Made by a program: the position numbers and the translations under genes. Positions 1 to 64,000 of a stretch of DNA of 64,000 bases are shown piece by piece; position 1 is the stretch's first letter, and each line of letters begins with the position of its first letter. This DNA comes from Treponema sp. Marseille-Q4130 (GTDB lineage: Bacteria > Spirochaetota > Spirochaetia > Treponematales > Treponemataceae), in contig NZ_JACSET010000008.1 of NCBI RefSeq assembly GCF_014334325.1, positions 62,001 through 126,000 on the forward strand, given 5' to 3'. The notes under the pieces are model-generated. The model made no database searches, had not been told where the DNA came from, and saw only the letters and a list, made by a program, of their open reading frames with translations.

Positions 1-508
1 AGGCTTCCCAGATTTCGGGACCGGTCGTTTTGAAATGCGTTTCCGAGTTTACGGGATTCGTAAACTGGCTCGGGATAAAGCTGTGCGGCGTATTCTTTGC
101 GATTTCATTCGCTTTTTCGACGGCACCTTTCATTCCCTGCGAGCCGTCCGTCAGTACGATTTCCGCGCCGTACGCCTTTAGTAAATTGCGCCGCTCGACG
201 GACATCGTTTCGGGCATGGTTAAAACGACGCGCAGTCCGCAGCTCGCACATACCGATGCAAGTCCGATTCCCGTATTGCCGCTCGTCGGTTCGATGATGA
301 CGGAATTTTTTTTGATTTTGCCCGTTTTGATTCCGTCGTTTATCATCGCTTTTGCGATGCGGTCTTTTACGCTTCCGGCGGGATTGAAGCATTCGAGCTT
401 TGCGAGTATGCGTGCATGCAGTGCAAGGCGCTTTTCCGTATTTTTGATTTCGATGAGCGGTGTGTGTCCGATGCAGTCGGTTATTTTTGTCGGAATTTTT
501 TCAGTCAC
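1..508 (-). CDS. cysK: Cysteine synthase (partial, 3' end cut by window edge)
   Basis: PLP-dependent O-acetylserine sulfhydrylase, which makes cysteine from O-acetylserine and sulfide in the cytoplasm. The 169 codons in view contain the PLP-lysine motif NPAGSVKDR (Lys at about residue 48) and the cofactor phosphate loop PTSGNTG (about 74-80), both hallmarks of CysK. The start is GTG at 506-508, chosen because GGAGG lies at 517-521 with good spacing. It sits 20 bases downstream of an Rrf2 regulator in the same direction, so the two are probably one transcript. Cystathionine beta-synthase is a relative, but the N-terminus fits CysK. The C-terminal half lies outside the window. Confidence 0.93.
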   Translation of the reverse strand, partial: MTEKIPTKITDCIGHTPLIEIKNTEKRLALHARILAKLECFNPAGSVKDRIAKAMINDGIKTGKIKKNSVIIEPTSGNTGIGLASVCASCGLRVVLTMPETMSVERRNLLKAYGAEIVLTDGSQGMKGAVEKANEIAKNTPHSFIPSQFTNPVNSETHFKTTGPEIWEA

Positions 509-528
509 GACAGTTGCCTCCGTATATT

Positions 529-957
529 TTAAATGCTGTAGTCGAGCGTTTCGGGAAGCACGGTGAGTTGGTCAAGCGTTATGCCGTCGAGGTACGCATT
601 GATCACTTTTCCGAGTCCTTCCCACAGTTTTATGGTCGCGCAGATCGATTGGCGGCTGCATCCCGTCGCATTGGCTTCGAGGCAGCTCACCGGTGCCAAA
701 TCGCCTTCGGTGATGCGCAGTATTTCGCCGACGGTATATTGATTTTTCGGCCTTGCGAGTTTGTATCCGCCCTGCGGTCCGCGTACGCTTTGCAAAAGCC
801 CGTATTTGCTCAAAAGAGAAGTGATCTGTTCGAGGTATTTTATGGAAATGCCTTGCCGTTCCGAAATATCTTTCAGAGGGATAAATTCGTCCTGCTTGTG
901 CTGAGCCAAGTCGATCATAAAGCGGAGCGCATATCTGCCGCGCGTTGATATTTTCAT
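529..957 (-). CDS. Rrf2-family transcriptional regulator with three cysteines
   Basis: Rrf2 winged-helix repressor of 142 residues, typical length. The N-terminal MKISTRGRYALR start, the helix-turn-helix around residues 26-50 and the wing PQGGYKLARP (61-70) are clear. Three cysteines lie at 92, 100 and 106 (C-X7-C-X5-C), a spacing that fits iron-sulfur ligation as in NsrR and IscR and is unlike CymR, which lacks this cluster. RBS-like TAGGAAA precedes ATG. It is cotranscribed with cysK, so it probably controls cysteine or Fe-S supply, and may respond to nitric oxide. The target is inferred from context only. Confidence 0.9.
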   Translation of the reverse strand: MKISTRGRYALRFMIDLAQHKQDEFIPLKDISERQGISIKYLEQITSLLSKYGLLQSVRGPQGGYKLARPKNQYTVGEILRITEGDLAPVSCLEANATGCSRQSICATIKLWEGLGKVINAYLDGITLDQLTVLPETLDYSI

Positions 958-976
958 GTTTTCCTACTGAAAAACT

Positions 977-1005
977 AGTATATCCGATCGCTGCGATTTT
1001 GTAAA
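977..1005 (-). promoter_or_regulatory. Promoter of rrf2-cysK
   Basis: Reading the minus strand, TTTACA (1000-1005), a 17-base spacer and TATACT (977-982) form a strong sigma-70 type promoter. The predicted start is near 970, giving a short leader. ACTAGT near the -10 box is a possible operator half, not proven. Confidence 0.65.
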
Positions 1006-1043
1006 GAAAAAGAAAGTTAATATAGAATTAATTTATTATACTA

Positions 1044-1071
1044 TTTACATTTTTAAAAAATGTGCTATAAT
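1044..1071 (+). promoter_or_regulatory. Promoter of the HD-GYP gene
   Basis: TTTACA (1044-1049), 16-base spacer, TATAAT (1066-1071). The predicted start near 1079 leaves a leader of about 37 bases before ATG 1116. Confidence 0.65.
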
Positions 1072-1115
1072 AGATTTAATTTCATTTTAAAAAGTTATAA
1101 AGTGAGAGAATTACA

Positions 1116-2321
1116 ATGCAGCCGAACTCAAGCGTTGATTTCTTCGACGAAAACGAACGTCGGGTAAATCAAGTTGTCGTAAAATTATACAGTTTATTCA
1201 CATTTGCGGGGCCGGTCATGCTCGCCGCGCGGTATTTCAATATCTTTCCGAAAGCGAATTATACGCTTTTATTTGCTTATACGCTTTTTTTCACAGTTTC
1301 AAGCATTTTTTTATTTTGGTTTATACGGCGCGTTCCGTACGCGCATTATACGAAATACATTACGCTCGGCGCGCTTGAGCTGCTCGTTATTTTCCTTTCG
1401 ATTATGCCGGGTATATCGGTTTTTATTTTGTATGTGCTCGTACCGGTATTGAGCTGCATGTATTATAAAAAGCACTTTACCTATCGGGTGATCATCGCCT
1501 GTTATATCATGATGATCGCGTCGCTGTATATCAGGAGTCGAGCGGTGCAGCCCTATCCTGCAGGAGCGCTTTACGGTATACGCTGGTTTATAACATACGG
1601 CAGCGGTTCAACGCTCGAATATATATTCTGCGTTATCCTTTCGTATAATGTCGTATCGTCGGCGCACGACAGTCTGCAAAAACAATATGAACAGGATATC
1701 CGTATCCGCGCCATGCAGACAAAGCTCATCGAGGGGTTTGCAAACCTCGTCGAGTCGAAGGACCACACGACGGGTGAGCACGTTAAGCGTACGAGCGAAT
1801 ACGTACGGCGTATCAGCTTAAAGCTGCGTGAACTCGGTCATTATACCGATGAGTTGACCGACGACGTTATCGATACGATGACGAAGGCGGCGCCGCTTCA
1901 CGATTTGGGAAAGATAAGCATTCCCGAAGACGTCCTTTCAAAGCCGGGACCGCTGACGAAACAGGAATTCGAAATGATAAGACGGCATCCGCTGTACGGT
2001 GCGAGCCTCATCGAAAAATATCTTTCCGGCATAGAAACCGACGAATATACGGAAACCGCCCGGTCGATGACGCTCGGACATCACGAATGGTGGAACGGCG
2101 AGGGCTATCCCCGGCACGTTTCGGGAACGGATATTCCGCTTGCAGCGCGCATTATGGCGGCGGCCGATGTGCTCGATGCCCTGCTGAGCAAACGTCCGTA
2201 CAAAGAAGCGCTTTCCGTCGATGAAACCGTTGACACGATAAAAGGGCTGTCGGGCAAACAGTTCGATCCGAAAGTCGTCGAAGCCGTAGAAGCGATACGC
2301 GGGAGCCTTATCGCCTCTTAA
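1116..2321 (+). CDS. Membrane-bound HD-GYP domain protein (cyclic di-GMP phosphodiesterase type)
   Basis: A 401-residue protein with about six hydrophobic segments between residues 24 and 180, a short coiled linker (about 185-205), then an HD-GYP phosphodiesterase domain. The metal-binding HD is at 262-263 in LHDLGK, HHEWWNGEGYP at 322-332 carries the GYP-type motif, and a second HxxxG helix (HPLYGA) lies near 291. HD-GYP proteins hydrolyse cyclic di-GMP. The membrane region would act as sensor, though its ligand is unknown. It is alone in its transcript. The RBS is weak (GTGAGAG). An AT-rich repeat follows the stop codon directly. Confidence 0.9.
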   Translation: MQPNSSVDFFDENERRVNQVVVKLYSLFTFAGPVMLAARYFNIFPKANYTLLFAYTLFFTVSSIFLFWFIRRVPYAHYTKYITLGALELLVIFLSIMPGISVFILYVLVPVLSCMYYKKHFTYRVIIACYIMMIASLYIRSRAVQPYPAGALYGIRWFITYGSGSTLEYIFCVILSYNVVSSAHDSLQKQYEQDIRIRAMQTKLIEGFANLVESKDHTTGEHVKRTSEYVRRISLKLRELGHYTDELTDDVIDTMTKAAPLHDLGKISIPEDVLSKPGPLTKQEFEMIRRHPLYGASLIEKYLSGIETDEYTETARSMTLGHHEWWNGEGYPRHVSGTDIPLAARIMAAADVLDALLSKRPYKEALSVDETVDTIKGLSGKQFDPKVVEAVEAIRGSLIAS

Positions 2322-2323
2322 AT

Positions 2324-2397
2324 AATGGGTAATTGATAATGTGTAATTGGTAATGTGTAATTCGAAATTACCCATTACACATTACACATTACACATT
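2324..2397. repeat. Inverted array of TAATGTGTAAT-type units
   Basis: About 75 bases of repeated 8-12 base units such as GGTAATGTGTAATT followed, after a CGA centre, by the reverse complement form ATTACACATT three times. The whole can fold into a long hairpin and may act as terminator for the HD-GYP gene. A related array without the inverted arm lies at 62957-62998. Confidence 0.75.
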
Positions 2398-2456
2398 AAA
2401 AAGCACATTAAAAAGCGCTTATTGAATAAAGGACGGCAATAGTATATGATTATTAT

Positions 2457-2984
2457 ATGGTCTGGACGATAGAAGAGTTTGTAGATAAAAAAACCGTCGA
2501 TGCCCTTTCCGTATTTATAAAATCGAATGACGAAAAAGATTTTTCCGGTGCAACGGATATCATCGTACAAGCGTTCGGCTTCGGCAACCAATCGTTTTCG
2601 CAAAGAAGTGCGGTCGATGACGCCAAACTGACGGTGAGTTTTAAAAATAATCTTGCATTGTTGATTCAAAAAACGTGGGTTGAAAAAACGGATATCGAAT
2701 TGAAAGAACGCATTCTCTACCAGCTTGAACAGTTCCGCTCCGATTCCGCGCAGACGTGGAAAGCGTCTTATGCGCTGTTTCTCGATATTCTCTATAACGC
2801 GGTGTATCTCATGTTCGGAGAGCAGGTGCACACGGACGATTTCAATGAATACGCGCTGCGCATCGATCCCGAATTCGGCACGTACTGGTGGTATGTAGGC
2901 AGTTTGCCGCGCAATGCCGATTGGCCCGAAACGAAGTGCCGCGATGCGATTTTACTCGGAATGTACTTCCTGGCAAACTATTAG
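2457..2984 (+). CDS. Hypothetical protein
   Basis: A soluble-looking protein of 175 residues with no signal peptide or membrane segment. It is rich in acidic and aromatic residues. The C-terminus has a striking aromatic run, GTYWWYVG, and ends LLGMYFLANY. I do not recognise the family. Codon use matches the neighbours, so it is likely real. ATG 2457 has no good RBS; AAAGGA at 2428 is too far upstream, and an alternative ATG at 2446 is out of frame. It is followed by a hairpin terminator before proA, so it is probably transcribed on its own. Confidence 0.65.
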   Translation: MVWTIEEFVDKKTVDALSVFIKSNDEKDFSGATDIIVQAFGFGNQSFSQRSAVDDAKLTVSFKNNLALLIQKTWVEKTDIELKERILYQLEQFRSDSAQTWKASYALFLDILYNAVYLMFGEQVHTDDFNEYALRIDPEFGTYWWYVGSLPRNADWPETKCRDAILLGMYFLANY

Positions 2985-3056
2985 GACGAAAGGCGAGTTT
3001 CGAAAGTATTTCTAAGTAACACTGTGCTTTCGGCGAGAACTTCGTTTGTAAATGCG

Positions 3057-3090
3057 GCCGGGTTCAGCGTGTTCCCGGCTTTTTGTTTTT
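3057..3090 (+). terminator. Hairpin with T-run just upstream of proA
   Basis: GCCGGG (3057-3062) pairs with CCCGGC (3074-3079) and is followed by TTTTT and TTTTT tracts to 3090. It ends the preceding gene, or acts as an attenuator, since the proA RBS (GAGG, 3091-3094) begins immediately after it. No T-box features were seen. Confidence 0.6.
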
Positions 3091-3100
3091 GAGGCTGACG

Positions 3101-4387
3101 ATGGATTTAAATAACGTATGCGCTTCCCTCCGGCGAGGAGCCGAAAAACTTGCCCTGCAAAGCGCGGCGCAAAAAAACTGCGCGCTTTTTGCCGTTGCCG
3201 CCCATATCGATTCCGATCGTTCCGCACTCCTTGCGGCGAACTCGCTCGACGTGAGCCGTGCCGAAAAGGTGGGTATGCCGCGCGCGCTCGTTGAACGGCT
3301 TTCGCTCGACGATAAAAAAATCGACGATATCATTGCGGGTATGCGCATCGTCATCGCGCAGGAAGATCCCGTGGGCGAAGTCGTCGCCGGCTGGACGACA
3401 CCGAACGGTATGCGGATACGGCAAGTGCGCGTTCCGCTCGGCGTCGCGGCGATCATCTACGAATCGCGGCCGAACGTTACCGTGGATGCCTTTTGCCTCG
3501 CATACAAAAGCGGCAATGCGATTTTGCTGCGCGGATCGTCTTCCGCGCTCGAATCGAATAAAGCGCTCGTTTGCGCGATCAAAGACGGATTGCAAAAAGC
3601 GGGCGTTCCCGAAGCGGTCGAACTTTCGGAAAGTGAAAGCCGCGAAGACGTTACGGAGATTTTGCACGCCGTCGGAAAAATCGATGTCGTGATTCCGCGC
3701 GGCGGCAAAGCGCTCATACAAAACGTCGTGCAAAATGCGCGCGTGCCGGTCATCGAAACGGGAAGCGGCGTGTGTCACCTCTATGTCGATGAAACGGCGG
3801 ATGCGGAGACGGCGGTGGCGATTGCCGAAAACGCAAAGCTTCAGCGTCCCGGGGCGTGCAATGCGATCGAATGTATTTTGGTCAATAAAAAAATCGCGGA
3901 TGATTTTTTGCCGCTGCTTGAAAAAAAATTGGCCGGTCGTGCGCAGCTCCGCGCGGACGATGTGTGCTATCCGATTTTGAAAGCCGCATCCGAAAAAGAC
4001 GAAGTTGCAAAAGGCGGGCTCTACGGGGCGGACTGCGTTGTGCACGCGAAGGACGAAGACTTCGGATTTGAGTTTCTCGATTACGTATGCGCCGTCCGTG
4101 CCGTCGACTCGGTCGATGAAGCGATCGAATTCATAAACACACACAACACGAAACATTCCGAATGCATCGTGACGAACAACCTCTCTCATGCCCGCAAATT
4201 TCAAGCGCAAGTCGATGCCGCCTGTGTCTATGTCAATGCATCGACGCGCTTTACCGACGGCGGAGAGTTCGGCTTCGGAGCGGAGCTCGGCATAAGTACG
4301 CAAAAACTCCATGCGCGCGGGCCTATGGGCATCAAAGCGCTGACGACGACGAAATACGTCATCGACGGCGAAGGACAAATTCGATGA
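3101..4387 (+). CDS. proA: Gamma-glutamyl phosphate reductase
   Basis: NADPH-dependent reduction of glutamyl 5-phosphate to glutamate semialdehyde, second step of proline synthesis. The protein has 428 residues (the E. coli enzyme is 417). The catalytic cysteine is C253 in LQRPGACNAIE, preceded by the family block VPRGGKALI (about 198-206). ATG 3101 was chosen over an in-frame TTG at 3083 because GAGG lies six bases upstream. Its stop overlaps the start of proB as ATGA, so the two are translationally coupled. Confidence 0.96.
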   Translation: MDLNNVCASLRRGAEKLALQSAAQKNCALFAVAAHIDSDRSALLAANSLDVSRAEKVGMPRALVERLSLDDKKIDDIIAGMRIVIAQEDPVGEVVAGWTTPNGMRIRQVRVPLGVAAIIYESRPNVTVDAFCLAYKSGNAILLRGSSSALESNKALVCAIKDGLQKAGVPEAVELSESESREDVTEILHAVGKIDVVIPRGGKALIQNVVQNARVPVIETGSGVCHLYVDETADAETAVAIAENAKLQRPGACNAIECILVNKKIADDFLPLLEKKLAGRAQLRADDVCYPILKAASEKDEVAKGGLYGADCVVHAKDEDFGFEFLDYVCAVRAVDSVDEAIEFINTHNTKHSECIVTNNLSHARKFQAQVDAACVYVNASTRFTDGGEFGFGAELGISTQKLHARGPMGIKALTTTKYVIDGEGQIR

Positions 4388-5235
4388 GTGAAACGGAAGC
4401 GGTAAACGGAAAAGCGATCGCGGAAATTATTAATCGGTCGCGGAAAATCGTTATCAAAATCGGCAGCAACACGCTTGCGGATGCGACGGGTTTGCCGAAC
4501 GACGGCTTTATGGAAAACTTCGCACGTCAAGCGAAAGCACTCATCGACGGCGGCAAACAGCTTGTCGTCGTGTCGTCCGGCGCGCAGATCAGCGGGCTTG
4601 CGACGATCAAAGAGTGGGCCAGAAAGCGCGACGTTCACTATCGGCAGGCGCTGTGCGCGATCGGGCAGGTCGAACTCATGGACAGATGGCGGAGCGCGTT
4701 CAATAAATACGGCTTGCATATCGGTCAGTTGCTTTTGACGAAGGACGATTTTACGAACGACCATCGCACGCTCAATATACGGAATACACTTTTTACGCTC
4801 GTCGACGAAGGCGTCGTTCCGATCATCAACGAAAACGATTCGGTGTCTTTCGATGAAATCAGAATCGGCGACAACGACAATCTGAGCGCGCTGACGGCGG
4901 TTTTGTGGAGCGCGGATCTTTTGATTTTATTCAGCGACATCGACGGTGTTTACACCGATAATCCCAAGACGAACAAAGACGCAAAACTCGTTGCAACGGT
5001 AACCGATATCGCGTCTCTTCGAAAATCGATTACGATCGGTGCGACGAATTCGTTCGGTACCGGCGGCATCGAAACGAAACTCGAAGCGGCCGAACTTTCG
5101 ACGTCGTACGGGATACCGCTCCTTCTCGCAAAGGGTACGGACAGTGCGCTTGAAAATCTCGCGGCGGGAAAGGAATGCGGTACACTCTTTTTTGCCGATG
5201 AAGAAAAACTGCTGCAGGATATCAGGCGGTCTTGA
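4384..5235 (+). CDS. proB: Glutamate 5-kinase, short form without PUA domain
   Basis: Phosphorylates glutamate to glutamyl 5-phosphate, the first step of proline synthesis. 283 residues of amino-acid kinase fold: KIGSNTL at the N-terminus, VVVSSGA for glutamate binding, NENDSVS and LFSDIDGVYTDNP for the nucleotide site, and GTGGIETKLEAA. The E. coli enzyme has about 367 residues because of a C-terminal PUA domain, which is absent here; the protein ends soon after the kinase fold. The start overlaps proA by four bases. Gene order is A then B, the reverse of the common proBA order. Confidence 0.95.
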   Translation: MSETEAVNGKAIAEIINRSRKIVIKIGSNTLADATGLPNDGFMENFARQAKALIDGGKQLVVVSSGAQISGLATIKEWARKRDVHYRQALCAIGQVELMDRWRSAFNKYGLHIGQLLLTKDDFTNDHRTLNIRNTLFTLVDEGVVPIINENDSVSFDEIRIGDNDNLSALTAVLWSADLLILFSDIDGVYTDNPKTNKDAKLVATVTDIASLRKSITIGATNSFGTGGIETKLEAAELSTSYGIPLLLAKGTDSALENLAAGKECGTLFFADEEKLLQDIRRS

Positions 5236-5398
5236 AACGCGAGCTAATGATTCTGAAACCGCATCGAATATGCGATTGCAGAAATTATGCGAAAACCGAC
5301 AGCGTATGTGCATTCGTGGGAACCGGCATTGAATACGTTTGCAAAACGGCGGTGCTTACGTTCTGTTGTTGATTATTAATTTTTAAAGCGAGGCGGAT

Positions 5399-6217
5399 AT
5401 GGCGGATGCTTTCGATATGAAAAAAATCACGGTAAGCGTTATCGGCTGCGGGGCGATGGGAGGAGCGGTTATCCGCGCACTGTGTAAAAAAATCGATCCG
5501 CAGTCGGTGAAAGTGAGCGCAAAACATTTTGAACACGCCGAAGCGATCGCGGCGGAAACGAAGTGCGTCGCGGTTCCGACGAATTCGGAAGTCGCCCGAA
5601 AAAGCGATTACGTTTTTATCGCGGTAAAGCCCGCTTACGTTCTCTCCGTGCTTGAAGAGATTTCGGACTCTCTCAAAGGTGATGCGACGGTCGTTTCCAT
5701 GGCCGCAGGCATTCCGCTTGATTCGCTCTCTAAAGCTTCGGGAAAACCCGTTGTGCGCATTATGCCGAATATGCCCGTTTCCGTAGGAGAAGGGATGACA
5801 GCCCTTGCGGCTTCAAACGATGTAAGCGAAGAGCGCGTTGCGGCTATATGCGCCCTCCTTGAAGCTTCGGGGAAAGTCGAGCGCGTCGATGAAAAACTTA
5901 TGGACTGCGTAACGGCGGTGAGCGGTTCGGGGCCGGCATACGCGTTCGTGTTTATCGAAGCGCTTGCCGATGCCGCCGTACGCTCGGGTATGCCGAGAGA
6001 TGCGGCCTACGTCTATGCGGCGCAGACGGTAAAGGGCGCTGCCGCTGCGGTTCTTGCCGGCGGAAAAAATCCCGCTGCTCTGAAAGATGCCGTATGCTCT
6101 CCCGGCGGTACGACGATCGAAGGGGTCGCCGCTTTGGAAAAAGGCGGCTTCCGATCGGCGGTATTCGATGCCGTAAAAGCCGCCTGCGAAAAATCCGCCG
6201 CTATGAGCAAACGGTAA
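5399..6217 (+). CDS. proC: Pyrroline-5-carboxylate reductase
   Basis: Last step of proline synthesis. 272 residues, normal length. The N-terminal Rossmann motif is VIGCGAMGGAVI. The family signature near the C-terminus is AVLAGGKNPAALKDAVCSPGGTT in part (CSPGGTTIEG). RBS GAGGCGG precedes ATG 5399. The 163-base gap after proB holds no gene. It contains GTTGTTGATTA (5365-5375), a short motif repeated upstream of rnfC. With proA and proB this completes glutamate-to-proline synthesis. Confidence 0.96.
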   Translation: MADAFDMKKITVSVIGCGAMGGAVIRALCKKIDPQSVKVSAKHFEHAEAIAAETKCVAVPTNSEVARKSDYVFIAVKPAYVLSVLEEISDSLKGDATVVSMAAGIPLDSLSKASGKPVVRIMPNMPVSVGEGMTALAASNDVSEERVAAICALLEASGKVERVDEKLMDCVTAVSGSGPAYAFVFIEALADAAVRSGMPRDAAYVYAAQTVKGAAAAVLAGGKNPAALKDAVCSPGGTTIEGVAALEKGGFRSAVFDAVKAACEKSAAMSKR

Positions 6218-6272
6218 GGCAGTGGCTTGTTTTCGCAAATCGGCCGGCATCGTTTATTGTTTTTGTGCGTTA

Positions 6273-8009
6273 TTATTTTTTGTAATTTCGTTTTACTTTG
6301 AGCGTCGTCGTCATTTCCAGCGGTTTATCGAGAATCGTTATCTTCGTAATCCGCGCATAAGGCTGCAGCGTGTGATTTACCGCATCGACGTCGGCTTGGA
6401 TCAAATGACGTATGTCATCGTTCGAAAAAGAATCGCCTCGTTCTATGCCGATTTTTTTGAACGCTTCGTCGCTCGGATAGATCAGCGCTTCGATGCTTTC
6501 CGATTTCGATTCGTCGTCTTCGACATAACCTTGCGCCGTGATCTGCTGAATATTGTCGTAAAGCTGGAACGCGTCTTCGATCTCTTCGGGATACACGTTT
6601 TTTCCGCCCGACGTGACGATGATGTTCTTTGCCCGTCCGCACAGCGAAATATAACGTTCGTCGTCGATTTTGCCGACATCGCCCGTTTTGAAAAAGCCGT
6701 CGTCGGTAAACATTTTCGCAGTTTCTTCCGGCATATTGTAATAGCCTTTCATCACCATCGGGCCTTTGACGGCGATTTCTCCGATGCCGTCTTTATCGGG
6801 ATTGATAATTTTAACTTCTTCGTACGGATAAAAATCTTTTCCGACGCTTTCGATTTTAAAACGTTCGACCGGATTCAGCGCGATGATGGGGCTCGTTTCG
6901 GTCAAGCCGTACCCTTGAATAAAATTGATACCCGCAGCGTTGTACGCTTTGAACACGCTCGAAGAAAGCGGACCGCCTCCGCAGATTGCGACGCGCAGCG
7001 TGTAGATGTTAGCCTGTTGGAGTACCGCTTTGAACAGCACTTTGCCGGGATTTTTTCCGGTGAGTTTTTTGACGAGGTAGGAAAATCCCATGAGAAAGCG
7101 CATGATGCCTGCGACGAGTACGCCTTTTTCACGGATGCCTTTTTTTATGCCGGCGAGCAGTTTGTTGTACAAAAGCGGCACACCGAGCATAACGGTGATC
7201 TTGCCTTCGCGCAGTTCTCGCATGAGGCGGGAGACGGCCATGTTTTTTCCGAATACGATTTCGGCTCCCGTCGACAGCGGGTTGATAAACGCCGCCTGCA
7301 TCGTGTACGCGTGATGAATCGGAAGGAGCGCGTAAAATACGTCTCCGTTATAGTGCCTGAAATTCAGCTGCGCGATATAGCAGTCGCTTATTAAATTTTC
7401 GTGCGTGAGCATGACGCCTTTGGGCGTGCCCGTCGTTCCCGACGTAAATAAAATCGCCGCGACGTCGCCGCTTTCGGCTTCCCGGTTCGCTTCGATTTTA
7501 CCGTCGGCTTTTAAATTGCAAACATAGGTTTCCGGATATTTCGGACTTAGGGACATGACTTTCAAAGAGGCGGCATTGCGTGCGAGCGATTCGTATTTTT
7601 CTTCATCGACGAAGATGATTTTCGGATCCGATACGCGCAAAAGATTGTCGACTTCGTTGTCGCGCAGCGCGTAATCGATCGGGACGACGATACCGCCGGC
7701 AAAGAGAATCGCCAAATACGCGATCGCCCATTCGGGCGAATTCTTTCCGGTTACGGCAATCCGATCTCCTTTTTTAACTCCGTTCGCCGTGAGCCACGCC
7801 GCAAGCGATTCTATATTTTTCAGCGCTTGCGCGTAACTGAAAGACCGTTTTGAAGCGTTCGGGCCGTCGAAATCGGTAAAGCACGGACTGTCGGGAAACC
7901 GCTCTGCGGAAATCCGAAACACTTGCGGAAAAGTCGGCCATTCGCCGTTGAACACTTTGCCGCGGTATGAGTCGAAAAACGACCAGGGAAGATTGTTTGT
8001 GTTTGTCAT
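6273..8009 (-). CDS. AMP-dependent acyl-CoA synthetase (long-chain fatty acid type)
   Basis: Activates a carboxylic acid, probably a long-chain fatty acid, with ATP and CoA. The 578-residue protein has the P-loop ILFTSGTTGTPKG (186-198), the A5-type motif GYGLTETSP, the adenylate-binding aspartate in FKTGDVG, and the C-terminal catalytic lysine region TTTLKVKRNYKK. It is related to bacterial FadD and eukaryote-like long-chain synthetases; chain-length preference cannot be read. It is convergent with proC. No RBS precedes ATG 8009, and a -10 box lies eight bases upstream, so the mRNA is predicted to be leaderless. Confidence 0.9.
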   Translation of the reverse strand: MTNTNNLPWSFFDSYRGKVFNGEWPTFPQVFRISAERFPDSPCFTDFDGPNASKRSFSYAQALKNIESLAAWLTANGVKKGDRIAVTGKNSPEWAIAYLAILFAGGIVVPIDYALRDNEVDNLLRVSDPKIIFVDEEKYESLARNAASLKVMSLSPKYPETYVCNLKADGKIEANREAESGDVAAILFTSGTTGTPKGVMLTHENLISDCYIAQLNFRHYNGDVFYALLPIHHAYTMQAAFINPLSTGAEIVFGKNMAVSRLMRELREGKITVMLGVPLLYNKLLAGIKKGIREKGVLVAGIMRFLMGFSYLVKKLTGKNPGKVLFKAVLQQANIYTLRVAICGGGPLSSSVFKAYNAAGINFIQGYGLTETSPIIALNPVERFKIESVGKDFYPYEEVKIINPDKDGIGEIAVKGPMVMKGYYNMPEETAKMFTDDGFFKTGDVGKIDDERYISLCGRAKNIIVTSGGKNVYPEEIEDAFQLYDNIQQITAQGYVEDDESKSESIEALIYPSDEAFKKIGIERGDSFSNDDIRHLIQADVDAVNHTLQPYARITKITILDKPLEMTTTLKVKRNYKK

Positions 8010-8017
8010 AATGTACT

Positions 8018-8037
8018 ATTTTATCACATAATTGTGA
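8018..8037 (-). promoter_or_regulatory. Leaderless -10 box with TCACA-N4-TGTGA dyad
   Basis: On the minus strand TAAAAT (8018-8023) is followed by eight bases and ATG 8009. Directly upstream lies TCACA-N4-TGTGA (8024-8037), a dyad in the -10/-35 spacer where a repressor would block the promoter. No convincing -35 box is seen. Confidence 0.45.
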
Positions 8038-8073
8038 AATCGGGGGATAAATTTATGTGATTTGCAATTCGAT

Positions 8074-9180
8074 TTATTCCTTGTCGTCCGGTAATACACG
8101 CAAACCTTTTTCATAAATATATACGGGTATTTCATCACCGACGTGATATATTCCGTTTTGCAAAAAAGCGGGGTCATTCATCGTAAGTGTGTTTTTACCG
8201 ATAGTGATTTCGTATTCCATTTTTTCACCGAAAAAAGTTGCACGTTCAACGAAACCTTTAAATGTTCCGGATTTATCGATATGCATAAATTCCGGACGTA
8301 TCATGACAATAACCGCATCTCCGACTTTTTCTCCACTATCGGAATTTTTCGCAATTTTTACGGCAACTCCCATCGTTTCGACGATGAGACAATTATTTTC
8401 AATTTTTCTGACAATACCGTTTGTAAAATTTGCTTTACCCATAAAATTCGCAACGAATGTATTTGACGGCCGAACGTAGATTTCTTCAGGCGTACCGATC
8501 TGTTCGATTTGCCCTTTGTTCATAATAACTACGCGATCAGAAATTGCCATCGCTTCAGCCTGATCATGTGTAACGTAAACACTGGTAATATTTAAACTCC
8601 GCTGAATTTTCCGAAGTTCTTCGCGCATATATTCTCGCATTTTAGCATCGAGATTTGAAAGCGGTTCGTCAAATAAGAGGATTTTCGGTTCTGTGACGAC
8701 CGCCCGCGCAAGTGCTACACGCTGCTGCTGTCCGCCCGAAAGTTGTTCGGGAATACGTTTTTGATATTCGGTAATGCGCATCATATCAAGAACCGCAGTT
8801 ACTTTTTCTCGTATGACAGCTGCAGGTAATTTTTTTATACGGAGCCCGTATGCAATATTTTCGTATACGCTCAGATGCGGAAAGAGAGCATAGCTTTGAA
8901 ACATCATGCCGACATTGCGCTTGTTGGGCGGCAGCGCTGTTACGTCGGTGTCACCGAATGTGATCGAACCTTCCGTCGGAAATGAAAATCCCGACAACAT
9001 GCGGAGAATCGTCGTTTTACCGCAGCCCGACGGACCGAGCAGCGTTACGAGCTCTCCGGGATGTATCTCAAGCGAGATATGATTGACGGCAAGCGTACTC
9101 GTTTTTTTATCAGCTTCCAAAAATACTTTTGATAAATTTTCTATTTTTACGCCGATCGGCACAATAGTTGTTTTATTCAT
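8074..9180 (-). CDS. ABC transporter ATP-binding protein (FbpC/AfuC type)
   Basis: ATPase subunit of a binding-protein-dependent importer at the inner membrane. 368 residues: Walker A GPSGCGKTT (49-57), Q-loop in MMFQSYALFPHL, signature LSGGQQQR, Walker B ILLFDEPLSNLD, H-loop YVTHDQAEA, then a C-terminal TOBE-like regulatory domain. It belongs to the Fe3+/spermidine/sugar-phosphate class. Its start overlaps the permease stop (TAATG), so the two are coupled. Substrate is discussed under the binding protein. Confidence 0.93.
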   Translation of the reverse strand: MNKTTIVPIGVKIENLSKVFLEADKKTSTLAVNHISLEIHPGELVTLLGPSGCGKTTILRMLSGFSFPTEGSITFGDTDVTALPPNKRNVGMMFQSYALFPHLSVYENIAYGLRIKKLPAAVIREKVTAVLDMMRITEYQKRIPEQLSGGQQQRVALARAVVTEPKILLFDEPLSNLDAKMREYMREELRKIQRSLNITSVYVTHDQAEAMAISDRVVIMNKGQIEQIGTPEEIYVRPSNTFVANFMGKANFTNGIVRKIENNCLIVETMGVAVKIAKNSDSGEKVGDAVIVMIRPEFMHIDKSGTFKGFVERATFFGEKMEYEITIGKNTLTMNDPAFLQNGIYHVGDEIPVYIYEKGLRVLPDDKE

Positions 9181-10874
9181 TATTTTTCACCTTTCCTTTT
9201 ACCGATATGATTTACCGTATATTGCATTCCCGCAAAAGCAACAAGCACAATACCCATCAAGACGACACAATATGCCGCGGCAGCGCCTAAGCGGCTGTTT
9301 TCCACTTCCGACATAATCATAACGGTAAGCAAATTCCAATATACGGAAACGAGAAATATGACGGCACTGATACTCGTCATTGAACGCACAAATGCATTTA
9401 CCATTGTCGTGTATATTGCCGATTTAATAAGCGGCAATGTAATGTGCCAAAATGTATATGTCGTACTTGCTCCTTGTACCGTGCTTGCTTCTTCGATGGA
9501 CGGATCGATTTGTCGCAATCCGTTCGTCCCGGCTTCTATACCGATCGACATATTTCTGAACATAAGTGCAAGAATCAATATGGTTGCCGTTCCCGTTAAT
9601 AAAAGCGGCGGTTTGTTAAAAGCTATGATATAGCCTATACCGAGTACGATTCCCGGAACTGCAAATGTAAGCATCGACGCAAATTCGATGAACCGCTTAC
9701 CGATAAAATTCTTTCGTATGACAAGATATGAAATTATCATACCGGTAAAGGCCGTGAGCGGAGTTGCGATCAATGCAAGGATAAATGAATCCTGTATATA
9801 ATTTTTACCTCGTGAAAACACAAATCGGTAATTGTTGAGACTTATCGTGTTATCGACTCCCCATGTTTTTACGAGAGAAATCCTTACGACGGTGCTGTAA
9901 AACAACAATACGATAAACGTTAAAAGCATACAAAATATAAAAAAAACGATATCGAGTCCGACTACACGCGGACGGTCGGTCGAATTTTGCGGCTTACCGG
10001 AAACGGTAATAAACGATTTTTTGTTTATCCAATACCGTTCGATAATAAACGCAATGACACTCGGCAATAAAATGGATATGGCGATAAGAGAACCGGTGCG
10101 CGTATCGTATAAGCCGTTTATTTGAAGATATGCTTCAGAGGAAAGTGTTGCATAATCGCCGCCGAGCAATTGCGGATTTCCGAAATCGCTTATCGACTTG
10201 ATAAAGACGAGTAAAAAGGAACTGAATATGGCAGGAATGCACAACGGAAACGTTACGGTAGAAAATACGCGCCATTTGGACGCGCCGAGACTTTCACCCG
10301 CATCTTCTACGGAACGGTTTATCGATTCCAATACACCTTTTATATTGAGATATGCAAGCGGAAAAAAAGCGAGACTTTGTACGACGACGAGTCCTTGCAA
10401 TCCGTACACATTGGCATTTTTTATGTGCAATAAATCTCTCGTTATAATGCCGATTTTGCCGAACAATAGAATCATTGCAAGCGACATAACGAACGGCGGT
10501 GCAATAATCGGCAAAATTGCCATTACGTTGAAAAATCTTTTACACGGCATATTTGTCCGCACGATACCGAATGCAAATATAAATCCGACAACGGTTGAAA
10601 TCGTCGCAGAAAGAATGCCGAGAAAAATGCTGTTTCGAAATGCACGCCAAAAATCGTTATTTGTAAATATCTTTATTAAAATCGACAGATCAAAAGAATT
10701 TCTATCCCATATAATTTTTTCAAAAATTTTGAGCAGCGGATAAACTGAAAAGAGGAATAGAAAAACGGCAACCGTAATTACAATAACGATAAGCATGGGT
10801 TGACGCAGAAGTGCACGACGTTCATTTTTCTTTTCTTTTGCCGTAAGCTCGGATATATCGCCTATTTGTGTCAT
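9180..10874 (-). CDS. ABC transporter permease, fused two-domain (FbpB/AfuB type)
   Basis: 564 residues with about twelve membrane segments arranged as two homologous permease halves. Each half has an EAA loop: EDAGESLGASKWRVF (about 190-204) and EEASTVQGASTTYTF in the second half. The fused form is characteristic of the FbpB/AfuB/CysTW-like group, so one polypeptide supplies the whole channel. It is separated from the binding-protein gene by a 57-base gap containing a hairpin that may lower its expression. Confidence 0.92.
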   Translation of the reverse strand: MTQIGDISELTAKEKKNERRALLRQPMLIVIVITVAVFLFLFSVYPLLKIFEKIIWDRNSFDLSILIKIFTNNDFWRAFRNSIFLGILSATISTVVGFIFAFGIVRTNMPCKRFFNVMAILPIIAPPFVMSLAMILLFGKIGIITRDLLHIKNANVYGLQGLVVVQSLAFFPLAYLNIKGVLESINRSVEDAGESLGASKWRVFSTVTFPLCIPAIFSSFLLVFIKSISDFGNPQLLGGDYATLSSEAYLQINGLYDTRTGSLIAISILLPSVIAFIIERYWINKKSFITVSGKPQNSTDRPRVVGLDIVFFIFCMLLTFIVLLFYSTVVRISLVKTWGVDNTISLNNYRFVFSRGKNYIQDSFILALIATPLTAFTGMIISYLVIRKNFIGKRFIEFASMLTFAVPGIVLGIGYIIAFNKPPLLLTGTATILILALMFRNMSIGIEAGTNGLRQIDPSIEEASTVQGASTTYTFWHITLPLIKSAIYTTMVNAFVRSMTSISAVIFLVSVYWNLLTVMIMSEVENSRLGAAAAYCVVLMGIVLVAFAGMQYTVNHIGKRKGEK

Positions 10875-10896
10875 TATAAAATCCTAAAAGAAAAGG

Positions 10897-10922
10897 CGGG
10901 CTATTCGATTTCGGATAGCCCG
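10897..10922 (-). promoter_or_regulatory. Intercistronic stem-loop between binding protein and permease
   Basis: CGGGCTAT pairs with ATAGCCCG, extended by three more pairs around an ATTT loop. On the minus strand it is followed by CCTTTTCTTTT. It could be a partial terminator or an mRNA-stabilising hairpin that keeps binding protein in excess over the membrane subunits. Confidence 0.6.
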
Positions 10923-10931
10923 TAAAAATTG

Positions 10932-11966
10932 TTATTTCAACACGTTGTCGGAAGAACGAACTTCGTTGACAAATCGTTGAATAAGTCTGCTTCTGTTTTC
11001 ACTTGCGAATTTTCGATCGACTTTAATGGTATTTAATTCTGCAAACGGTGTGGCGCCATTTGTAAGTGCGGCGTTTTTATTTACCGGCAAACGGTTGAAT
11101 GTATTGCCGAAAAGCTCTTGCCCTTTTTTACCGATTGCCCATTCGATAAAACGTTTTGCATTTTCGGCATCGGCACTGGGGCCGTTCTTGATAAGACCGA
11201 GACCGGTAATTTCATAGGGCGAGCCTTCTTTTGGATATGTTATCAACAAAGAATAACCGCTGTTGATTGTGTTAATCGCATCGCTCGACCAGCATAGACC
11301 TACACCGGCTTCGCCGAGTCCCGCCATTCGTGCCGGTGCGGCACCGCCCTTTGTATACTGTACGATGCTTTTGTCGAGCTTTTTCATATATGCAAGCGCT
11401 TGATTTTCACCCATGAGCGAAACAAGACCGCTCAGCCATGCATAGGCTACGCCCGATGTACCGGGATGTGCAACGCTGACATTTCCTTTGAATTCAGGTT
11501 TAAGCAAATCGTCCCAGCTTTTCGGAAGAACGATATTATTTTCCTTTACCCATTTTTCATTGCTTGCGAAACAGAGGACTGAAATAGAGTGTGCAATCCA
11601 AGAGCCGTTCGGATCCTGCAGTTCTTTCGGGAGCTCTTGGATATTTGACGGCGTAAACGATTCTATAAGTCCTTCTTTTGCTGCCGCTGCAATAGTATCG
11701 ATCGACATTTGTACCAGATTGACTCGAGGATTCTCTTTTTCCGCTTGCATACGCGTAAATACTTCGCCAGCACTTAAGCGAACAAAGTGTACTTGAATGC
11801 CCGTATCTTTTGTAAATTCGTCAAATAAAAATTTTACTTCGTCTTCTTGATACGCCATATATGCGCTGAACGAATTCGACTTTCCGTTTTTGTCCGATAA
11901 ACCTTCGGCGGCCACCGTACTTACAAGGCATACGGCTACGGCAAATACGATCCTTAGTTTTTTCAT
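10932..11966 (-). CDS. ABC transporter substrate-binding protein (iron/sugar-phosphate class)
   Basis: Periplasmic solute-binding protein of 344 residues with a signal peptide (MKKLRIVFAVAVCL, cleavage expected after about AVAA at 17-20). It resembles the AfuA/FbpA/FutA group of two-lobed binding proteins (GTSGVAYAWLSG, EAGVGLCWSSDA, AENAKRFIEWAIGKKGQ). Members bind ferric iron, phosphonates or hexose phosphates; AfuA is known for sugar phosphates. Strong RBS AGGAGG precedes ATG 11966. A perfect LacI-type palindrome lies 31 bases upstream, which favours a carbohydrate-type ligand over iron. This is an inference from regulation, not from binding residues. Confidence 0.88.
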   Translation of the reverse strand: MKKLRIVFAVAVCLVSTVAAEGLSDKNGKSNSFSAYMAYQEDEVKFLFDEFTKDTGIQVHFVRLSAGEVFTRMQAEKENPRVNLVQMSIDTIAAAAKEGLIESFTPSNIQELPKELQDPNGSWIAHSISVLCFASNEKWVKENNIVLPKSWDDLLKPEFKGNVSVAHPGTSGVAYAWLSGLVSLMGENQALAYMKKLDKSIVQYTKGGAAPARMAGLGEAGVGLCWSSDAINTINSGYSLLITYPKEGSPYEITGLGLIKNGPSADAENAKRFIEWAIGKKGQELFGNTFNRLPVNKNAALTNGATPFAELNTIKVDRKFASENRSRLIQRFVNEVRSSDNVLK

Positions 11967-11997
11967 TGTTTTCCTCCTGACATAGATAAACTATTTT

Positions 11998-12011
11998 CGG
12001 GAACGTTCCCG
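11998..12011 (-). promoter_or_regulatory. LacI-family operator, perfect 14-base palindrome
   Basis: CGGGAACGTTCCCG is fully palindromic with the central CG typical of LacI/PurR/CcpA-type operators. It lies between the lacI-type stop codon (12016) and the binding-protein start (11966). A second, 11-of-14 match overlaps the start of the lacI-type gene itself. Confidence 0.8.
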
Positions 12012-12015
12012 ATTT

Positions 12016-13068
12016 TTATGCAAAAATTATTTTTCGGGCAGCGGTTGTCTTTCGTATATACAACCTTGTCGGTACACAAATGCTTTTCGGTTTTTTATTT
12101 TTCCCCTCAATCATTTCGAGCATAAGGTTGCCTGCTCTGTCACCGATTTCTTCAATCTGTTGGTGCACCGTCGTCAATTGAATACAAAATAATTGACTTG
12201 TGTCTCTGTCGTCATAACCCATAATAGAAATATCTTCAGGAACGCGGATACCGTTTTCTCTAAGATACTGCATTGCGCCTATTGCAAGCTGATCATCGCC
12301 GGCAAAGAATGCAGTAACGGAAGGATTTATATCAAGCAGTTTTTTTGATGACGCATAACCTACTTGAATACGAACCATCGGATCTTGATACGAATCATTC
12401 GATACAATGATCTTTTCCAGATTATGTTTTTTTATACTTTTTTCGTATGCTGCGGTGCGCTCAAGTCCGACAAGCGTTTCAAATCCGATATAACCGATTT
12501 TTGTGTGTCCGAGCGAAATAAGATAGTTTATCCCCTGCTCGATGCCTTCAAAATGATCCGAATCGACATAGGGTATGATACCGGCAAGCGATTTCGGTGT
12601 TTTCCGCCTGAGTGATATAATCGGTATCGTCATTGAGCGCAGCTTTTCGCAGAATTCTTTATTCCAATCATCGGGTGTAATAAAAATACCCTCGTAACGA
12701 TATTCTTCTGCATGCCGTAAGAAGTTGAAGATTCGCTCCATATCGCGCTGCACGTTGATATAAATTATCGAATAACCGGACTGTTCAAGACGTTTTTCCG
12801 CAGCGATGGCCATTTTCGGAAAAAATCCGTCCGATATATCGGGAATCATAAAACCGATGGTTTTCGTTGTATCGGAAACGAGATTTTTTGCAATACGATT
12901 GATGGTATAATGCATCTCTTTTGCCGTACGCCTGACAAGCATTTTTGTTTTTGTGCTTACCCCCTCGCTGTCGGTAAGAGCTCGTGATACGGTTGATTTT
13001 GAGAGATGCAGTTTTTCGCCGATATCTATAATCGTCGTACCTGATTTTTTTTTCGGGAACGTTTGCAT
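12016..13068 (-). CDS. LacI-family transcriptional regulator
   Basis: 350 residues: N-terminal helix-turn-helix (about 12-35, with IGEKLHLSKSTVSRAL) and hinge, then a periplasmic-binding-protein-like ligand domain (GYIGFETLVG, FFAGDDQLAIGAMQYL, IMGYDDRDTSQL, TTVHQQIEEIG). Lies directly upstream of the transporter operon, which it almost certainly represses. The gene has no RBS. TTGACA-17-GATAAT is followed by six bases and ATG, so the transcript should start at the A of ATG, and codons 1-5 contain an operator copy. This predicts tight autorepression. Confidence 0.93.
   Translation of the reverse strand: MQTFPKKKSGTTIIDIGEKLHLSKSTVSRALTDSEGVSTKTKMLVRRTAKEMHYTINRIAKNLVSDTTKTIGFMIPDISDGFFPKMAIAAEKRLEQSGYSIIYINVQRDMERIFNFLRHAEEYRYEGIFITPDDWNKEFCEKLRSMTIPIISLRRKTPKSLAGIIPYVDSDHFEGIEQGINYLISLGHTKIGYIGFETLVGLERTAAYEKSIKKHNLEKIIVSNDSYQDPMVRIQVGYASSKKLLDINPSVTAFFAGDDQLAIGAMQYLRENGIRVPEDISIMGYDDRDTSQLFCIQLTTVHQQIEEIGDRAGNLMLEMIEGKNKKPKSICVPTRLYIRKTTAARKIIFA
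13054..13067 (-). promoter_or_regulatory. Autoregulatory LacI operator inside the first codons
   Basis: Minus-strand TGCAAACGTTCCCG matches CGGGAACGTTCCCG at 11 of 14 positions. It covers part of the start codon and codons 2-5 of the regulator (CAA ACG TTC CCG), at about +2 to +15 of the predicted transcript. Confidence 0.6.
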
Positions 13069-13074
13069 TAATTT

Positions 13075-13103
13075 ATTATCACCCCGTTTTTACACTTTGT
13101 CAA
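13075..13103 (-). promoter_or_regulatory. Leaderless promoter of the lacI-type gene
   Basis: Minus strand: TTGACA (13098-13103), 17 bases, GATAAT (13075-13080), six bases AAATTA, then ATG 13068. A consensus -35 with ideal spacing; the predicted start is the A of the start codon. Confidence 0.75.
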
Positions 13104-13133
13104 ATATTTTTTATCGAATCTTTTCTCAAACCG

Positions 13134-13163
13134 CTGAAAAAATCCCCGCTTTTCGCCTATAAT
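13134..13163 (+). promoter_or_regulatory. Leaderless promoter of the NlpC/P60 gene
   Basis: CTGAAA (13134-13139), 18 bases, TATAAT (13158-13163), six bases AGAAGT, then ATG 13170. An AAGGAG-like sequence lies after the ATG, 13 bases before an in-frame ATG at 13203, so a shorter start cannot be excluded. Confidence 0.55.
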
Positions 13164-13169
13164 AGAAGT

Positions 13170-14363
13170 ATGGGAATTTTACGAAGGAGTCTGTACGTCG
13201 GCATGGTTTTGCTTGTGCTCTGCTCGGCGGCATACGCCGCATCGAAAACGGAAACGGCTCAGGCGAAACGCGAAGCTCTTATCGCGGAAGCAAAAAAATA
13301 TATCGGCTCTCCGTATGTTAACGGCGCGACCGGTCCGGAATCGTTCGATTGTTCCGGCTTTATCTATTTTATCGCGCGAAAATCGGCAAAGGTGCAGCTT
13401 CCGCGGAGTTCCCATGCCATATATCGATTTGTCGAGCATATTTCGGACGATGAAATCGAAGCGGGCGATTTGCTGTTTTTTTCGGCATCTTCGTCGGGGC
13501 GCATAACGCATGTCGGTCTGTACATCGGCGGTGATAAAATGATCCACGCGGCGAGCGACGGTCCGAAAACGGGCGTTATCGTTTCGTCGTGGAACGAGCG
13601 ATATTGGAAGACGCATTACGTCGGCGCGGGGCGTTTTATTTCTTCGGCAAAAGGAGCGGCCGGCGCGGCTTCGGACAACTCCGATAAACAAAAATCCGAT
13701 GCGCCTTCTTCCGGTAAAGATCGCGATAACAAAGCAAAGGGCACTGCGCCATCCGATAAAAACGGAACCGATAAGGGTACGCCGTCAAAGCCTTCGCATA
13801 AAGGTACGTCAAAAATCGATACTGCGAAAAAAAAGAACGGCGGCGATTCCGGTGCATTTATCGATAATTTTTACTGCAGTTTTTCGGCGGCAATCGATTG
13901 GTCGTTTTTTAAGGATAATGCTTTTGACGCGAATTTCCGCGGCGCTTGTACCGAAGCGGACGTAACGATCCCGAAATGGCCGCTTTGTCCGGGAGTCGGA
14001 ACGATGATTCGGGGGTACGAAGGAGGTGCGGTTTTCGTTCCGCTTATGCTCGTGCTGTCGCCGGTCGATTCTGTCCGTATATATGCGGGTCCTGCCGTCG
14101 CACTCGGTGCTCCGACGTTTTCAGGCGAACGCATGAGCGTATCTTCTTTTCCCGGCGTTTTCGGTATATCTTTTTGTACGCCGCCGCTCGATGCGGGCAG
14201 CGTATCGATTCGTTTTACACAAGATATCTCGTATACCGTTTTTAAAAAACGCGACGGCTCAATGCCTTCCTTTGGCGATGCGTTTTGCACGGGCTTTGCA
14301 CTTGTGACGGGCATACGTGTGAGCCTTCCGATGCGCGCTTTCGGCGGCAAGCGCGGTACATGA
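13170..14363 (+). CDS. NlpC/P60 cell-wall peptidase fused to a C-terminal barrel-like domain
   Basis: 397 residues in four parts. The signal peptide runs to about residue 24 (MGILRRSLYV...AYA). The NlpC/P60 domain covers about 35-156 with Cys61 (FDCSGF), His114 (ITHVGLYIG) and His126 (MIHAAS), the expected catalytic triad for cutting peptidoglycan stem peptides. A Ser/Lys/Gly/Asp-rich flexible linker (about 158-225) follows. A C-terminal region (about 228-397) of alternating hydrophobic strands (GGAVFVPLMLVL, VRIYAGPAVALG, SVSIRFTQDISYTV) resembles an outer-membrane barrel. The last domain is unrecognised. A role in anchoring or remodelling peptidoglycan at the outer membrane is inferred. Confidence 0.82.
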   Translation: MGILRRSLYVGMVLLVLCSAAYAASKTETAQAKREALIAEAKKYIGSPYVNGATGPESFDCSGFIYFIARKSAKVQLPRSSHAIYRFVEHISDDEIEAGDLLFFSASSSGRITHVGLYIGGDKMIHAASDGPKTGVIVSSWNERYWKTHYVGAGRFISSAKGAAGAASDNSDKQKSDAPSSGKDRDNKAKGTAPSDKNGTDKGTPSKPSHKGTSKIDTAKKKNGGDSGAFIDNFYCSFSAAIDWSFFKDNAFDANFRGACTEADVTIPKWPLCPGVGTMIRGYEGGAVFVPLMLVLSPVDSVRIYAGPAVALGAPTFSGERMSVSSFPGVFGISFCTPPLDAGSVSIRFTQDISYTVFKKRDGSMPSFGDAFCTGFALVTGIRVSLPMRAFGGKRGT

Positions 14364-14402
14364 CACGTTTTCAAAATAATTTTTCAAATTTTTTCAAACC
14401 GA

Positions 14403-14431
14403 TAGACGCGGAATTGTGAAATAATTATAAT
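14403..14431 (+). promoter_or_regulatory. Leaderless promoter of the ClC gene
   Basis: TAGACG (14403-14408), 17 bases, TATAAT (14426-14431), eight bases, ATG 14440. No RBS is present between the box and the start. Confidence 0.6.
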
Positions 14432-14439
14432 CGTATGTT

Positions 14440-15666
14440 ATGCGCACGTTTTCTATATGGTGGTATCGAATTTTATCCGCGCTCAAAATAGGCGCGCTGT
14501 CCTGCGCAGTCGGCGTGTGTTCCGGTGCCGTGTGCGCGGTATTCGGACGAGGCTTATTATTAATTAATAATTTTCGCGACGCACATCAAATATTTTTAAT
14601 TCCGCTTTTGCCGCTGCTCGGGCTTTGTATCGTGTTCGTATACGACAAGTGGGGCGGCGGCGCTGAAGAGGGTATGAACCTCGTGTTCGCCGCTGAGTTC
14701 GACGACGGACGGACGATTCCGTTCCGCATGGTGCCGCTTGCCGTCGGTGCAACGTGGCTCGGACACGTCGGAGGGGCGAGTGTAGGGCGCGAAGGGGTCG
14801 CCTGCCAAATCGGAGCAGTGATCGGATATACCGTCGGAAAGCTCGTAAAAAACAAACGCCTCGCGCAGACTTTTATCATTGCGGGGATGGCCGGCGGTTT
14901 TGCGGGTTTGTTCCGTACGCCCTTCGCTGCGGTGTGCTTTGCGCTCGAAGTGATGATCACGGGGCGTCTCTTTTATTATGCGCTCGTGCCGACGATTATC
15001 GCTGCGGGGAGTGCGTCGTCCGTTTCGGGGCTCTTCGGCGTTACGCACGAATATTCACCGCTTCCCGATATGGGCGGCGCAGCGGCGTTTACGCTGCCCT
15101 TTATCGCAAAGCTCACGGCGCTCGCCCTGCTCTTTTGCGCCGCGGGGCAGCTTTTTGCGCATCTTTTAAAATATTGCCACAGTCATTTTCAATCTTGGCT
15201 GCCGAATAAATACAAGCGGGTTTTTATCGTCGGCGCGGTTTTGAGCTTGCTGCTTTTTGTCGCCCATCGCGGAAGATACGCGGGTTTGAGTTTTTCAATA
15301 ACCGATGCGATTTTTGCAGGCGGAAACGTGTTTGCGTACGACTGGATTTTAAAATTGCTGTTTACCGTTGTCTGCCTTTCTGCCGGTTTTCAAGGCGGAG
15401 AGCTTACGCCGCTTTTTATCATCGGTTCGGCTTTCGGCTATATCGCTGCCCCTCTTTTCGGCTTGCCCCCGCTTTTGGGTGCGGCGCTCGGCCACGGCGC
15501 GGTGTTCGGCAGTGCGACGAATACGCTCCTTGCGCCGATCGCGATCACGGGCGCGGTTTTCGGTTTTCAATATATGCCGCTCTTCGCGCTCGTGTGCGCC
15601 GTAGCGTTTTACTGCAACGGAAATCACAGTATCTACCGCTTGCAGCGCGCGGCAACCCGCTGGTAG
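14440..15666 (+). CDS. ClC-family chloride channel or chloride/fluoride antiporter
   Basis: Integral membrane protein of 408 residues with about ten hydrophobic segments. ClC signatures are present: GHVGGASVGREGVACQIGA (pore loop, matching the GxEGP region with Val for Pro), GGFAGLFRTPFAAVCFALE, and the late pore region FQGGELTPLFIIGSAFG. The ion-selectivity motifs are too diverged to separate chloride from fluoride transport. There is no cytoplasmic CBS domain. It stands alone between nlpC-like and convergent ettA. The 178-base gap to ettA shows no clear gene. Confidence 0.88.
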   Translation: MRTFSIWWYRILSALKIGALSCAVGVCSGAVCAVFGRGLLLINNFRDAHQIFLIPLLPLLGLCIVFVYDKWGGGAEEGMNLVFAAEFDDGRTIPFRMVPLAVGATWLGHVGGASVGREGVACQIGAVIGYTVGKLVKNKRLAQTFIIAGMAGGFAGLFRTPFAAVCFALEVMITGRLFYYALVPTIIAAGSASSVSGLFGVTHEYSPLPDMGGAAAFTLPFIAKLTALALLFCAAGQLFAHLLKYCHSHFQSWLPNKYKRVFIVGAVLSLLLFVAHRGRYAGLSFSITDAIFAGGNVFAYDWILKLLFTVVCLSAGFQGGELTPLFIIGSAFGYIAAPLFGLPPLLGAALGHGAVFGSATNTLLAPIAITGAVFGFQYMPLFALVCAVAFYCNGNHSIYRLQRAATRW

Positions 15667-15844
15667 ACGCGGACTGCGAGCCGCCTTTCGTTGTCGGGCA
15701 GCTTTCGCGCGTACCGTTTGCCGCCATCGCTTGCTCCGACCGAGCACTGCAGCCGCCGCGGAAACCGTCCGCTTTGCCGACGGCGTACTTTCTGCGGATT
15801 GTGCACTGCTCGTTTCTTCCGCAGCTTCCGCACAACAACCCGCG

Positions 15845-17605
15845 CTATCGCGTGAGCTTTCTGTACACAACCCTGCGCGGCACTTCGACGTCGTCTCCGA
15901 ACTGGGCTTTCCGCCATGCCGCGTACTCCGACCAGTTGCCTTCGAAAAAGCGTACTTGGCTGTTGTTTTCAAAGGCGAGTATGTGTGTGCAGATTCTGTC
16001 CAAAAACCAGCGGTCGTGGCTGACGACGAGCGCACATCCGGCAAAGTCTTCGAGGGCTTCTTCGAGCGCGCGCACCGTCTGCACATCCAAGTCGTTCGTC
16101 GGTTCGTCGAGCATTAAAACGTTACCCGCTTCTTTGAGCATCATGCCGAGATTCAGCCGATTTTTTTCGCCGCCGGAAAGTACGCCGATCTTTTTATTCT
16201 GTTCCGCGCCGGAAAAATTGAACCACGAACAATAGGCATGCGCGTTCACTTCGCGCACTCCGCCTTCAAGCGCTCTGCCTTTTTCATCGACCGCGCCGAG
16301 CTTGATGATATCCTGTCCGCCGGAAAGCAGTTCGTACACCGTTTTGTCGGGATCGAGCTTCGAGCGGAGCTGATCGACGTAAACCAATTTTACCGTCGAG
16401 CCGATTTTGATTTCACCGGAATCCGGTTTTTCTCCGCCCTCTTTGCCGTCGAGCCGTTCGGCAGTTTGACCGGCCGCATCGGCGATCAATTTGAACAGCG
16501 TCGTCTTTCCCGCGCCGTTCGGTCCTACGATGCCCACGATCGCGCCCGCCGGAATATGAAACGAAAGATTTTCGAACAGGAGTTTGTCGCCGTACGATTT
16601 TGTTAAATTTTCCGCATCGATGACCGCCCCTCCGAGCCTGGGACCTGCGGGAATCGAAATCTGCGTGTCTTTGAGCGCGGTTTTGCCGCTTTGCGAAAGC
16701 AGTTCGTTGTAGCGCGTAATGTGTTCTTTGTGTTTCGCCTGCCTGCCTTTCGCACCCATGTGGATCCACTCGAGTTCGCGCTGCATCGCTTTTCGCCGTT
16801 CGCTTTCGCCCTTTTCTTCCAGCGCAAGGCGCGCTTCTTTTTGTTCAAGCCAGCTCGAATAATTGCCTTTAAACGGATAACCTTCGCCGCGGTCGAGTTC
16901 CAAAATCCAACCGGCCACATCGTCGAGAAAATAACGGTCGTGCGTGATCGCGATAACCGTACCCTCGTAATCGTTCAAATGCTTTTCAAGCCACGCGACC
17001 GTTTCCGCGTCCAAGTGGTTCGTCGGTTCGTCGAGCAAAAGGATATCGGGCTTTTGCAAAAGCAGCCGGCACAGCGCAACGCGCCTGCGCTCACCGCCGG
17101 AAAGCACATCGACGATTTGATCTCCCGGCGGACAACGCAGCGCTTCCATCGCGAGCTCCAAATTCGCATCGAGATTCCACGCGTCGAGCGCGTCGAGTTT
17201 TTCCTGCAGCTCCGCCTGCCGCGCGCCGAGTTTGTCGAAATCCGCGTCGGGATCTCCGAACGCTTCGTTTACTTTATCGAATTCCGCAAGGAGGTCGGTA
17301 ATCTCTTTGACACCTTCGCCGACGATCTCTTTGACCGTTTTCCCCGATTCGAGTTCCGGCTCCTGTTCGAGATAGCCGATCGAATAGCCCGGCGCGAGAT
17401 GCGTTTCGCCCGTAAACTCCGTATCGCGTCCCGCAAGTATTTTAAACAGGCTCGATTTGCCCGATCCGTTCGGCCCGATGACGCCGATCTTTGCACCGTA
17501 ATAATACGAAATGCCGATATTTTTCAAAACGACTTTTGTGCCGTACGCGCGGCTCACATCGTCCATCGTGTAGATGATTTTTTTATTGTCAACCGTCTTT
17601 GCCAT
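15845..17605 (-). CDS. ettA: Energy-dependent translational throttle protein (ABC-F ATPase)
   Basis: Ribosome-binding ABC-F ATPase of 586 residues with two nucleotide-binding domains joined by a P-site tRNA interaction linker (ERRKAMQRELEWIHMGAKGRQAKHKEH). Walker A GPNGSGKSS and GPNGAGKTT, signatures LSGGERRRV and LSGGEKNRL, and Walker B LLLDEPTNHLD and LMLDEPTNDLD are all intact. It gates the 70S ribosome according to energy state. Two extra loops occur in the second domain relative to E. coli EttA: AERLDGKEGGEKPD, and a stretch around DEKGRALEGGVREV. ATG 17605 is preferred over GTG 17611 because a -10 box lies six bases upstream. Codons 1-31 and the promoter are duplicated at 20580-20672. 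Confidence 0.94.
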   Translation of the reverse strand: MAKTVDNKKIIYTMDDVSRAYGTKVVLKNIGISYYYGAKIGVIGPNGSGKSSLFKILAGRDTEFTGETHLAPGYSIGYLEQEPELESGKTVKEIVGEGVKEITDLLAEFDKVNEAFGDPDADFDKLGARQAELQEKLDALDAWNLDANLELAMEALRCPPGDQIVDVLSGGERRRVALCRLLLQKPDILLLDEPTNHLDAETVAWLEKHLNDYEGTVIAITHDRYFLDDVAGWILELDRGEGYPFKGNYSSWLEQKEARLALEEKGESERRKAMQRELEWIHMGAKGRQAKHKEHITRYNELLSQSGKTALKDTQISIPAGPRLGGAVIDAENLTKSYGDKLLFENLSFHIPAGAIVGIVGPNGAGKTTLFKLIADAAGQTAERLDGKEGGEKPDSGEIKIGSTVKLVYVDQLRSKLDPDKTVYELLSGGQDIIKLGAVDEKGRALEGGVREVNAHAYCSWFNFSGAEQNKKIGVLSGGEKNRLNLGMMLKEAGNVLMLDEPTNDLDVQTVRALEEALEDFAGCALVVSHDRWFLDRICTHILAFENNSQVRFFEGNWSEYAAWRKAQFGDDVEVPRRVVYRKLTR

Positions 17606-17872
17606 ACGCACATCATATCTGAAAAAATCGAATACTGCAAGTTTTCGATTTGGATTTCCCGGTTATTAAAATTTAATAATATCGATTGGTAAATTATTAA
17701 TATATTTTGCCGCCCGCATTTTCCGTATCGTCTGTTCGGGTGTTTATTAATTTTTAGGGCGTGCCCCTCACTCCGCTCGGGTCGGGCTTTGCGGGGTTCC
17801 GCGCTCGCGCGCTTCATTCCTCCGCTCGCTCATCGCTCGCTCCGGAACTTTCGCCCCTCCAATCCCTCACGC
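17513..17872. repeat. 360-bp direct repeat, copy A
   Basis: Identical to 20580-20939 at 354 of 360 positions by eye with no indels (constant offset 3067). It contains ettA codons 31 to 1, the ettA promoter and about 230 bases of non-coding DNA, ending in a GC-rich dispersed element (about 17755-17872). Together with copy B it brackets the restriction-modification genes, as expected for insertion with a long target duplication. Confidence 0.93.
17612..17640 (-). promoter_or_regulatory. Leaderless promoter of ettA
   Basis: Minus strand TTGCAG (17635-17640), 17 bases, TATGAT (17612-17617), six bases GTGCGT, then ATG 17605. Present unchanged in the duplicate at 20679-20707, where it would fire antisense toward the methylase genes. 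Confidence 0.7.
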
Positions 17873-18027
17873 GCCCCTCTCTTACGCTCTATGTTTCTAT
17901 AAAAAAACGCTTTTAAATCCGCGTAAAAAATGCATTTGCACACGATATATAGGCGGGCTGCAAAGTGCCGTGTGGAAGAGCGCGTGATGCATGCGTTTCC
18001 GCGCGGTATGCGGCTTTGAGGTGCAGT

Positions 18028-18178
18028 ATGAAAAAATCGACGCTTTTCCTTGCGCTGTTTGTATTGTTCGTATGCGGCTGTGCGGGAAAAAAAATCCGAC
18101 GAATATGCAACGCTTAAAAATTCCGGCTTAACGGAAGACGCGCTGTATGGAAACGTAAAATATTTTATGGTACAATAA
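18028..18178 (+). pseudogene. Frameshifted lipoprotein remnant
   Basis: ATG 18028 with GAGG upstream opens a clean lipoprotein signal, MKKSTLFLALFVLFVCGC, then a run of eight A causes a shift; the reading frame stops after IRRICNA. In the other frame the protein continues as KKSDEYATLKNSGLTEDALYG and ends FMVQ at 18178. It is truncated where the methylase promoter begins (TACAAT 18171-18176 is part of its last codons). It lies inside the inserted segment and was probably broken before or during that event. Confidence 0.6.
18171..18176 (+). promoter_or_regulatory. Leaderless -10 box of the methylase gene
   Basis: TACAAT followed by six bases (AAACGT) and ATG 18183. No clear -35 and no RBS. 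Confidence 0.5.
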
Positions 18179-18182
18179 ACGT

Positions 18183-19061
18183 ATGGATTATATGACTGTA
18201 AAACCGTTCATAAAATGGGCGGGAGGGAAAAGCCAGTTATTAACTGAAATTCGAACAAAATATCCGGCAAAGATTGAAAAATATTGTGAGCCGTTTCTCG
18301 GCGGTGGTGCGGTTTTGTTTGATATTCTCGCAAATTTTCATCCCGATGAAGTTCTTGTAAACGATATAAACAAAGAACTTATAAATGTTTATAAACAAAT
18401 TAAAACGAATTGCGATGATTTAATAAAAAATCTCCTAGAATTGCAAAAAGATTATTGGAACAATGGAAACGATGAAAGAAAAAAAATATATTTAAATAAA
18501 AGGAAAAAATTTAACGATTTAAAATCGAACGGCGGAAATTCGGAAAAAGCGGCTTTATTTATTTTTCTCAATAAAACCTGTTTTAACGGCTTATACCGCG
18601 TAAATTCGAAAGGTTTATTTAACGTTCCGATGGGAGCATATAAACGCCCTCCGATCTGCGATGTAGAAAATCTTCGTCGTTGTGAAAAATTATTGAAAAA
18701 AGTAAAAATTATTTGCGGTGATTTTTCCTCAACGGTAGATTTTATCGATTCGAAAACTTTCGTCTATTTGGATCCTCCTTACCGCCCAATTTCCCCCACG
18801 TCTTCGTTTACGGCATATTCGGAATTTGTTTTTACCGATCGGGAGCAGATAAAACTCGGTACCTTTGTTGATGAAATTACAAAAAAAGGCGCTAAGATAG
18901 TTTTAAGCAATTCCGATCCGAAGAATACGAATAAGAACGATAATTTTTTTGATGACTTGTATAAAAAATACAATATCGTCCGCATTGAGGCAAATCGTAT
19001 GATAAACAGCAAAGCGTCGGCTCGCGATTCGATAAATGAATTATTAATTTGTAATTTTTAA
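18183..19061 (+). CDS. D12-class DNA adenine N6-methyltransferase (DpnM-like, GATC type)
   Basis: Restriction-modification methylase of 292 residues. The SAM-binding motif EPFLGGGAV (36-44) and catalytic DPPY (197-200) are in the alpha-class order. The conserved FNGLYRVNSKGLFNVPMG block is shared with DpnM and Dam, which methylate A in GATC. N-terminal VKPFIKWAGGKSQLL is typical. It is the first of three tightly spaced genes. Codon use is AT-rich with many Lys, Asn and Ile, unlike the flanking genes, which supports transfer. GATC specificity is inferred from family and from the second methylase. Confidence 0.9.
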   Translation: MDYMTVKPFIKWAGGKSQLLTEIRTKYPAKIEKYCEPFLGGGAVLFDILANFHPDEVLVNDINKELINVYKQIKTNCDDLIKNLLELQKDYWNNGNDERKKIYLNKRKKFNDLKSNGGNSEKAALFIFLNKTCFNGLYRVNSKGLFNVPMGAYKRPPICDVENLRRCEKLLKKVKIICGDFSSTVDFIDSKTFVYLDPPYRPISPTSSFTAYSEFVFTDREQIKLGTFVDEITKKGAKIVLSNSDPKNTNKNDNFFDDLYKKYNIVRIEANRMINSKASARDSINELLICNF

Positions 19062-19080
19062 AAATTTTTACAGGAGTAAT

Positions 19081-19617
19081 ATGATAAAGGGCGGAAAAGG
19101 CGGAGGAAACACGAGGACAGGTTTGGTTTTTGAAGGAAAGGTCGATCTTTCAACGTTTCTTTCAAAGCAGCCGGGATATAAAATCAACAATGGTAATGTT
19201 TTTTACAGAGGTGAAAAAGTAGCGCGTATTTTTAAAAAACATACGTTTTATGAATTCTTAAACGAAATCGGAATTGACTGGAAAGCGATAATTTCAAAAA
19301 AATTATTACCCGATGACAGTATCTATGTAATTATAAATAATACTCTTTTCATCATCGAGTGCAAACATCAACAAGTTGCCGGATCGGTAGATGAAAAATT
19401 ACAGACATGTGATTTTAAGAAAAAACAATATCAACGACTTATGGCGCCGGCAAATATTGAAGTGGAATATATGTACTTGCTCGATAATTGGTTTAGGGCT
19501 CCCAAATATAAAGACGTTTTGGATTATATAATTAGCGTCGGCTGTCAATATTACTTCGAATACATTCCTTTGACAAAAATCGGATTACCAGTTCCGCCGG
19601 AATTAATAACCGATTAG
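19081..19617 (+). CDS. Putative type II restriction endonuclease, PD-(D/E)XK fold
   Basis: 178 residues. Contains P77-D78...E93-C94-K95 (LLPDDSIYVIINNTLFIIECK), a good PD-X14-EXK active site for metal-dependent DNA cleavage, and an N-terminal glycine-rich GGKGGGNTRTG. It is much shorter than DpnII or MboI (about 280-290) and I see no resemblance to them, so it is probably a different endonuclease lineage attached to GATC-type methylases. RBS AGGAG precedes ATG 19081. It lies between the two methylase genes, with four bases to the next. It is AT-rich like them. Specificity is unproven. Confidence 0.75.
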   Translation: MIKGGKGGGNTRTGLVFEGKVDLSTFLSKQPGYKINNGNVFYRGEKVARIFKKHTFYEFLNEIGIDWKAIISKKLLPDDSIYVIINNTLFIIECKHQQVAGSVDEKLQTCDFKKKQYQRLMAPANIEVEYMYLLDNWFRAPKYKDVLDYIISVGCQYYFEYIPLTKIGLPVPPELITD

Positions 19618-19621
19618 TGAT

Positions 19622-20506
19622 ATGGTGCAATCGTATTATAGATCCCGAAACCGCGATTTTACCCTCTTGCAAGGTGATTGCATTGAATTATTAACGCAAT
19701 TCGATTTTCAATTTGATATGATTTTTGCCGATCCTCCTTATTTTTTATCGAACGGTGGTATTTCCGTACAGAGTGGAAAACAAGTCAGTGTAAACAAAGG
19801 TGATTGGGATAAATCGCAAGGCTTTGTGAAAGATAATAAGTTTAATTTTGATTGGATTTCGCTGTGCCGCGATAAATTAAAAGAGGACGGTACGATTTGG
19901 GTTTCGGGTACTTATCATAATATTTTTTCCGTTGCACAAATGCTTACCGAATTGGGTTTCCGGATATTAAATTGTATAACGTGGGCAAAAACGAATCCTC
20001 CGCCGAATCTTTCCTGTAAGTTTTTCACGCATTCTACGGAATTTATTTTATGGGCGCGAAAAAATAAAAAAATCACTCATTATTATAATTATGAACTTAT
20101 GAAGGAGATCAACGGCGGGACACAGATGAGGGATTTATGGATTTTACCTGCAATTGCAAAATGGGAAAAATCTTGCGGTAAGCACCCGACGCAAAAATCG
20201 CTTCCGCTGCTTGCACGAATAATTCTCTCTTCGACGAAAGAGTGGGCATGGATTCTCGATCCGTTTACCGGTTCAAGTACAACAGGGATTGCAGCGAGTT
20301 TATTAAATCGTCGGTTTCTTGGTATAGATAGAGAGAAAGATTTTCTGGAAATTTCAAAAAATAGAAGAGAAGAAATTGAAGATGTAAAAATCCGAGAAGA
20401 GTACAGAACACGAATCAGTAAATATTCGAATAAGTCAATAAAAAAATTGCTTGAAATACAAAATCGGGAACCGTATTTTGGACCGGATTTACCCATATAT
20501 CAATAA
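19622..20506 (+). CDS. DNA adenine methyltransferase, beta class (DpnA-like)
   Basis: 294 residues. Catalytic DPPY at 37-40 precedes the SAM motif DPFTGSSTTG (213-222), the beta-class order. FADPPYFLSNGGISV, VNKGDWDKS, TWAKTNPPPNLSC and KHPTQKSLPLL match the DpnA family closely; DpnA can methylate single-stranded GATC and protects incoming DNA during transformation. Pairing of DpnM- and DpnA-type enzymes marks this as a DpnII-like system. The C-terminus carries an extra basic tail (about 245-294). No clear RBS; translational coupling to the endonuclease is likely. Confidence 0.88.
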   Translation: MVQSYYRSRNRDFTLLQGDCIELLTQFDFQFDMIFADPPYFLSNGGISVQSGKQVSVNKGDWDKSQGFVKDNKFNFDWISLCRDKLKEDGTIWVSGTYHNIFSVAQMLTELGFRILNCITWAKTNPPPNLSCKFFTHSTEFILWARKNKKITHYYNYELMKEINGGTQMRDLWILPAIAKWEKSCGKHPTQKSLPLLARIILSSTKEWAWILDPFTGSSTTGIAASLLNRRFLGIDREKDFLEISKNRREEIEDVKIREEYRTRISKYSNKSIKKLLEIQNREPYFGPDLPIYQ

Positions 20507-20561
20507 TACCGATATAGCGCATTGTGTTGTTAAATCTTCTTTCTTCTCATAAAATTTCATA

Positions 20562-20672
20562 TTAAAACCGACCGAATTCGCCGATATTTTTCAAAACGAC
20601 TTTTGTGCCGTACGCGCGGCTCACATCGTCCATCGTGTAGATGATTTTTTTATTGTCAACCGTCTTTGCCAT
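20562..20672 (-). pseudogene. Duplicated 5' fragment of ettA
   Basis: Carries ettA codons 1-31 with the intact promoter, then leaves homology at 20580 and ends after five foreign codons (EFGRF) at TAA 20562-20564. The 36-codon product would be only the first strand of an ABC domain, so it is taken as debris of the target duplication. Its promoter points toward the 3' ends of the methylase genes. Confidence 0.85.
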
Positions 20673-20939
20673 ACGCACATCATATCTGAAAAAATCGAAT
20701 ACTGCAAGTTTTCGATTCGCATTTCCCGATTATTAAAATTTAATAATATCGATTGATAAATTATTAATGTATTTTGCCGCCCGCATTTTCCGTATCGTCT
20801 GTTCGGGTGTTTATTAATTTTTAGGGCGTGCCCCTCACTCCGCTCGGGTCGGGCTTTGCGGGGTTCCGCGCTCGCGCGCTCCATTCCTCCGCTCGCTCAT
20901 CGCTCGCTCCGGAACTTTCGCCCCTCCAATCCCTCACGC
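20580..20939. repeat. 360-bp direct repeat, copy B
   Basis: Second copy of 17513-17872, six mismatches. Its left end abuts the tail of the restriction-modification insert and its right end continues into the flank of the DUF454 operon. The near identity suggests a recent event or ongoing homogenisation. Confidence 0.93.
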
Positions 20940-21020
20940 ACGGGGAGCGAAGGCGCTTTTGCTTTCCGCCGAATGTTTCAAAAACGCTGTCGGTCTTTGT
21001 TCGCTGCGTTTCGTTTATGT

Positions 21021-21461
21021 TTAAACGGCTTTACCGCTTTCCGAATCTTGTGCCGTATCGATGTCGCGGCATTGATGCGGCTCTTCGTTATGCAGCGTTT
21101 TTACGCCGAACAAAAAGTAGACGATGTGGCATATCCACACGACGGCGAGACAAATTCTGCCGACGGGCACCCGCTTCATCATGATAAAGCCTGCAAGCAT
21201 CACCGCGCTCGACGTCGCAAGAATCGAGATCTTCGTTTTTATCGTCATCGCTTTTCGTTCGACAAAACTTTCCAGATTTTCTTTGTACAGCGTCGTACCG
21301 GTAAACCAATCGTGCAGCTTTTTCGAACTCTTGGCGAAACAGAACACGGTTGCCAAATAAAACGGCACGGTCGGAAGCAGGGGCAGTATGATGCCGACGG
21401 TACCTAATCCCAGCGAGATAAAACCGAGTATTATCCACAAGATGCGAATCGGATTTTTCAT
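21021..21461 (-). CDS. DUF454 (YbaN-family) inner-membrane protein
   Basis: 146 residues with about four hydrophobic helices. The N-terminus RILWIILGFISLGLGTVGIILPLLPTVPFYLATVFCFAKSS, in parts, matches the DUF454 family: a conserved GxxGxxLPLLPTxPF loop, then SSKKLHDWF. The function of the family is unknown; it is often near haem, Fe-S or respiration genes. It is the last gene of a four-gene minus-strand operon. Its ATG overlaps the stop of the ABC gene by four bases, so it is translationally coupled to the transporter. Confidence 0.85.
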   Translation of the reverse strand: MKNPIRILWIILGFISLGLGTVGIILPLLPTVPFYLATVFCFAKSSKKLHDWFTGTTLYKENLESFVERKAMTIKTKISILATSSAVMLAGFIMMKRVPVGRICLAVVWICHIVYFLFGVKTLHNEEPHQCRDIDTAQDSESGKAV

Positions 21462-23209
21462 TTTGATTCCTTTTCCATTTCAAAAACGGTATGTGCGATA
21501 TTCAGCGTCGACATTCGATGCGATACGATGACGACGGTTTTTCGTTTTGATTTTTCGTTGAGCGATTTCAAAATGATGCCTTCGTTCAGCGAATCGAGAT
21601 TGCTCGTCGGTTCGTCCAAAAGTACGATCGGCGCATCGTGCAAAAAGGCGCGGGCAAGTCCTATGCGCTGCCGCTCTCCTCCGGACAGCGTGCTGCCCAG
21701 TTCGCCGACTTCCGTATCGTATCCGTCGGGGAGCGAAGAGACGAATTCGTCGAGCGACGCTTTTTTTGCCGCATCGATTATTTCTTCGCGTGTCGCGTCG
21801 ATTTTGCCGATCGCGATATTGTTCGCAATCGTGTCGCGAAAGAGGGACGTTTCCTGCGTCACGTAGGATTCCGCAGCTCGGAGGGATGCCGTATCGATCG
21901 TTCGTATGTCTTTTTTCGAAAGCGAAATGCTTCCCGACTGCACGTCCCAAAAGCGCATGAGCAATTTTAAAAGCGTCGATTTGCCGCAGCCGGACGGCCC
22001 ATGGATGCCGAAAATCTTCCGGCCGGGAATCGCGAGCGAAAAATTCGTCAGGATGTTTTCCGCGCCGTAGGAAAAATCGGCGTTTGCAATATCGATGCCG
22101 TTTACGGCAAAAGCTTTTTCGGCGTTTGAAACGGAGATACCCTTTGCAGAAAACGTTTTTGCGGCTGCGTCGGCATCGGCAGTTTCGCTTGTTACTTCTT
22201 CGACGATCGGCTTTTCATCGAGCAGAGAGAGGACTCTTTCTCCGCTTGCAAGCGTCTGCATCAAATTGTTCGAGAGATTCGACAGCGCGACGACCGGCCC
22301 GAACGAACTCATTACGGCGACGGTCGTTACGACGGCATTTCCGAGTGAAACGCTGCCGGCAAAAAAAGAGCGGAGTACGAGACAAAAAACCGCGGCGTCA
22401 AATGCGAGGATGACGATATTGGTAAGGGCGCGCTGATACGATTCGAGCGTCGAAAGTTTTTTTTGCATATGCGTCAATTCCTGCGAGCGCTTTTCCAATT
22501 CCGACAGGCGCTTTTTGCCGCAGCCGTATTGTATCGTTTCGTCGAGGCCGCGAAGCGAATCGAGCACGAAGGCGCTCAAATTTCCGAACGCGTTTCGAAA
22601 CTTGAGACCCTCCGCACCTCCGAGCTTTGCGTTTGCGAGCGGGATGACGGCGCCGACCGTTATATACGCACATAAAGCGATGATACCGGCCGCGGCGCTT
22701 CCGTGCCATATAAAGACGGTCATGCACGCCGACACGATGAGCGCGATCGCGACCGGAGAAATCGTGTGCGCGTAAAAGACTTCGAGCAGTTCGATGTCCG
22801 ATGTTATTATCGAAATGAGATTGCCTTTGTCTCTGCCTTCGAGCTTTGCAGGGCAGAGTTCGCGGAGCTTTGCAAAGATACGGTGTCTAATGAGCGCGAG
22901 CAGTTTAAAAGCGATAAAGTGATTGCAGTACTGTTCCGCGTAATGGAAGACGCCGCGGCACACGGCGAACGCGATCAAAAAGTACGGCAAGATCCGAAGC
23001 GGCAGCAAGGGTGCGCTTTGAGCTGCGATGCCTGCGATTCCCGAAGCCGCCGATACCGTTACGGCGATTGCGCACAAGTGTCCGATGCTGCCGAAAAAAA
23101 TCGCGAGCAGCATGACGGGGATGAGCGTCCGTACGAGGATGATGAGGCGTGCCATAATCGAAAATACGTTTTTTCTTTCGGCTTTTCGCTGCGCTGTGTT
23201 GCACTTCAT
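21458..23209 (-). CDS. ABC half-transporter, second subunit (CydC-like/type IV fold)
   Basis: 583 residues: about six membrane helices (residues 20-310) and a C-terminal ATPase with Walker A GPSGCGKST, signature LSGGERQR and Walker B IVLLDEPTSNLD. Coupled by ATGA overlaps to the partner upstream and the DUF454 gene downstream, so it surely forms a heterodimer with the 578-residue subunit. Relatives export thiols or haem-linked compounds (CydDC) or import siderophores (YbtPQ, IrtAB). Because the divergent operon encodes a TonB receptor and no periplasmic binding protein is present, the import option is attractive, but this is inference. Confidence 0.88.
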   Translation of the reverse strand: MKCNTAQRKAERKNVFSIMARLIILVRTLIPVMLLAIFFGSIGHLCAIAVTVSAASGIAGIAAQSAPLLPLRILPYFLIAFAVCRGVFHYAEQYCNHFIAFKLLALIRHRIFAKLRELCPAKLEGRDKGNLISIITSDIELLEVFYAHTISPVAIALIVSACMTVFIWHGSAAAGIIALCAYITVGAVIPLANAKLGGAEGLKFRNAFGNLSAFVLDSLRGLDETIQYGCGKKRLSELEKRSQELTHMQKKLSTLESYQRALTNIVILAFDAAVFCLVLRSFFAGSVSLGNAVVTTVAVMSSFGPVVALSNLSNNLMQTLASGERVLSLLDEKPIVEEVTSETADADAAAKTFSAKGISVSNAEKAFAVNGIDIANADFSYGAENILTNFSLAIPGRKIFGIHGPSGCGKSTLLKLLMRFWDVQSGSISLSKKDIRTIDTASLRAAESYVTQETSLFRDTIANNIAIGKIDATREEIIDAAKKASLDEFVSSLPDGYDTEVGELGSTLSGGERQRIGLARAFLHDAPIVLLDEPTSNLDSLNEGIILKSLNEKSKRKTVVIVSHRMSTLNIAHTVFEMEKESK

Positions 23210-24942
23210 CGTTTTGCCTCCGCCGCATAGGTTTCGAGTTTATGCTGTGCGTTGTACATTGCCGCATAGTTCCCTTTCAGTTTTATCAATTCGTCATGCG
23301 TACCCGATTCAATAACATGTCCGCCGTCGAGCATGTATATGCGCGCGGCGTCGGAAACGTTCGACAGCTTGTGCGAAATCACGATGACGGTTTTCTTTTT
23401 TGCCAAAGCGTTGACGACGTCCATGATCATCGCTTCGCTTTCGGCATCGACGTTCGATGTCGCTTCGTCGAATATATAGACGGCACTGTCGTGGAGCAAT
23501 GCGCGGGCGAGTGCGAGACGTTGCCGCTGACCACCCGACAGATTGCCGCCCTTTTCCGAAAGTTCCGTTTTAAGCCCGTTTTGCGTTTGCAAAAAATCCC
23601 ACAAATTGACTTTTTGCAGAGCGCGCTGCATATCTTTTTCCGATGCACTTGCATTTCCCATGCGCAGATTGTATTCGACCGTTCCTTTGAAAATATAGCT
23701 TTCGTGCGTGACGAGCGTCGCCGCGCTCATGACGGCATCTTCGCGTATCGAAGAGAGTTCGGTTTTATTAAAACGGATGCTGCCCGAATAACCTTTGTTG
23801 CGCGTCATGATAAGAGATGCTATCGTACTTTTTCCCGAGCCCGATTTTCCGACGATTGCCGTGAGCGACTTCGGTTTGCACGAGAGCGACATGTTTTTCA
23901 ATACAGTCCGCTCGGGCGAATACGAAAACGAAACGCCGGAAAATTCTACGGCGACGGAAGAACCGGAAAGGACTGCGGCACGTTCGTCTTCTTCCGGCAG
24001 ATCGAGCAGGGTAAAAATTTTGTCCGAGGCTGCCATGCCGTTCATCGCGACGTGAAAAAAAGAACCGAGGAGGCGGAGCGGAATAAAAAATTCCGCGGCG
24101 AGCAGTACGATCATGAGGCAGCCGCCGAGCGTAACTTCTCCGCGTGCGAATTCGGCGAGCGCAATGATCATGCCGATTGCCGCTCCGCCGTACGCCATAA
24201 TGTCCATAACGCTCGTACTGTTCAACTGCATGGAAAGCACTTTCATCGTAATCCGTCTGAAGTTTTCGGCTTCCCTGTCCATTTCGGCCGCTTTTTGTTC
24301 ATCGGCGCGGTAGATTTTTAAAGTGGTCAGTCCCTGCAAATTTTCCAAAAAGCCGTCGCCGAGCTTTGCATAGAGCGCCCAGTATTTTCGCAAAAGGAAT
24401 TTTGCGATCTTCATAATGAGTACGATCGAAAGCGGAATGAGCGGTACGCACAAAAGCAGGACGGCGCTTGCCTTTACGCTGACAAAAGATAAAACCGCAA
24501 AGAGCGTTAAGGGCGCAAGCAAACTGTAGCCGAACTGCGAAAGGTATTTTCCGAAATAGATTTCAAGCTGTTCGACGCCGTCGGAAGCGAGCTGTACGAT
24601 TTCCGCAGTCGGCGCGGAACTCCGATATGAGGCACCCAAGCGCAAAAGTTTTTCGTACATATGCTTTCGAAGCGTTATTTTAACGTCGGCGCTCGCTTTG
24701 TAAGATGCGGCGACGTAGAAGCGGTCGGATACGAATCGGACGGCAAAGTAGCACAGCGCTGCCCCTGCGTACAGCGGGGCGAGAGGGGCGATCGGCTCAT
24801 GAACGAATAGTTTCTGCACGATATCGCTTATAAAAAAGACGATTGCTATTTGGCAGAGCAGCGAAATCCATTGGCAGAGCACTTGCAAAAAAACGAATTT
24901 TTTTGCGTGCGACAGCAATCGTATCAATCGAATTTTAATCAT
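23206..24942 (-). CDS. ABC half-transporter, first subunit (CydD-like/type IV fold)
   Basis: 578 residues with six membrane helices and an ATPase domain: Walker A GKSGSGKST, signature LSGGQRQR, Walker B VYIFDEATSNVD. The loop LQGLTTLKIYRADE and ENFRRITMKVL are typical of the CydD-like branch. It overlaps ygbA by eight bases and its partner by four. Substrate unknown: candidates are a siderophore or haem (imported after TonB-dependent uptake) or an exported thiol or haem compound. Confidence 0.88.
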   Translation of the reverse strand: MIKIRLIRLLSHAKKFVFLQVLCQWISLLCQIAIVFFISDIVQKLFVHEPIAPLAPLYAGAALCYFAVRFVSDRFYVAASYKASADVKITLRKHMYEKLLRLGASYRSSAPTAEIVQLASDGVEQLEIYFGKYLSQFGYSLLAPLTLFAVLSFVSVKASAVLLLCVPLIPLSIVLIMKIAKFLLRKYWALYAKLGDGFLENLQGLTTLKIYRADEQKAAEMDREAENFRRITMKVLSMQLNSTSVMDIMAYGGAAIGMIIALAEFARGEVTLGGCLMIVLLAAEFFIPLRLLGSFFHVAMNGMAASDKIFTLLDLPEEDERAAVLSGSSVAVEFSGVSFSYSPERTVLKNMSLSCKPKSLTAIVGKSGSGKSTIASLIMTRNKGYSGSIRFNKTELSSIREDAVMSAATLVTHESYIFKGTVEYNLRMGNASASEKDMQRALQKVNLWDFLQTQNGLKTELSEKGGNLSGGQRQRLALARALLHDSAVYIFDEATSNVDAESEAMIMDVVNALAKKKTVIVISHKLSNVSDAARIYMLDGGHVIESGTHDELIKLKGNYAAMYNAQHKLETYAAEAKR

Positions 24943-25270
24943 GCGTTTTTCCTGTTTGCATGCCGACGATTATGTGCTTTATGACAAGGATCGGGTGATA
25001 TAAAAATATCCGCGGTCCCGAAAACCGCATAACCGTTTTGATTTTATTTCTCTTTTCCTGCGAATAACAGTGCGCTTTGCATGCGGAGCAAAATGTCTTT
25101 TCCCTCATAAACGGACACTTGTCGATCTTTCCGACCGCGTACTCATACAGCGCGCCGCACTCGGAACACAGGGTATTCTTTCTGCCGTGCTTTTTCCTGC
25201 AATACAGCCGTATCATTTCTCCGATGATTTTCTTTTCGTGCGCCGTTTTTGTTTCGGTGGAGTTACCCAT
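24935..25270 (-). CDS. YgbA-family (nitrous oxide-stimulated promoter family) protein
   Basis: 111 residues, cysteine-rich. It matches the YgbA family pattern: EMIRLYCRKKH, LCSECGALYEYA, KCPF, FCSACKAHCY, and the closing block VMRFSGPRIFLYHPILVIKH. The cysteine pairs suggest a metal or Fe-S site. In enterobacteria ygbA belongs to the nitric-oxide (NsrR) regulon; its biochemical role remains poorly defined. Here it leads an operon with two ABC subunits and a DUF454 protein, divergent from a Fur-like/TonB operon. The transcript is predicted to be leaderless. Confidence 0.85.
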   Translation of the reverse strand: MGNSTETKTAHEKKIIGEMIRLYCRKKHGRKNTLCSECGALYEYAVGKIDKCPFMREKTFCSACKAHCYSQEKRNKIKTVMRFSGPRIFLYHPILVIKHIIVGMQTGKTHD

Positions 25271-25278
25271 TGCTAACG

Positions 25279-25307
25279 ATACTAGCGGATAAACTTTTCC
25301 GCGTCAA
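25279..25307 (-). promoter_or_regulatory. Leaderless promoter of the ygbA-ABC operon
   Basis: Minus strand TTGACG (25302-25307), 17 bases, TAGTAT (25279-25284), eight bases, ATG 25270. It lies back to back with the Fur-like promoter, about 10 bases between the two -35 boxes. Confidence 0.7.
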
Positions 25308-25315
25308 TCAATCTC

Positions 25316-25344
25316 TTGACATATCCCGATTTAAATAATAGCAT
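25316..25344 (+). promoter_or_regulatory. Promoter of the Fur-like/exbBD/tonB operon
   Basis: TTGACA (25316-25321), 17 bases, TAGCAT (25339-25344). The predicted start is near 25351, inside the dyad region that follows. Confidence 0.7.
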
Positions 25345-25346
25345 AG

Positions 25347-25373
25347 GATAACAATAGTTAGTTATAGACAACT
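25347..25373. promoter_or_regulatory. Overlapping dyads, probable metalloregulator operator
   Basis: ATAAC-N8-GTTAT (25347-25364 region) overlaps AGTTA-N8-CAACT (25356-25373), a one-mismatch version of the AGTTA-N8-TAACT dyad at 27538 and 38679. It covers the expected transcription start of the Fur-like operon. Confidence 0.5.
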
Positions 25374-25409
25374 CCTGAAAATCTACACGATTTTTTGGAG
25401 ATTCTCGAT

Positions 25410-25430
25410 ATGTTTTTGAAACTGCTATGA
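25410..25430 (+). CDS. Possible six-residue leader peptide
   Basis: ATG 25410 is preceded by GGAG (25397-25400) at good spacing and encodes MFLKLL, with TGA overlapping the ATG of the Fur-like gene (ATGA). The Fur-like start itself has no RBS, so translation could be coupled to this mini-ORF. Speculative; coding cannot be proved at this length. Confidence 0.3.
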   Translation: MFLKLL

Positions 25431-25699
25431 AATATCTATTTAAAGAAATACTTGCATCTTTCAGAGAACACGGAATGCGTGTTACAAGTCAGCGCAAACG
25501 GCTCGTTTCGATTATATTGCAGAATCCCGATTTATCACCGAAAGAAATTTTTTACATCGCACAGAAAAAAGACAGTTCGATCGGGCGGGCAACCGTATAT
25601 CGGCTCATTCGTTTGCTTCAGGAACTCGGCTATATCGGGCGTCACTATATTAAAATCGTGCCGAACCGAAACGCTCCGGCTGCTTCGTTTCCGACGTAG
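25427..25699 (+). CDS. Fur-like regulator, DNA-binding domain only
   Basis: 90 residues. The N-terminal winged helix of the Fur family is clear: MRVTSQRKRLVSIIL, PKEIFYIAQKK and the recognition region SIGRATVYRLIRLLQELGYIG. Normal Fur proteins have about 140-150 residues; the C-terminal dimerisation and metal-binding domain (HHDH/CxxC) is missing and the protein ends NAPAASFPT. No frameshifted continuation was found in the next 55 bases. It could bind DNA as a shortened regulator, or be a decaying gene. First gene of the exbB-exbD-tonB operon. Confidence 0.72.
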   Translation: MKYLFKEILASFREHGMRVTSQRKRLVSIILQNPDLSPKEIFYIAQKKDSSIGRATVYRLIRLLQELGYIGRHYIKIVPNRNAPAASFPT

Positions 25700-25754
25700 A
25701 GTCTTCTTAAGTGAATGTGAATACATGCAACGATAAGGAAAATCGGGTGTCGTT

Positions 25755-26294
25755 ATGAGATTGATCGAATTTATTAATTTGGGCGGGCCTATCAACTGGG
25801 TGCTTGCCGTAATTTTGTGTTTTTGTTTTTGCCAATGTCTCGAACGCGGCATATATTTTTTCCAAACGCGCAAAGGTTCGAAAAACGACGTAGTGAAGCG
25901 CCTGCAGGAAAAGACGTCCGCCGTTGCCGCATTGCCGGAGGGGCAGCGCCGTACGGAACTTGTCAAAGAAAGTACGCTTTTGTATTACGAAATGAACCGC
26001 GGGCTGTGGCTGCTCAATTTTATCAGCGCGGTCTCGCCTTCGATAGGGCTGCTCGGCACGGTTACCGGTCTTATCGGCTCGTTTTCCAAGATGGCGGAAG
26101 TGGGCGCAGCGGTGAATATTCAGGATTTGTCCGGCGGCATTTGGGAAGCGATGCTCACGACGGCGTTCGGCATGATCATTTCAATACCGGCGCTCCTGTG
26201 CTACCGCACGTTCAAGCGTATCATCGAAAAACGCATGATGTTTATGCAGCTGTACGGCGAAGAAACCGAGCGGAAAGCATCGGGAGGCAAATAA
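25755..26294 (+). CDS. exbB: ExbB/TolQ-family proton channel
   Basis: 179 residues with three membrane helices: an N-terminal one (about 12-32), and two near the C-terminus flanking the conserved LLGTVTGLIGSF and LTTAFGMIISIPALLCY blocks. Forms the pentameric motor with ExbD that energises TonB by the proton gradient at the inner membrane. Ends in TAATG overlap with exbD. Context identifies it as ExbB rather than TolQ or MotA. Confidence 0.92.
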   Translation: MRLIEFINLGGPINWVLAVILCFCFCQCLERGIYFFQTRKGSKNDVVKRLQEKTSAVAALPEGQRRTELVKESTLLYYEMNRGLWLLNFISAVSPSIGLLGTVTGLIGSFSKMAEVGAAVNIQDLSGGIWEAMLTTAFGMIISIPALLCYRTFKRIIEKRMMFMQLYGEETERKASGGK

Positions 26295-26698
26295 TGTTCG
26301 GCCCCGATGCTTTTTCCCGCTATGACGAAGAGCTTGTCGTAAACATAACGTCGCTCATCGACGTCATCTTTATTTTGCTCATTTTTTTTATGGTGTCGAC
26401 CCAATTCAAAAGGAGCTCTTTGCCGCTCGACTTGCCGAGAAGCGAAGACGCGACGCAGGAGCGCAATACGACGAAGGTGCTCGCCGTTACCGCCGACAGA
26501 ATGGAATTGGACGGCGACAGTATAACGCTTGAAGCGCTCGAGGATACGCTTTCATCTCTGTATGCGCGGGAACCGGAGCTTGCGCTTTCGCTCGAATGCG
26601 AACGGACGGTCGAGTTCGAACGGATCGTGCAGATATTGACAAAGGTGCAGGCCGCGGGGATCAGCCGCATAGGTATCGTGCATGAGCCGCTGGATTAG
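26294..26698 (+). CDS. exbD: ExbD/TolR-family protein
   Basis: 134 residues: short cytoplasmic N-terminus, one membrane helix with the essential aspartate in NITSLIDVIFILLIFFMVSTQF, then a periplasmic domain ending in a TolR-like fold (KVQAAGISRIGIVHEP). Start ATG 26294 overlaps the exbB stop by one base; a much longer upstream reading frame overlapping exbB is rejected. The 3' end overlaps tonB by 17 bases. Confidence 0.92.
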   Translation: MFGPDAFSRYDEELVVNITSLIDVIFILLIFFMVSTQFKRSSLPLDLPRSEDATQERNTTKVLAVTADRMELDGDSITLEALEDTLSSLYAREPELALSLECERTVEFERIVQILTKVQAAGISRIGIVHEPLD

Positions 26699-27365
26699 CT
26701 CCGCTCTGTGTACGCTCGCAATCGTTGCAGTGCTGTTTTGCCTGCCCTTTTGGGGTATACGGAGCGCTTCGTCGTCTCAAGCGTCGATCGTGTCGGATAC
26801 GACGGTGTCGAACGTGCGTATCGTGCAGCGTGCGGCAAAAAAAGCGCCGGCAGCCGTGCACAATAAAAGCGTTCCCGCAGTTCCGGCAACGCCGGTCGAA
26901 ACGATCCCTTCTTCGAAGATAGAAACACCTGCCGAAGAACTCGAGCAAACCGAAGAGCCCGCTGCGGAAGCGACCGAAGCGACCGATGAAAGCTCGTCGG
27001 CGGATGCGAACGAAACTACGGCAAGCGATGCGGCGGATACGGGCGGCACAGTCGATTCGTTTTCTCATACGCAGGGAGCGAAAGCGGCAGCAACGTATAA
27101 ATCCTATGTGCTCGGGCGTATCGCATCGAAAAAAACATACCCCTACGCCGCCCGTTCAAGCGGCTTGGAGGGGAAAGTGCGCGCACGGATCGTCATCAAT
27201 CCCGACGGAACGCTTGCCGAAGCTGTCATCCTCGAACCGTCGGAATACGACGTTTTGAACAACGCGTGTCTCGCCGCGATAAACAAATCCGCCCCGTTCA
27301 GAAAAATGACGAGCGGAGCAAGCGCAATGACGCTTTCGTTTGTCATGGATTTTTCGCTGCACTGA
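26682..27365 (+). CDS. tonB: TonB energy-transducing protein
   Basis: 227 residues: N-terminal membrane anchor (about 4-27), a long periplasmic spacer rich in Glu, Ala and Thr (about 65-125, acidic in place of the usual Pro/Lys repeats), then a TonB C-terminal domain (about 135-227) with YPYAARSSGLEGKVRARIVINPDG and APFRKM, in parts. It links ExbBD to the receptor plug across the periplasm. The acidic spacer is unusual. It begins within exbD. Confidence 0.9.
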   Translation: MSRWISSALCTLAIVAVLFCLPFWGIRSASSSQASIVSDTTVSNVRIVQRAAKKAPAAVHNKSVPAVPATPVETIPSSKIETPAEELEQTEEPAAEATEATDESSSADANETTASDAADTGGTVDSFSHTQGAKAAATYKSYVLGRIASKKTYPYAARSSGLEGKVRARIVINPDGTLAEAVILEPSEYDVLNNACLAAINKSAPFRKMTSGASAMTLSFVMDFSLH

Positions 27366-27372
27366 GCGCAGC

Positions 27373-27411
27373 GAACGGCGCGAGTCGGCGAACGGCGCGA
27401 GTCGGCGAACG
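27373..27411 (+). repeat. 17-bp tandem repeat after tonB
   Basis: GAACGGCGCGAGTCGGC occurs twice in a row and begins a third time (GAACGACG). Located just after the tonB stop codon. No known function. Confidence 0.8.
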
Positions 27412-27505
27412 ACGTTTTCGCCGAAAGCGTGGTTGTGTCGGCGGCGGTTTCAATCGGTCGCGTTTCGGTTTTGTTGATATTTTTTCTCAATAAAGCGGAA
27501 TTGTA

Positions 27506-27534
27506 TTGCATGAAACGTAAAAATCCTTTACATA
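27506..27534 (+). promoter_or_regulatory. Promoter of the TonB-dependent receptor gene
   Basis: TTGCAT (27506-27511), 17 bases, TACATA (27529-27534). Predicted start about 27541, inside the dyad that follows. Confidence 0.55.
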
Positions 27535-27536
27535 GT

Positions 27537-27556
27537 AAGTTAGCATAAACTAACTA
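27537..27556. promoter_or_regulatory. Dyad AGTTAG-N6-CTAACT, probable iron/metal operator
   Basis: AAGTTAGCATAA plus ACTAACT forms a near-perfect inverted repeat directly at the predicted start site of the receptor gene. The 12-base core AAGTTAGCATAA recurs exactly (opposite strand) at 38686-38697 upstream of the ZIP and RND genes. Confidence 0.65.
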
Positions 27557-27572
27557 AAATCGGGGTAAACCT

Positions 27573-29612
27573 TTGAAGCGATATATTTTTTTCCATATTG
27601 CGATTGCGATTTTTTCGGCATCGCTTTTATGTTCGCAGGAAGCGGAAGACGATGTCATCGTCGTCGATGCGGAAAAGATCGAACAGACTATGGACGATGC
27701 CGTCGAACAAAAAAAAGTGATCACAACCGATGATATACGGAAGTCCGGATCGAAAACCGTCGGCGACGCTTTGAAAACGCTGCCCGATGTTACGGTGAGC
27801 GCGGCGACGGCGGGCAATGCGAACGAATCCGTCACTATGCAGGGACTCGGCAACGGCTACGTCAAAATCATGATAGACGGCGTGAGCGTTTCGACGGACA
27901 TATCCGGATCTACGCCGATATTTCAGATCCCCGTCGAAAACATCGAACGCATCGAAGTCATCAAGGGTGCGGATTCCGTTTTGTACGGAAGCGATGCGAT
28001 GGGCGGCGTCATCAATATCATAACTAAACGCGAGCAGACGGCGGATGAAAAAGAGACGGCGGACAGTTCGAAAAAAAACGATCTGAAAATGTCGGGCAGC
28101 GTTACCCATGAAATCGGCTTTATGCCGCTCGTACTCGGCTGGAAAAATTATATCGCCGGAAATTTTTCCGTTTCGGGAAAGCATATTTCGAATACGTTGA
28201 TCGGCAGTTTTGATTATAATCCCGGTAGAGAAAAAAAGACGGAAGACGCTCTTGCCGGAAAAATCAGCTATTATAAAGGTACGCGGAAAATACTCGGCTT
28301 TGTGCGGGATACGCTTACATGGAACGATGTGTGGGGTTCAATCGGAGCATACGGAGTGTACAGCGGTTCGCACCAGATAAGCAATTATACGAAGACGGGA
28401 TTCGACAAAGGCACAGATATGATTTACACCGCGCACCGCGGCGAATTCGGTTTTACGGGAAAATATATTTGGAACGACAAACTGTATGCCGACGGCTTCC
28501 TTACGGGGAAACTGTATTTTATGGATACCGTTTACAACGTAAAGGCCGGCATCCACTCTTCTTCAACCGGAACGCATTCGAATTCTTTTGATGCCGAACA
28601 CGATGTGCGCCTTCACTGGAAACCGAATACGATCAACGATATCACGCTGGGCGCAAATATCGACTTGGAATCCATGTCGGGTACCTTGCTCGACAATCGC
28701 AAATACGCCTTGGAAACTGCGCTCTTTGCGCAGGACAGCATTGCGCTTTTCGATAAAAAACTCACGCTCGTGCCCGGCGTCCGCTTCGATGTTTCGCCGA
28801 GCGTTCAGGGGAGCGGCGCCCTCTTTATGGCGACGCCGAAGTTCGGCATAAAATACAATCCGAGTGAAAAAACGGCGCTCCGCTTCAGTTACGGCATGGG
28901 CTATAAAATCCCTACGCTGAAAGAAAAATATTGGATTTTCAAACACAGCTATGCGCCAGGAGCCGGAAACTTTATCCTCTACGGAAATCGGAATCTTCTG
29001 CCTGAAACGTCGCACAGCTTCAATATCGGAGTCGAGCAAAACGTAAAAAATCTTTTTAAAGTTTCCGCAGGCGGCTATTTCAACTATATACAGAACCTCA
29101 TAGACAGCGTCGTTATAGACGGCGTTTCTTCCCCGCAAATACGCGAATACCGAAACGTGGATACGGCAGTAACCTACGGCGGCGATATTTCCGTAAGTTC
29201 CGAAATGGACAGGTTTACCGTAAAAACCGGCTACGCATACACCGGAGCGAAATTTTTCGACAAAGAAAGCAGCGGCTGGGAAGACCTCGCGCTCCGCGTC
29301 GCGCATAGAGTGACCGCGTACGTCGCATACCGTATCCCCGTCATAGAAACGACGGCCGCTTTGAACCTGCAGTGGAATTCGCCGCAGCTTTTGACCGCAA
29401 AAAGCGGCTACTATACGCCCGATTACTTTATGGTCGGCTTCGACGTTTCGAAAAAGTTTTTGGATGAAAAACTTGAAGTGTACGCGGGTTTGGATAATAT
29501 GCTGAACAACGTCCACTTTATAAAAGGAAGCAATAACGAAACGCAGGAGTATTATTACGGACTCGCCGAAGGGATCGGACTGCGTGTCGGCGGGAGATAT
29601 AAATTCAATTAA
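27573..29612 (+). CDS. TonB-dependent outer-membrane receptor
   Basis: 679 residues: signal peptide (about 1-21), an N-terminal plug (about 50-155) with ITTDDIRKSGSKTVGDALKTLPDV, IMIDGVSV, and IERIEVIKGADSVLYGSDAMGGVINI in parts, then a 22-strand type barrel ending in a terminal aromatic (YKFN). It moves a scarce ligand such as haem, siderophore, cobalamin or metal chelate across the outer membrane using TonB. A TonB box may be DDVIVVDA near residue 27. Has its own promoter and dyad. No haem-receptor FRAP/NPNL motif was seen, so the ligand is open. Confidence 0.93.
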   Translation: MKRYIFFHIAIAIFSASLLCSQEAEDDVIVVDAEKIEQTMDDAVEQKKVITTDDIRKSGSKTVGDALKTLPDVTVSAATAGNANESVTMQGLGNGYVKIMIDGVSVSTDISGSTPIFQIPVENIERIEVIKGADSVLYGSDAMGGVINIITKREQTADEKETADSSKKNDLKMSGSVTHEIGFMPLVLGWKNYIAGNFSVSGKHISNTLIGSFDYNPGREKKTEDALAGKISYYKGTRKILGFVRDTLTWNDVWGSIGAYGVYSGSHQISNYTKTGFDKGTDMIYTAHRGEFGFTGKYIWNDKLYADGFLTGKLYFMDTVYNVKAGIHSSSTGTHSNSFDAEHDVRLHWKPNTINDITLGANIDLESMSGTLLDNRKYALETALFAQDSIALFDKKLTLVPGVRFDVSPSVQGSGALFMATPKFGIKYNPSEKTALRFSYGMGYKIPTLKEKYWIFKHSYAPGAGNFILYGNRNLLPETSHSFNIGVEQNVKNLFKVSAGGYFNYIQNLIDSVVIDGVSSPQIREYRNVDTAVTYGGDISVSSEMDRFTVKTGYAYTGAKFFDKESSGWEDLALRVAHRVTAYVAYRIPVIETTAALNLQWNSPQLLTAKSGYYTPDYFMVGFDVSKKFLDEKLEVYAGLDNMLNNVHFIKGSNNETQEYYYGLAEGIGLRVGGRYKFN

Positions 29613-29631
29613 ATTGGTTTATAGGTATGTT

Positions 29632-30609
29632 ATGAAAAAACGACTATACGGATTTTTTGCCGCGGCGGCGCTCGCTTCTTCTTTGCTCTGCGTTTCCTGT
29701 GACGCGATTGCGGACGCTTTTAAAGATGAAACGCTTGAACCTGTCGATATTTCCGAACTCTACGGTTACACGTATTACGGAAGCATTACGCCTTCGGGCG
29801 GTACCACGCTCAAGCCTGCGCTCACGATTTATAACAGCGATCGGCTCGATTGGAATATGAGCGTCAACGGCATGACCAACAATCAATTCTATTATTATTC
29901 GGTAAAAAATTCCAAAAACAATTATACGCTGTATTGGTTTGGCGGCGCGGATTCCGTTGCGGCAATGGCGAAGGACGCTTCAAAAGCCGCGATGACGGTT
30001 CAAATCGGCATAAACAGTACGGACGGGATCACCATTTTGCTTACGGGCGACGGGCTTACAGGCATAGGCGCGATGTCGAATACGCGCGTTCCCATGTCAC
30101 GTCAGGTGATGCTCGGCCGTGCGGAAAGAGTACCCGATATTGCATTCGATCCGAGCATTCAGGACGTAACGATTGAAATTCCGAGCGATGCTGCTGCGGC
30201 CGATTGGGGAGGGTCTGCTTCATATACGGGAACATTCGACTATTTGGTCGGACCGGGAGGAAGCACAGCGAGAGGACACGGAAGCTGCGGCGCCGGAATC
30301 GAACCGAAAATTACTCTTACGTCGGACGGAACTCACACGGTAAAGCTCGGTATGCACCGCTTTATCAATGGGTCAGGTATGACGATCGAAGCTTATGATA
30401 TTCCCGGCGTACGCGTGTCTGAAAAAGACGGTGTATATTATCTGAAGCGCGATCCGGCCGGTGTTCCTGCAAATATAGGTGGTGTATCTAAAACATTAAA
30501 CGATCTGACGGTTTGCGGAAAACTTGAAGGCGGCAAATTGACGCTGCGCGTCGAATTTAAGCCGGGCAGGATGCCGTTTCCGATTATTGAGATATTTACA
30601 GGCAATTAA
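29632..30609 (+). CDS. Lipoprotein downstream of the TonB receptor
   Basis: 325 residues with a lipoprotein signal (MKKRLYGFFAAAALASSLLCVSC; Cys23 probably lipidated, Cys20 possible). The mature part is rich in Gly, Thr and beta-type sequence, with YGYTYYGSITPSG and a C-terminal strand region (LEGGKLTLRVEFKPG). Family not recognised. It starts 19 bases after the receptor, so is almost surely cotranscribed and may be a surface partner that captures the ligand, like HmuY-type proteins. That role is inferred from position only. ATG 29632 was chosen for the signal peptide and an AGGT upstream. Confidence 0.82.
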   Translation: MKKRLYGFFAAAALASSLLCVSCDAIADAFKDETLEPVDISELYGYTYYGSITPSGGTTLKPALTIYNSDRLDWNMSVNGMTNNQFYYYSVKNSKNNYTLYWFGGADSVAAMAKDASKAAMTVQIGINSTDGITILLTGDGLTGIGAMSNTRVPMSRQVMLGRAERVPDIAFDPSIQDVTIEIPSDAAAADWGGSASYTGTFDYLVGPGGSTARGHGSCGAGIEPKITLTSDGTHTVKLGMHRFINGSGMTIEAYDIPGVRVSEKDGVYYLKRDPAGVPANIGGVSKTLNDLTVCGKLEGGKLTLRVEFKPGRMPFPIIEIFTGN

Positions 30610-30710
30610 ACGGAGTTTCCGTTTGGAAAAATATACTGCTTCGAAAGAAGCTGAAGGAGGTACGATAAAAAGCGCGTCTGAAATATCGCCGTCGCTGGAG
30701 TCTAGAGCCA

Positions 30711-30735
30711 AAAAACGCTGAAGCGTTTTTCTTTT
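30711..30735 (+). terminator. Rho-independent terminator
   Basis: AAAAACGC and GCGTTTTT pair around TGAA, followed by CTTTT. Ends the receptor-lipoprotein transcript. A further stem GCGATTTC/GAAATCGC (about 30748-30776) lies in the same 356-base gap. The rest of the gap shows no gene. Confidence 0.7.
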
Positions 30736-30910
30736 ATCGGAGACACTCGCGATTTCTGTGCATTGCTCGAAATCGCAGCGTTCTTATCTCGAGTTTGCTC
30801 GGATGTTTGCAGAAGACGTGTATACGTGGCGTTTCGATAAAAATCGCATGAATACGATACGCTTTATTTTGCAAACTCGACTATTGAATATGTGCGCACA
30901 CGCGCACGGC

Positions 30911-30953
30911 TAAAAACTTTTTCGAAAGTTGCAACTTTCTGCAAAAGTTTTTA
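30911..30953 (+). promoter_or_regulatory. Long near-perfect palindrome upstream of a lipoprotein RBS
   Basis: TAAAAACTTTT (30911-30921) pairs fully with AAAAGTTTTTA (30943-30953); the interior GAAAGTTGCAACTTTC (30924-30939) is itself a perfect palindrome. The RBS AGGAGG follows at 30955-30960. The RNA hairpin would sit right against the RBS, and could control stability or translation. Confidence 0.65.
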
Positions 30954-30965
30954 TAGGAGGTTTTT

Positions 30966-31589
30966 ATGAAAAAGATATTGTTTGTTTTGGCGGCTTTAAC
31001 AGCTGTCGGAATCGGATTTACCGCATGCAGCAACGGCTCGTCGGACAACAACGGGGGGGGGGGTATTAAACCTGCCGCAAAAACATACAAAGTCGGCGCT
31101 AGACTGAGCTGTGTTGTCAATGCAATGGTGCCGGGTGGTGTCGATTTCGGAACAGGACTGTTGAAAGACGCTTCCGTTACTATTGACAGTTCCGGCAATG
31201 CAACGATGACGGCGAAGTTCGGAAAGGCAGAAGCGATGAGCGGAGCAGCAAAAACGTTTATCGATCCGCGCAATTCAAAACCGGGTTATTATGATGCAGG
31301 CGGAGTCAAAAAGGATGTAATTGCCTATACCATAAGCCCTGAAGGCGATACCGCAACTCCTCCTCCCACAGATCCTGATCACGCTGCCGGTGTCCGCTAC
31401 GTCACATCGATGACCTTCCCTGTAAGCGAACATAAAAACGTATACTATTTATGGTTTTACTTGAATTCAGATATGATGGGTGTACAGTTTTGCGACGGAA
31501 GCGGTTCGTTCACTTATAACCAACCTGATAAGCCCACAAAATATAAGGGTGAATTTACGATCGACTGGTCTACGCTTACCGAACAATAG
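30966..31589 (+). CDS. Lipoprotein with poly-G tract, probably phase-variable
   Basis: 207 residues; signal ends in the lipobox FTAC (Cys21). Directly after the signal, a run of 11 G (31053-31063) encodes GGGG. With 12 G the frame reads ...TAT TAA and stops at once; with 10 G it stops about 14 codons later, so slippage would switch the protein off. The mature part has alternating beta strands (ASVTIDSSGNATMTAKFG, YVTSMTFPVSEHKNVYYLWFYL). A NEAT-like haem-binding fold is possible but weakly supported. Follows the TonB receptor operon. Confidence 0.82.
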   Translation: MKKILFVLAALTAVGIGFTACSNGSSDNNGGGGIKPAAKTYKVGARLSCVVNAMVPGGVDFGTGLLKDASVTIDSSGNATMTAKFGKAEAMSGAAKTFIDPRNSKPGYYDAGGVKKDVIAYTISPEGDTATPPPTDPDHAAGVRYVTSMTFPVSEHKNVYYLWFYLNSDMMGVQFCDGSGSFTYNQPDKPTKYKGEFTIDWSTLTEQ

Positions 31590-31838
31590 CATATAGAGAA
31601 TATGTTCGCTGTGCTGCCTTCTAAAAAGGCGGATATGCGAACACCGGTTTATAATCGCGTTTGCCGCGAAAGAGCAGCAAGCGCTTTCAGTGCATGACGC
31701 GCGCTAACGCTTCCGCGTTTGTACCATACGCATACGCCTGCGTGAAAAAGCAATCGTTTTTTTGCGTGGGCGTTTTTAACATTTTTTCAGTATAACCTTT
31801 ACCCCGCCCGGTTTGTTTTCTACACGAGGGATTATGCG

Positions 31839-32546
31839 ATGAAAAAAAATCTGTCCGTGAAAGAGCCGTACTTCGAAACGGACGCGGCGTATTCTTTGCT
31901 TTTCAAATCGATGTTTGCGGCGCTTCTTTTTTTGCCGCTTTTGTTTGTGTCCTGTACGTCTTCCGTCGAACTGCGCGCAAACGGCGACGGCAGCGTCGAC
32001 ATAACATACGATGCGGCATTCGGTTCGGCATTTGTCGAAATGATGCAAGCGCTTTCGGGCGGCGGGAATTCGCGTCTTTTCGATGCGGATGAGATGACGG
32101 CGCAGTTTCTGGCGGCCGGCGTCAACGATGTACGCATCGCTTCTCCTGCGGACACGTCGCTCGGTATAAGGCTCCGTTTGCCGAAGGGAGGGGACGATCC
32201 CGTGTCGCAGTCGACCTGTCTTTCGAGATCGGGCAATACTTTGTCTCTCGCGTTCTCTCCCGAATCCTGTGCAAAATTATACAAACTTCTGCCCGACACG
32301 ATGCAATCCTATATCGATTTATGCATGGCACCTCTTTTTCTCGGCGAACCTATGTCGCAAAACGAATATGTCGATTTGATCGCTTCCGTCTACGGTCAAG
32401 CGCTCGCCGACGAACTCAAGCGCTCGAAAATAAAGATTTCGCTCTTTGCACCGAACGACGAGAAAAAAGCGTCCAAAACGGTCGAGCTCCCGCTTACGGA
32501 ACTGCTTACGAGTACGAAACCCGTTTCGTTTTCCGTCGCGTGGTAG
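31839..32546 (+). CDS. Lipoprotein of unknown function
   Basis: 235 residues. The signal has an unusually long N-terminal part: 24 residues precede the hydrophobic stretch MFAALLFLPLLFVSC, with the lipid cysteine at 39. ATG 31839 has GAGGG upstream; an internal ATG at 31911 would give a normal-length signal but lacks an RBS. The mature part begins SVELRANGDGSVDITYDAAF, a beta-rich start, followed by helical stretches. Family not recognised; lipoproteins with such SSVxLxxxGxGxV openings occur in treponemes. Not obviously linked to neighbours. Confidence 0.75.
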   Translation: MKKNLSVKEPYFETDAAYSLLFKSMFAALLFLPLLFVSCTSSVELRANGDGSVDITYDAAFGSAFVEMMQALSGGGNSRLFDADEMTAQFLAAGVNDVRIASPADTSLGIRLRLPKGGDDPVSQSTCLSRSGNTLSLAFSPESCAKLYKLLPDTMQSYIDLCMAPLFLGEPMSQNEYVDLIASVYGQALADELKRSKIKISLFAPNDEKKASKTVELPLTELLTSTKPVSFSVAW

Positions 32547-32675
32547 GACGTGATTGAAGTGCTGTTTGTAATACTCGAATATGTGTCCGTCACGTCGTAT
32601 TAAGGCGACTGTTTTATTTGCGCGACGTTGACTTTTTATGTATCAGGAAGTATCATTGGTATGCAGGGGTGCACT

Positions 32676-32891
32676 ATGAGTGATTTTTTATTTGCAATGC
32701 CAAAAACAATAGACGGTATCGCAAGTGTTATTGATTTATTTGGTGTATATCCTATGTATAATAATTCCGCTTCCGAAGAAGAAGCGGATAGACGTGCATT
32801 TACTGCCGATATGCAGGCACTACAAAATGATATGAAGCTTGCCGTAAAAATTGTAAATCAAGAATGTCAAAGAAAGATAAACAGACCGTAA
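32676..32891 (+). CDS. Small hypothetical protein preceding DUF2335 gene
   Basis: 71 residues starting MSDFLFAMPKTIDG, with RBS-like AGGGG six bases upstream; an earlier in-frame ATG at 32628 lacks one. Mostly helical, acidic in the middle (ASEEEADRRAF). Its last 28 bases overlap the next gene, so both are coupled. AT-rich relative to the region. No family recognised; possibly a partner of the DUF2335 membrane protein. Confidence 0.6.
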   Translation: MSDFLFAMPKTIDGIASVIDLFGVYPMYNNSASEEEADRRAFTADMQALQNDMKLAVKIVNQECQRKINRP

Positions 32892-33307
32892 CAAGATTTT
32901 TAGACGAAGCCGATTCTCAAATAGCAAGACAAGAAGTCGTTTTTATGGCACGGTCTTCTTTTTTGCCGCCGCCAAAAGAATTAAAAGAATATGAAGAGAT
33001 ATTGCCGGGTATTACCGATAGATTGCTTTCTTCTTTTGAGAAACAGCAGGAACATCGCTTTGCCCTTGAGAAAAATACCGTTTTTACCGGTTCTAAACAA
33101 ACTTTACGCGGACAGATTCTTGCGTTTATATTAGGCTTGATAACTATTATCGGAGGTCTTTATCTTATTTCACAGGGTAAAGATATACAAGGATATCGGC
33201 TTCTCATCGGTACAGCCGCAACACTGGTGAGTGTTTTTATTTATGGTAAACATCAAAATAAAAAAGAACGCATTGAAAAAGCGCGCTTAAATCCGGAAAA
33301 AAATTAA
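32864..33307 (+). CDS. DUF2335 membrane protein
   Basis: 147 residues. The family pattern is clear: SSFLPPPKELKEYEEILPGITDRLLSSFEKQQEHRF in parts (PPP-x-L-x-x-Y-E-x-x-x-PG, then E-x-Q-x-x-HR), followed by two membrane helices (about 92-108 and 112-129) and a basic tail. DUF2335 proteins are scattered across bacteria and phage-like regions; function unknown. AT-rich compared with neighbours, which suggests acquisition together with the preceding small gene. Confidence 0.8.
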   Translation: MSKKDKQTVTRFLDEADSQIARQEVVFMARSSFLPPPKELKEYEEILPGITDRLLSSFEKQQEHRFALEKNTVFTGSKQTLRGQILAFILGLITIIGGLYLISQGKDIQGYRLLIGTAATLVSVFIYGKHQNKKERIEKARLNPEKN

Positions 33308-33411
33308 TAAAATCGAATTCGTTATTTTTTTTGTACAAATATTTTATTCATGCAGAGGCTTATCTCACATTTTATAAGTGCCCGAGCAGTAAGAACTACA
33401 ATTCACTTTCC

Positions 33412-33440
33412 TTGACCCGAATATTTTTCAGCACTATACT
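33412..33440 (+). promoter_or_regulatory. Promoter of ridA
   Basis: TTGACC (33412-33417), 17 bases, TATACT (33435-33440). Start near 33447, leader about 30 bases containing the RBS GTGAGG. Confidence 0.7.
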
Positions 33441-33476
33441 GAAACCATAAAATTTTATACGCAGTGAGGCAATCCT

Positions 33477-33854
33477 ATGAAAGTAATCGATACGAAAAAT
33501 GCGCCGGCGGCGATAGGCCCCTATTCACAGGCGATCGTTGCAAACGGCTTCGTGTACACGTCCGGTCAAATCCCGATCGATCCCGAGACGGGCTCCGTTA
33601 CAGGCAAAACGATAACCGAACAGGCGGAACAGGTTATGAAAAATCTCAAAGCGGTGCTCGAAGCGGCGGGAAGCGATTTTACGAAAGCGGTCAAAACGCT
33701 GTGCTTTCTCAAAACGATGGACGACTTTGCGGCGTTCAACGAAGTGTATGCAAAATATTTTACCGGTAAGCCCGCGCGCTCGTGCATAGCGGTCGTGCAG
33801 CTTCCGAAAAACGTGCTCGTCGAAGTGGAAGTTGTCGCCCAAGCTGCAAACTGA
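33477..33854 (+). CDS. ridA: RidA-family enamine/imine deaminase
   Basis: 125 residues, standard length. AIGPYSQAI at the N-terminus, SGQIPIDPETG, and the catalytic arginine in GKPARSCIAVVQLPK with the closing VEVEVVAQ. RidA hydrolyses reactive 2-aminoacrylate and related imines released by PLP enzymes such as threonine dehydratase and cysteine-metabolising enzymes. Works as a cytoplasmic trimer. Single-gene transcript with its own promoter; RBS GAGG precedes ATG. Confidence 0.95.
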   Translation: MKVIDTKNAPAAIGPYSQAIVANGFVYTSGQIPIDPETGSVTGKTITEQAEQVMKNLKAVLEAAGSDFTKAVKTLCFLKTMDDFAAFNEVYAKYFTGKPARSCIAVVQLPKNVLVEVEVVAQAAN

Positions 33855-33866
33855 TGCCCGTACGAA

Positions 33867-33921
33867 TAAAAAAAACAGAAGCCGATGATCGAATCCCGTT
33901 CGGATCAGACATCGGCTTCTG
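33867..33921 (-). terminator. Strong terminator of the RND/LolA-like/barrel operon
   Basis: Perfect 12-base arms CAGAAGCCGATG (33876-33887) and CATCGGCTTCTG (33910-33921) with further pairing inside. On the minus strand the stem is followed by a run of eight T (33868-33875), so it ends the minus-strand operon; it may work on the ridA side as well. Confidence 0.85.
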
Positions 33922-33969
33922 AATATGCGAGATACCGTCGGCGTCCCGCTGTAAAATTAATAAAAATTA

Positions 33970-35304
33970 TTAAAATCTGACCGTTCCCTCGAATCGCACG
34001 CAGCTCAAATCTTTATACTTTCCGTAAGTGCCGTCGCTTTTCGGACCGGGAAAATAGCCGTCGAACGCAAGCGCAAGCGAAATCTCGTCGGTGAGGTTGT
34101 ACTTTGCTTTAAGACCGGCAAAGCCGTCCAAATCGTTTAAACGTACAAGACCGGTACACGAAAGCGTGAGCGTTTCGGAAAAAAGCGTTTTCGAAAGGTT
34201 TGCCGTAGCCCCGTGTTCGTACGCGTTGCGCGCAAGCGAGTCGACATAATCGAATACGACGTCCCCGTAATACTGCGCGGTAAGCATCCAGCCGTTTTTA
34301 TTCCAGTCGAATCCCGTAAGGGCTCTCAGTTCGTTTTTTCGTTTGCAGCCGCCGAGCGAAGTTTGTCCGAGTTGAAGCGCTCGCTCTATAAAAAACGCGC
34401 TTTCCGCTCTGATCACAAAAGCTCCTGCGGGAACGGCCAAGTCGAAGCCCGCCATGCCGTACCGATAATACTTTCCCGACACGATAATTTTAGTCGGCGG
34501 CATCGCATCGGGCGTATACATAAAATTCGGCGAATCGTCAAAGCCGTAGTATCCGTACAGCGAAAAGTCGACCGCCGGAAACCAAAAACTTACGCGCGCG
34601 GCACAGCTTGAATTTGCGATGTTCAGCTCCGGCTTTGAAATATCGCCGAGTACGACCGGTACGGCACCAACGGAACTCGGAATGAGCGCTTTTCGAAGCG
34701 GATTCCACGATTCGAACGGAAGCGCAGAGGGTCTGAAAAACGGAATCCAATACGCATCGGCGGAAAAATACGTTCCCGAAAGCGTGCCCTTTATCGCGTC
34801 GATGCCGAGCCTGCTTTCGCTGTAGTTCGACGTACCCAGAGATGCGAGATTTTGCGGGCAGAGGATATCCGCGATGCGTATGCCGTCCGCTTTTCCCCAC
34901 GCCGTTATCTGCCGTCCGATTTTTAAGCCCGCCGTCAAACCCTTTCCGAACTCGTTCGACGTCCACGAAAAATACGCTTCCTGCAGTTCCGCGCCGAGTC
35001 CGTCGGTAAGCGAAAAACTTCCGCCGGAATTCGCAGCGAGCGCATTGAAATACGCGTTGCCCGCGATAAAGACCGAGCAATCCGCAAAGCGCGCGTCGAT
35101 CTCTCCGCTCACCGTTTCTTTTGCGGGTGAAAAATCGCCCGCGTTATCGCCTCGTATAAAAACGCCGACTGCGGTTTTAGCGCTTCCCGAAAATGTGATG
35201 CCCTGCGAAAATGCGAAGGAGGCGGAAAGAACGCAGACAGCCCCGAACACAGCGGTACGATACCGCCGCACAGCCTGCAACATTTTTAAAATTAATAATT
35301 TCAT
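33970..35304 (-). CDS. Outer-membrane barrel-like protein of RND operon (DUF1302-like)
   Basis: 444 residues; signal peptide (cleavage near FAFSQG, about residue 34 from the first ATG; the ATG at 35283 gives a more usual signal). The mature part consists of many amphipathic beta strands (GITFSGSAKTAVGVFI, GLTAGLKIGRQITAWGKADGIRI, LTLSCTGLVRL) and ends in an aromatic (VRF), as expected for an outer-membrane barrel. WGKADG resembles the DUF1302 family, which often accompanies RND/MMPL exporters. Overlaps the LolA-like gene by four bases. It probably receives or exports the substrate of the RND pump. Confidence 0.75.
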   Translation of the reverse strand: MKLLILKMLQAVRRYRTAVFGAVCVLSASFAFSQGITFSGSAKTAVGVFIRGDNAGDFSPAKETVSGEIDARFADCSVFIAGNAYFNALAANSGGSFSLTDGLGAELQEAYFSWTSNEFGKGLTAGLKIGRQITAWGKADGIRIADILCPQNLASLGTSNYSESRLGIDAIKGTLSGTYFSADAYWIPFFRPSALPFESWNPLRKALIPSSVGAVPVVLGDISKPELNIANSSCAARVSFWFPAVDFSLYGYYGFDDSPNFMYTPDAMPPTKIIVSGKYYRYGMAGFDLAVPAGAFVIRAESAFFIERALQLGQTSLGGCKRKNELRALTGFDWNKNGWMLTAQYYGDVVFDYVDSLARNAYEHGATANLSKTLFSETLTLSCTGLVRLNDLDGFAGLKAKYNLTDEISLALAFDGYFPGPKSDGTYGKYKDLSCVRFEGTVRF

Positions 35305-36110
35305 TTTATCGCTCCGCGTTCAAGGGATGCAACGGTAAAGACGGAATCGTTTATCGGTATGTTGTAGTGCACGTCTTTCATTTCGATGACGGTCGAATGA
35401 TCGGTTCTGACATTTTTCATCGTCATCTTGCCGATCGTCCATATACCGTCGATTTTTTCAATGTTTGTACATTCGAGTTTGCGCTGCAGTGCGTTTTGCC
35501 GGTCGTAGTATTCGCTTTTTAATAATTTGAAATTATCTTTGCGGATCCATACGATGCGGCGGGGGTTTTTTTCCGTTTTATCTTTTGCGGCGCATTCGAT
35601 TTTCCAGCAGTCGAAGCCGTCGACGGTTTCGGAAGCGAGCACGGTAAACGTATCTTTCGAAAGCGCTCTGTCGCCCATATCGTCGTAGGTAAAATCCGTT
35701 CCCATAAAATCGCCGCCGCTTTCGCTGCCGGATATGCGGCGCACTTTTTTCATCGCGGGCATATACAGCCAATTGTCGGAATCTTTTTTCGTACCGTCGG
35801 CTTTTTCATCGTATTCCCACATCAAATAGCCGACACCGGCGACGTCTTTCGGCGTACGGAAAACGATAACCGTTTTATCATTATCGCCGTAATCTTTCGT
35901 ATAATACACGATTTCGCGCACTCGCTGATTGCCGGTTTTATTGACGAGCGTCATCGTTGCGGTATACGTACTCGTTTTGCCGCTGTCCGCGTCTCTCGCG
36001 CGCTTCATAATATCGTAGCCGCTCAAATCCTGTGCGGCGGCCGCGAACACGCAGGCACCGACTGCAAAAAATACGGCAGCTCTTTTTAATAATTTTTCGA
36101 TCCTTTTCAT
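35301..36110 (-). CDS. LolA-like periplasmic (outer-membrane lipoprotein-sorting type) protein
   Basis: 269 residues from ATG 36110, chosen because GGAGG lies just upstream; a TTG further upstream is less likely. Signal peptide of about 30 residues (AVFFAVGACVFAAAAQ). The mature part is of the LolA-like superfamily often annotated as outer-membrane lipoprotein-sorting protein: DIMKRARDADSGKTSTYTATMTLV, in part, RIVWIRKDNFKLLKSEYYD and the DGIWTIGKMTMKNV strand. These bind a hydrophobic lipid or acyl chain in a half-barrel. Between an RND exporter and a barrel it would shuttle lipid across the periplasm. Confidence 0.82.
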   Translation of the reverse strand: MKRIEKLLKRAAVFFAVGACVFAAAAQDLSGYDIMKRARDADSGKTSTYTATMTLVNKTGNQRVREIVYYTKDYGDNDKTVIVFRTPKDVAGVGYLMWEYDEKADGTKKDSDNWLYMPAMKKVRRISGSESGGDFMGTDFTYDDMGDRALSKDTFTVLASETVDGFDCWKIECAAKDKTEKNPRRIVWIRKDNFKLLKSEYYDRQNALQRKLECTNIEKIDGIWTIGKMTMKNVRTDHSTVIEMKDVHYNIPINDSVFTVASLERGAIK

Positions 36111-36153
36111 AGTATCCTCCAAAATCAATATCGTTTATCGTATCGTTCGATTA

Positions 36154-38598
36154 TTAACTAATGTGTTTCGGCGCATTGTTTTCTTTTGCATCCGATTCTT
36201 TTCCGAACGACTTTGCCGAAAACAGCAGCACCGGCGTCAGCGTATAATCGGCGATAAGAGCTGCACCGAGTCCGACGACGCTCAGCAATCCGATGCGGAA
36301 CAGCATATTTATCGAACTGAACATATACATCGAAAACATCGCGCACAGGATAACCGTCGTCGCAATCATCGATCGGCCGATTTTGACAAAAGAATCGACG
36401 ACCGCTCTGTGATAATTGCCGGTCGCCTCGTATTCAAGTTTGACGTGATTCGTAAAGTGGATCGTATCGTCGACCGCAATGCCGAGTATCATCGGCATAA
36501 TCGTCATCGTGAGCATATCGAGCGGATATCCGAAAAAGCCCATGAGCCCGCCGACGAGCAGTACCGGGGCGGCGTTCGGGATCATGCCGATAAATCCCGT
36601 ATGGATGCTCGAAAACACGATTATCAAAAGGAGTAAAATTATTATAAACGAACCGCCGAGCGATTTCAATTCGCCGGTAACGAGCGTATGATTCATCGTT
36701 GCAAAGCCGACGATTTCGCCGATGCAGAAAACTTTCGCGCCGGGGAAATAACGGGAACCGAGAGAACGCGCATCGGTGATATCCAAATCGATCGCGTTCG
36801 CATCGTATTCTTTCAATTCGACGTGTACGTATGCGGTATTACAGTCGTCGTTCATCCACACGGAAAGATTTTCGCCGCCGGATAATTCGTACAGGAATAA
36901 CAGCTGCGCTAAAAAATCCCGTTCTTTCGGAATCGTATAAAACGCAGGATCGTCGCCGTTCAGCGTGCGGTTCATCTCTTTTACGATGTCGGTTACGGAT
37001 GTGACGCGCGGTTTCGTACCCGATATCTTCGTGAGCCTGAGTTTGCCGAGAGCGGCTCCCAAATCGTCGAGTGCCTGCATATTTTCGGGCTCTTTAAATG
37101 CATCGGCTTCGGGAAGTTCGATCATCACTTCGTACGAATATTGGTTGCCTAGTTTCGAATTCATAATGGAAATCATGCGTTCGACATACGGAACTTTTTT
37201 ACCCATCATACCGACGTAGTCCATATTCACTTCAATGCGGAACATATAGAAAACGGATGCCGCTGTGATCGCACCTCCGACGATGAGGATCGGGATGCGG
37301 TGTCGGAGCACTTGTTCGCCGAAGCGTCCGTATACGGCATCGACTTTTTCGTGAAACGCTTTTATGCGCGCTTCCCGCCGTAACGCTTTTTGTGAAGGCG
37401 ATTTTGCCGCCGCGGGGGAGTCCTTTCCGTAGCTGTACAAAACCGGAAGCAGCACGATGACGTACAGATAGATGATAAAGACGAGCGCGGAACAGGTACC
37501 GCCGAGCCAACGCAGTGCGCCGATACCGGCGGTAAAAAACGAAATAAAGGATGCCATCGTCGTGATGACGGTAAATAAAATCGGCCAGCCGGTCGTTTTC
37601 ACCGCGGCGATCGCGGCGGCTTTGCGGCTGCCGCAGCTGCGGAATTCGTAATTGAATCCGTTGATATAGTGAATCGCATAACCGACGGAAAGCGCCATGC
37701 CGAGCAGTATCGGCAGTGTCAGAAGATTTTCTCCGGCAATGATGCCGAACCAGCCGGAAAAGCCGAATACCGTACCGATACCGCCGACGGTTGCAAAGAT
37801 CGGAACGAGCACTCCCCGCACCGAACGGATGAACAAAATCAAACAGACGAGCATGACGATAAAGCCCGTGATGATGCGCCATTTCATATCGTGCTTTACC
37901 GCGCGGCTTTCTTCCGTTTCGATGTAGCCGACGCCGCTTCCTTTGAACGTGTAAGCGTCGCTTTTAAATTCGTCCGATTCGACGATCGGGATCGCAGCGT
38001 CGCCGACTTTGTACATATCCGCATAATCGTCGTCGTAAGGCGTCAGCGAAAGGACCACCCACGTTTCTTTTGCATCGTCGGATACGATATTGTTGACGAG
38101 CGATTCGCGGCTCATGATAAACGCTTTTTTTTCGGCGAGTTCCGCGCGTTCTTTTTCCGTCATCTGCGAAAGCGCTTTACCGCCGCCGGGGATGCCGTCT
38201 TTAAACGGATTGCTGACTTCGATGCCTTCTTCCGTGCCTTGCGAAACGGTCAAACGCATGAGCGACGTAACTTCATCCGCGAACGGCACTTCCGCTTCGA
38301 GGCGCTTGCCGAGCCGGTCGATCGCAGAGAGCACTTCAGGGTCGAATACGTCGTCGGCTTCGACGAGTACGGCGACGACGTCGGTGTTTCCGAACAGTTC
38401 TTTAAATCTGTCGTTTGCGGCTTTTTGCTCTTTGGAATTGGTAATCCACTGATCTTCGTCGTCTTCCGATTTAAACCTCGGCAAGCCGGCAAAGCCCGCA
38501 AGCGTGATAAGGGCGATTGCGATTAAAAATGCCGTCCGATGCTTTATTTGAAAGCGCCCGATTTTTTCGAAATGCACATTGATTTTGTTTACCGTCAT
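36154..38598 (-). CDS. RND-superfamily exporter (MMPL type)
   Basis: 814 residues: one N-terminal helix (about 23-40), a large periplasmic loop, a five-helix bundle (about 245-395), a second helix and periplasmic loop, and a final five-helix bundle (about 655-800). This is the twelve-helix plan of MMPL/HpnN-like lipid exporters; the membrane segments contain the sterol-sensing-like pattern (ILGIAVDDTIHFTNH, with the DD of the proton path). First gene of a three-gene operon with a LolA-like carrier and a barrel. A metal-type dyad lies 80 bases upstream. Confidence 0.9.
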   Translation of the reverse strand: MTVNKINVHFEKIGRFQIKHRTAFLIAIALITLAGFAGLPRFKSEDDEDQWITNSKEQKAANDRFKELFGNTDVVAVLVEADDVFDPEVLSAIDRLGKRLEAEVPFADEVTSLMRLTVSQGTEEGIEVSNPFKDGIPGGGKALSQMTEKERAELAEKKAFIMSRESLVNNIVSDDAKETWVVLSLTPYDDDYADMYKVGDAAIPIVESDEFKSDAYTFKGSGVGYIETEESRAVKHDMKWRIITGFIVMLVCLILFIRSVRGVLVPIFATVGGIGTVFGFSGWFGIIAGENLLTLPILLGMALSVGYAIHYINGFNYEFRSCGSRKAAAIAAVKTTGWPILFTVITTMASFISFFTAGIGALRWLGGTCSALVFIIYLYVIVLLPVLYSYGKDSPAAAKSPSQKALRREARIKAFHEKVDAVYGRFGEQVLRHRIPILIVGGAITAASVFYMFRIEVNMDYVGMMGKKVPYVERMISIMNSKLGNQYSYEVMIELPEADAFKEPENMQALDDLGAALGKLRLTKISGTKPRVTSVTDIVKEMNRTLNGDDPAFYTIPKERDFLAQLLFLYELSGGENLSVWMNDDCNTAYVHVELKEYDANAIDLDITDARSLGSRYFPGAKVFCIGEIVGFATMNHTLVTGELKSLGGSFIIILLLLIIVFSSIHTGFIGMIPNAAPVLLVGGLMGFFGYPLDMLTMTIMPMILGIAVDDTIHFTNHVKLEYEATGNYHRAVVDSFVKIGRSMIATTVILCAMFSMYMFSSINMLFRIGLLSVVGLGAALIADYTLTPVLLFSAKSFGKESDAKENNAPKHIS

Positions 38599-38677
38599 AG
38601 TTATTGTCCGTAATCACAAATACAACAGAGTAAAGTCTGTAAAAATCGAAAATCGTTACAGGGGCCGATTTACCGAA

Positions 38678-38697
38678 AAGTTATATTATGCTAACTT
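38678..38697. promoter_or_regulatory. Dyad AAGTTA-N8-TAACTT between RND and ZIP genes
   Basis: Perfect six-base arms. Its right half contains the reverse complement of AAGTTAGCATAA found at the TonB-receptor promoter (27537). It sits 80 bases from the RND start and 86 from the ZIP start, so it could control either. A direct repeat AGCGAAATAATA occurs twice nearer the ZIP gene (38743-38768). Confidence 0.6.
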
Positions 38698-38783
38698 ATT
38701 ATCGATAATATGGTATGCGAAGCTTGATTTTTTGTCAACACAGCGAAATAATATAGCGAAATAATAGCGCTCAAGGAAACAGT

Positions 38784-39563
38784 ATGACGACCGTATTTTG
38801 GGGATTGATGATCCCGTTTGCCGGAACGACGCTCGGAGCCGCGTGCGTGTTTTTTATGAGACGCGAAATGCACGACGGCCTGCGGCGCGCGCTTATGGGC
38901 TTTGCCGCAGGTGTTATGGTTGCGGCGTCCGTATGGTCGCTCCTCATCCCGTCCATGGAGATGGCCGATACGGCGAAGCGCTTATCGTTTATACCGGCGC
39001 TCGTCGGCTTTTTATTCGGCATTGCCTTTCTTTTTTCGCTCGATAGGATAACACCGCACCTGCACATCGACGCATCCGCTCCCGAAGGACCGAAATCGCG
39101 CTTGAGCCGCACGCTCATGCTCGTGTTTGCGGTAACGCTGCACAATATTCCCGAAGGCATGGCCGTCGGCGTCGTATTCGCCGGTATGACGAGCGGTTCT
39201 GCAAACGTTTCCGTTGCAGCAGCCTTTGCGCTTTCGCTCGGCATCGCGATCCAAAACTTTCCCGAAGGCGCGATCATTTCGATGCCGCTGAGAACGGAAG
39301 GCAACAGTAAGGCGAAATCCTTTTGGTACGGTATGCTCTCCGGAGCCGTCGAACCCGTCGCCGCGCTGATTACGATTTTATTAACCGAGATAGTTGTAAG
39401 CGCTTTGCCATATTTTCTTTCGTTCGCCGCAGGCGCCATGATTTACGTCGTCATCGAAGAGCTTATCCCCGAAGCGACGCGGGATGATAAAACCGATGTC
39501 TGTACGATCGGGTTTGCCGTCGGTTTCGCGCTGATGATGGTGCTTGACGTTGCATTGAGTTGA
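38784..39563 (+). CDS. ZIP-family divalent metal transporter (ZupT-like)
   Basis: 259 residues, about eight membrane helices. Helix IV carries VTLHNIPEGMAVG and helix V IQNFPEGAIIS, the metal-binding motifs of ZIP proteins; a short histidine loop (HLHID, about 92-96) lies between helices III and IV. Imports zinc, iron or manganese into the cytoplasm. AAGGA precedes ATG 38784. The dyad shared with the TonB receptor suggests metal-responsive control. Confidence 0.92.
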   Translation: MTTVFWGLMIPFAGTTLGAACVFFMRREMHDGLRRALMGFAAGVMVAASVWSLLIPSMEMADTAKRLSFIPALVGFLFGIAFLFSLDRITPHLHIDASAPEGPKSRLSRTLMLVFAVTLHNIPEGMAVGVVFAGMTSGSANVSVAAAFALSLGIAIQNFPEGAIISMPLRTEGNSKAKSFWYGMLSGAVEPVAALITILLTEIVVSALPYFLSFAAGAMIYVVIEELIPEATRDDKTDVCTIGFAVGFALMMVLDVALS

Positions 39564-39650
39564 GCGGTAAACGCTTTTGAGACTGCGCGGTTCGAACCGA
39601 TGTCAGGATGAATTTGTAATTTACATACATAACAATCGAGGAGCAAAAAA

Positions 39651-40046
39651 ATGAACACAAAAAGAATCGGCGCGTTTTGCATCGATTTTATAATTACCGC
39701 GATCATATACGAAATACCGTTTTGCATATCGGTTATGATGCCGCTGCTGCAGGGGCAATCTCTTACAGGCACGCAAATGACAGTGAGAGTCTTAGGCTCA
39801 AGTTATATCGGCATACTGTATTTGGTTTTGCGGGATTTACCCGAAGGCGGCAGTATCGGGAAAAAAATTTTAAAGTTGAAAATAATCGATGTACACACAA
39901 AAGAGCGCGCTTCGTCGAAACAGAGGTTGATCAGAAATCTGTTTTGGCTTTTGGGGCCGCTTGAAATATTTGCATATATATTTTGCCGCAAGCGGATCGG
40001 CGATATGACGGCTCGGACGGATGTTATTAATGAAAAATGCTGTTAA
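39651..40046 (+). CDS. RDD-family membrane protein
   Basis: 131 residues with three hydrophobic segments. The RDD signature is present in altered form: KRIGAFCIDFIIT at the N-terminus, LPEGGSIGKKILKLKIID in the middle and CRKRIGDMTARTDVI at the C-terminus. Function unknown; some RDD proteins act in ion or osmolyte transport. RBS GAGGAG precedes ATG 39651. Probably a single gene. Confidence 0.85.
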   Translation: MNTKRIGAFCIDFIITAIIYEIPFCISVMMPLLQGQSLTGTQMTVRVLGSSYIGILYLVLRDLPEGGSIGKKILKLKIIDVHTKERASSKQRLIRNLFWLLGPLEIFAYIFCRKRIGDMTARTDVINEKCC

Positions 40047-40083
40047 AAAAAATGGAAGAAAATATGTCTTGCGCATCGGTTAA

Positions 40084-40209
40084 AAGGACTCGAAAGAAAG
40101 CCGAACAGGATATTATGATAATACGCTTGCGCAGTTAAGAGAAGCGCAGAATATAAAACAGTCCGAAATGGAAAATTTTACGCAATCTTCTATTGGCCGA
40201 AAAAATTAA
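40084..40209 (+). pseudogene. Remnant of an XRE-type helix-turn-helix gene
   Basis: An open stretch of 41 codons without a start encodes YYDNTLAQLREAQNIKQSE, then MENFTQSSIGRKN and a stop. This looks like the first helices of an XRE/Cro DNA-binding domain (LxxLRxxxNIKQxExxxFTQSSI). Neither a start codon nor the rest of the protein is present. Could be chance; the similarity is read by eye. Confidence 0.35.
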
Positions 40210-40228
40210 TAATTAATTATGAGCGGTA

Positions 40229-41425
40229 CTAAAGCCGGTTTCGGATCGCGTCGATAAATTCCCACGAGTTGAGCACGCGCTCAGGTGCGGGGGAGGCGAG
40301 GCGCGCTATGTCGCCGGTCATCTCTCCGTCTTCGATCGTCGAAAGCGTCGCCCTTTCGAGACGTCGTGCAAAATCGCTAAGCGCTTCGGTGCCGTCGAGT
40401 TCGCCGCGTTTTGCGAGCGCGCCCGTCCATGCGAAGATGAGCGCGACGGGATTCGTCGACGTCTTTTCACCTTTTAAGTAGCGGTAGTAATGTTTTTGCA
40501 CCGTGCCGTGAGAAGCTTCGTATTCGAATGCTCCGGTGGGACTGACGAGTACGCTTGTCATCATTGCGAGGCTGCCGCACGCGGATGCGATCATATCGCT
40601 CATGACGTCTCCGTCGTAATTTTTGCACGCCCACAGCATGCCGCCTTCGCTTTTCATAATGCGAGCGACGGCGTCGTCGATGAGGGTGTAAAAATAAGTG
40701 ATGCCGGCTTTTTCGAAGCGCGTTTTGTATTCGGCGTCGAATATGCGCTGAAAGATTTCTTTGAACGTGCCGTCGTAGGTTTTCGAAATCGTGTCTTTTG
40801 CGCCGAACCACACGGGTACGTTTTTGTCGAGCGCATAGGTAAAACAGCAGCGGGCGAAGTTTTCGATGGACGCGTCGAGGTTGTGGATACCTTGGATGAT
40901 GCCTGCGCTTTTCATGTCCATGATCGTTTTGCGGATCTCTTTGCCGTCCGCCCCCGTAAACACGAGTTCGGCTTTTCCCGCGCCGGGCGTGCGGATTTCA
41001 CAATTTTTGTATACGTCGCCGTAAGCGTGTCGTCCGAGCGCGATCGGTTTTTTCCAGCACGAAACGGACGGATTGATATTGTTTACGAAGATGGGTGTGC
41101 GGAACACGGTGCCGTCGAGTTCCGCGCGGATGATGCCGTTCGGACTCGGCGTGAGGTGTGAGAGTTTGTATTCTTCCATGCGCGCCGCGTTCGATGTGAT
41201 CGTTGCGCATTTGACGCCGACGCCGAGCCGCTTGATCGCTTCGGCCGCATCGTAGGTTATTTTATCGTCGGTTTCGTCGCGCTTTGTTAAACTTAAATCG
41301 TAGTATTCGGTTTTGAGATCGACGTAAGGGGTAAGGAGTTTGTCTTTGACGAGCTGCCATAACACGCGCGTCATTTCGTCTCCGTCGAGTTCTGCGACGG
41401 CGTTTTTCATCGGTATCTTGGTCAT
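40229..41425 (-). CDS. icd: NADP-dependent isocitrate dehydrogenase (eukaryote-like type)
   Basis: 398 residues from ATG 41425. Oxidises isocitrate to 2-oxoglutarate with NADP+. Shows NPVAELDGDEMTR-type opening (NAVAELDGDEMTRVLW), the substrate loop SPNGIIRAELDGTVFRTPI, in part, KNYDGDVMSD metal aspartates and the NADP site EASHGTVQKHYYRYLKGEKTSTNP, in part. This is the type found in eukaryotes and some bacteria, unlike E. coli Icd. Supplies 2-oxoglutarate for GdhA located 6 kb away. A -10 box lies seven bases before ATG and there is no RBS. Confidence 0.95.
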   Translation of the reverse strand: MTKIPMKNAVAELDGDEMTRVLWQLVKDKLLTPYVDLKTEYYDLSLTKRDETDDKITYDAAEAIKRLGVGVKCATITSNAARMEEYKLSHLTPSPNGIIRAELDGTVFRTPIFVNNINPSVSCWKKPIALGRHAYGDVYKNCEIRTPGAGKAELVFTGADGKEIRKTIMDMKSAGIIQGIHNLDASIENFARCCFTYALDKNVPVWFGAKDTISKTYDGTFKEIFQRIFDAEYKTRFEKAGITYFYTLIDDAVARIMKSEGGMLWACKNYDGDVMSDMIASACGSLAMMTSVLVSPTGAFEYEASHGTVQKHYYRYLKGEKTSTNPVALIFAWTGALAKRGELDGTEALSDFARRLERATLSTIEDGEMTGDIARLASPAPERVLNSWEFIDAIRNRL

Positions 41426-41432
41426 GGCAATG

Positions 41433-41461
41433 AGTATAACTTCTTTCGTGCGCATCGTCCA
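41433..41461 (-). promoter_or_regulatory. Leaderless promoter of icd
   Basis: Minus strand TGGACG (41456-41461), 17 bases, TATACT (41433-41438), seven bases, ATG 41425. Confidence 0.6.
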
Positions 41462-41526
41462 GATTATCGTCCAGCTTGTCTCGGCTTGGACGGGGGCGAC
41501 AATGCCGTATTTTGTGTGCGATTTTG

Positions 41527-41555
41527 TTGCACTGTTTTGCGCGATTCGCTAAAAT
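41527..41555 (+). promoter_or_regulatory. Leaderless promoter of dapL
   Basis: TTGCAC (41527-41532), 17 bases, TAAAAT (41550-41555), six bases GCGGTT, ATG 41562. Confidence 0.7.
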
Positions 41556-41561
41556 GCGGTT

Positions 41562-42785
41562 ATGATAGAAAGAAACCGATGTTTTGCCAATCTCACCGCG
41601 GGTTATCTCTTTCCCGAAGTTGCGCGCCGGAGTAAAACTTACGCGGCTTCTCACCCCGATGCGAAGCTCATCAGCTTGAGCATCGGCAATACGACGGAAC
41701 CGCTCGAACCGCATATTTCAAGCGCAATGTCGGACTATGCGCGAGTCCTTGCAACTCCCGAAGGCTATTCGGGGTACGGCGACGAGCAGGGGCTTTTCGC
41801 ACTCCGTAAAAAAATCGCCGAAACCTTTTACTCGGGCATTGCGGAAGCCGATGAAGTGTTCGTATCCGACGGTGCAAAATGTGATATTGCGCGCATACAG
41901 CTTTTGTTCGGATGCGGAGTGCGCGTCGCCGTGCAGGATCCCGCATATCCCGTGTATGTCGACGGATCGGTGCTTATCGGTGCGGCAGGCGCTGCACATA
42001 ACGGCGCATACGAAGGTATAAGCTATCTTCCGTGTACGCCTGAAAATAATTTTTTTCCCGATTTAACGAAAGTACGCGACAACAGCATCATCTATTTTTG
42101 TTCGCCGAACAATCCGACGGGCTACGCGTCCACGAGAGAAGAGCTCGGCCGCCTCGTTGATTTTGCAAAGGCTCACGGCTGTATCATCGTATTCGATGCG
42201 GCCTACGCGGAGTTTATCCGTACGCCCGGGCTTCCGAAATCGATTTTTGAAATAAGCGGCGCTCGTACCTGTGCGATCGAAATCAATTCGTATTCGAAAC
42301 CCGCGGGATTTACCGGTGTCCGGCTCGGCTGGTCGGTCGTACCGAAAACGCTTTTATATGCCGACGGTACTCCCGTCATCAAAGATTGGTCGCGTGTTAT
42401 GACTACGCTTTTCAACGGCGCGTCGAATATCGCTCAGAGAGGCGGACTTGCAGCCCTCGATCCCGAAGGCCTTGCCGAAATGAAAAAGACGATCGATTAT
42501 TATCTTGAAAATGTCCGTGCGATCGGGAAAGCGCTTTCCGGCGATAATTTTGCAAAAGCGGGAGTGCGCGTTTACAGTACCGGAAATTCGCCCTACCTTT
42601 GGGTGTATTTTCCGAAATACACGAGCTGGGACATCTTCGATAAAATTCTCGACGAATGCCGCGTCGTGACGACTCCCGGTTCGGGGTTCGGAGAAGCGGG
42701 CGAAGGCTTTTTGCGTTTCAGTTCGTTCGGTCATCATGAAGCCGTAAACGAAGCGTGCGCGCGGCTTTCTGGGTTAAAACTGTAA
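41562..42785 (+). CDS. dapL: LL-diaminopimelate aminotransferase
   Basis: PLP enzyme of 407 residues that converts tetrahydrodipicolinate directly to LL-diaminopimelate, replacing the DapD/DapC/DapE branch in lysine and peptidoglycan precursor synthesis. The opening RNRCFANLTAGYLFPEVARR, ISLSIGNTTEPL, the CSPNNPTGYAS loop and the PLP lysine K246 in INSYSKPAGFTGVRLGW match DapL. DapL is known in spirochetes, chlamydiae and plants. Divergent from icd. A run of eight G (42802-42809) lies in the gap after the gene. Confidence 0.93.
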   Translation: MIERNRCFANLTAGYLFPEVARRSKTYAASHPDAKLISLSIGNTTEPLEPHISSAMSDYARVLATPEGYSGYGDEQGLFALRKKIAETFYSGIAEADEVFVSDGAKCDIARIQLLFGCGVRVAVQDPAYPVYVDGSVLIGAAGAAHNGAYEGISYLPCTPENNFFPDLTKVRDNSIIYFCSPNNPTGYASTREELGRLVDFAKAHGCIIVFDAAYAEFIRTPGLPKSIFEISGARTCAIEINSYSKPAGFTGVRLGWSVVPKTLLYADGTPVIKDWSRVMTTLFNGASNIAQRGGLAALDPEGLAEMKKTIDYYLENVRAIGKALSGDNFAKAGVRVYSTGNSPYLWVYFPKYTSWDIFDKILDECRVVTTPGSGFGEAGEGFLRFSSFGHHEAVNEACARLSGLKL

Positions 42786-42844
42786 AATTAATAATTATTA
42801 AGGGGGGGGCTCTAAAATCTGCCGGTTTCAGAGGTTCTCTAAAG

Positions 42845-42850
42845 TATAAT
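42845..42850 (+). promoter_or_regulatory. -10 box with upstream poly-G(8)
   Basis: TATAAT at 42845-42850 with no good -35; a G8 tract (42802-42809) ends about 35 bases upstream. Predicted start about 42857, 98 bases before the isomerase gene. Confidence 0.4.
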
Positions 42851-42954
42851 TCAGATTATTGAAAAGTTTAAACGGGATGCCGGAGCGATGCATTACGTTT
42901 GACTGTGAGCTTGCGAATCGGATTTTTTGTTCCCCGACTTTAAGGAGGTCTGCC

Positions 42955-43638
42955 GTGAAGCGTTCAAAAATCAACAGCGTGATCAAAGAGATGGAAAAAT
43001 TGATTTCCGACAACGGATTTCATCTGCCGCCGTTTTGCCATTGGACGCCGGATGAATGGAAGAGCAAGGGGCACGAGTACGACGAAATCCGCGACAATAT
43101 GCTCGGCTGGGATATCACCGATTTCGGTCTTAACAATTTCGATAAAATCGGATTCGGATTGATTACGCTGCGCAACGGCAATCAGCACGATCCGAAATAT
43201 AAAAAGGTTTATGCGGAAAAGCTGTTGTTTCTTCGTGACGATATGAAAGCGCCGATGCATTTTCACTGGTACAAATCGGAAGATATCATCAATCGAGGCG
43301 GCGGTACCTTGCTCATCGAATTGTACAACGACGACGGAAACGGAGGGCTTGCAGATACGGACGTTCTCGTGAATTCCGACGGGCGTTCCTATTATGTAAA
43401 AGCGGGTTCGAAAGTGGAACTCAAAAACGGCGAAAGCATTACGATTTGGCCGCACCAGTATCACGCGTTTCATGTCGTGCCGAACAGCGGCAGCGTGCTG
43501 ATCGGCGAAGTGTCGCAGTGCAACGACGATACGGCCGACAACCGCTTTTACGAAGCGATCGGGCGATTCCCGAAGATCGAAGAGGATGAAGCGCCGTACC
43601 GCCTCTTGTGCAACGAATATCCTCCTGCACTCGATTGA
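42955..43638 (+). CDS. D-lyxose isomerase family sugar isomerase
   Basis: 227 residues of cupin fold. Interconverts D-lyxose and D-xylulose, with activity on mannose/fructose in relatives. Metal ligands are in MHFHWYKSEDIINRGGG (two His and Glu) and a third His in YHAFHV. The blocks FHLPPFCHWTPDEW, DNMLGWDITDFG and GEVSQCNDDTADNRFYE are family hallmarks. Start is GTG 42955, chosen because AAGGAGG lies seven bases upstream; a longer reading frame exists but has no RBS. Confidence 0.92.
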   Translation: MKRSKINSVIKEMEKLISDNGFHLPPFCHWTPDEWKSKGHEYDEIRDNMLGWDITDFGLNNFDKIGFGLITLRNGNQHDPKYKKVYAEKLLFLRDDMKAPMHFHWYKSEDIINRGGGTLLIELYNDDGNGGLADTDVLVNSDGRSYYVKAGSKVELKNGESITIWPHQYHAFHVVPNSGSVLIGEVSQCNDDTADNRFYEAIGRFPKIEEDEAPYRLLCNEYPPALD

Positions 43639-43670
43639 CAAAAGCCGCCGAGCGTTCGTTCGGTCTTGCC

Positions 43671-45284
43671 TTAAACTATATGCGCGGAAAGGCGTTGTGC
43701 GATGATGGCCGCCGCGCGCTCTCCGTCCATAGCCGACGATACGATGCCGCCCGAATAGCCCGAACCCTCGCCTGCCGGGTAGAGGCGCGCGATCGAAACG
43801 CATTCGCCGGTTTCCTTATCCCGCAGTATGCGAACGGGTGTCGACGTACGCGTTTCGACGGCGACCAGGAGCGCGTCGGGCGAGATAAAGCCGCGCATCG
43901 TTTTATTAAAATCGGCAAACGCTTTTTCGAGCCTCGCTTCGATGTGCGGAGGAAGCCATTCGTCAAGTCTGCTTGAGACGACACCGGGCGTAAAACTCGT
44001 CGGAGGGAGCGTGTCGCTTTTGCGGTGCGAAAGAAAATCTTCCATGCGCTGAGCGGGAGCCGCTTGGCCTTCTCCGTGCAGCTTCGCTTCGCGTTCGAGA
44101 TGCGCTCTCCAATATAAGCCCGCGAGGGCAGGACAGGTGCCCGCTTTTTTAATAAATTCTTCCGGAATGTCTTCCGGCCGCGTTTCGACGACGATCGCCG
44201 CATTCGACCATTTCGAATTGCGTGCGCTTGCCGACATACCGTTTACGACGATTTCATCGCAGCCCGTCGCCGACGGCACGACAAAGCCGCCGGGGCACAT
44301 ACAAAAAGAATAGACGCCGCGCCCCGACACTTGCGTCGTAAGGCGGTATTCCGCCGAGTGAAAATCTTTTCCGTGAAATTGAATCGCATCGATGAGCTCT
44401 CGAGGATGTTCGACGCGGACGCCCGCCGCAAAAGTTTTCGCTTCGAGCGCTTCGGGAGCGTATTGTGCGACGAGTTCATATATGTCGTTCGCCGAGTGTC
44501 CCGATGCGAGCAGCACCGCGTCCGCTTTGATTGTGCGCCGCTCTCCCGTTTTCGTGTCTTGTACGGCAATCCCGGTGATGCGTTTTTTGCCGCCTTCCGT
44601 TTCCGTGAGAAAATCCACGCACTTTGTGCAGCAGTGAAATTCGCCGCCGAGCGAAATGATTTTTTCACGCACCGCGTTTACGATTTTCGGAAGCTTATCC
44701 GTGCCGATGTGCGGATGCGCGTCGGTGAGGATCGATTCGGACGCACCGAAAAAGTTGAACACGGAAAGAATGCGGCCGACGTTTCCGCGTTTTGTACTTC
44801 TCGTGTAAAGCTTTCCGTCACTGAACGCGCCCGCGCCTCCTTCTCCGAAACAGTAATTGCTGTCGCCGTCGACGGAGCCCTGCGTACTGATTTTCGCTAT
44901 CGTCTTTTTGCGTTCCTCCGTTTTTTCGCCCCGCTCGACGATTATCGGCGTGATGCCGTCTTCAAGCAGGCGGAGCCCACCGAACAATCCTGCGGGGCCG
45001 GAGCCGACGATGACGACGCGCTTCGATCCGTCGGCAGACTTCCATACCGGGAGCGAGCTTGCAGAGCGCTCGTCGGGAGTTTCTCCGATATACGCTTTGC
45101 AGACGAGGCAGATGCGTATGCGGCCGTGCCGCGCGTCGATCGAGCGCTTTACGACCGCGAGCCGTACCTCTTCGGTTCGGACACGGATGTTTTTTTTCGC
45201 AAGCGCTTCCGCCGCTTTGCTTTTTAATACATTTTCATCGTGTTCGTCTTCGCTTCGGACGATGAGCGTGATTGCCTCGATCAT
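43671..45284 (-). CDS. FAD-dependent oxidoreductase (COG2509 type)
   Basis: 537 residues from ATG 45284. An N-terminal domain of about 95 residues (with basic KKNIRVRTEEVRLAVVKRSIDAR) precedes a dinucleotide-binding fold: VVIVGSGPAGLFGGLRL and RGEKTEERKKTI. Later blocks, NYCFGEGGAGAFSDGKLYTR, in part, GVRVEHPRE and SFCMCPGGFVVPSATG, fit the uncharacterised FAD-dependent dehydrogenase family COG2509. Substrate unknown. Its ATG overlaps the VanY-like stop by four bases, so the pair is coupled. Confidence 0.88.
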   Translation of the reverse strand: MIEAITLIVRSEDEHDENVLKSKAAEALAKKNIRVRTEEVRLAVVKRSIDARHGRIRICLVCKAYIGETPDERSASSLPVWKSADGSKRVVIVGSGPAGLFGGLRLLEDGITPIIVERGEKTEERKKTIAKISTQGSVDGDSNYCFGEGGAGAFSDGKLYTRSTKRGNVGRILSVFNFFGASESILTDAHPHIGTDKLPKIVNAVREKIISLGGEFHCCTKCVDFLTETEGGKKRITGIAVQDTKTGERRTIKADAVLLASGHSANDIYELVAQYAPEALEAKTFAAGVRVEHPRELIDAIQFHGKDFHSAEYRLTTQVSGRGVYSFCMCPGGFVVPSATGCDEIVVNGMSASARNSKWSNAAIVVETRPEDIPEEFIKKAGTCPALAGLYWRAHLEREAKLHGEGQAAPAQRMEDFLSHRKSDTLPPTSFTPGVVSSRLDEWLPPHIEARLEKAFADFNKTMRGFISPDALLVAVETRTSTPVRILRDKETGECVSIARLYPAGEGSGYSGGIVSSAMDGERAAAIIAQRLSAHIV

Positions 45285-46168
45285 AAAGATTTCCACGCGT
45301 CGATGAATTCGAGCATAAACTGCTGGATGTCGCCGAAGTATTTTTTTTGAAACGCGCATGCGGTTTTTCCGATGTAGCGGAAGTGCCAGCTTTCCCAGCG
45401 ATAGCCGGTTATGTCTTCATAGCCGTCGGGAAAACTCAAACTCCAGCCGTAGCTTTCGGCGTGCTCTTTCATCCACGCGCCAGCGCGGGTATTTGCAAAG
45501 GTATTGTCGATGGAACCGAAGTCGATGACGAGACCCGTTTGGTGCTGGCTCGTACCCGCCCGCGAACTTTCGCGTTCGGCTTCTGCAAGTCCGTCGATCT
45601 GTACCCACCGCTCGAACACTTTTTTTTGATATTCATAGGATCGGTATGTAGAGCTTACGAGGAGGGTAACGCCGTCTTTTTTCGCATCACTTCCCATAAC
45701 GACGAGGGCTTCGTAAGCTTCGGGTCTCAGCGACAGATCGTTTCGGATAACATTGAACGCATCGTTTTTGACGAGCGGAATAAGACGGGCGGGCGCGTAG
45801 CCGTCCGGAAGCGGGTGCGTTTTGTCGACGAGGGTCAAAAGCGAAAGATCGTCTTTCGGATTTTGCGTGTCTTCTTTGAGCACGGCTTTTAAATCCGCAA
45901 TAAACTCTCCGTAATCGTTTATGACTATCGTCTCGCGCGCACGAGCGCTCATGTTCGAAATGACGGAGCGAACGCGGGTCTCGTCTTGTTCCCGCCGCAC
46001 TTCTTCCGCCGTTTTCCGCACGGCAGACGCTTCCGGAGCTTTTGTCAAAAATGCCGTTTCCGTTCCGGCGGCTTTAGCGCTTCTTTTTCGTCCGAATACA
46101 AAAAACAGCAAAGCGAGTGACGCGGCGCAAAACAGCGCCGATGCCGGCAGTATCGTTTGTTTTTTCAT
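45281..46168 (-). CDS. D-alanyl-D-alanine carboxypeptidase (VanY/M15B type)
   Basis: 295 residues with an N-terminal signal anchor (about 5-25), a charged helical region and a C-terminal M15 zinc peptidase domain. STYRSYEYQKKVFERW, SQHQTGLVIDFGSID (His and Asp zinc ligands) and WESWHFRYIG (third ligand His) are complete. It trims the terminal D-Ala from peptidoglycan stems in the periplasm. RBS GAGG precedes ATG 46168. First gene of a two-gene operon with the FAD oxidoreductase; a functional link is not obvious. Confidence 0.92.
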   Translation of the reverse strand: MKKQTILPASALFCAASLALLFFVFGRKRSAKAAGTETAFLTKAPEASAVRKTAEEVRREQDETRVRSVISNMSARARETIVINDYGEFIADLKAVLKEDTQNPKDDLSLLTLVDKTHPLPDGYAPARLIPLVKNDAFNVIRNDLSLRPEAYEALVVMGSDAKKDGVTLLVSSTYRSYEYQKKVFERWVQIDGLAEAERESSRAGTSQHQTGLVIDFGSIDNTFANTRAGAWMKEHAESYGWSLSFPDGYEDITGYRWESWHFRYIGKTACAFQKKYFGDIQQFMLEFIDAWKSL

Positions 46169-46187
46169 CGTATATCCTCATGTATAA

Positions 46188-46275
46188 TTCAATAATTATT
46201 AATTCGGCACGGGAGATGTGCGGCAGGGATTGGAGGGGCGGAAGTTCCGAAGGAATGGAGCCGAAGGCGGAACAT
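46188..46275. repeat. Dispersed GC-rich repeat, copy at 46.2 kb
   Basis: AATAATTATTAATT followed by GGGATTGGAGGGGCGGAAG, TTCCGAAGGAATGGAG and CGGAAC. It shares GGGATTGGAGGGGCG and GGAATGGAG with the reverse complement of the end of the 360-bp repeats (17755-17872, 20822-20939), and GGAATGGAG with 49030-49135. Confidence 0.7.
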
Positions 46276-46409
46276 TTAAACGGAACGCTGAAATGGCGCG
46301 TCCCGTTTAATGTTGAGTTTTCCTTCGAAAACTCACTCATATACCTATGCGCTCGCGCACCCATGAATTGCACAGCTCCTAAATCTGAAGATTTAGTCGT
46401 TGTGCAATT
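46263..46409. repeat. Cluster of inverted repeats
   Basis: Three successive dyads: ACATTTAAACGG...CCGTTTAATGT (about 46269-46316), GAGTTTTC-CTTC-GAAAACTC (about 46313-46332), and AATTGCACA...TGTGCAATT enclosing CTAAATCT-GA-AGATTTAG (46366-46409). The gap 46169-46499 holds no gene; this structured block and the dispersed repeat fill most of it. Confidence 0.65.
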
Positions 46410-46499
46410 ATAAAGAACCCGAAAAGCCCGATTTTTGCGACGCAGGCGCAAAAAGCCGCCCGAAACAATATCCGTACGATACAACTCGCATGCGCTTTA

Positions 46500-47048
46500 T
46501 CATTTGAACTCATATATCTGCAAGCCGCAGTTTTCAAAGCGGCAATCCGTGAATTCTTCGATGGTTTCGTAATCCTGAAAATACGTGCTGATAAGCGACG
46601 AAACCATGCCATGGCATACGAAGAGCAGATTATCGGGCGCATAGCGTGCGCGGGCATCTTCGATCGCTCCGTAAACGCGGTGTGCGGCATAGAGCAGCGA
46701 TTCGCCTCCGGGAAAACGTTTATACGGATTCGCTTTTATCGCGAGGAATTCCGCGCCCCTTGTACTCGTGTGTTCGAATGCGCCGAAATCGATTTCGTGC
46801 AGGCGTTCTTCGACGACGGCTTCGATGCCGAGCGCTTTTTCGATGTAGGATGCGGTTTTGCGCGCGCGCCCCAAAGGCGAGACGAGTATGTGTTTGATGC
46901 GGTAATCGTTTTGCCGTTCGGCGAGGCGGGAAGCGAGAGCGGCTGCCTGCTCTAAACCTTTTTCCGCGAGCGGAATTTCTGCAAGGCCAGAGATGATGTG
47001 TTTCGCATTCCATTCGGTTTCGCCGTGGCGGGTAACGTAAAGAGTCAT
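46500..47048 (-). CDS. Histidine phosphatase family protein (phosphoglycerate mutase-like)
   Basis: 182 residues. Catalytic motif TRHGETEWN near the N-terminus, HEIDFGAFE, and the second histidine in LLFVCHGM. It belongs to the large cofactor-dependent mutase/phosphatase superfamily; the short length favours a phosphatase (CobC-like or broad specificity) over glycolytic mutase. The -10 box TAGTAT (47054-47059) lies five bases before ATG and no RBS is present, so a leaderless start is likely. Confidence 0.88.
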   Translation of the reverse strand: MTLYVTRHGETEWNAKHIISGLAEIPLAEKGLEQAAALASRLAERQNDYRIKHILVSPLGRARKTASYIEKALGIEAVVEERLHEIDFGAFEHTSTRGAEFLAIKANPYKRFPGGESLLYAAHRVYGAIEDARARYAPDNLLFVCHGMVSSLISTYFQDYETIEEFTDCRFENCGLQIYEFK

Positions 47049-47134
47049 ACCGCATACTACCCAAAAACGGCGATTTGCGCTACTATAATTTATTCGGCTT
47101 CAATAAACTCGGCCGGATAAGAAGGTACAAGAAA

Positions 47135-48481
47135 ATGAAAAATGCATACGTCAAACGGATTTGGGAAGACGTTCAGCTGAAAAATGCGGATCAGAGCGAA
47201 TTCCTCCAAGCGGTTCAGGAAGTTTTGACAACGATCGAACCTGCCGTCGCAAAGATGCAAAAAGAACTTGAGCGCAATGCTGTCCTCGAGCGTTTCGTAG
47301 AGCCGGAACGCACCGTCATGTTCCGCGTGCCGTGGACGGACGACAAGGGCGTGCCGCATATCAACCGCGGATACCGCGTGCAATTCAACAGCGCGATCGG
47401 TCCGTATAAGGGGGGCTTGCGTTTCAGCCCCGAAGTGAATCTTTCGGTTTTGAAATTTTTGGGTTTCGAGCAGACGCTCAAAAACAGTTTGACGACGCTC
47501 CCGATGGGCGGCGGAAAAGGCGGAAGCGATTTCGATCCGCACGGAAAATCGGACGCGGAAGTGATGCGCTTTTGCCAATCTTTCGTAACGGAGTTGTACC
47601 GCCACATCGGACCCGACACCGACGTGCCTGCAGGCGACAAAGGAGTGGGCGGGCGCGAAGTTGCGTTTATGTTCGGACAGTACAAGCGTATTACGAATAC
47701 GTTCTGCGGCGTGCTTACCGGTAAGGGGCTCGACTTCGGCGGTTCTCTCATACGTACGGAAGCGACGGGCTACGGTCTCATTTATTTTGCGGAGTGCATG
47801 CTGAAAAAAGTCGGCGAGGATTTTGCCGGAAAAATATGTTCGGTTTCCGGGGACGGAAACGTCGCGCAGTACGCCGTAGAAAAATTGATCCAGCTCGGCG
47901 CAAAACCGGTGACGCTCAGCGATCACACGGGATTCATTTTCGACGCGCAAGGCATTACGCAAAAAAAACTCGATTACGTAAAAAAATTCCGCGCTGCGCA
48001 TAAAGGTATTTCCGAATACGTAAAAAAATTCCCCGAAGCGAAATTTACCGCGAATGCGAAGCCGTGGTCGGTAAAAGTCGATTGCGCGTTTCCGTGCGCG
48101 ACGCAAAACGAGCTGAACGGAAAAGATGCCGATATGCTTATTAAAAACGGTGTCCGGCTTGTTGCCGAAGGTGCGAATATGCCGAGCACGCTCGAAGCGA
48201 CGGTGAAGTTCCAAAACGCAGGCATACTCTTTGCACCCGGCAAAGCTTCGAATGCCGGCGGCGTTTCCGTTTCCGGTCTTGAGATGAGTCAAAACAGCGG
48301 ACACCTTTCGTGGTCGGCTGAAGAAGTCGATGCGAAGCTGAAGCGGATCATGACGAACATCCACGACAACGCATACGATACGGCGAAAGAGTTCGGCGTA
48401 AAAGGCGATTACGTCACCGGTGCGAATATCGCGGGATTCCTCAAAGTCGCCCGTGCAATGATCGCGCAGGGACTGGTGTAA
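47135..48481 (+). CDS. gdhA: NADP-specific glutamate dehydrogenase
   Basis: 448 residues, the size of E. coli GdhA. Assimilates ammonia into 2-oxoglutarate. The catalytic lysine K128 lies in LPMGGGKGGSDFDPHG; DVPAGDKGVGGREVAFMFGQY, in part, and SVSGDGNVAQYA (NADP Rossmann) are clear. ATG 47135 has AAGGT about ten bases upstream and was preferred to an upstream in-frame ATG at 47075. A TATAAT box lies at about 47085. Works with icd, which provides 2-oxoglutarate and NADPH. Confidence 0.95.
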   Translation: MKNAYVKRIWEDVQLKNADQSEFLQAVQEVLTTIEPAVAKMQKELERNAVLERFVEPERTVMFRVPWTDDKGVPHINRGYRVQFNSAIGPYKGGLRFSPEVNLSVLKFLGFEQTLKNSLTTLPMGGGKGGSDFDPHGKSDAEVMRFCQSFVTELYRHIGPDTDVPAGDKGVGGREVAFMFGQYKRITNTFCGVLTGKGLDFGGSLIRTEATGYGLIYFAECMLKKVGEDFAGKICSVSGDGNVAQYAVEKLIQLGAKPVTLSDHTGFIFDAQGITQKKLDYVKKFRAAHKGISEYVKKFPEAKFTANAKPWSVKVDCAFPCATQNELNGKDADMLIKNGVRLVAEGANMPSTLEATVKFQNAGILFAPGKASNAGGVSVSGLEMSQNSGHLSWSAEEVDAKLKRIMTNIHDNAYDTAKEFGVKGDYVTGANIAGFLKVARAMIAQGLV

Positions 48482-48516
48482 GCGCGCCGTAAAAAGCGAT
48501 TTGCTGTGGATTTGCC

Positions 48517-48987
48517 ATGAGCGAACTTTTTGAAAGTCGAGCGCTCGTCGTTTACACGGACGGCGGCTGCAGCGGAAATCCGGGACCCGGCGGCTGGGGC
48601 TGCGTCATCATCGACGGGGAAAAAGAACAAACGCTGAGCGGCGGAGAAAAATCGACGACGAACAACCGCATGGAACTCACTGCGGCTATCGAAGCGCTCT
48701 CCGCCGTCGTGCAAAATCCTCAGTACGGCGGGCGGGCGGTGCATATTTTTTGCGACAGTCAATACGTCAAAAACGGTATCACATCGTGGATCCGCTCGTG
48801 GAAAAAAAACGGCTGGCGCACTGCGGCAAAAAAAACCGTCTTAAACCGCGACCTATGGGAAAAGCTCGATGCCCTTTCCGCTTCGCGCGACATCTCATGG
48901 TCGTGGGTAAAAGGACACGCGGGAATCAAATACAACGAACTGTGCGACGAGCTGTGCCAAAAAGAGATCAGTCTGCAAAAAGATTGA
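48517..48987 (+). CDS. rnhA: Ribonuclease HI
   Basis: 156 residues. Cleaves RNA in RNA-DNA hybrids. The acidic active site is complete: D15 in VVYTDGGCSGNPGPGGWG, E53 in TNNRMELTA, D80 in FCDSQYVKNGI and D144, with H134 in WVKGHAG. Standard length, including the basic handle region WKKNGWRTAAKK. Begins 35 bases after gdhA and may share its transcript; no own promoter is obvious. Confidence 0.95.
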   Translation: MSELFESRALVVYTDGGCSGNPGPGGWGCVIIDGEKEQTLSGGEKSTTNNRMELTAAIEALSAVVQNPQYGGRAVHIFCDSQYVKNGITSWIRSWKKNGWRTAAKKTVLNRDLWEKLDALSASRDISWSWVKGHAGIKYNELCDELCQKEISLQKD

Positions 48988-49006
48988 TCCTCGACTGCGA
49001 TTGTTA

Positions 49007-49165
49007 ATTAATAATTATTAATTTTCATGGCGTTCCGGCAGCAAGCTGCCGTCCCGTCCTTCGGGGTTCCGGCTTTCGCCTCCATTCCTCCGCTTCGCGT
49101 CGGAATACGGGCTCGCGCCCGTCCCCCTACGGCCGGTAACGCTCGAAAAGCGCCCGCTTTTTCGC
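49007..49165. repeat. Dispersed GC-rich repeat, copy at 49 kb
   Basis: Begins with TTAATAATTATTAATTTT, then a perfect stem GGCAGC-AA-GCTGCC (49037-49050), GGGGTTCCGGCTTTCGCC, TCCATTCCTCCGCTTCGCG and a G/C-rich tail. TCCATTCCTCCGCT matches the 17.8 and 20.9 kb copies. It fills the gap between rnhA and the convergent lipoprotein gene. Confidence 0.65.
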
Positions 49166-49170
49166 CCCGC

Positions 49171-49977
49171 TCAATAGTCGTCGCGCGCCGGTTTTTCACC
49201 GGTGCTTTGAACGCGCTGCATATACGGTGCAATGGCGGCGTCAATATTCGCTTCCGAGAGCGCATTCATCATCTGCGAAGTCATCGCTTTCGTAAAATAA
49301 AACCTGAGCGTTGCGGACGCCGCGATCTTCGAACGGCCGGCATTGTACTGTTCGTTTTCGGCAGACGGCACGGAAAGCAAAAAGTAGGGAGAGCCGTCTT
49401 TGAATTCGTAGCCGAACTGCACTTTCGATCGGGCGCGGTTTCCGATCATCGTCGCAAAAGATCCCCACTGCAGCGAAACGGGATGTTCCCCGTATTCCTT
49501 CGTATGTGTGCCTTTTCTGTCGAGCCTTTTGTTTTCAAAATCATCGAGATATCGATTGACGGCTTCGCGAAACAGGCTGCGCCCCGATTTAGCCAGCAGC
49601 ACGTGATACATGCCGCCGCGGTACCATGCGGCAAACCCCGCAAGCCCCGTTTCGATATTGTAAATGCACAGAGCGTCTTCCTCTTTCAGCGTGCCGAACG
49701 CAGTCTTTTGGAATACGCGCGTCATATCGATTTCGATGTCCTGCTGTCCGCCGGTAAAAAAATTGACAAACGCGTTTCCTTTGTTCTTTTGCGCCGCACT
49801 GCCGGCCGCATCGGAATCCGCTTTCGGAATTTGTATCTGCGTTCCGGAAGTTTGTATCGCATATACGTCTCTTTGCGATTGATTTTGTGCCGGCTCGGTC
49901 GACTTGCACGAAACGCATGCGAGCGCACTGACCAGTACGAACGGCAATGCGATGATATAGGATTGTATTTTTTTCAT
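49171..49977 (-). CDS. Lipoprotein of unknown function
   Basis: 268 residues from ATG 49977 (GAGG upstream). Signal MKKIQSYIIALPFVLVSALACVSC with candidate lipid cysteines at 21 and 24; the CVSC ending is shared with the lipoprotein at 29632. After a low-complexity Gln/Ser/Lys stretch, a mature domain includes FVNFFTGGQQDIEIDMTRVF, AWYRGGMYHVLLAKSGRSLF and QFGYEFKDGSPYFLLSVPSA, in beta-strand pattern. Family not recognised. Single gene by position. Confidence 0.8.
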   Translation of the reverse strand: MKKIQSYIIALPFVLVSALACVSCKSTEPAQNQSQRDVYAIQTSGTQIQIPKADSDAAGSAAQKNKGNAFVNFFTGGQQDIEIDMTRVFQKTAFGTLKEEDALCIYNIETGLAGFAAWYRGGMYHVLLAKSGRSLFREAVNRYLDDFENKRLDRKGTHTKEYGEHPVSLQWGSFATMIGNRARSKVQFGYEFKDGSPYFLLSVPSAENEQYNAGRSKIAASATLRFYFTKAMTSQMMNALSEANIDAAIAPYMQRVQSTGEKPARDDY

Positions 49978-50121
49978 AAGAACCTCATTGGAATTGGCAT
50001 TTCCGTAGCTATAGCATAAAAAGCACGTTGTGTATACTGCGCTTCCGTCGCTTGTACTGCACTTCTGTCGCTCTTGCCGCCGATTGTCGTCGGTGCCTCG
50101 CGATTGCACCGTGCATATCGA

Positions 50122-51918
50122 TTATTTTTTTTCCACGTCCCAATCGATTTCTATGGAACGGTGTTCGATGTCCTGAATGCGTCGGTAGGTGAGGCAGTCG
50201 GCGCGGTGCACGGTGATGCCCCTGTTCCGCGAAATATAACCTACGATCGCATCGGGGTATTTCGGTTTGCAGCACTGCGCGAAAGTGACGAAAAAATTCG
50301 TCGAACTTCCGATGCGTATTTTGCCCGTTCCCTGCACCGTGTCGGTGCGTGCTCCCGTTCCCTTTTTATGCCGCCTCGTTTCCTGAATTTCGCGGGCAGC
50401 TTGAGCGTTTGCAATCTGCGCCGTTTCCGCTTTCGCTTTGTCGGCAAAGGTCGGATCGTTTGCGGTGAGCCACGCGTGTATCTTTTGCCGCGCTTTTGCG
50501 GTTTTTACCGCCGCGAGCTGAGAAGCCGTCGGGTGCGCCTGCGGATTTGTGAGGATTTCGATGATTTGTGTATTTTGCAGCGGCTCGACGAGCGGGATGA
50601 TTTTTCCGTCCGCTTTTGCGCCGACGATTTTTTCACCGATAGCGGAGTGGATGCGGTATGCGAAGTCGATCGCGTTCGATCCCGCCGGGAGCTGTACGAC
50701 TTGCCCCTTCGGCGTAAACACGTATATTTCATCGCCGAGCAGATCGCTTTTCAGCGCGCTGAAAAAGTTTTCATCGGAAACGTGACCGTCGCGCAGCTCG
50801 CGCAGTTCGTTGAATATGCCGAGATGTTCGATGTCGACAAAGTCGCGGCTCTTTCCTTTTTTATACAGCCAGTGGCTCGCGATACCGTGCTCGGCCGCTT
50901 CGTCCATCGCTTTTGTGCGTATCTGTATTTCAAGCGGTTTCCCGTCACACATGACGGTCGTATGCAGCGAGCGGTAGCCGTTCGCCTTCGGCATTGCAAT
51001 ATAATCTTTAAAGCGCCCGTCGAGCGGTTTCCAAAGATTGTGCACGATGCCGACGATCGTATAGCATTCCGAGTTTTCGTCGCAGATGATGCGGAGCGCG
51101 AGCAGATCGTAGAGCTTGTCGGGCGACACGTTGCGCTTGCGCATCTTTTGATAAATCGAATAAAAATGTTTTGCGCGGCTCGTGATGCGGATGCGGATGC
51201 CCGCCTTTTGTGCAGCCGAACGGATCTGCTCTACGGCTTTTTCGAGGTAGGCGTTCCGCTCGTCTTTTTTTTGCGCGACGATCGCTTTGATCTGCAAAAA
51301 CACGTCGGGATTCGTGTACTTTAAACTCAAATCTTCGAATTCGTTTTTTTCTTCCTGCATGCCGAGCCTGTCCGCAAGCGGCGCCCAAATGTCGATTATC
51401 TCTGCGGCAAGTGTGCGCTGTGTCGCTTCGGGAAGCGTATCGATGCAGCGTATCTGATCGAGTTTGTCGGCGATTTTAATAAGGATGATGCGCACATCGT
51501 CGACCATCGCAAAAAGCATTTTGCGAACGGCTTCCGCCTGCTGTATCGTCGAATGTCCGACCGGCATATGCATGATCTTCGTCGTGCCGTCGATGAGGCG
51601 GGAAGCGCTTTCGTCGAACGTTTTACGTATGTCGTCTTTCGTGACGCCGAAATCGTATATCGTGTGGAGCAAAGCTGCGCATATCGATTCGGGATCCATT
51701 TTGTTTTGCGCGAGGATGTATGCGATGCGGAGCGGATGCAGGCAGTACGGAGAACCGTCGGATCGGATTTTGCCGCGCGATTTTTCGCAGAGGAGATCCC
51801 ATGCCGCTTCGATTTTTCGTTTGTCTTCGTCCGAATAAAAATCGAAAGTACCGAAAAATTCGCCGAGCAGTGCGGCGGTATCGCGTATATTGGCTTTGAC
51901 GGTGACGGTTCTGCTCAT
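50122..51918 (-). CDS. RelA/SpoT-family (p)ppGpp synthetase with degenerate hydrolase domain
   Basis: 598 residues. The N-terminal HD region keeps HPLRIAYILA (H61) and AALL, but the metal motif HDxxED is HTIYDF (85-90), so hydrolase activity is probably lost. The synthetase domain looks intact: KHFYSIYQKM, LYDLLALRII, GRFKDYIAMPKANGYRSLHT and EIQIRTKAMDEAAEHG. A TGS domain (IYVFTPKGQVVQLPAGSNAIDFAY, in part) follows, and a C-terminal zinc-finger-like region (FFVTFAQCCKP, GITVHRADC). The usual ACT/RRM domain is absent. Makes (p)ppGpp in starvation. A leaderless start is predicted. Confidence 0.88.
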   Translation of the reverse strand: MSRTVTVKANIRDTAALLGEFFGTFDFYSDEDKRKIEAAWDLLCEKSRGKIRSDGSPYCLHPLRIAYILAQNKMDPESICAALLHTIYDFGVTKDDIRKTFDESASRLIDGTTKIMHMPVGHSTIQQAEAVRKMLFAMVDDVRIILIKIADKLDQIRCIDTLPEATQRTLAAEIIDIWAPLADRLGMQEEKNEFEDLSLKYTNPDVFLQIKAIVAQKKDERNAYLEKAVEQIRSAAQKAGIRIRITSRAKHFYSIYQKMRKRNVSPDKLYDLLALRIICDENSECYTIVGIVHNLWKPLDGRFKDYIAMPKANGYRSLHTTVMCDGKPLEIQIRTKAMDEAAEHGIASHWLYKKGKSRDFVDIEHLGIFNELRELRDGHVSDENFFSALKSDLLGDEIYVFTPKGQVVQLPAGSNAIDFAYRIHSAIGEKIVGAKADGKIIPLVEPLQNTQIIEILTNPQAHPTASQLAAVKTAKARQKIHAWLTANDPTFADKAKAETAQIANAQAAREIQETRRHKKGTGARTDTVQGTGKIRIGSSTNFFVTFAQCCKPKYPDAIVGYISRNRGITVHRADCLTYRRIQDIEHRSIEIDWDVEKK

Positions 51919-51924
51919 CGATTT

Positions 51925-51953
51925 ATCGTATCAAATCGCCGGTCTTCACGCAA
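51925..51953 (-). promoter_or_regulatory. Leaderless promoter of the rel gene
   Basis: Minus strand TTGCGT (51948-51953), 17 bases, TACGAT (51925-51930), six bases AAATCG, ATG 51918. Confidence 0.65.
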
Positions 51954-52039
51954 GCATAGTACTGCAAAAGTCGATACATTTCGTACGGCCTGTATCGTAT
52001 CGGCATTTCGGTTGTTAGTAAAATATACCGGAGGTATTG

Positions 52040-52930
52040 ATGAAACGGATACGATCGATAATTTTATTAATAATTTTTACTGCGGCAGGTGTTTTGACCG
52101 GCTGCGGTGCGCGCAAAAACTTTGCCGCGATGAAATACGCAGCCGACAGCGCACCTATGAGAGCGGGCGGCGTCTATGCGGCCGAAGAAAAATCCGCCGG
52201 CACTCTTTCCGATGCCGCGCTGCCTTTGCCCGAAAACCGCAAGCTCATCCGTACGGGGAATATCCGTTTTGAAGTTTCGAGCCTTGCTGAAACGAAGGCG
52301 GCGGCGGAAGCGTGGGCGAAGCGCTTCGGCGGTTATGTTTCGGATTTTTCGGAAGACGACCGCTCGCTCGGCATGACGGTGCACATCCCCTCTTCCGCTT
52401 TTGACGATGCGATGTCGTCGTCCGGTACCATCGGCAAAATCGTTTCGAAATCCGCGGACAGCGTCGACGTTACCGACCGCTTTTACGATTTGGATTCGCG
52501 CTTGGCAACGCGCCGCGTTTTACTCGATCGCTTGCAATCGTATCTTCGGGAAGCGAAAAATATGAAAGACATGCTCGAAATCGAAACGAAGATAAACGAC
52601 GTGACGGCTGAAATCGAGCAGATGCAGGGACAATTCAATCGCCTGTCCAAGCAGATTGATTATTCGGAAATCTATATCGAAGCGCACCTGCCGTACAACC
52701 ACGCGGAAGACAGAGGATTTATCTTTCCCGATTTGAAATCTGCGTTTATCGAATTCTGTGAAACCGTCGTCGGATTTTTTGCAAACTTTATATTCGTCGT
52801 TTTGTACATAATCATTTTCGGCATACCGATCGTATGCGTCGCATTTTTGCTGTATTGGATTTGCTTCGGCAAAATCGGCGTGCTTCGAAAACTGTTTGCA
52901 AAGATACGCGCCGGCAAAAAAGAAAAATAA
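52040..52930 (+). CDS. DUF4349 lipoprotein with C-terminal membrane helix
   Basis: 296 residues. Lipoprotein signal MKRIRSIILLIIFTAAGVLTGC (Cys22). The DUF4349 domain (about 70-215) shows RKLIRTGNIRFEVSSLAET, the GGYVSDFSEDD block, MTVHIPSSAFDDAM and a coiled coil (about 165-205, DLDSRLATRRVLLDRLQSYL, in part), then a C-terminal helix (about 248-280). Members are membrane-bound and of unknown role. ATG 52040 has GGAGG five bases upstream. Confidence 0.88.
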   Translation: MKRIRSIILLIIFTAAGVLTGCGARKNFAAMKYAADSAPMRAGGVYAAEEKSAGTLSDAALPLPENRKLIRTGNIRFEVSSLAETKAAAEAWAKRFGGYVSDFSEDDRSLGMTVHIPSSAFDDAMSSSGTIGKIVSKSADSVDVTDRFYDLDSRLATRRVLLDRLQSYLREAKNMKDMLEIETKINDVTAEIEQMQGQFNRLSKQIDYSEIYIEAHLPYNHAEDRGFIFPDLKSAFIEFCETVVGFFANFIFVVLYIIIFGIPIVCVAFLLYWICFGKIGVLRKLFAKIRAGKKEK

Positions 52931-53071
52931 GGCGAAGTCTTTAATCGCGGAAGACGGAGTGCAAATCGCCGTCAGATAAGATACCGAACAAAGTCATTAA
53001 AAAGCGGCATTGCGGAAAGTATCGACTTCAAAAAATGCCGCAGCGGTGCGCGGGAGAGTACGAGTCCTGTT

Positions 53072-53554
53072 TTATAAGACCAAATCGCATGCGACGGCAT
53101 CGCAGGCTTTTATCAAATCTTCCGGTTTGATGATGATCTGCTCTCCGCGCACTCCTGCGCTGATGTAGATTTTTTCACAATCGAGCGCGCACCTGTCTAT
53201 AAATGTGCGGTACTTTCGCTTCATGCCGAGCGGCGAACAGCCGCCTCGCACATAGCCGGTCAGCTGCAAAAGTTCGTCTGGTTTTACCGGCTCGATTTCT
53301 TTCGCGCCTGCGGCCGCCCGCGCTTTTTTCAAATTGATTTCGCGCATCGCGCTTTCGCAAAACACGCACAGTTCTTTCGTTTCCGTACGCATGACGATCG
53401 TTTTAAATACGAGCTTGGGATCGACACCGATTTTTTTTGCGAGCGTTTCCGCCGCCCCTCGACCGAGTTCGTGTTCTCCGTCATCGTCGTACGAAACCGT
53501 TTCATACGGAATGTGCGCGCTTTCAAGGATGCGCATTGCATTTGTCTTTTTCAT
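53072..53554 (-). CDS. ybaK: Cys-tRNA(Pro)/Cys-tRNA(Cys) deacylase YbaK-type
   Basis: 160 residues, standard length. Hydrolyses mischarged Cys-tRNA(Pro) to keep translation accurate. MKKTNAMRILESAHIPYE at the N-terminus, VFKTIVMRT, the conserved lysine region and GYVRGGCSPLGMKRKYRTFID, in part, closing with GVRGEQIIIKPEDLI, are typical YbaK/EbsC features. Divergent from the DUF4097 gene; both starts lie within 85 bases. Confidence 0.93.
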   Translation of the reverse strand: MKKTNAMRILESAHIPYETVSYDDDGEHELGRGAAETLAKKIGVDPKLVFKTIVMRTETKELCVFCESAMREINLKKARAAAGAKEIEPVKPDELLQLTGYVRGGCSPLGMKRKYRTFIDRCALDCEKIYISAGVRGEQIIIKPEDLIKACDAVACDLVL

Positions 53555-53636
53555 ACATTTACACTACAATAATATCGAATGTCAGCGCACGGGGCAACCG
53601 CATCGAAAATGCAGACATAGAAAAACAGGAAGCTGT

Positions 53637-54551
53637 ATGGATCACAATGCAAAGACGGCGATCGCGATAATTGCGACGCTCGTCCTCGCCGTCGGCGCGG
53701 AAATACTGCTGATCAGCCGTTCGTCCGGCGCCAAAACGGAAAAACCGGCAAAAAGCGGCAAAGAAAAAGCGAAAACCAAAACGGTATTTTTTCAATCGGA
53801 CAGGATATCCGAAATCAAAGCGGACGTTTCTTCGTGCGATTTGAAATTTTCCCAATGGGACGAAGGGCGCATCGAACTTGCGATTACGTCCGACCGCACG
53901 CAAAACGACAGACCCTATGCGCTCCTCAAAGACAACGCCGTCGTCATCGCCGAAGACAGGCAAAACCCCTCTTCTCTCGACAACACTTCAATCGATATAA
54001 AAGTGCCGCGTACGATGCCGGTAGAAATTAATAATTTTTTCGTTTCGGTCAAAACGACGAGCGGCGCCGTCAGCGTAAGCGGCTTTACATGCGGCGTATT
54101 CGACGTAAAGACTTCGGGCGGTAAAATCGTGTTCGATGCGTGCTCGTTTACGGCGCTTTCGCTCGCAAGTGAAACGGGCATGATCGTGTGCGGCAAAACC
54201 GATGCACACAATGCACATATAGAGGCGGAAAAAGGTCACATACGCTATGCCGGCTCGTGCGATTATATCGATGCGGCATCGCAAAAAGGCGGGATCAATT
54301 TCAATGCTGAAACGATGATGAAAGAAGCGTCGTTCGAATGCGGAAGCGGTTCGGTGAACATAGCGCTGCCGGAAAACGACGGCTACCTGCTCGAATACGC
54401 AGCTGTCGCCGGTAAAGTCAAAGACGCATTTACGAATACGGATGCGAAAGGAAGCGGCTCCGCACGATATAAAAACGAAGAAGCATTGCTCAAAGTAAAA
54501 ACCGAAAGCGGCAATATCAATATAACGCGCTCCCCGTCTTCCGCACATTGA
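53637..54551 (+). CDS. DUF4097-family membrane-anchored beta-helix protein
   Basis: 304 residues. One N-terminal membrane helix (about 7-27, IAIIATLVLAVGAEILLI), a Lys-rich stretch, then a repetitive beta domain: SSCDLKFSQWDEGRIELAIT, in part, IDIKVPRTMPVEI, KTTSGAVSVSG, KTSGGKIVFDA, the repeated strand-turn pattern of DUF4097. The last repeat is KTESGNINI. Function of the family is unknown; it is often linked to envelope sensing. ATG 53637 was chosen because AGGA lies upstream; an in-frame upstream extension overlaps ybaK and is rejected. Confidence 0.85.
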   Translation: MDHNAKTAIAIIATLVLAVGAEILLISRSSGAKTEKPAKSGKEKAKTKTVFFQSDRISEIKADVSSCDLKFSQWDEGRIELAITSDRTQNDRPYALLKDNAVVIAEDRQNPSSLDNTSIDIKVPRTMPVEINNFFVSVKTTSGAVSVSGFTCGVFDVKTSGGKIVFDACSFTALSLASETGMIVCGKTDAHNAHIEAEKGHIRYAGSCDYIDAASQKGGINFNAETMMKEASFECGSGSVNIALPENDGYLLEYAAVAGKVKDAFTNTDAKGSGSARYKNEEALLKVKTESGNINITRSPSSAH

Positions 54552-54552
54552 T

Positions 54553-54700
54553 AAAGCGCACACGGGGCGTTGCGGGGTGTCCCCGCTGGAAGGGGCAGCG
54601 GACGACCGCATGAACGGAGCAGGCGTAAAAGACGGTTTTTCGCTTGCGGAGTGATGCGGGCGGGAGCGAGGGGGAGACTTCCCCCTTTGTCATTTTAATA
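54553..54700. repeat. GC-rich intergenic element
   Basis: Contains GCGGGGTGTCCCCGC (a dyad), GGGGCAGCGGACGACCGC, GCTTGCGGAGTGATGCGGGC and GGGGGAGACTTCCCCC (a dyad). Resembles the other GC-rich intergenic blocks in style, but sequence identity is low, so family membership is uncertain. Confidence 0.45.
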
Positions 54701-54742
54701 AATTTTATTAAAATAAATTCGAAGTGTCCGCGCGGAAGCGCA

Positions 54743-54771
54743 TTGCAAATTTTTCGTTTTTCCTGCATACT
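54743..54771 (+). promoter_or_regulatory. Leaderless promoter of purB
   Basis: TTGCAA (54743-54748), 17 bases, CATACT (54766-54771), six bases TTCCGC, ATG 54778. Confidence 0.65.
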
Positions 54772-54777
54772 TTCCGC

Positions 54778-56202
54778 ATGAAAACCCGTTCCGTTTTTGA
54801 AAATATTTCGCCGGTGGATCACCGTTATTCGATTTCCGAAAAAGACGTATACGATAAACTCGTGCGCTGCATTTCCGAAGAGGCGGCGGTGCGCTCGTGC
54901 GCGAAAGCCGAAGCAGCTCTCGTAAAAGCGCATTTCGCGGTAAGAGGCGCGCTCACGTCTGAAATCGAGCAGGCGATCGATGCGGCGGCAAATAGCGTCG
55001 ATCCCGAAGAAGTGTACGCCGAAGAAGAAAAGACGCAGCATAATATCCGTGCGCTCGTCAATGTAATGAAGCGGACGGTTCCGAGCGACATTGCGCCCTT
55101 CATTCACTTGGGTGCGACGAGTGTCGACATACTCGATACTGCGCTTGCACTTCGCATGCGAGACGTTATGCAAAACGTAACTCTACCGGAACTGAAAACG
55201 CTCGAAAGGGCGCTCTGCGATATCGCGCTGCGCGATGCCGAAACGCCGCAAGTCGGACGCACGCACGGACAGCACGCCGTTCCGATCACCTTCGGTTGGA
55301 CGATTGCAGAATTCGTTTCGAGGCTCGGAAAATCGATTATTAAAATCGAAGAGCTTGCAAAGCAGCTGAAAGGAAAACTCGCAGGTCCCGTCGGTGCGTA
55401 TAACGGGCTTTCGATGATCGTCAAAGACCCTGAAGATTTGGAGCGTCGCTATCTCGCATTTCTCGGTCTCGAAGCGAGCGAATATTCGAACCAGCTCGTC
55501 GAACCGGAATACCTTTTACGCCTGCTGCTCGAATGTAATACCGCCTTCGGCATCATCGCAAACCTCGCCGACGATTTGCGCAATCTCCAGCGTTCGGAGA
55601 TCGGAGAAGTGTTCGAGTATTTCAGTTCGACGCAAGTCGGTTCGAGTACGATGCCGCAAAAGCGCAATCCGTGGAACAGCGAGCACGTAAAGTCGCTGTG
55701 GAAAGCGATGTGTCCGCGCGTCATCACGTTTTATATGGATCAGATTTCGGAACACCAGCGCGATTTGACGAACAGTGCGAGCCAGCGGTTTATCGCCGAT
55801 TACGTCGCAGGCTTTACGATGGCGGTGAGCCGCATGAAAAAAGTCGTGTCGGGTTTGCAGGCGGACACCGAAGCGATGGCGAAAACGCTTGAAAATGCAG
55901 GCGGCAGAGTAAAGGGCGGAGTGCTTGCGGAACCGGCGTATATTTTACTCGGAGAAGCGGGAGTGAGCGACGGTCATGAAATCGTCAGAAAGATTACGCT
56001 CGAATGCGAAAAGACGGGAGAGCCGTTTTTTGCCGTGCTGAAGCGCCACACGGATGCTTTTAATAAAATAACCGAACAGCTGAAAAAGCTCGGAGTCGAA
56101 GATGCGGAAACGTTTTTTGAAAACCCCGCGCGCTACCGCGGACTCGCCGCGGAAAAATCGAAGCGCATAGCGGAAAAGTACGCGGCGCTGATGAAAGGCT
56201 GA
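54778..56202 (+). CDS. purB: Adenylosuccinate lyase
   Basis: 474 residues. Splits adenylosuccinate and SAICAR to release fumarate in purine synthesis. The fumarase/lyase signature GSSTMPQKRNPWNSE is complete with its flexible serine loop; HLGATSVDILDTA and GRTHGQHAVPITFG are the other two conserved regions. Normal length for the longer bacterial class. Single gene. No RBS precedes ATG 54778. Cysteine-free N-terminus begins MKTRSVFENISPVDHRY, as in other PurB proteins. Confidence 0.95.
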   Translation: MKTRSVFENISPVDHRYSISEKDVYDKLVRCISEEAAVRSCAKAEAALVKAHFAVRGALTSEIEQAIDAAANSVDPEEVYAEEEKTQHNIRALVNVMKRTVPSDIAPFIHLGATSVDILDTALALRMRDVMQNVTLPELKTLERALCDIALRDAETPQVGRTHGQHAVPITFGWTIAEFVSRLGKSIIKIEELAKQLKGKLAGPVGAYNGLSMIVKDPEDLERRYLAFLGLEASEYSNQLVEPEYLLRLLLECNTAFGIIANLADDLRNLQRSEIGEVFEYFSSTQVGSSTMPQKRNPWNSEHVKSLWKAMCPRVITFYMDQISEHQRDLTNSASQRFIADYVAGFTMAVSRMKKVVSGLQADTEAMAKTLENAGGRVKGGVLAEPAYILLGEAGVSDGHEIVRKITLECEKTGEPFFAVLKRHTDAFNKITEQLKKLGVEDAETFFENPARYRGLAAEKSKRIAEKYAALMKG

Positions 56203-56358
56203 CGCGAGGAAGGGGAGCGTACCGATCGAAGACGGGCGAGGCGGAGCGCGCAAAAAAGCTGCCGCGCAAATATTGAACACTATATGTTTCCTATTGCCTA
56301 TTATCGTTTGAACGGTTTATTCGTGCGGAGGGTTTAATACCCCGATGCTCTGCGTCGG

Positions 56359-56396
56359 AGTTGTTGATTACCAGTTGTTGATTAAGTTGTTGATTA
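56359..56396 (+). repeat. Three direct repeats upstream of the rnf promoter
   Basis: AGTTGTTGATTA occurs at 56359-56370, 56373-56384 and 56385-56396, ending four bases before the -35 box of rnfC. Spacing of 14 and 12 bases. A partial copy (GTTGTTGATTA) lies upstream of proC at 5365-5375. Confidence 0.75.
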
Positions 56397-56400
56397 CAGT

Positions 56401-56429
56401 TTGACCATTCTGAAAGAATATCATACAAT
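56401..56429 (+). promoter_or_regulatory. Leaderless promoter of the rnf operon
   Basis: TTGACC (56401-56406), 17 bases, TACAAT (56424-56429), seven bases, ATG 56437. Confidence 0.7.
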
Positions 56430-56436
56430 AGCATTT

Positions 56437-57792
56437 ATGCGTATGTTTACATTTAAAGGCGGAGTCTATCCGCCTGAGCGGAAGACACACACTCGCGACG
56501 GAACCGTCGAGGATGCGTTTCCTTCCTCTAAGCGAGTGACGATCCCCGTCACGATGGGCGGTTCTCCGAACGAATGTACCGTAAAAGTCGGCGACCGTGT
56601 TGTCAAAGGACAGGTTATTGCGGCGTCCGATAAATATATGTCCGTTCCCGTACATGCGTCGATCACGGGTACGGTAACGCAAATCGCACCGCACATTGTG
56701 GCAGACGGTGCGCAAGTTCCCTGCGTGACAATCGAAGCGGACGGAAGCGATGAGACGGCGTATATGCAGCCTCTCGATCCTTTTTCCTGTGACGCGAAAG
56801 ACGTTCTCGAGCGCATCAGAGAGGCGGGCATCGTCGGCATGGGAGGTGCGTCGTTTCCGACCTATGTGAAACTGTCGCCGCCGGACGGCACAAAGATCGA
56901 ATACGTCATTGTAAACGCATCCGAATGCGAACCCTACCTCACCGTAGATTATCATACCGTAAAAGAATCGTGTAAAAAAATGATCGACGGACTTGCGATC
57001 GAAATGCATATTTTCGGCTGTCGCGGTATTGTCGCGCTCGAAAACAATAAGCTAGATTTGATAAGCGTCATCAACGATGCGATCGCCGAAGCGAATCATA
57101 CGAACGATATCGAAATCAAAATTGTTAAAACGAAGTATCCGCAGGGAGGCGAAAAAAATCTTATCAATGCGATTTTGAAGCGCGAAGTGCCTGCGGGAGG
57201 GCTTCCCGCTCATGTCGGCTGCATCGTTTCGAACGTCTGTACCGTCTGCGCCGTTTCGGATGCGTTCCGGCTCGGTAAACCGCTCATCGAACGTGCGTTT
57301 ACCGTAAGCGGCGGGGCGTGCGAAAATCCCGCAAACATACGAGTCCCTGTCGGCACGCTTGTAGAAGATTTGATCGGTGATGTTATACGTGTAAAAGATG
57401 ACGAACTCGTGCAGATTGTTTCAGGCGGCCCGATGATGGGTATCGCTTCTGCGGATGCATCGTTCCCCGTCGTAAAAGGTACGAGCGGCGTTTTATTTTT
57501 AACAAAAAAAGAGATCCATATAGGCGAAGAAGAATCCTGTATCGGCTGCGGGAGATGTATCCCCTCCTGCCCGATGCGGTTGTCGCCGGTTATGATGGCG
57601 CGTTCGCTGAAAGCGAACGACTACGACGCTGCAGTAAAATTCGGACTCATGGACTGCATCGAATGCGGCAGCTGCGCATACGTTTGTCCCGCGCACGTCC
57701 GCTTGGTGCACCGATTTAAACTCGGTAAAGGCGTCGTGAAAACGCGCACTGCAAAGAAAAACGCTGCGGGTAAAGCAGCTGGAGGAAAATAA
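56437..57792 (+). CDS. rnfC: Rnf electron transport complex subunit C
   Basis: 451 residues. Peripheral subunit that accepts or delivers electrons at NADH. Opening FTFKGGVYPPERK, then the flavin/NADH region AGIVGMGGASFPTYVKL and NASECEPYLTVDY, and two [4Fe-4S] motifs: Cys368-371-374-378 (CIGCGRCIPSCP) and Cys407-410-413-417 (CIECGSCAYVCP). First gene of rnfCDGEAB; one-base overlap with rnfD. Rnf couples ferredoxin:NAD+ electron flow to Na+ or H+ transport. Confidence 0.95.
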   Translation: MRMFTFKGGVYPPERKTHTRDGTVEDAFPSSKRVTIPVTMGGSPNECTVKVGDRVVKGQVIAASDKYMSVPVHASITGTVTQIAPHIVADGAQVPCVTIEADGSDETAYMQPLDPFSCDAKDVLERIREAGIVGMGGASFPTYVKLSPPDGTKIEYVIVNASECEPYLTVDYHTVKESCKKMIDGLAIEMHIFGCRGIVALENNKLDLISVINDAIAEANHTNDIEIKIVKTKYPQGGEKNLINAILKREVPAGGLPAHVGCIVSNVCTVCAVSDAFRLGKPLIERAFTVSGGACENPANIRVPVGTLVEDLIGDVIRVKDDELVQIVSGGPMMGIASADASFPVVKGTSGVLFLTKKEIHIGEEESCIGCGRCIPSCPMRLSPVMMARSLKANDYDAAVKFGLMDCIECGSCAYVCPAHVRLVHRFKLGKGVVKTRTAKKNAAGKAAGGK

Positions 57793-58754
57793 TGAGCGAA
57801 CCGGTAAAGAAACAACTGTACGTGTCTCCCGCCCCGCATTTTGTCGAAGGGGTGTCGACGCGCTTTCTTATGTGCATGCTGATCACGGCGCTGCTTCCCG
57901 AAACGATATACGGCGTTATGCTGTTCGGTTTCCGCGCACTGTTTGTCGTGCTCGTTTCCGTTGCGGGAAGCGTCGTCTTCGAAGCGGCGTTTCAAAAATT
58001 AACAAAACAGAATATCACCGTGAGCGATTGTTCGGCCGTCGTGACAGGACTCCTGCTTGCACTCGTACTGCCGCCGACGGTCCCGTTGTGGCAAGTGCTG
58101 CTCGGCGATCTCTTTGCCGTCGTTGTCGCCAAGGGATTTTTCGGCGGACTGGGGGCGAACGTGTGGAACCCGGCTCTTACGGGGCGGGCATTTCTGTTCG
58201 TCAGCTTTTCCGCTGCGATCGGCGCATCGTGGCTCGCTCCGGGAACGGACGCCGTAAGCGCCGCAACGGTGCTGTCAAAGCTGAAAGAGGGTGCCGTCGC
58301 CGCAAACGCGGATACGTATCTCGAAAGCTTTTTGGGCAATACGGCCGGCTGTATCGGCGAAACGAATGAATTGCTCATTTTGATTTCATTTGCATTTCTC
58401 GCAATCACGCAGGTGATCGACTGGCGTGCGCCCGTTGCGATGGTCGCGACGGTTGCGCTTTTGACTTTCGTTTCAGGTGGAGATGTAGTCATGGCGCTGA
58501 CGTCGGGCGGTCTCCTTTTCGGCGCAACCTTTATGGCGACGGATTACGCGACGACGCCGGTTTCAAAAGTCGGGCGCGCGGTATTCGGTGTGGGCTGCGG
58601 ACTGCTTACATTTTTAATAAGAAAATTCGGCGGTTATCCCGAAGGCGTTATGTTTTCGATTTTGTTTATGAATTCGCTTTCGACATTCCTTAATAAATTG
58701 ACGGGAAGAAAATACGGTTACGGCAAAGCGGCAAAGAAGGGGGCTGCAAAATGA
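57792..58754 (+). CDS. rnfD: Rnf electron transport complex subunit D
   Basis: 320 residues, eight to nine membrane helices. VSPAPHFVEGVSTRFLM is the typical opening, and KSVGRAIFGVGCG-like SKVGRAVFGVGCGLLTFLIRKFGGYPEGVMFSIL, in parts, is typical of RnfD/NqrB. The flavin-attachment region of RnfD proteins (SGATSVT-like) appears here as SAATVLSKLK (about 156-165), so covalent FMN attachment at a Thr in SAAT is possible but not certain. Overlaps rnfG by four bases. Confidence 0.93.
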   Translation: MSEPVKKQLYVSPAPHFVEGVSTRFLMCMLITALLPETIYGVMLFGFRALFVVLVSVAGSVVFEAAFQKLTKQNITVSDCSAVVTGLLLALVLPPTVPLWQVLLGDLFAVVVAKGFFGGLGANVWNPALTGRAFLFVSFSAAIGASWLAPGTDAVSAATVLSKLKEGAVAANADTYLESFLGNTAGCIGETNELLILISFAFLAITQVIDWRAPVAMVATVALLTFVSGGDVVMALTSGGLLFGATFMATDYATTPVSKVGRAVFGVGCGLLTFLIRKFGGYPEGVMFSILFMNSLSTFLNKLTGRKYGYGKAAKKGAAK

Positions 58755-59326
58755 AACATATTTTAAAACTCGGGATCACGCTTGCGCTCTTCGCATCCGT
58801 TTCGTGCTTTTGCCTTGCGCTCGTCAATCACATCACCGCTCCCGTTATCGAGCAGCGGCAGGCGGATAAAGCGAGTTCCGGTATGAAAACGGTATTCGCC
58901 GATGCGGATTCGTTTGAAGAGACAACGGATTTCAAAGCGAGCGCGGTTCAGGCGATAAGCATCGACAAAATGTATCTTGCTAAAAAAGGCGGCAGCGTTA
59001 TAGGAGCCGTTGCACAGGTGACGGGTCCGACTTACGACCGCTCGACGATCATTTTCGGTATAAAAAAAGACGGCGTGCTCACGGGTATGCAGTTTCTTTC
59101 ATCGAGCGATACGGCGGGATTCGGTTTAAAAGCGAGCGATCCGAACTATACGGTTTCGAGCGGCAAAACGTTTTACGGACAGTTCGAAGGCAAAAATGCC
59201 AATGACGGTTTCGTTTCCGGACAAACCTTTGAAGCCGTGTCGGGAGCGACGATTACAAGCAAAGGCGTTGCCGAACTTTTGACGCAGGGAACGCAAAGCG
59301 CGCTCGCCTGCCTTGCTGCGAAATAG
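58751..59326 (+). CDS. rnfG: Rnf electron transport complex subunit G
   Basis: 191 residues: one N-terminal helix (about 5-25), then a periplasmic FMN-binding domain. The flavinylation motif is VSGATITSKGV (about 167-177), where FMN would be linked to a Thr by ApbE. AGFGLKASDP is the other conserved block. An ApbE gene was not seen in this window. Continues the rnf operon; 13 bases to rnfE. Confidence 0.94.
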   Translation: MKHILKLGITLALFASVSCFCLALVNHITAPVIEQRQADKASSGMKTVFADADSFEETTDFKASAVQAISIDKMYLAKKGGSVIGAVAQVTGPTYDRSTIIFGIKKDGVLTGMQFLSSSDTAGFGLKASDPNYTVSSGKTFYGQFEGKNANDGFVSGQTFEAVSGATITSKGVAELLTQGTQSALACLAAK

Positions 59327-59339
59327 GAGTGAAAGCGAA

Positions 59340-59981
59340 ATGCAGAAAAAACAAAGTAGATTATCGATTTTTACAAACGGGCTTTTGAAAGAAAATCCGC
59401 TGCTCGTCCTTTCGATCGGTTTGTGTTCTTCGCTTGCCGTTACGACAAACGTGTTCAACGGTATCGGTATGGGTTTTTCGATGATGTTCGTCCTCGTCAT
59501 GAGCGAATTGATAATATCGATCTTCCGCAATATGATTCCTGAAGACATACGCCTGCCGATCTTCATCATCGTCATCGCGGCTTTTACGACGATCGTACAG
59601 CTTTTGCTTGAAGCGTATATTCCGTCGCTGTCCGCATCGCTTGGCGTATTTTTGCCGCTCATCGTCGTCAACTGCATCATCATGGGGCGCGTCGAATCGT
59701 TCGCGTCGAAAGAAAGCCCGCTTGATGCGGTGACCGATGCGTTCGGTATGGGTTTCGGATACACGTGGGTACTCTGCGTCATTTCACTCGTGCGCGAACT
59801 TTTGGGAAGCGGTTCGCTCTTCGGCAAAGCCGTCATCCCCGAAGCGTATACCGTAAAATTTTTATCGGATGCGCCGGGAGGATTTTTCGTATTCGGATTG
59901 CTTTCCGCGATAACCCTTGCGGCGGAGCGCGCTGCAAAGATCAGAAAAGCGAAGGCTAAGGCAAAAGGAGGTGCGGCATGA
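59340..59981 (+). CDS. rnfE: Rnf electron transport complex subunit E
   Basis: 213 residues, about six membrane helices. FTNGLLKENPLLVLSIGLCSSLAVT, in part, GIGMGFSMMFVL, and the inverted-pair cysteine region VVNCIIMGRVESFASKESP are typical of RnfE/NqrD. ATG 59340 has AGGAG upstream; a longer frame into rnfG is rejected. Cys at 117 lies in the helix that binds the membrane [2Fe-2S] centre with RnfA. Overlaps rnfA by four bases. Confidence 0.94.
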   Translation: MQKKQSRLSIFTNGLLKENPLLVLSIGLCSSLAVTTNVFNGIGMGFSMMFVLVMSELIISIFRNMIPEDIRLPIFIIVIAAFTTIVQLLLEAYIPSLSASLGVFLPLIVVNCIIMGRVESFASKESPLDAVTDAFGMGFGYTWVLCVISLVRELLGSGSLFGKAVIPEAYTVKFLSDAPGGFFVFGLLSAITLAAERAAKIRKAKAKAKGGAA

Positions 59982-60553
59982 ACAATTTACTCAGCATTTT
60001 TATTAAATCGATGCTTATCGACAACGTCGTCTTTATTCAATATCTTGCGATCTGTCCGTTTATCGGCATGACTGCGGAGACGGATAAGGCGACCGGCATG
60101 GGGATCGCGACGACCTTCGTTATCGTGCTTGCGACGGCCGTCACCTATCCGCTCTATTACGGGATCATGGTGCCGCTGAAACTGCAGTATCTGCAGACGC
60201 TTATGTTCATTCTCGTCATCGCCGCTCTCGTACAGCTTGTCGAATTCTATCTCAAAAAATCGATTCCGGGATTGTACAGCGCGATGGGCGTGTATCTGGC
60301 GCTCATCACGACGAACTGCGCGGTGCTTGCCGTTACGATTACGTGCATTAACAAAAACTACAATTATATCGAATCGCTTGTGTATGCGCTCGGCGCGGCG
60401 ATCGGTTTTTTGATTGCGCTTGTGATCATGTCCGGCGTGCGTGAACGGATCAAAAGCGCCCCTCTTCCGCTTTTTGTTAAAGGGAAGCCGATCCTGTTTA
60501 TCACTGCGGGTTTGCTTTCGCTGTCGTTTTTAGGCTTTAAAGGCTTGATCTGA
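59978..60553 (+). CDS. rnfA: Rnf electron transport complex subunit A
   Basis: 191 residues, six membrane helices, same fold as RnfE in opposite orientation. FIKSMLIDNVVFIQYLAICPFIGM, in part, and YLALITTNCAVLAVTI are hallmarks (RnfA/NqrE). The two cysteines in ICPF and TNCAV fit the shared membrane [2Fe-2S] site. RBS AGGAGG lies in the end of rnfE. Fourteen bases separate it from the short rnfB. Confidence 0.94.
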   Translation: MNNLLSIFIKSMLIDNVVFIQYLAICPFIGMTAETDKATGMGIATTFVIVLATAVTYPLYYGIMVPLKLQYLQTLMFILVIAALVQLVEFYLKKSIPGLYSAMGVYLALITTNCAVLAVTITCINKNYNYIESLVYALGAAIGFLIALVIMSGVRERIKSAPLPLFVKGKPILFITAGLLSLSFLGFKGLI

Positions 60554-60567
60554 GCAGGGGGTACATT

Positions 60568-60849
60568 ATGATTGCTATACTTACAGCCGTTATCGTTTCA
60601 TTTGTGCTCGCGTTTATCATCGGCGTGCTGCTCGGAATTTTTAAAAAAATATTTTATATCCCGGTCGATGAAAAAGCGGCAGCGATCCGTGCCGTATTGC
60701 CCGGCATAAACTGCGGAGCCTGCGGATATCCCGGCTGCGACGGATTTGCAGCGGCGGTTTCAAAGGGTGAAGCGCCTTCCAACGGCTGCCGCGCCGGCGG
60801 TCCGAAAGTTACGGCTGCCGTTGTGCAGGTGCTCGGCGGAGCTCAATAA
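60568..60849 (+). CDS. rnfB: Rnf electron transport complex subunit B, short form
   Basis: 93 residues only. N-terminal membrane helix (about 2-24) and the RnfB-specific Fe-S motif with Cys49, 52, 57 and 74 (INCGACGYPGCDGFA...GCRAGGP). Full-length RnfB proteins are about 180-330 residues and continue with two or more ferredoxin-type [4Fe-4S] domains, which are missing here; the next 60 bases are non-coding and lead into a terminator. RBS-like CAGGGGG precedes ATG. A different soluble ferredoxin may supply the missing electron path. Confidence 0.9.
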   Translation: MIAILTAVIVSFVLAFIIGVLLGIFKKIFYIPVDEKAAAIRAVLPGINCGACGYPGCDGFAAAVSKGEAPSNGCRAGGPKVTAAVVQVLGGAQ

Positions 60850-60915
60850 CACATACTTCGCGCGAGTACCGTGCGGTCTTCGGCTGCGCGGCGAAAGACT
60901 CGCTGATTCACAATG

Positions 60916-60965
60916 AGGCTGTCCCGGAAGTTGTTGAAAACTTCACGAAGGACAGCCTTTTTTTT
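60916..60965 (+). terminator. Rho-independent terminator of the rnf operon
   Basis: AGGCTGTCC (60916-60924) and GGACAGCCT (60950-60958) form the stem, with an inner GAAGTT/AACTTC stem, followed by a run of eight T (60958-60965). The rest of the 342-base gap to the next gene contains only the promoter described next. Confidence 0.9.
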
Positions 60966-61108
60966 ATCATTGTTAAAGTTAACTCTGAAAAATGCAGTGA
61001 TGTATGTAATTTAATAATTGTTAAAATATGATTTCTTTGAGTTTTTCGAAAAATCTGAATTCGTGTCGTCTTAAAGAATTTCAGCGTAATTTTTCTCCGA
61101 TCTCCTCC

Positions 61109-61137
61109 TTGACAAATTTCTTTTTGCTTTATATCAT
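61109..61137 (+). promoter_or_regulatory. Promoter of the ABC half-transporter with TAACA-T-TGTTA dyad
   Basis: TTGACA (61109-61114), 17 bases, TATCAT (61132-61137), near consensus. TAACATTGTTA (61137-61147), a perfect dyad, covers the expected start site (about 61144). It resembles TAACTATTGTTA on the minus strand of the Fur-like operator region at 25.35 kb. Confidence 0.7.
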
Positions 61138-61191
61138 AACATTGTTACGTTAGCTATGCCTAATCATCAAGGGACTTTAGCGGAGGAAATT

Positions 61192-62955
61192 GTGCTGCAA
61201 AGATTTTTTGCGTTGTCTGACGCGGGGACGCGGAACTTGCGTTCGGCGATTACGTTCGGCACTATTATCAATTTGTTTTTGATGGTGCCGCTGGGGCTTT
61301 CGCTGTATGTGCTGCGCTATTTTTTGACGCGTATTATGCAGGAAGGTTTTCAAGTGCCGAATGTATGGGCGGTGTCGGCGGCCGCTCTCGCGATGATTGC
61401 CGTACTGTTCATCCTCGAAAAGCTGAAGTACGGCAGAATGTACAACGGTGCGTATGAAGAAGCGGCGAACGTACGCATTTCGCTTGCCGAATCGCTTCGG
61501 AAACTCCCGCTGTCGTATTTCGGCAGGCGGGATTTGTCGTATTTGACTTCGACGCTTTTGAACGACGTTACTCTGATTGAAGAATCGCTTTCGCACGCCG
61601 TGCCGGAGCTGTTCGGCGGCATCATTTCGATTTTGATTGCCGCGGCTCTTTTGGCGTTTTTGGATTGGCGGATGACGATTGCGCTTTTTATCTTTGCCTT
61701 TGCAGGGTTTTTTATTATCGTTGCCGCCCGATCAGTGCTGGATAAAAAAGCAAAGCAAGCGTTTGCGCAAAAAGATTTGATCTACGATTCCCTTCAGCAG
61801 ATGATCGACAATATCAAAGTGCTGAAATCTTCCGATAAAAAAGCGGTGTATGTGCAAAAACTCAAAGACGATATTACCGAGTCAACGTACGTAACGCTCA
61901 AAGCGGAAGCGGTGGGCGGAGCGTTTATTTTTGGTTCGGCGGCAATTGTCCGCTTCGGCTTTCCGCTGGTGATTTCATACGGCGCGTACCTCTTGTCGCA
62001 GGGAAGAATCGAACTGTTGACGTATATCGTCTTTTTGCTCGTTTCCTGCCGCATCTTCGATCCGCTGACGACAGTGTTTATGATGCTCGGTGAATTCTTT
62101 TTAATGATGATTGCCGTCGAACGCAAACAGGCGATTGTCAATTATCCTAAGCAGACGGGAAGCGAAACCTTCAAGCCGAACGGTTACGATATCCGCTACG
62201 ATAATGTTTCATTCTCATATAATGAACCGAACGGTAAAGATGCGGACAGCGATACCGAAGAAAACACGGTAAGCGGAATCGACTTTACCGCAAAGCAGGG
62301 CGAAATTACCGCTCTCGTCGGGCACTCGGGCTGCGGTAAATCCACGATTGCACGCTTGGCCGCTCGCTTTTGGGACGCTTCATCGGGTACAGTGAGCGTC
62401 GGCGGCGTCGATGTTTCCACCGTAGATCCGGAAACCCTGCTTGCAGCCTTTTCGATTGTGTTTCAGGACGTCGTGCTTTTTAACGATACGGTATACAACA
62501 ATATTTTAATCGGCAACCGAAACGCGACAAAAGAACAAGTGCTTGCCGCCGCAAAAGCCGCCCGGTGCGATTCGTTTATCGAAAAACTGCCGCAAGGCTA
62601 TGACACGGAAATCGGTGAAAACGGTTATACCCTTTCGGGCGGAGAACGCCAGCGGCTTTCCATCGCCCGTGCCCTCTTAAAAGACGCGCCGATCATCCTT
62701 TTGGATGAGGCGACCGCCGCTCTCGACCCCGAAAACGAAACGCTCATACAGCATGCCATCGGTACACTTATAAAAGGTAAAACCGTTATCGTCATCGCTC
62801 ACCGCCTGCGCACCGTCGAAAATGCCGACAAGATTATCGTACTCAACAAGGGTATGATTGCCGAAACCGGTACCCACGCAGAACTTATGGAAAAGAACGG
62901 CATTTACCGGGAGATGTATAGGCTGCAGCGGGAAAGCGAGCAGTGGTCGGCATAA
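61192..62955 (+). CDS. ABC half-transporter (type IV, MsbA/YbtPQ/IrtAB-like)
   Basis: 587 residues from GTG 61192, chosen because GGAGG lies five bases upstream; ATG 61156 is an in-frame alternative. Opening QRFFALSDAGTRNLRSAI, six membrane helices (about 15-300), then ATPase with Walker A GHSGCGKST, Q-loop IVFQDVVLFNDTV, signature LSGGERQR, Walker B IILLDEATAALD. In relatives this type pairs with a second half-transporter gene; none is adjacent, so it may be a homodimer or have a distant partner. Substrate unknown; the metal-type operator hints at iron or siderophore traffic. Confidence 0.88.
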   Translation: MLQRFFALSDAGTRNLRSAITFGTIINLFLMVPLGLSLYVLRYFLTRIMQEGFQVPNVWAVSAAALAMIAVLFILEKLKYGRMYNGAYEEAANVRISLAESLRKLPLSYFGRRDLSYLTSTLLNDVTLIEESLSHAVPELFGGIISILIAAALLAFLDWRMTIALFIFAFAGFFIIVAARSVLDKKAKQAFAQKDLIYDSLQQMIDNIKVLKSSDKKAVYVQKLKDDITESTYVTLKAEAVGGAFIFGSAAIVRFGFPLVISYGAYLLSQGRIELLTYIVFLLVSCRIFDPLTTVFMMLGEFFLMMIAVERKQAIVNYPKQTGSETFKPNGYDIRYDNVSFSYNEPNGKDADSDTEENTVSGIDFTAKQGEITALVGHSGCGKSTIARLAARFWDASSGTVSVGGVDVSTVDPETLLAAFSIVFQDVVLFNDTVYNNILIGNRNATKEQVLAAAKAARCDSFIEKLPQGYDTEIGENGYTLSGGERQRLSIARALLKDAPIILLDEATAALDPENETLIQHAIGTLIKGKTVIVIAHRLRTVENADKIIVLNKGMIAETGTHAELMEKNGIYREMYRLQRESEQWSA

Positions 62956-62956
62956 A

Positions 62957-62998
62957 TAATGGGTAATGGGTAATGGCAGTTGATAATGGATAATCGGC
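62957..62998. repeat. TAATGGGTAATGG-type repeat units
   Basis: AATAATGGGTAATGGGTAAT followed by GGCAGTTGATAATGGATAATCGG. The same motif opens the array after the HD-GYP gene (2324), in both cases directly after a stop codon. Confidence 0.7.
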
Positions 62999-63101
62999 AA
63001 GCGGCGGTTTGTAAAAAACTGTGCCGATAAAAATGCTGCATGCTGTTCAAATAAATTAAAATCCGCTGCCGTGGTTTTATGCAGACAAAGAGGAATGTAA
63101 A

Positions 63102-63473
63102 ATGGCAAAGAGCGGGAAAATAAACAAAATCTATGCCTGTTGGATTTACGTGAGCGATTTGAAACAATCGATCCGCTTTTATCAAGACATCGGTTTTGAA
63201 CTCAAGTTTGTTGACGACAATGCGTGGGCGGAATTTGATTTGGGAGAAACAGCCTTCGCCCTATTGCAACGACCTGCGGAAAAAGGTGCGGTACAGCCTG
63301 CAAAAACACGGATTATGTTCGAGGTAAATGATATTGAAAAAATGCGGCGGCATTTGGTTTCTCTCGGCGTCAACTTGATCGGAGACGTCAGAGAAGAAGC
63401 TTACGGCAAGCTGCTGACCTTCGAAGATCTCGACGGGCATTGGCTTGAGTTTTTTGAAAACAAGCGGGCTTGA
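63102..63473 (+). CDS. Glyoxalase/bleomycin-resistance (VOC) family protein
   Basis: 123 residues, one VOC module pair. Pattern ACWIYVSDLKQSIRFYQDIGFELKFVDD, in part, at the N-terminus and LLTFEDLDGHWLEFFENK at the C-terminus with the metal-ligand glutamate (LEFFE) and internal EFDLGETAFALLQ. Metal-dependent enzymes of this fold isomerise, open rings or bind drugs; specificity cannot be told. RBS AGAGGA precedes ATG 63102. Confidence 0.88.
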   Translation: MAKSGKINKIYACWIYVSDLKQSIRFYQDIGFELKFVDDNAWAEFDLGETAFALLQRPAEKGAVQPAKTRIMFEVNDIEKMRRHLVSLGVNLIGDVREEAYGKLLTFEDLDGHWLEFFENKRA

Positions 63474-63504
63474 GGTGTGGAGCCGTTGAATAAAGGAGTA
63501 CCTT

Positions 63505-64000
63505 GTGTACGCGAATGATGACACATGGAAAAAACTGCAAGCGTTTTTACCTGAACGCAAGAGGATCGGCTCTTGCTGCGCACCGGTCGAAACGTTCAGC
63601 TCATTCGGCGCAGCGGACATTCATCTCGACGTGTACAACGAACAAAACAACAACGGCATTACGCTCGTGCTGTTCCACGGTGTCGGCGGTAACGGCCGGC
63701 TTTTGTCGTTTGTCGCCGTTCCTTTGGCGCGTCTCGGTTATAAGATTGTATGCCCCGATTTGCCCGGCTACGGCTATACCGAATACGAGGGCGTGCCGAC
63801 ATACACCACATGGATTGATGCGGGCGTTTATATCGTTCAGCGGGAATTGCCGCGCTGTAAAAAGCTTTTTGTGCTGGGTTTGAGCGCGGGCGGCATGCTC
63901 GCATACAACATCGCTTGTTTGGTACGCGGCGTGTCGGGTGTCATCGTTACGACCTTGTTGGACAACCGATTCAAAGAAGTACGCGAATATTCGGCAAAAA
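63505..64000 (+). CDS. Alpha/beta hydrolase (partial, cut by window edge)
   Basis: 165 codons in view. Start GTG 63505 with AAAGGAG six bases upstream. Oxyanion region LVLFHGVGGNGRLLS, then CPDLPGYGYTEY and the nucleophile elbow GLSAGGML, the GxSxGG form with the catalytic Ser. His and Asp of the triad lie beyond the edge. Similar to prolyl aminopeptidase/esterase-type hydrolases; substrate unknown. Probably cotranscribed with the VOC gene. Confidence 0.85.
   Translation, partial: MYANDDTWKKLQAFLPERKRIGSCCAPVETFSSFGAADIHLDVYNEQNNNGITLVLFHGVGGNGRLLSFVAVPLARLGYKIVCPDLPGYGYTEYEGVPTYTTWIDAGVYIVQRELPRCKKLFVLGLSAGGMLAYNIACLVRGVSGVIVTTLLDNRFKEVREYSAK

Follow-up and report, generated by a model that had tools for sequence, protein, structure and literature searches.

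The DpnII restriction-modification (RM) genes lie in the order dpnM-dpnA-dpnB, and those of MboI in the order M-R-M. RM genes can also enter a chromosome with a long duplication of the target, as reported by Nobusato et al. (2000) and Furuta et al. (2010) according to PMC3031569 and PMC3874152. Here we analyzed a 64,000-nucleotide stretch of the genome of Treponema sp. Marseille-Q4130 (the window), in which a preliminary description had recognized a DpnII-like module inserted with a 360-bp target duplication. We favor a different reading, to which we give a probability of about 70%: the module sits at a rearranged junction that arose by insertion and by a join to a DUF454 locus at a dispersed repeat, rep129.

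Results

The features of the locus are as follows (positions in the window).

15845..17611, minus strand: ettA, intact, starting at ATG 17605 or GTG 17611 (TIGR03719, 855 bits against a cut-off of 807)
17513..17872: repeat copy A, comprising codons 1 to 31 of ettA counted from the ATG, the DNA upstream of the gene, and rep129
17744..17872: rep129 of the ettA locus, a dispersed repeat forming the right 129 bp of copy A
17873..18149, plus strand: spacer and beginning of a lipoprotein gene, both native to the ettA side (homology to G120 and G133), the gene being interrupted by the module
18150..20579, plus strand: acquired module DNA, GC content 0.32 to 0.39, left edge at about 18150 (a few bases' leeway) and right edge at copy B
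18183..19061, plus strand: M1, predicted Dam/DpnM-type adenine methyltransferase (PF02086, TIGR00571; closest solved chain, DpnM 2dpm)
19081..19617, plus strand: PD-(D/E)XK nuclease of 178 amino acids, the presumed restriction enzyme (PF20472, 28.7 bits against a cut-off of 23.7)
19622..20506, plus strand: M2, predicted CcrM/DpnA-type methyltransferase (PF01555; CcrM 6pbd, then DpnA 5hek)
20507..20579: AT-rich spacer between M2 and copy B, from reading the sequence
20580..20939: repeat copy B, a 231-bp duplicate of the ettA start with its upstream DNA, followed by rep129
20811..20939: rep129 before DUF454, identical to that of copy A at 128 of 129 bases
20940..30609: DUF454 block, native elsewhere in relatives (81 to 88% identity to G120 2713125-2723299); DUF454 itself at 21021-21461

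Alignment of 17513-17872 with 20580-20939 upheld the description of two direct 360-bp copies at an offset of 3067, with six substitutions (17651, 17653, 17662, 17689, 17702, and 17814) and no indels. Homology between the copies is lost sharply at either end of the repeat, and their identity is far beyond chance. The intact ettA ORF likewise bears out the statement that copy A holds its first 31 codons. Full-length copies number only two in the window's own genome (G000), A and B, and one per genome, at ettA, in three close relatives (G108, G120, and G133). With the repeat as query, its right part (within positions 241 to 360) matched six more places in the window's own genome at 77 to 93% identity. 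The repeat is a composite: 231 bp duplicated from the start of ettA, which alone are newly duplicated, and 129 bp of rep129, which relatives already have at both loci. Matches to rep129, many of them partial, number eight in G000, four in G108, six in G120, and seven in G133. The preliminary description had named membership of the repeat in a multi-copy family at unrelated loci as evidence against its own reading; the right 129 bp are indeed dispersed and lie at both loci in relatives that lack the module, but the full 360 bp are not. Copies A and B diverge by 1.7%, and either diverges from G108 by 4.4 to 5.0%. The divergence between A and B implies that the duplication is not fresh or that one copy came from another strain.

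Comparison with the relatives shows, as judged by homology, that the lipoprotein gene start behind copy A is native, that ettA and DUF454 occupy different loci, each with a rep129, and that the join falls at the end of rep129. In G120 and G133, the rep129 of the ettA locus is followed by the same spacer and lipoprotein gene start as those behind copy A; over 17946-18153, identity is 94.7% to G120 and 93.3% to G133. Because homology to the relatives stops at about 18149/18150, we placed the left edge of the module there. The segment 17873-18149 is, on this homology, native and hence no part of the acquired DNA. It had earlier been counted within an insert comprising all 2707 bp between the copies, an assignment contradicted by its match to the ettA side of G120 and G133. 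The broken lipoprotein gene noted between the copies is present and truncated, but it is a native ettA-side gene rather than part of the insert. Elsewhere in the window's own genome, the lipoprotein gene has a single match, at 76%, on contig C12. In G108, different DNA lies directly behind the ettA-type rep129.

On the other side of the junction, the DUF454 locus lies apart from ettA in all three of the close relatives, those in which ettA was placed, and each of the two loci carries its own rep129 there. DUF454 has its own rep129 in five of the five genomes examined (the three relatives, G049, and G109). The right flank of copy B, from the end of rep129 onward, corresponds to the DNA upstream of DUF454 in relatives; within copy B, rep129 is where homology to the ettA locus ends and where that to the DUF454 locus begins. 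The rep129 sequences of A and B cluster with the ettA type (support, 0.90), the final 16 bases being the same in both types, and they are mosaic, in part DUF454-like. Among 200 genomes of the genus, with the best two or so candidates taken per genome, the window's own genome alone showed ettA joined through the 360 bp to DUF454. Left neighbors of DUF454 are of four kinds among six genomes; together with the different DNA behind the G108 rep129, they suggest that other genomes, too, have undergone changes of join in the vicinity of rep129 or at it. The genomes of this comparison are much rearranged generally. As for the nature of rep129, 17400-21100 gave no Rfam match at E values of up to 0.5, and the DNA fold of the repeat was weaker than that of shuffles (z of +1.4); we therefore rejected both an RNA family already known and an unusually stable fold.

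M1, the nuclease, and M2 are predicted to form an acquired Type II-like RM system, and family membership suggests that it would restrict unmodified DNA. GATC occurs 283 times in the window against 352 expected, a weak hint at GATC specificity. The nuclease gene had no match in G120 or G133; of 274 family genomes, 7 have one, and these do not include G108. All seven members of the nuclease family match PF20472. The DpnII-family endonuclease model, PF04556, had no match in the window's own genome, and the nuclease matched PF20472 only. In searches of solved structures, its best hit was the same unconvincing chain with one protein (E = 0.046) and with an alignment (E = 0.096). The closer solved relative of M2 is CcrM, with DpnA second. 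The label "DpnII-like" thus suits the DpnM-type and DpnA-type methyltransferases, but not the nuclease.

The ends of the module were searched for inverted repeats. The longest shared inverted word was 8 bases, which rules out terminal inverted repeats. A counterpart of the spacer at 20507-20579 was sought in the other modules of the family, and none was found. Phage records gave no match; among plasmid records, two from Neisseria gonorrhoeae matched, neither annotated. None of six other family modules was flanked by local repeats; two of them (L083 and L088) lie at a contig end, leaving four that could be judged, and with zero of four flanked we discarded the idea that such repeats typify the module. 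We also surveyed 86 related loci (80 of 554 from genome contigs and the 6 family modules), 68 of which had 1 kb or more of sequence to either side. A loose rule gave a flanking direct repeat at 5 of the 68. Under a tight rule (at least 100 bp, at least 85%, within 1.5 kb), the count was 1 of 68, versus 2 of 1080 control placements, both at one locus; a single case is no proof.

Discussion

According to the reading that we favor, the RM module would have entered the lipoprotein gene that lay natively behind ettA, and the DNA to the right of the module would have been replaced, subsequently or simultaneously, joining the locus to the distant DUF454 block at rep129. The likeliest route, which we propose tentatively and at somewhat less than even odds, is an insertion that duplicated about 637 bp (17513-18149), followed by an exchange at rep129 that trimmed copy B to 360 bp. 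The rep129 of the second copy would have recombined with the one before DUF454, so that the tail of copy B was swapped for the DUF454 locus. A long target duplication of this size is possible as the first step, with copy B trimmed afterward. We sought the reciprocal product of such an exchange in the window's own genome and did not find it: X, the former neighbor of DUF454, lies at C10:103241-103939 with neither rep129 nor the lipoprotein gene behind it. Extra loss must therefore be assumed. A remnant of X, 49 bp at 90%, persists in G120 at a distance of 28 bp from DUF454's rep129, indicating that the neighbor change in that genome was no clean exchange at rep129.

Insertion assisted by homology is an alternative to which we give roughly one chance in several. 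A donor piece or circle bearing the module along with rep129 and the starts of ettA and of the lipoprotein gene would have joined a recipient already ordered ettA-rep129-DUF454, homologously at ettA on one side and non-homologously at ettA codon 31 on the other; copy A would then stem from the donor and copy B from the recipient. Given such a recipient, a single step yields the observed order, and PMC3240628 describes homology-facilitated illegitimate recombination in competent bacteria. The six differences between the copies could point the same way, since the relatives share the base of B at four of them and that of A at one, but this excess is not significant. Moreover, that recipient order was seen in no other genome of the 200 (again among the best two or so candidates each), and the donor must already have carried the module in its lipoprotein gene, which brings the events to at least three.

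It is improbable that the junction arose by template-switching repair, in which insertion of the module into the lipoprotein gene caused no duplication and a broken end to the right of the module later copied rep129 and 231 bp of ettA before switching to the rep129 of DUF454. One complex event would explain both the ettA fragment and the join, and the edge at 20579/20580 has no visible homology. However, this account leaves no direct trace, and one would have to put down to coincidence, or to a sister-chromosome effect, that the copied piece comes from so near the module's own locus.

An assembly error that misplaced the right flanks of A and B at the repeat is very unlikely. The sequence comes from assembly alone, in a draft of 18 contigs, and the copies are 98% identical; yet their six differences help to tell them apart, and both flanks of copy A agree with G120 and G133.

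Least credible is a single 2707-bp insertion at ettA-360-DUF454 that duplicated 360 bp. The direct copies have sharp ends, and like duplications are on record for RM genes (PMC3031569 and PMC3874152), but the supposed insert includes native DNA of the ettA side, both loci already carried rep129, and no empty ettA-360-DUF454 site was found in the three relatives or among the candidates scored in the 200 genus genomes. The separate loci in the relatives and the native lipoprotein start led us to reject a plain 360-bp target duplication at ettA-DUF454. What survives of the preliminary description is an acquired AT-rich RM module with a piece of ettA duplicated beyond it, but not a single event at that site. 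The empty site with one 360-bp copy that it predicted has no counterpart in the three relatives, where ettA and DUF454 are separate; among the candidates scored in the 200 genus genomes, the join was seen only in G000. Its removable module fares no better: recombination between A and B would set ettA beside DUF454, an order present in none of the three relatives, and so would not restore the ancestral locus.

The locus illustrates that a long direct repeat around RM genes can pass for a simple target duplication if it is partly a dispersed repeat already present at both loci, and it adds one more case of an RM module sitting at a rearranged junction. It also draws attention to a small nuclease family that is widespread next to Dam-type methyltransferases and has no specific name in the libraries searched. 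As a speculation that we consider improbable, rep129 might be a true recombination hotspot in this Treponema group, where blocks are repeatedly rejoined; adjacent RM insertions might trigger reshuffling through breaks, and the 178-amino-acid nuclease might represent an uncharacterized restriction family that travels with Dam-type methyltransferases.

Like exchange between dispersed repeats, the locus has a join at a repeat that is present at both partner loci in relatives; unlike it, the reciprocal product is absent, and the module and an ettA fragment lie at the join. With DpnII-type systems it shares DpnM-type and CcrM/DpnA-type methyltransferases within one gene group, but here the nuclease lies between the methyltransferases and belongs to PF20472 rather than PF04556. 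With RM insertions that carry long target duplications it shares long direct chromosomal copies around the module and a link to rearrangement, whereas here the copies are composite, the acquired DNA starts 277 bp behind copy A, and no matching empty site is known. The case is ordinary in kind, but more complex than the preliminary description had it.

Structure of the 360-bp direct repeat

The direct repeat originally described at copies A and B was confirmed to be 360 bp long, with six substitutions, no indels, and abrupt ends. The features of the locus are listed below.

Features of the locus
15845-17611, minus strand: ettA, intact
17513-17872: copy A of the repeat, at ettA
17744-17872: rep129 in copy A (repeat positions 232-360)
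18183-19061: M1, Dam/DpnM-type methyltransferase gene
19081-19617: predicted 178-aa nuclease gene between M1 and M2, with a PD-(D/E)XK signature (PF20472)
19622-20506: M2, CcrM/DpnA-type methyltransferase gene
20580-20939: copy B, in front of the DUF454 block

Copies A and B are the only full-length copies in the 2.79-Mb genome (18 contigs), in which the right-hand part of the query alone matched at six further places (77-93%). A search of 146 genus genomes, scoring four candidates per genome, revealed one near-full-length match in each of the three closest relatives (G108, G120, and G133) besides the window's own genome. Of all copies of rep129, the dispersed repeat forming the right end, in these relatives (17, 14, and 18 candidates scored, respectively), just one per genome lies within a full 360-bp copy. 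A second place matched in each relative lies directly in front of DUF454; rep129 also precedes DUF454 in the further genomes G049 and G109 (DUF454 side only; ettA was placed in G108, G120, and G133). Because the three relatives carry rep129 both behind the ettA start and before DUF454, with the 231 bp of ettA start solely at ettA, these alignments show the repeat to be a composite, part ettA start and part rep129.

Of the six positions that distinguish A from B, the relatives side with B at four (17653, 17662, 17689, and 17814) and with A at one (17702); they split at 17651, and at 17689 one relative carries neither letter. Over the 360 positions, 6 separate A from B, and G108 differs from A at 18 and from B at 16. 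The A/B divergence suggests that the duplication is not fresh or that one copy came from another strain.

The locus is joined to DUF454 at rep129

To the right of copy B, the DNA upstream of DUF454 begins where rep129 ends. The rep129 of copy B equals that of copy A at 128 of 129 bases and clusters with the ettA type (support, 0.90). Its final 16 bases are identical in the ettA and DUF454 types, and the switch to DUF454-side DNA falls there; the comparison of types thus shows the junction of ettA fragment and DUF454 to lie at rep129. A DUF454-type-like stretch near the left of rep129, shared by both copies, suggests that the element had been mixed before. Among the matches listed from 200 genus genomes, only the window's genome matched across this join; with some two candidates scored in each genome, a distant case could escape. 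An empty site reading ettA, 360 bp, DUF454 had been predicted; the two parts stand apart in G108, G120, and G133.

The left neighbors of the DUF454-side rep129 are of four kinds among six genomes, a raw count: G108 and G133 have sequence X there, G120 has sequence Z, G049 and G109 have a third sequence (99% alike), and the window's genome has the ettA fragment. G120 has X followed by rep129 at 50 kb and DUF454 at 2.72 Mb; it also retains 49 bp of X (90%), 28 bp away from its DUF454 rep129. The neighbor change there was therefore not clean.

The acquired DNA begins inside a putative lipoprotein gene

The preliminary description took all 2707 bp between the copies as the insert. Behind the ettA-type rep129, G120 and G133 have the same spacer and then lipoprotein start as those behind copy A (17946-18153, 94.7% and 93.3% identity, respectively); they also hold one other dispersed repeat between rep129 and the lipoprotein gene, absent from the window's genome. 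When the sequences are read side by side, homology stops at about 18149, and the putative lipoprotein reading runs on in the relatives and is cut off in the window. The shared spacer and lipoprotein start indicate that copy A and 17873-18149 form a single native block; what was acquired spans about 18150-20579, starting later than proposed. G108 has different DNA directly behind its ettA-type rep129. The lipoprotein label and the DUF454-block gene kinds other than DUF454 are readings made directly from the sequence, as is what X, Z, and the G108 neighbor encode.

The second dispersed repeat family has many copies per genome, near block ends (window 30786-31051; G120 near 2557974-2558204, the copy between rep129 and the lipoprotein gene). 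A diverged lipoprotein gene (76%) and the next 9 kb lie behind a rep129-like copy elsewhere in the window's genome (contig C12, 30548-40000); G108 shares this version (93% alike), with no rep129 detected there.

Module genes and related loci

The module is AT-rich, as first noted (GC of 0.32-0.39 in 500-base windows versus 0.45-0.60 in surrounding windows). Its three genes had been assigned to a DpnII-like system; the middle gene instead matches PF20472, as do all 7 of the members aligned with it, and the DpnII family, PF04556, has no match anywhere in the genome. The nuclease gave no NCBIfam or PADLOC match and nothing convincing among solved structures, despite being common beside methyltransferases.

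It occurs in 7 of 274 family genomes, including the window's. We examined 86 loci, the window excluded: 6 from the family and 80 kept of 554 related stretches in genome_contigs, the 80 including Clostridia, Campylobacter, Helicobacter, and Capnocytophaga. An M1-type gene lies near the nuclease in 72, of which 16 also have a DpnII-family endonuclease (identity profile-checked at two loci) and 17 also M2; 13 have M2 only, and one has neither. In two Treponema loci, L086 (7831-8694) and L087 (7985-8845), a PF04556 endonuclease (E values of 2.5e-106 and 1.6e-109) sits between M1 and the nuclease, so the small nuclease can coexist with DpnII, perhaps as an accessory or as a second enzyme. The L086 module also contains a short Mrr-type nuclease fragment (6989-7345; PF04471; E value of 3.3e-10). 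A relative of the 178-aa nuclease, at 53%, is encoded in a 2.17-Mb Neisseria gonorrhoeae record that is filed as a plasmid (NZ_CP119140.1).

Long flanking repeats as a general module trait were rejected upon inspection of other family modules and related loci. One Clostridia locus, L151, has a 219-bp direct repeat (95%; 6544-6762 and 9607-9825) around M1, the nuclease, and one further gene. Parts of this repeat turn up again close by, and it resembles a dispersed element.

Proposed history of the locus

We propose, with a probability of about 0.7, that the restriction-modification module entered the native lipoprotein gene and that the right-hand DNA was replaced, joining the locus to DUF454 at rep129. 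Two events would be needed: the module would insert and duplicate about 637 bp of target, and an exchange at rep129 would follow, an order that we offer only tentatively. Altered joins at or near rep129 also occur in G108 and G120. The reciprocal product that a simple exchange would leave is missing, since X stands on contig C10 of the window's genome and has no rep129 there, and the X remnant in G120 lowers confidence in this explanation. Recombination between A and B, earlier thought to allow precise loss, would put ettA beside DUF454 and would not restore the ancestral locus.

The main rival, homology-assisted insertion, seems unlikely. Still less probable, and likewise weakened by the X remnant, is that rep129 is a true recombination hotspot, with restriction-modification insertions beside it triggering reshuffling and the nuclease representing an uncharacterized restriction enzyme family. 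These genomes are much rearranged in general; contig C17 of the window's genome and 265 kb of G120 share only eleven aligned blocks of at least 400 bp. For insertion with target duplication followed by exchange, the comparison is with other restriction-modification genes, for which passages in two articles mention target duplications that are long and variable, along with linked rearrangements (PMC3031569, PMC3874152).
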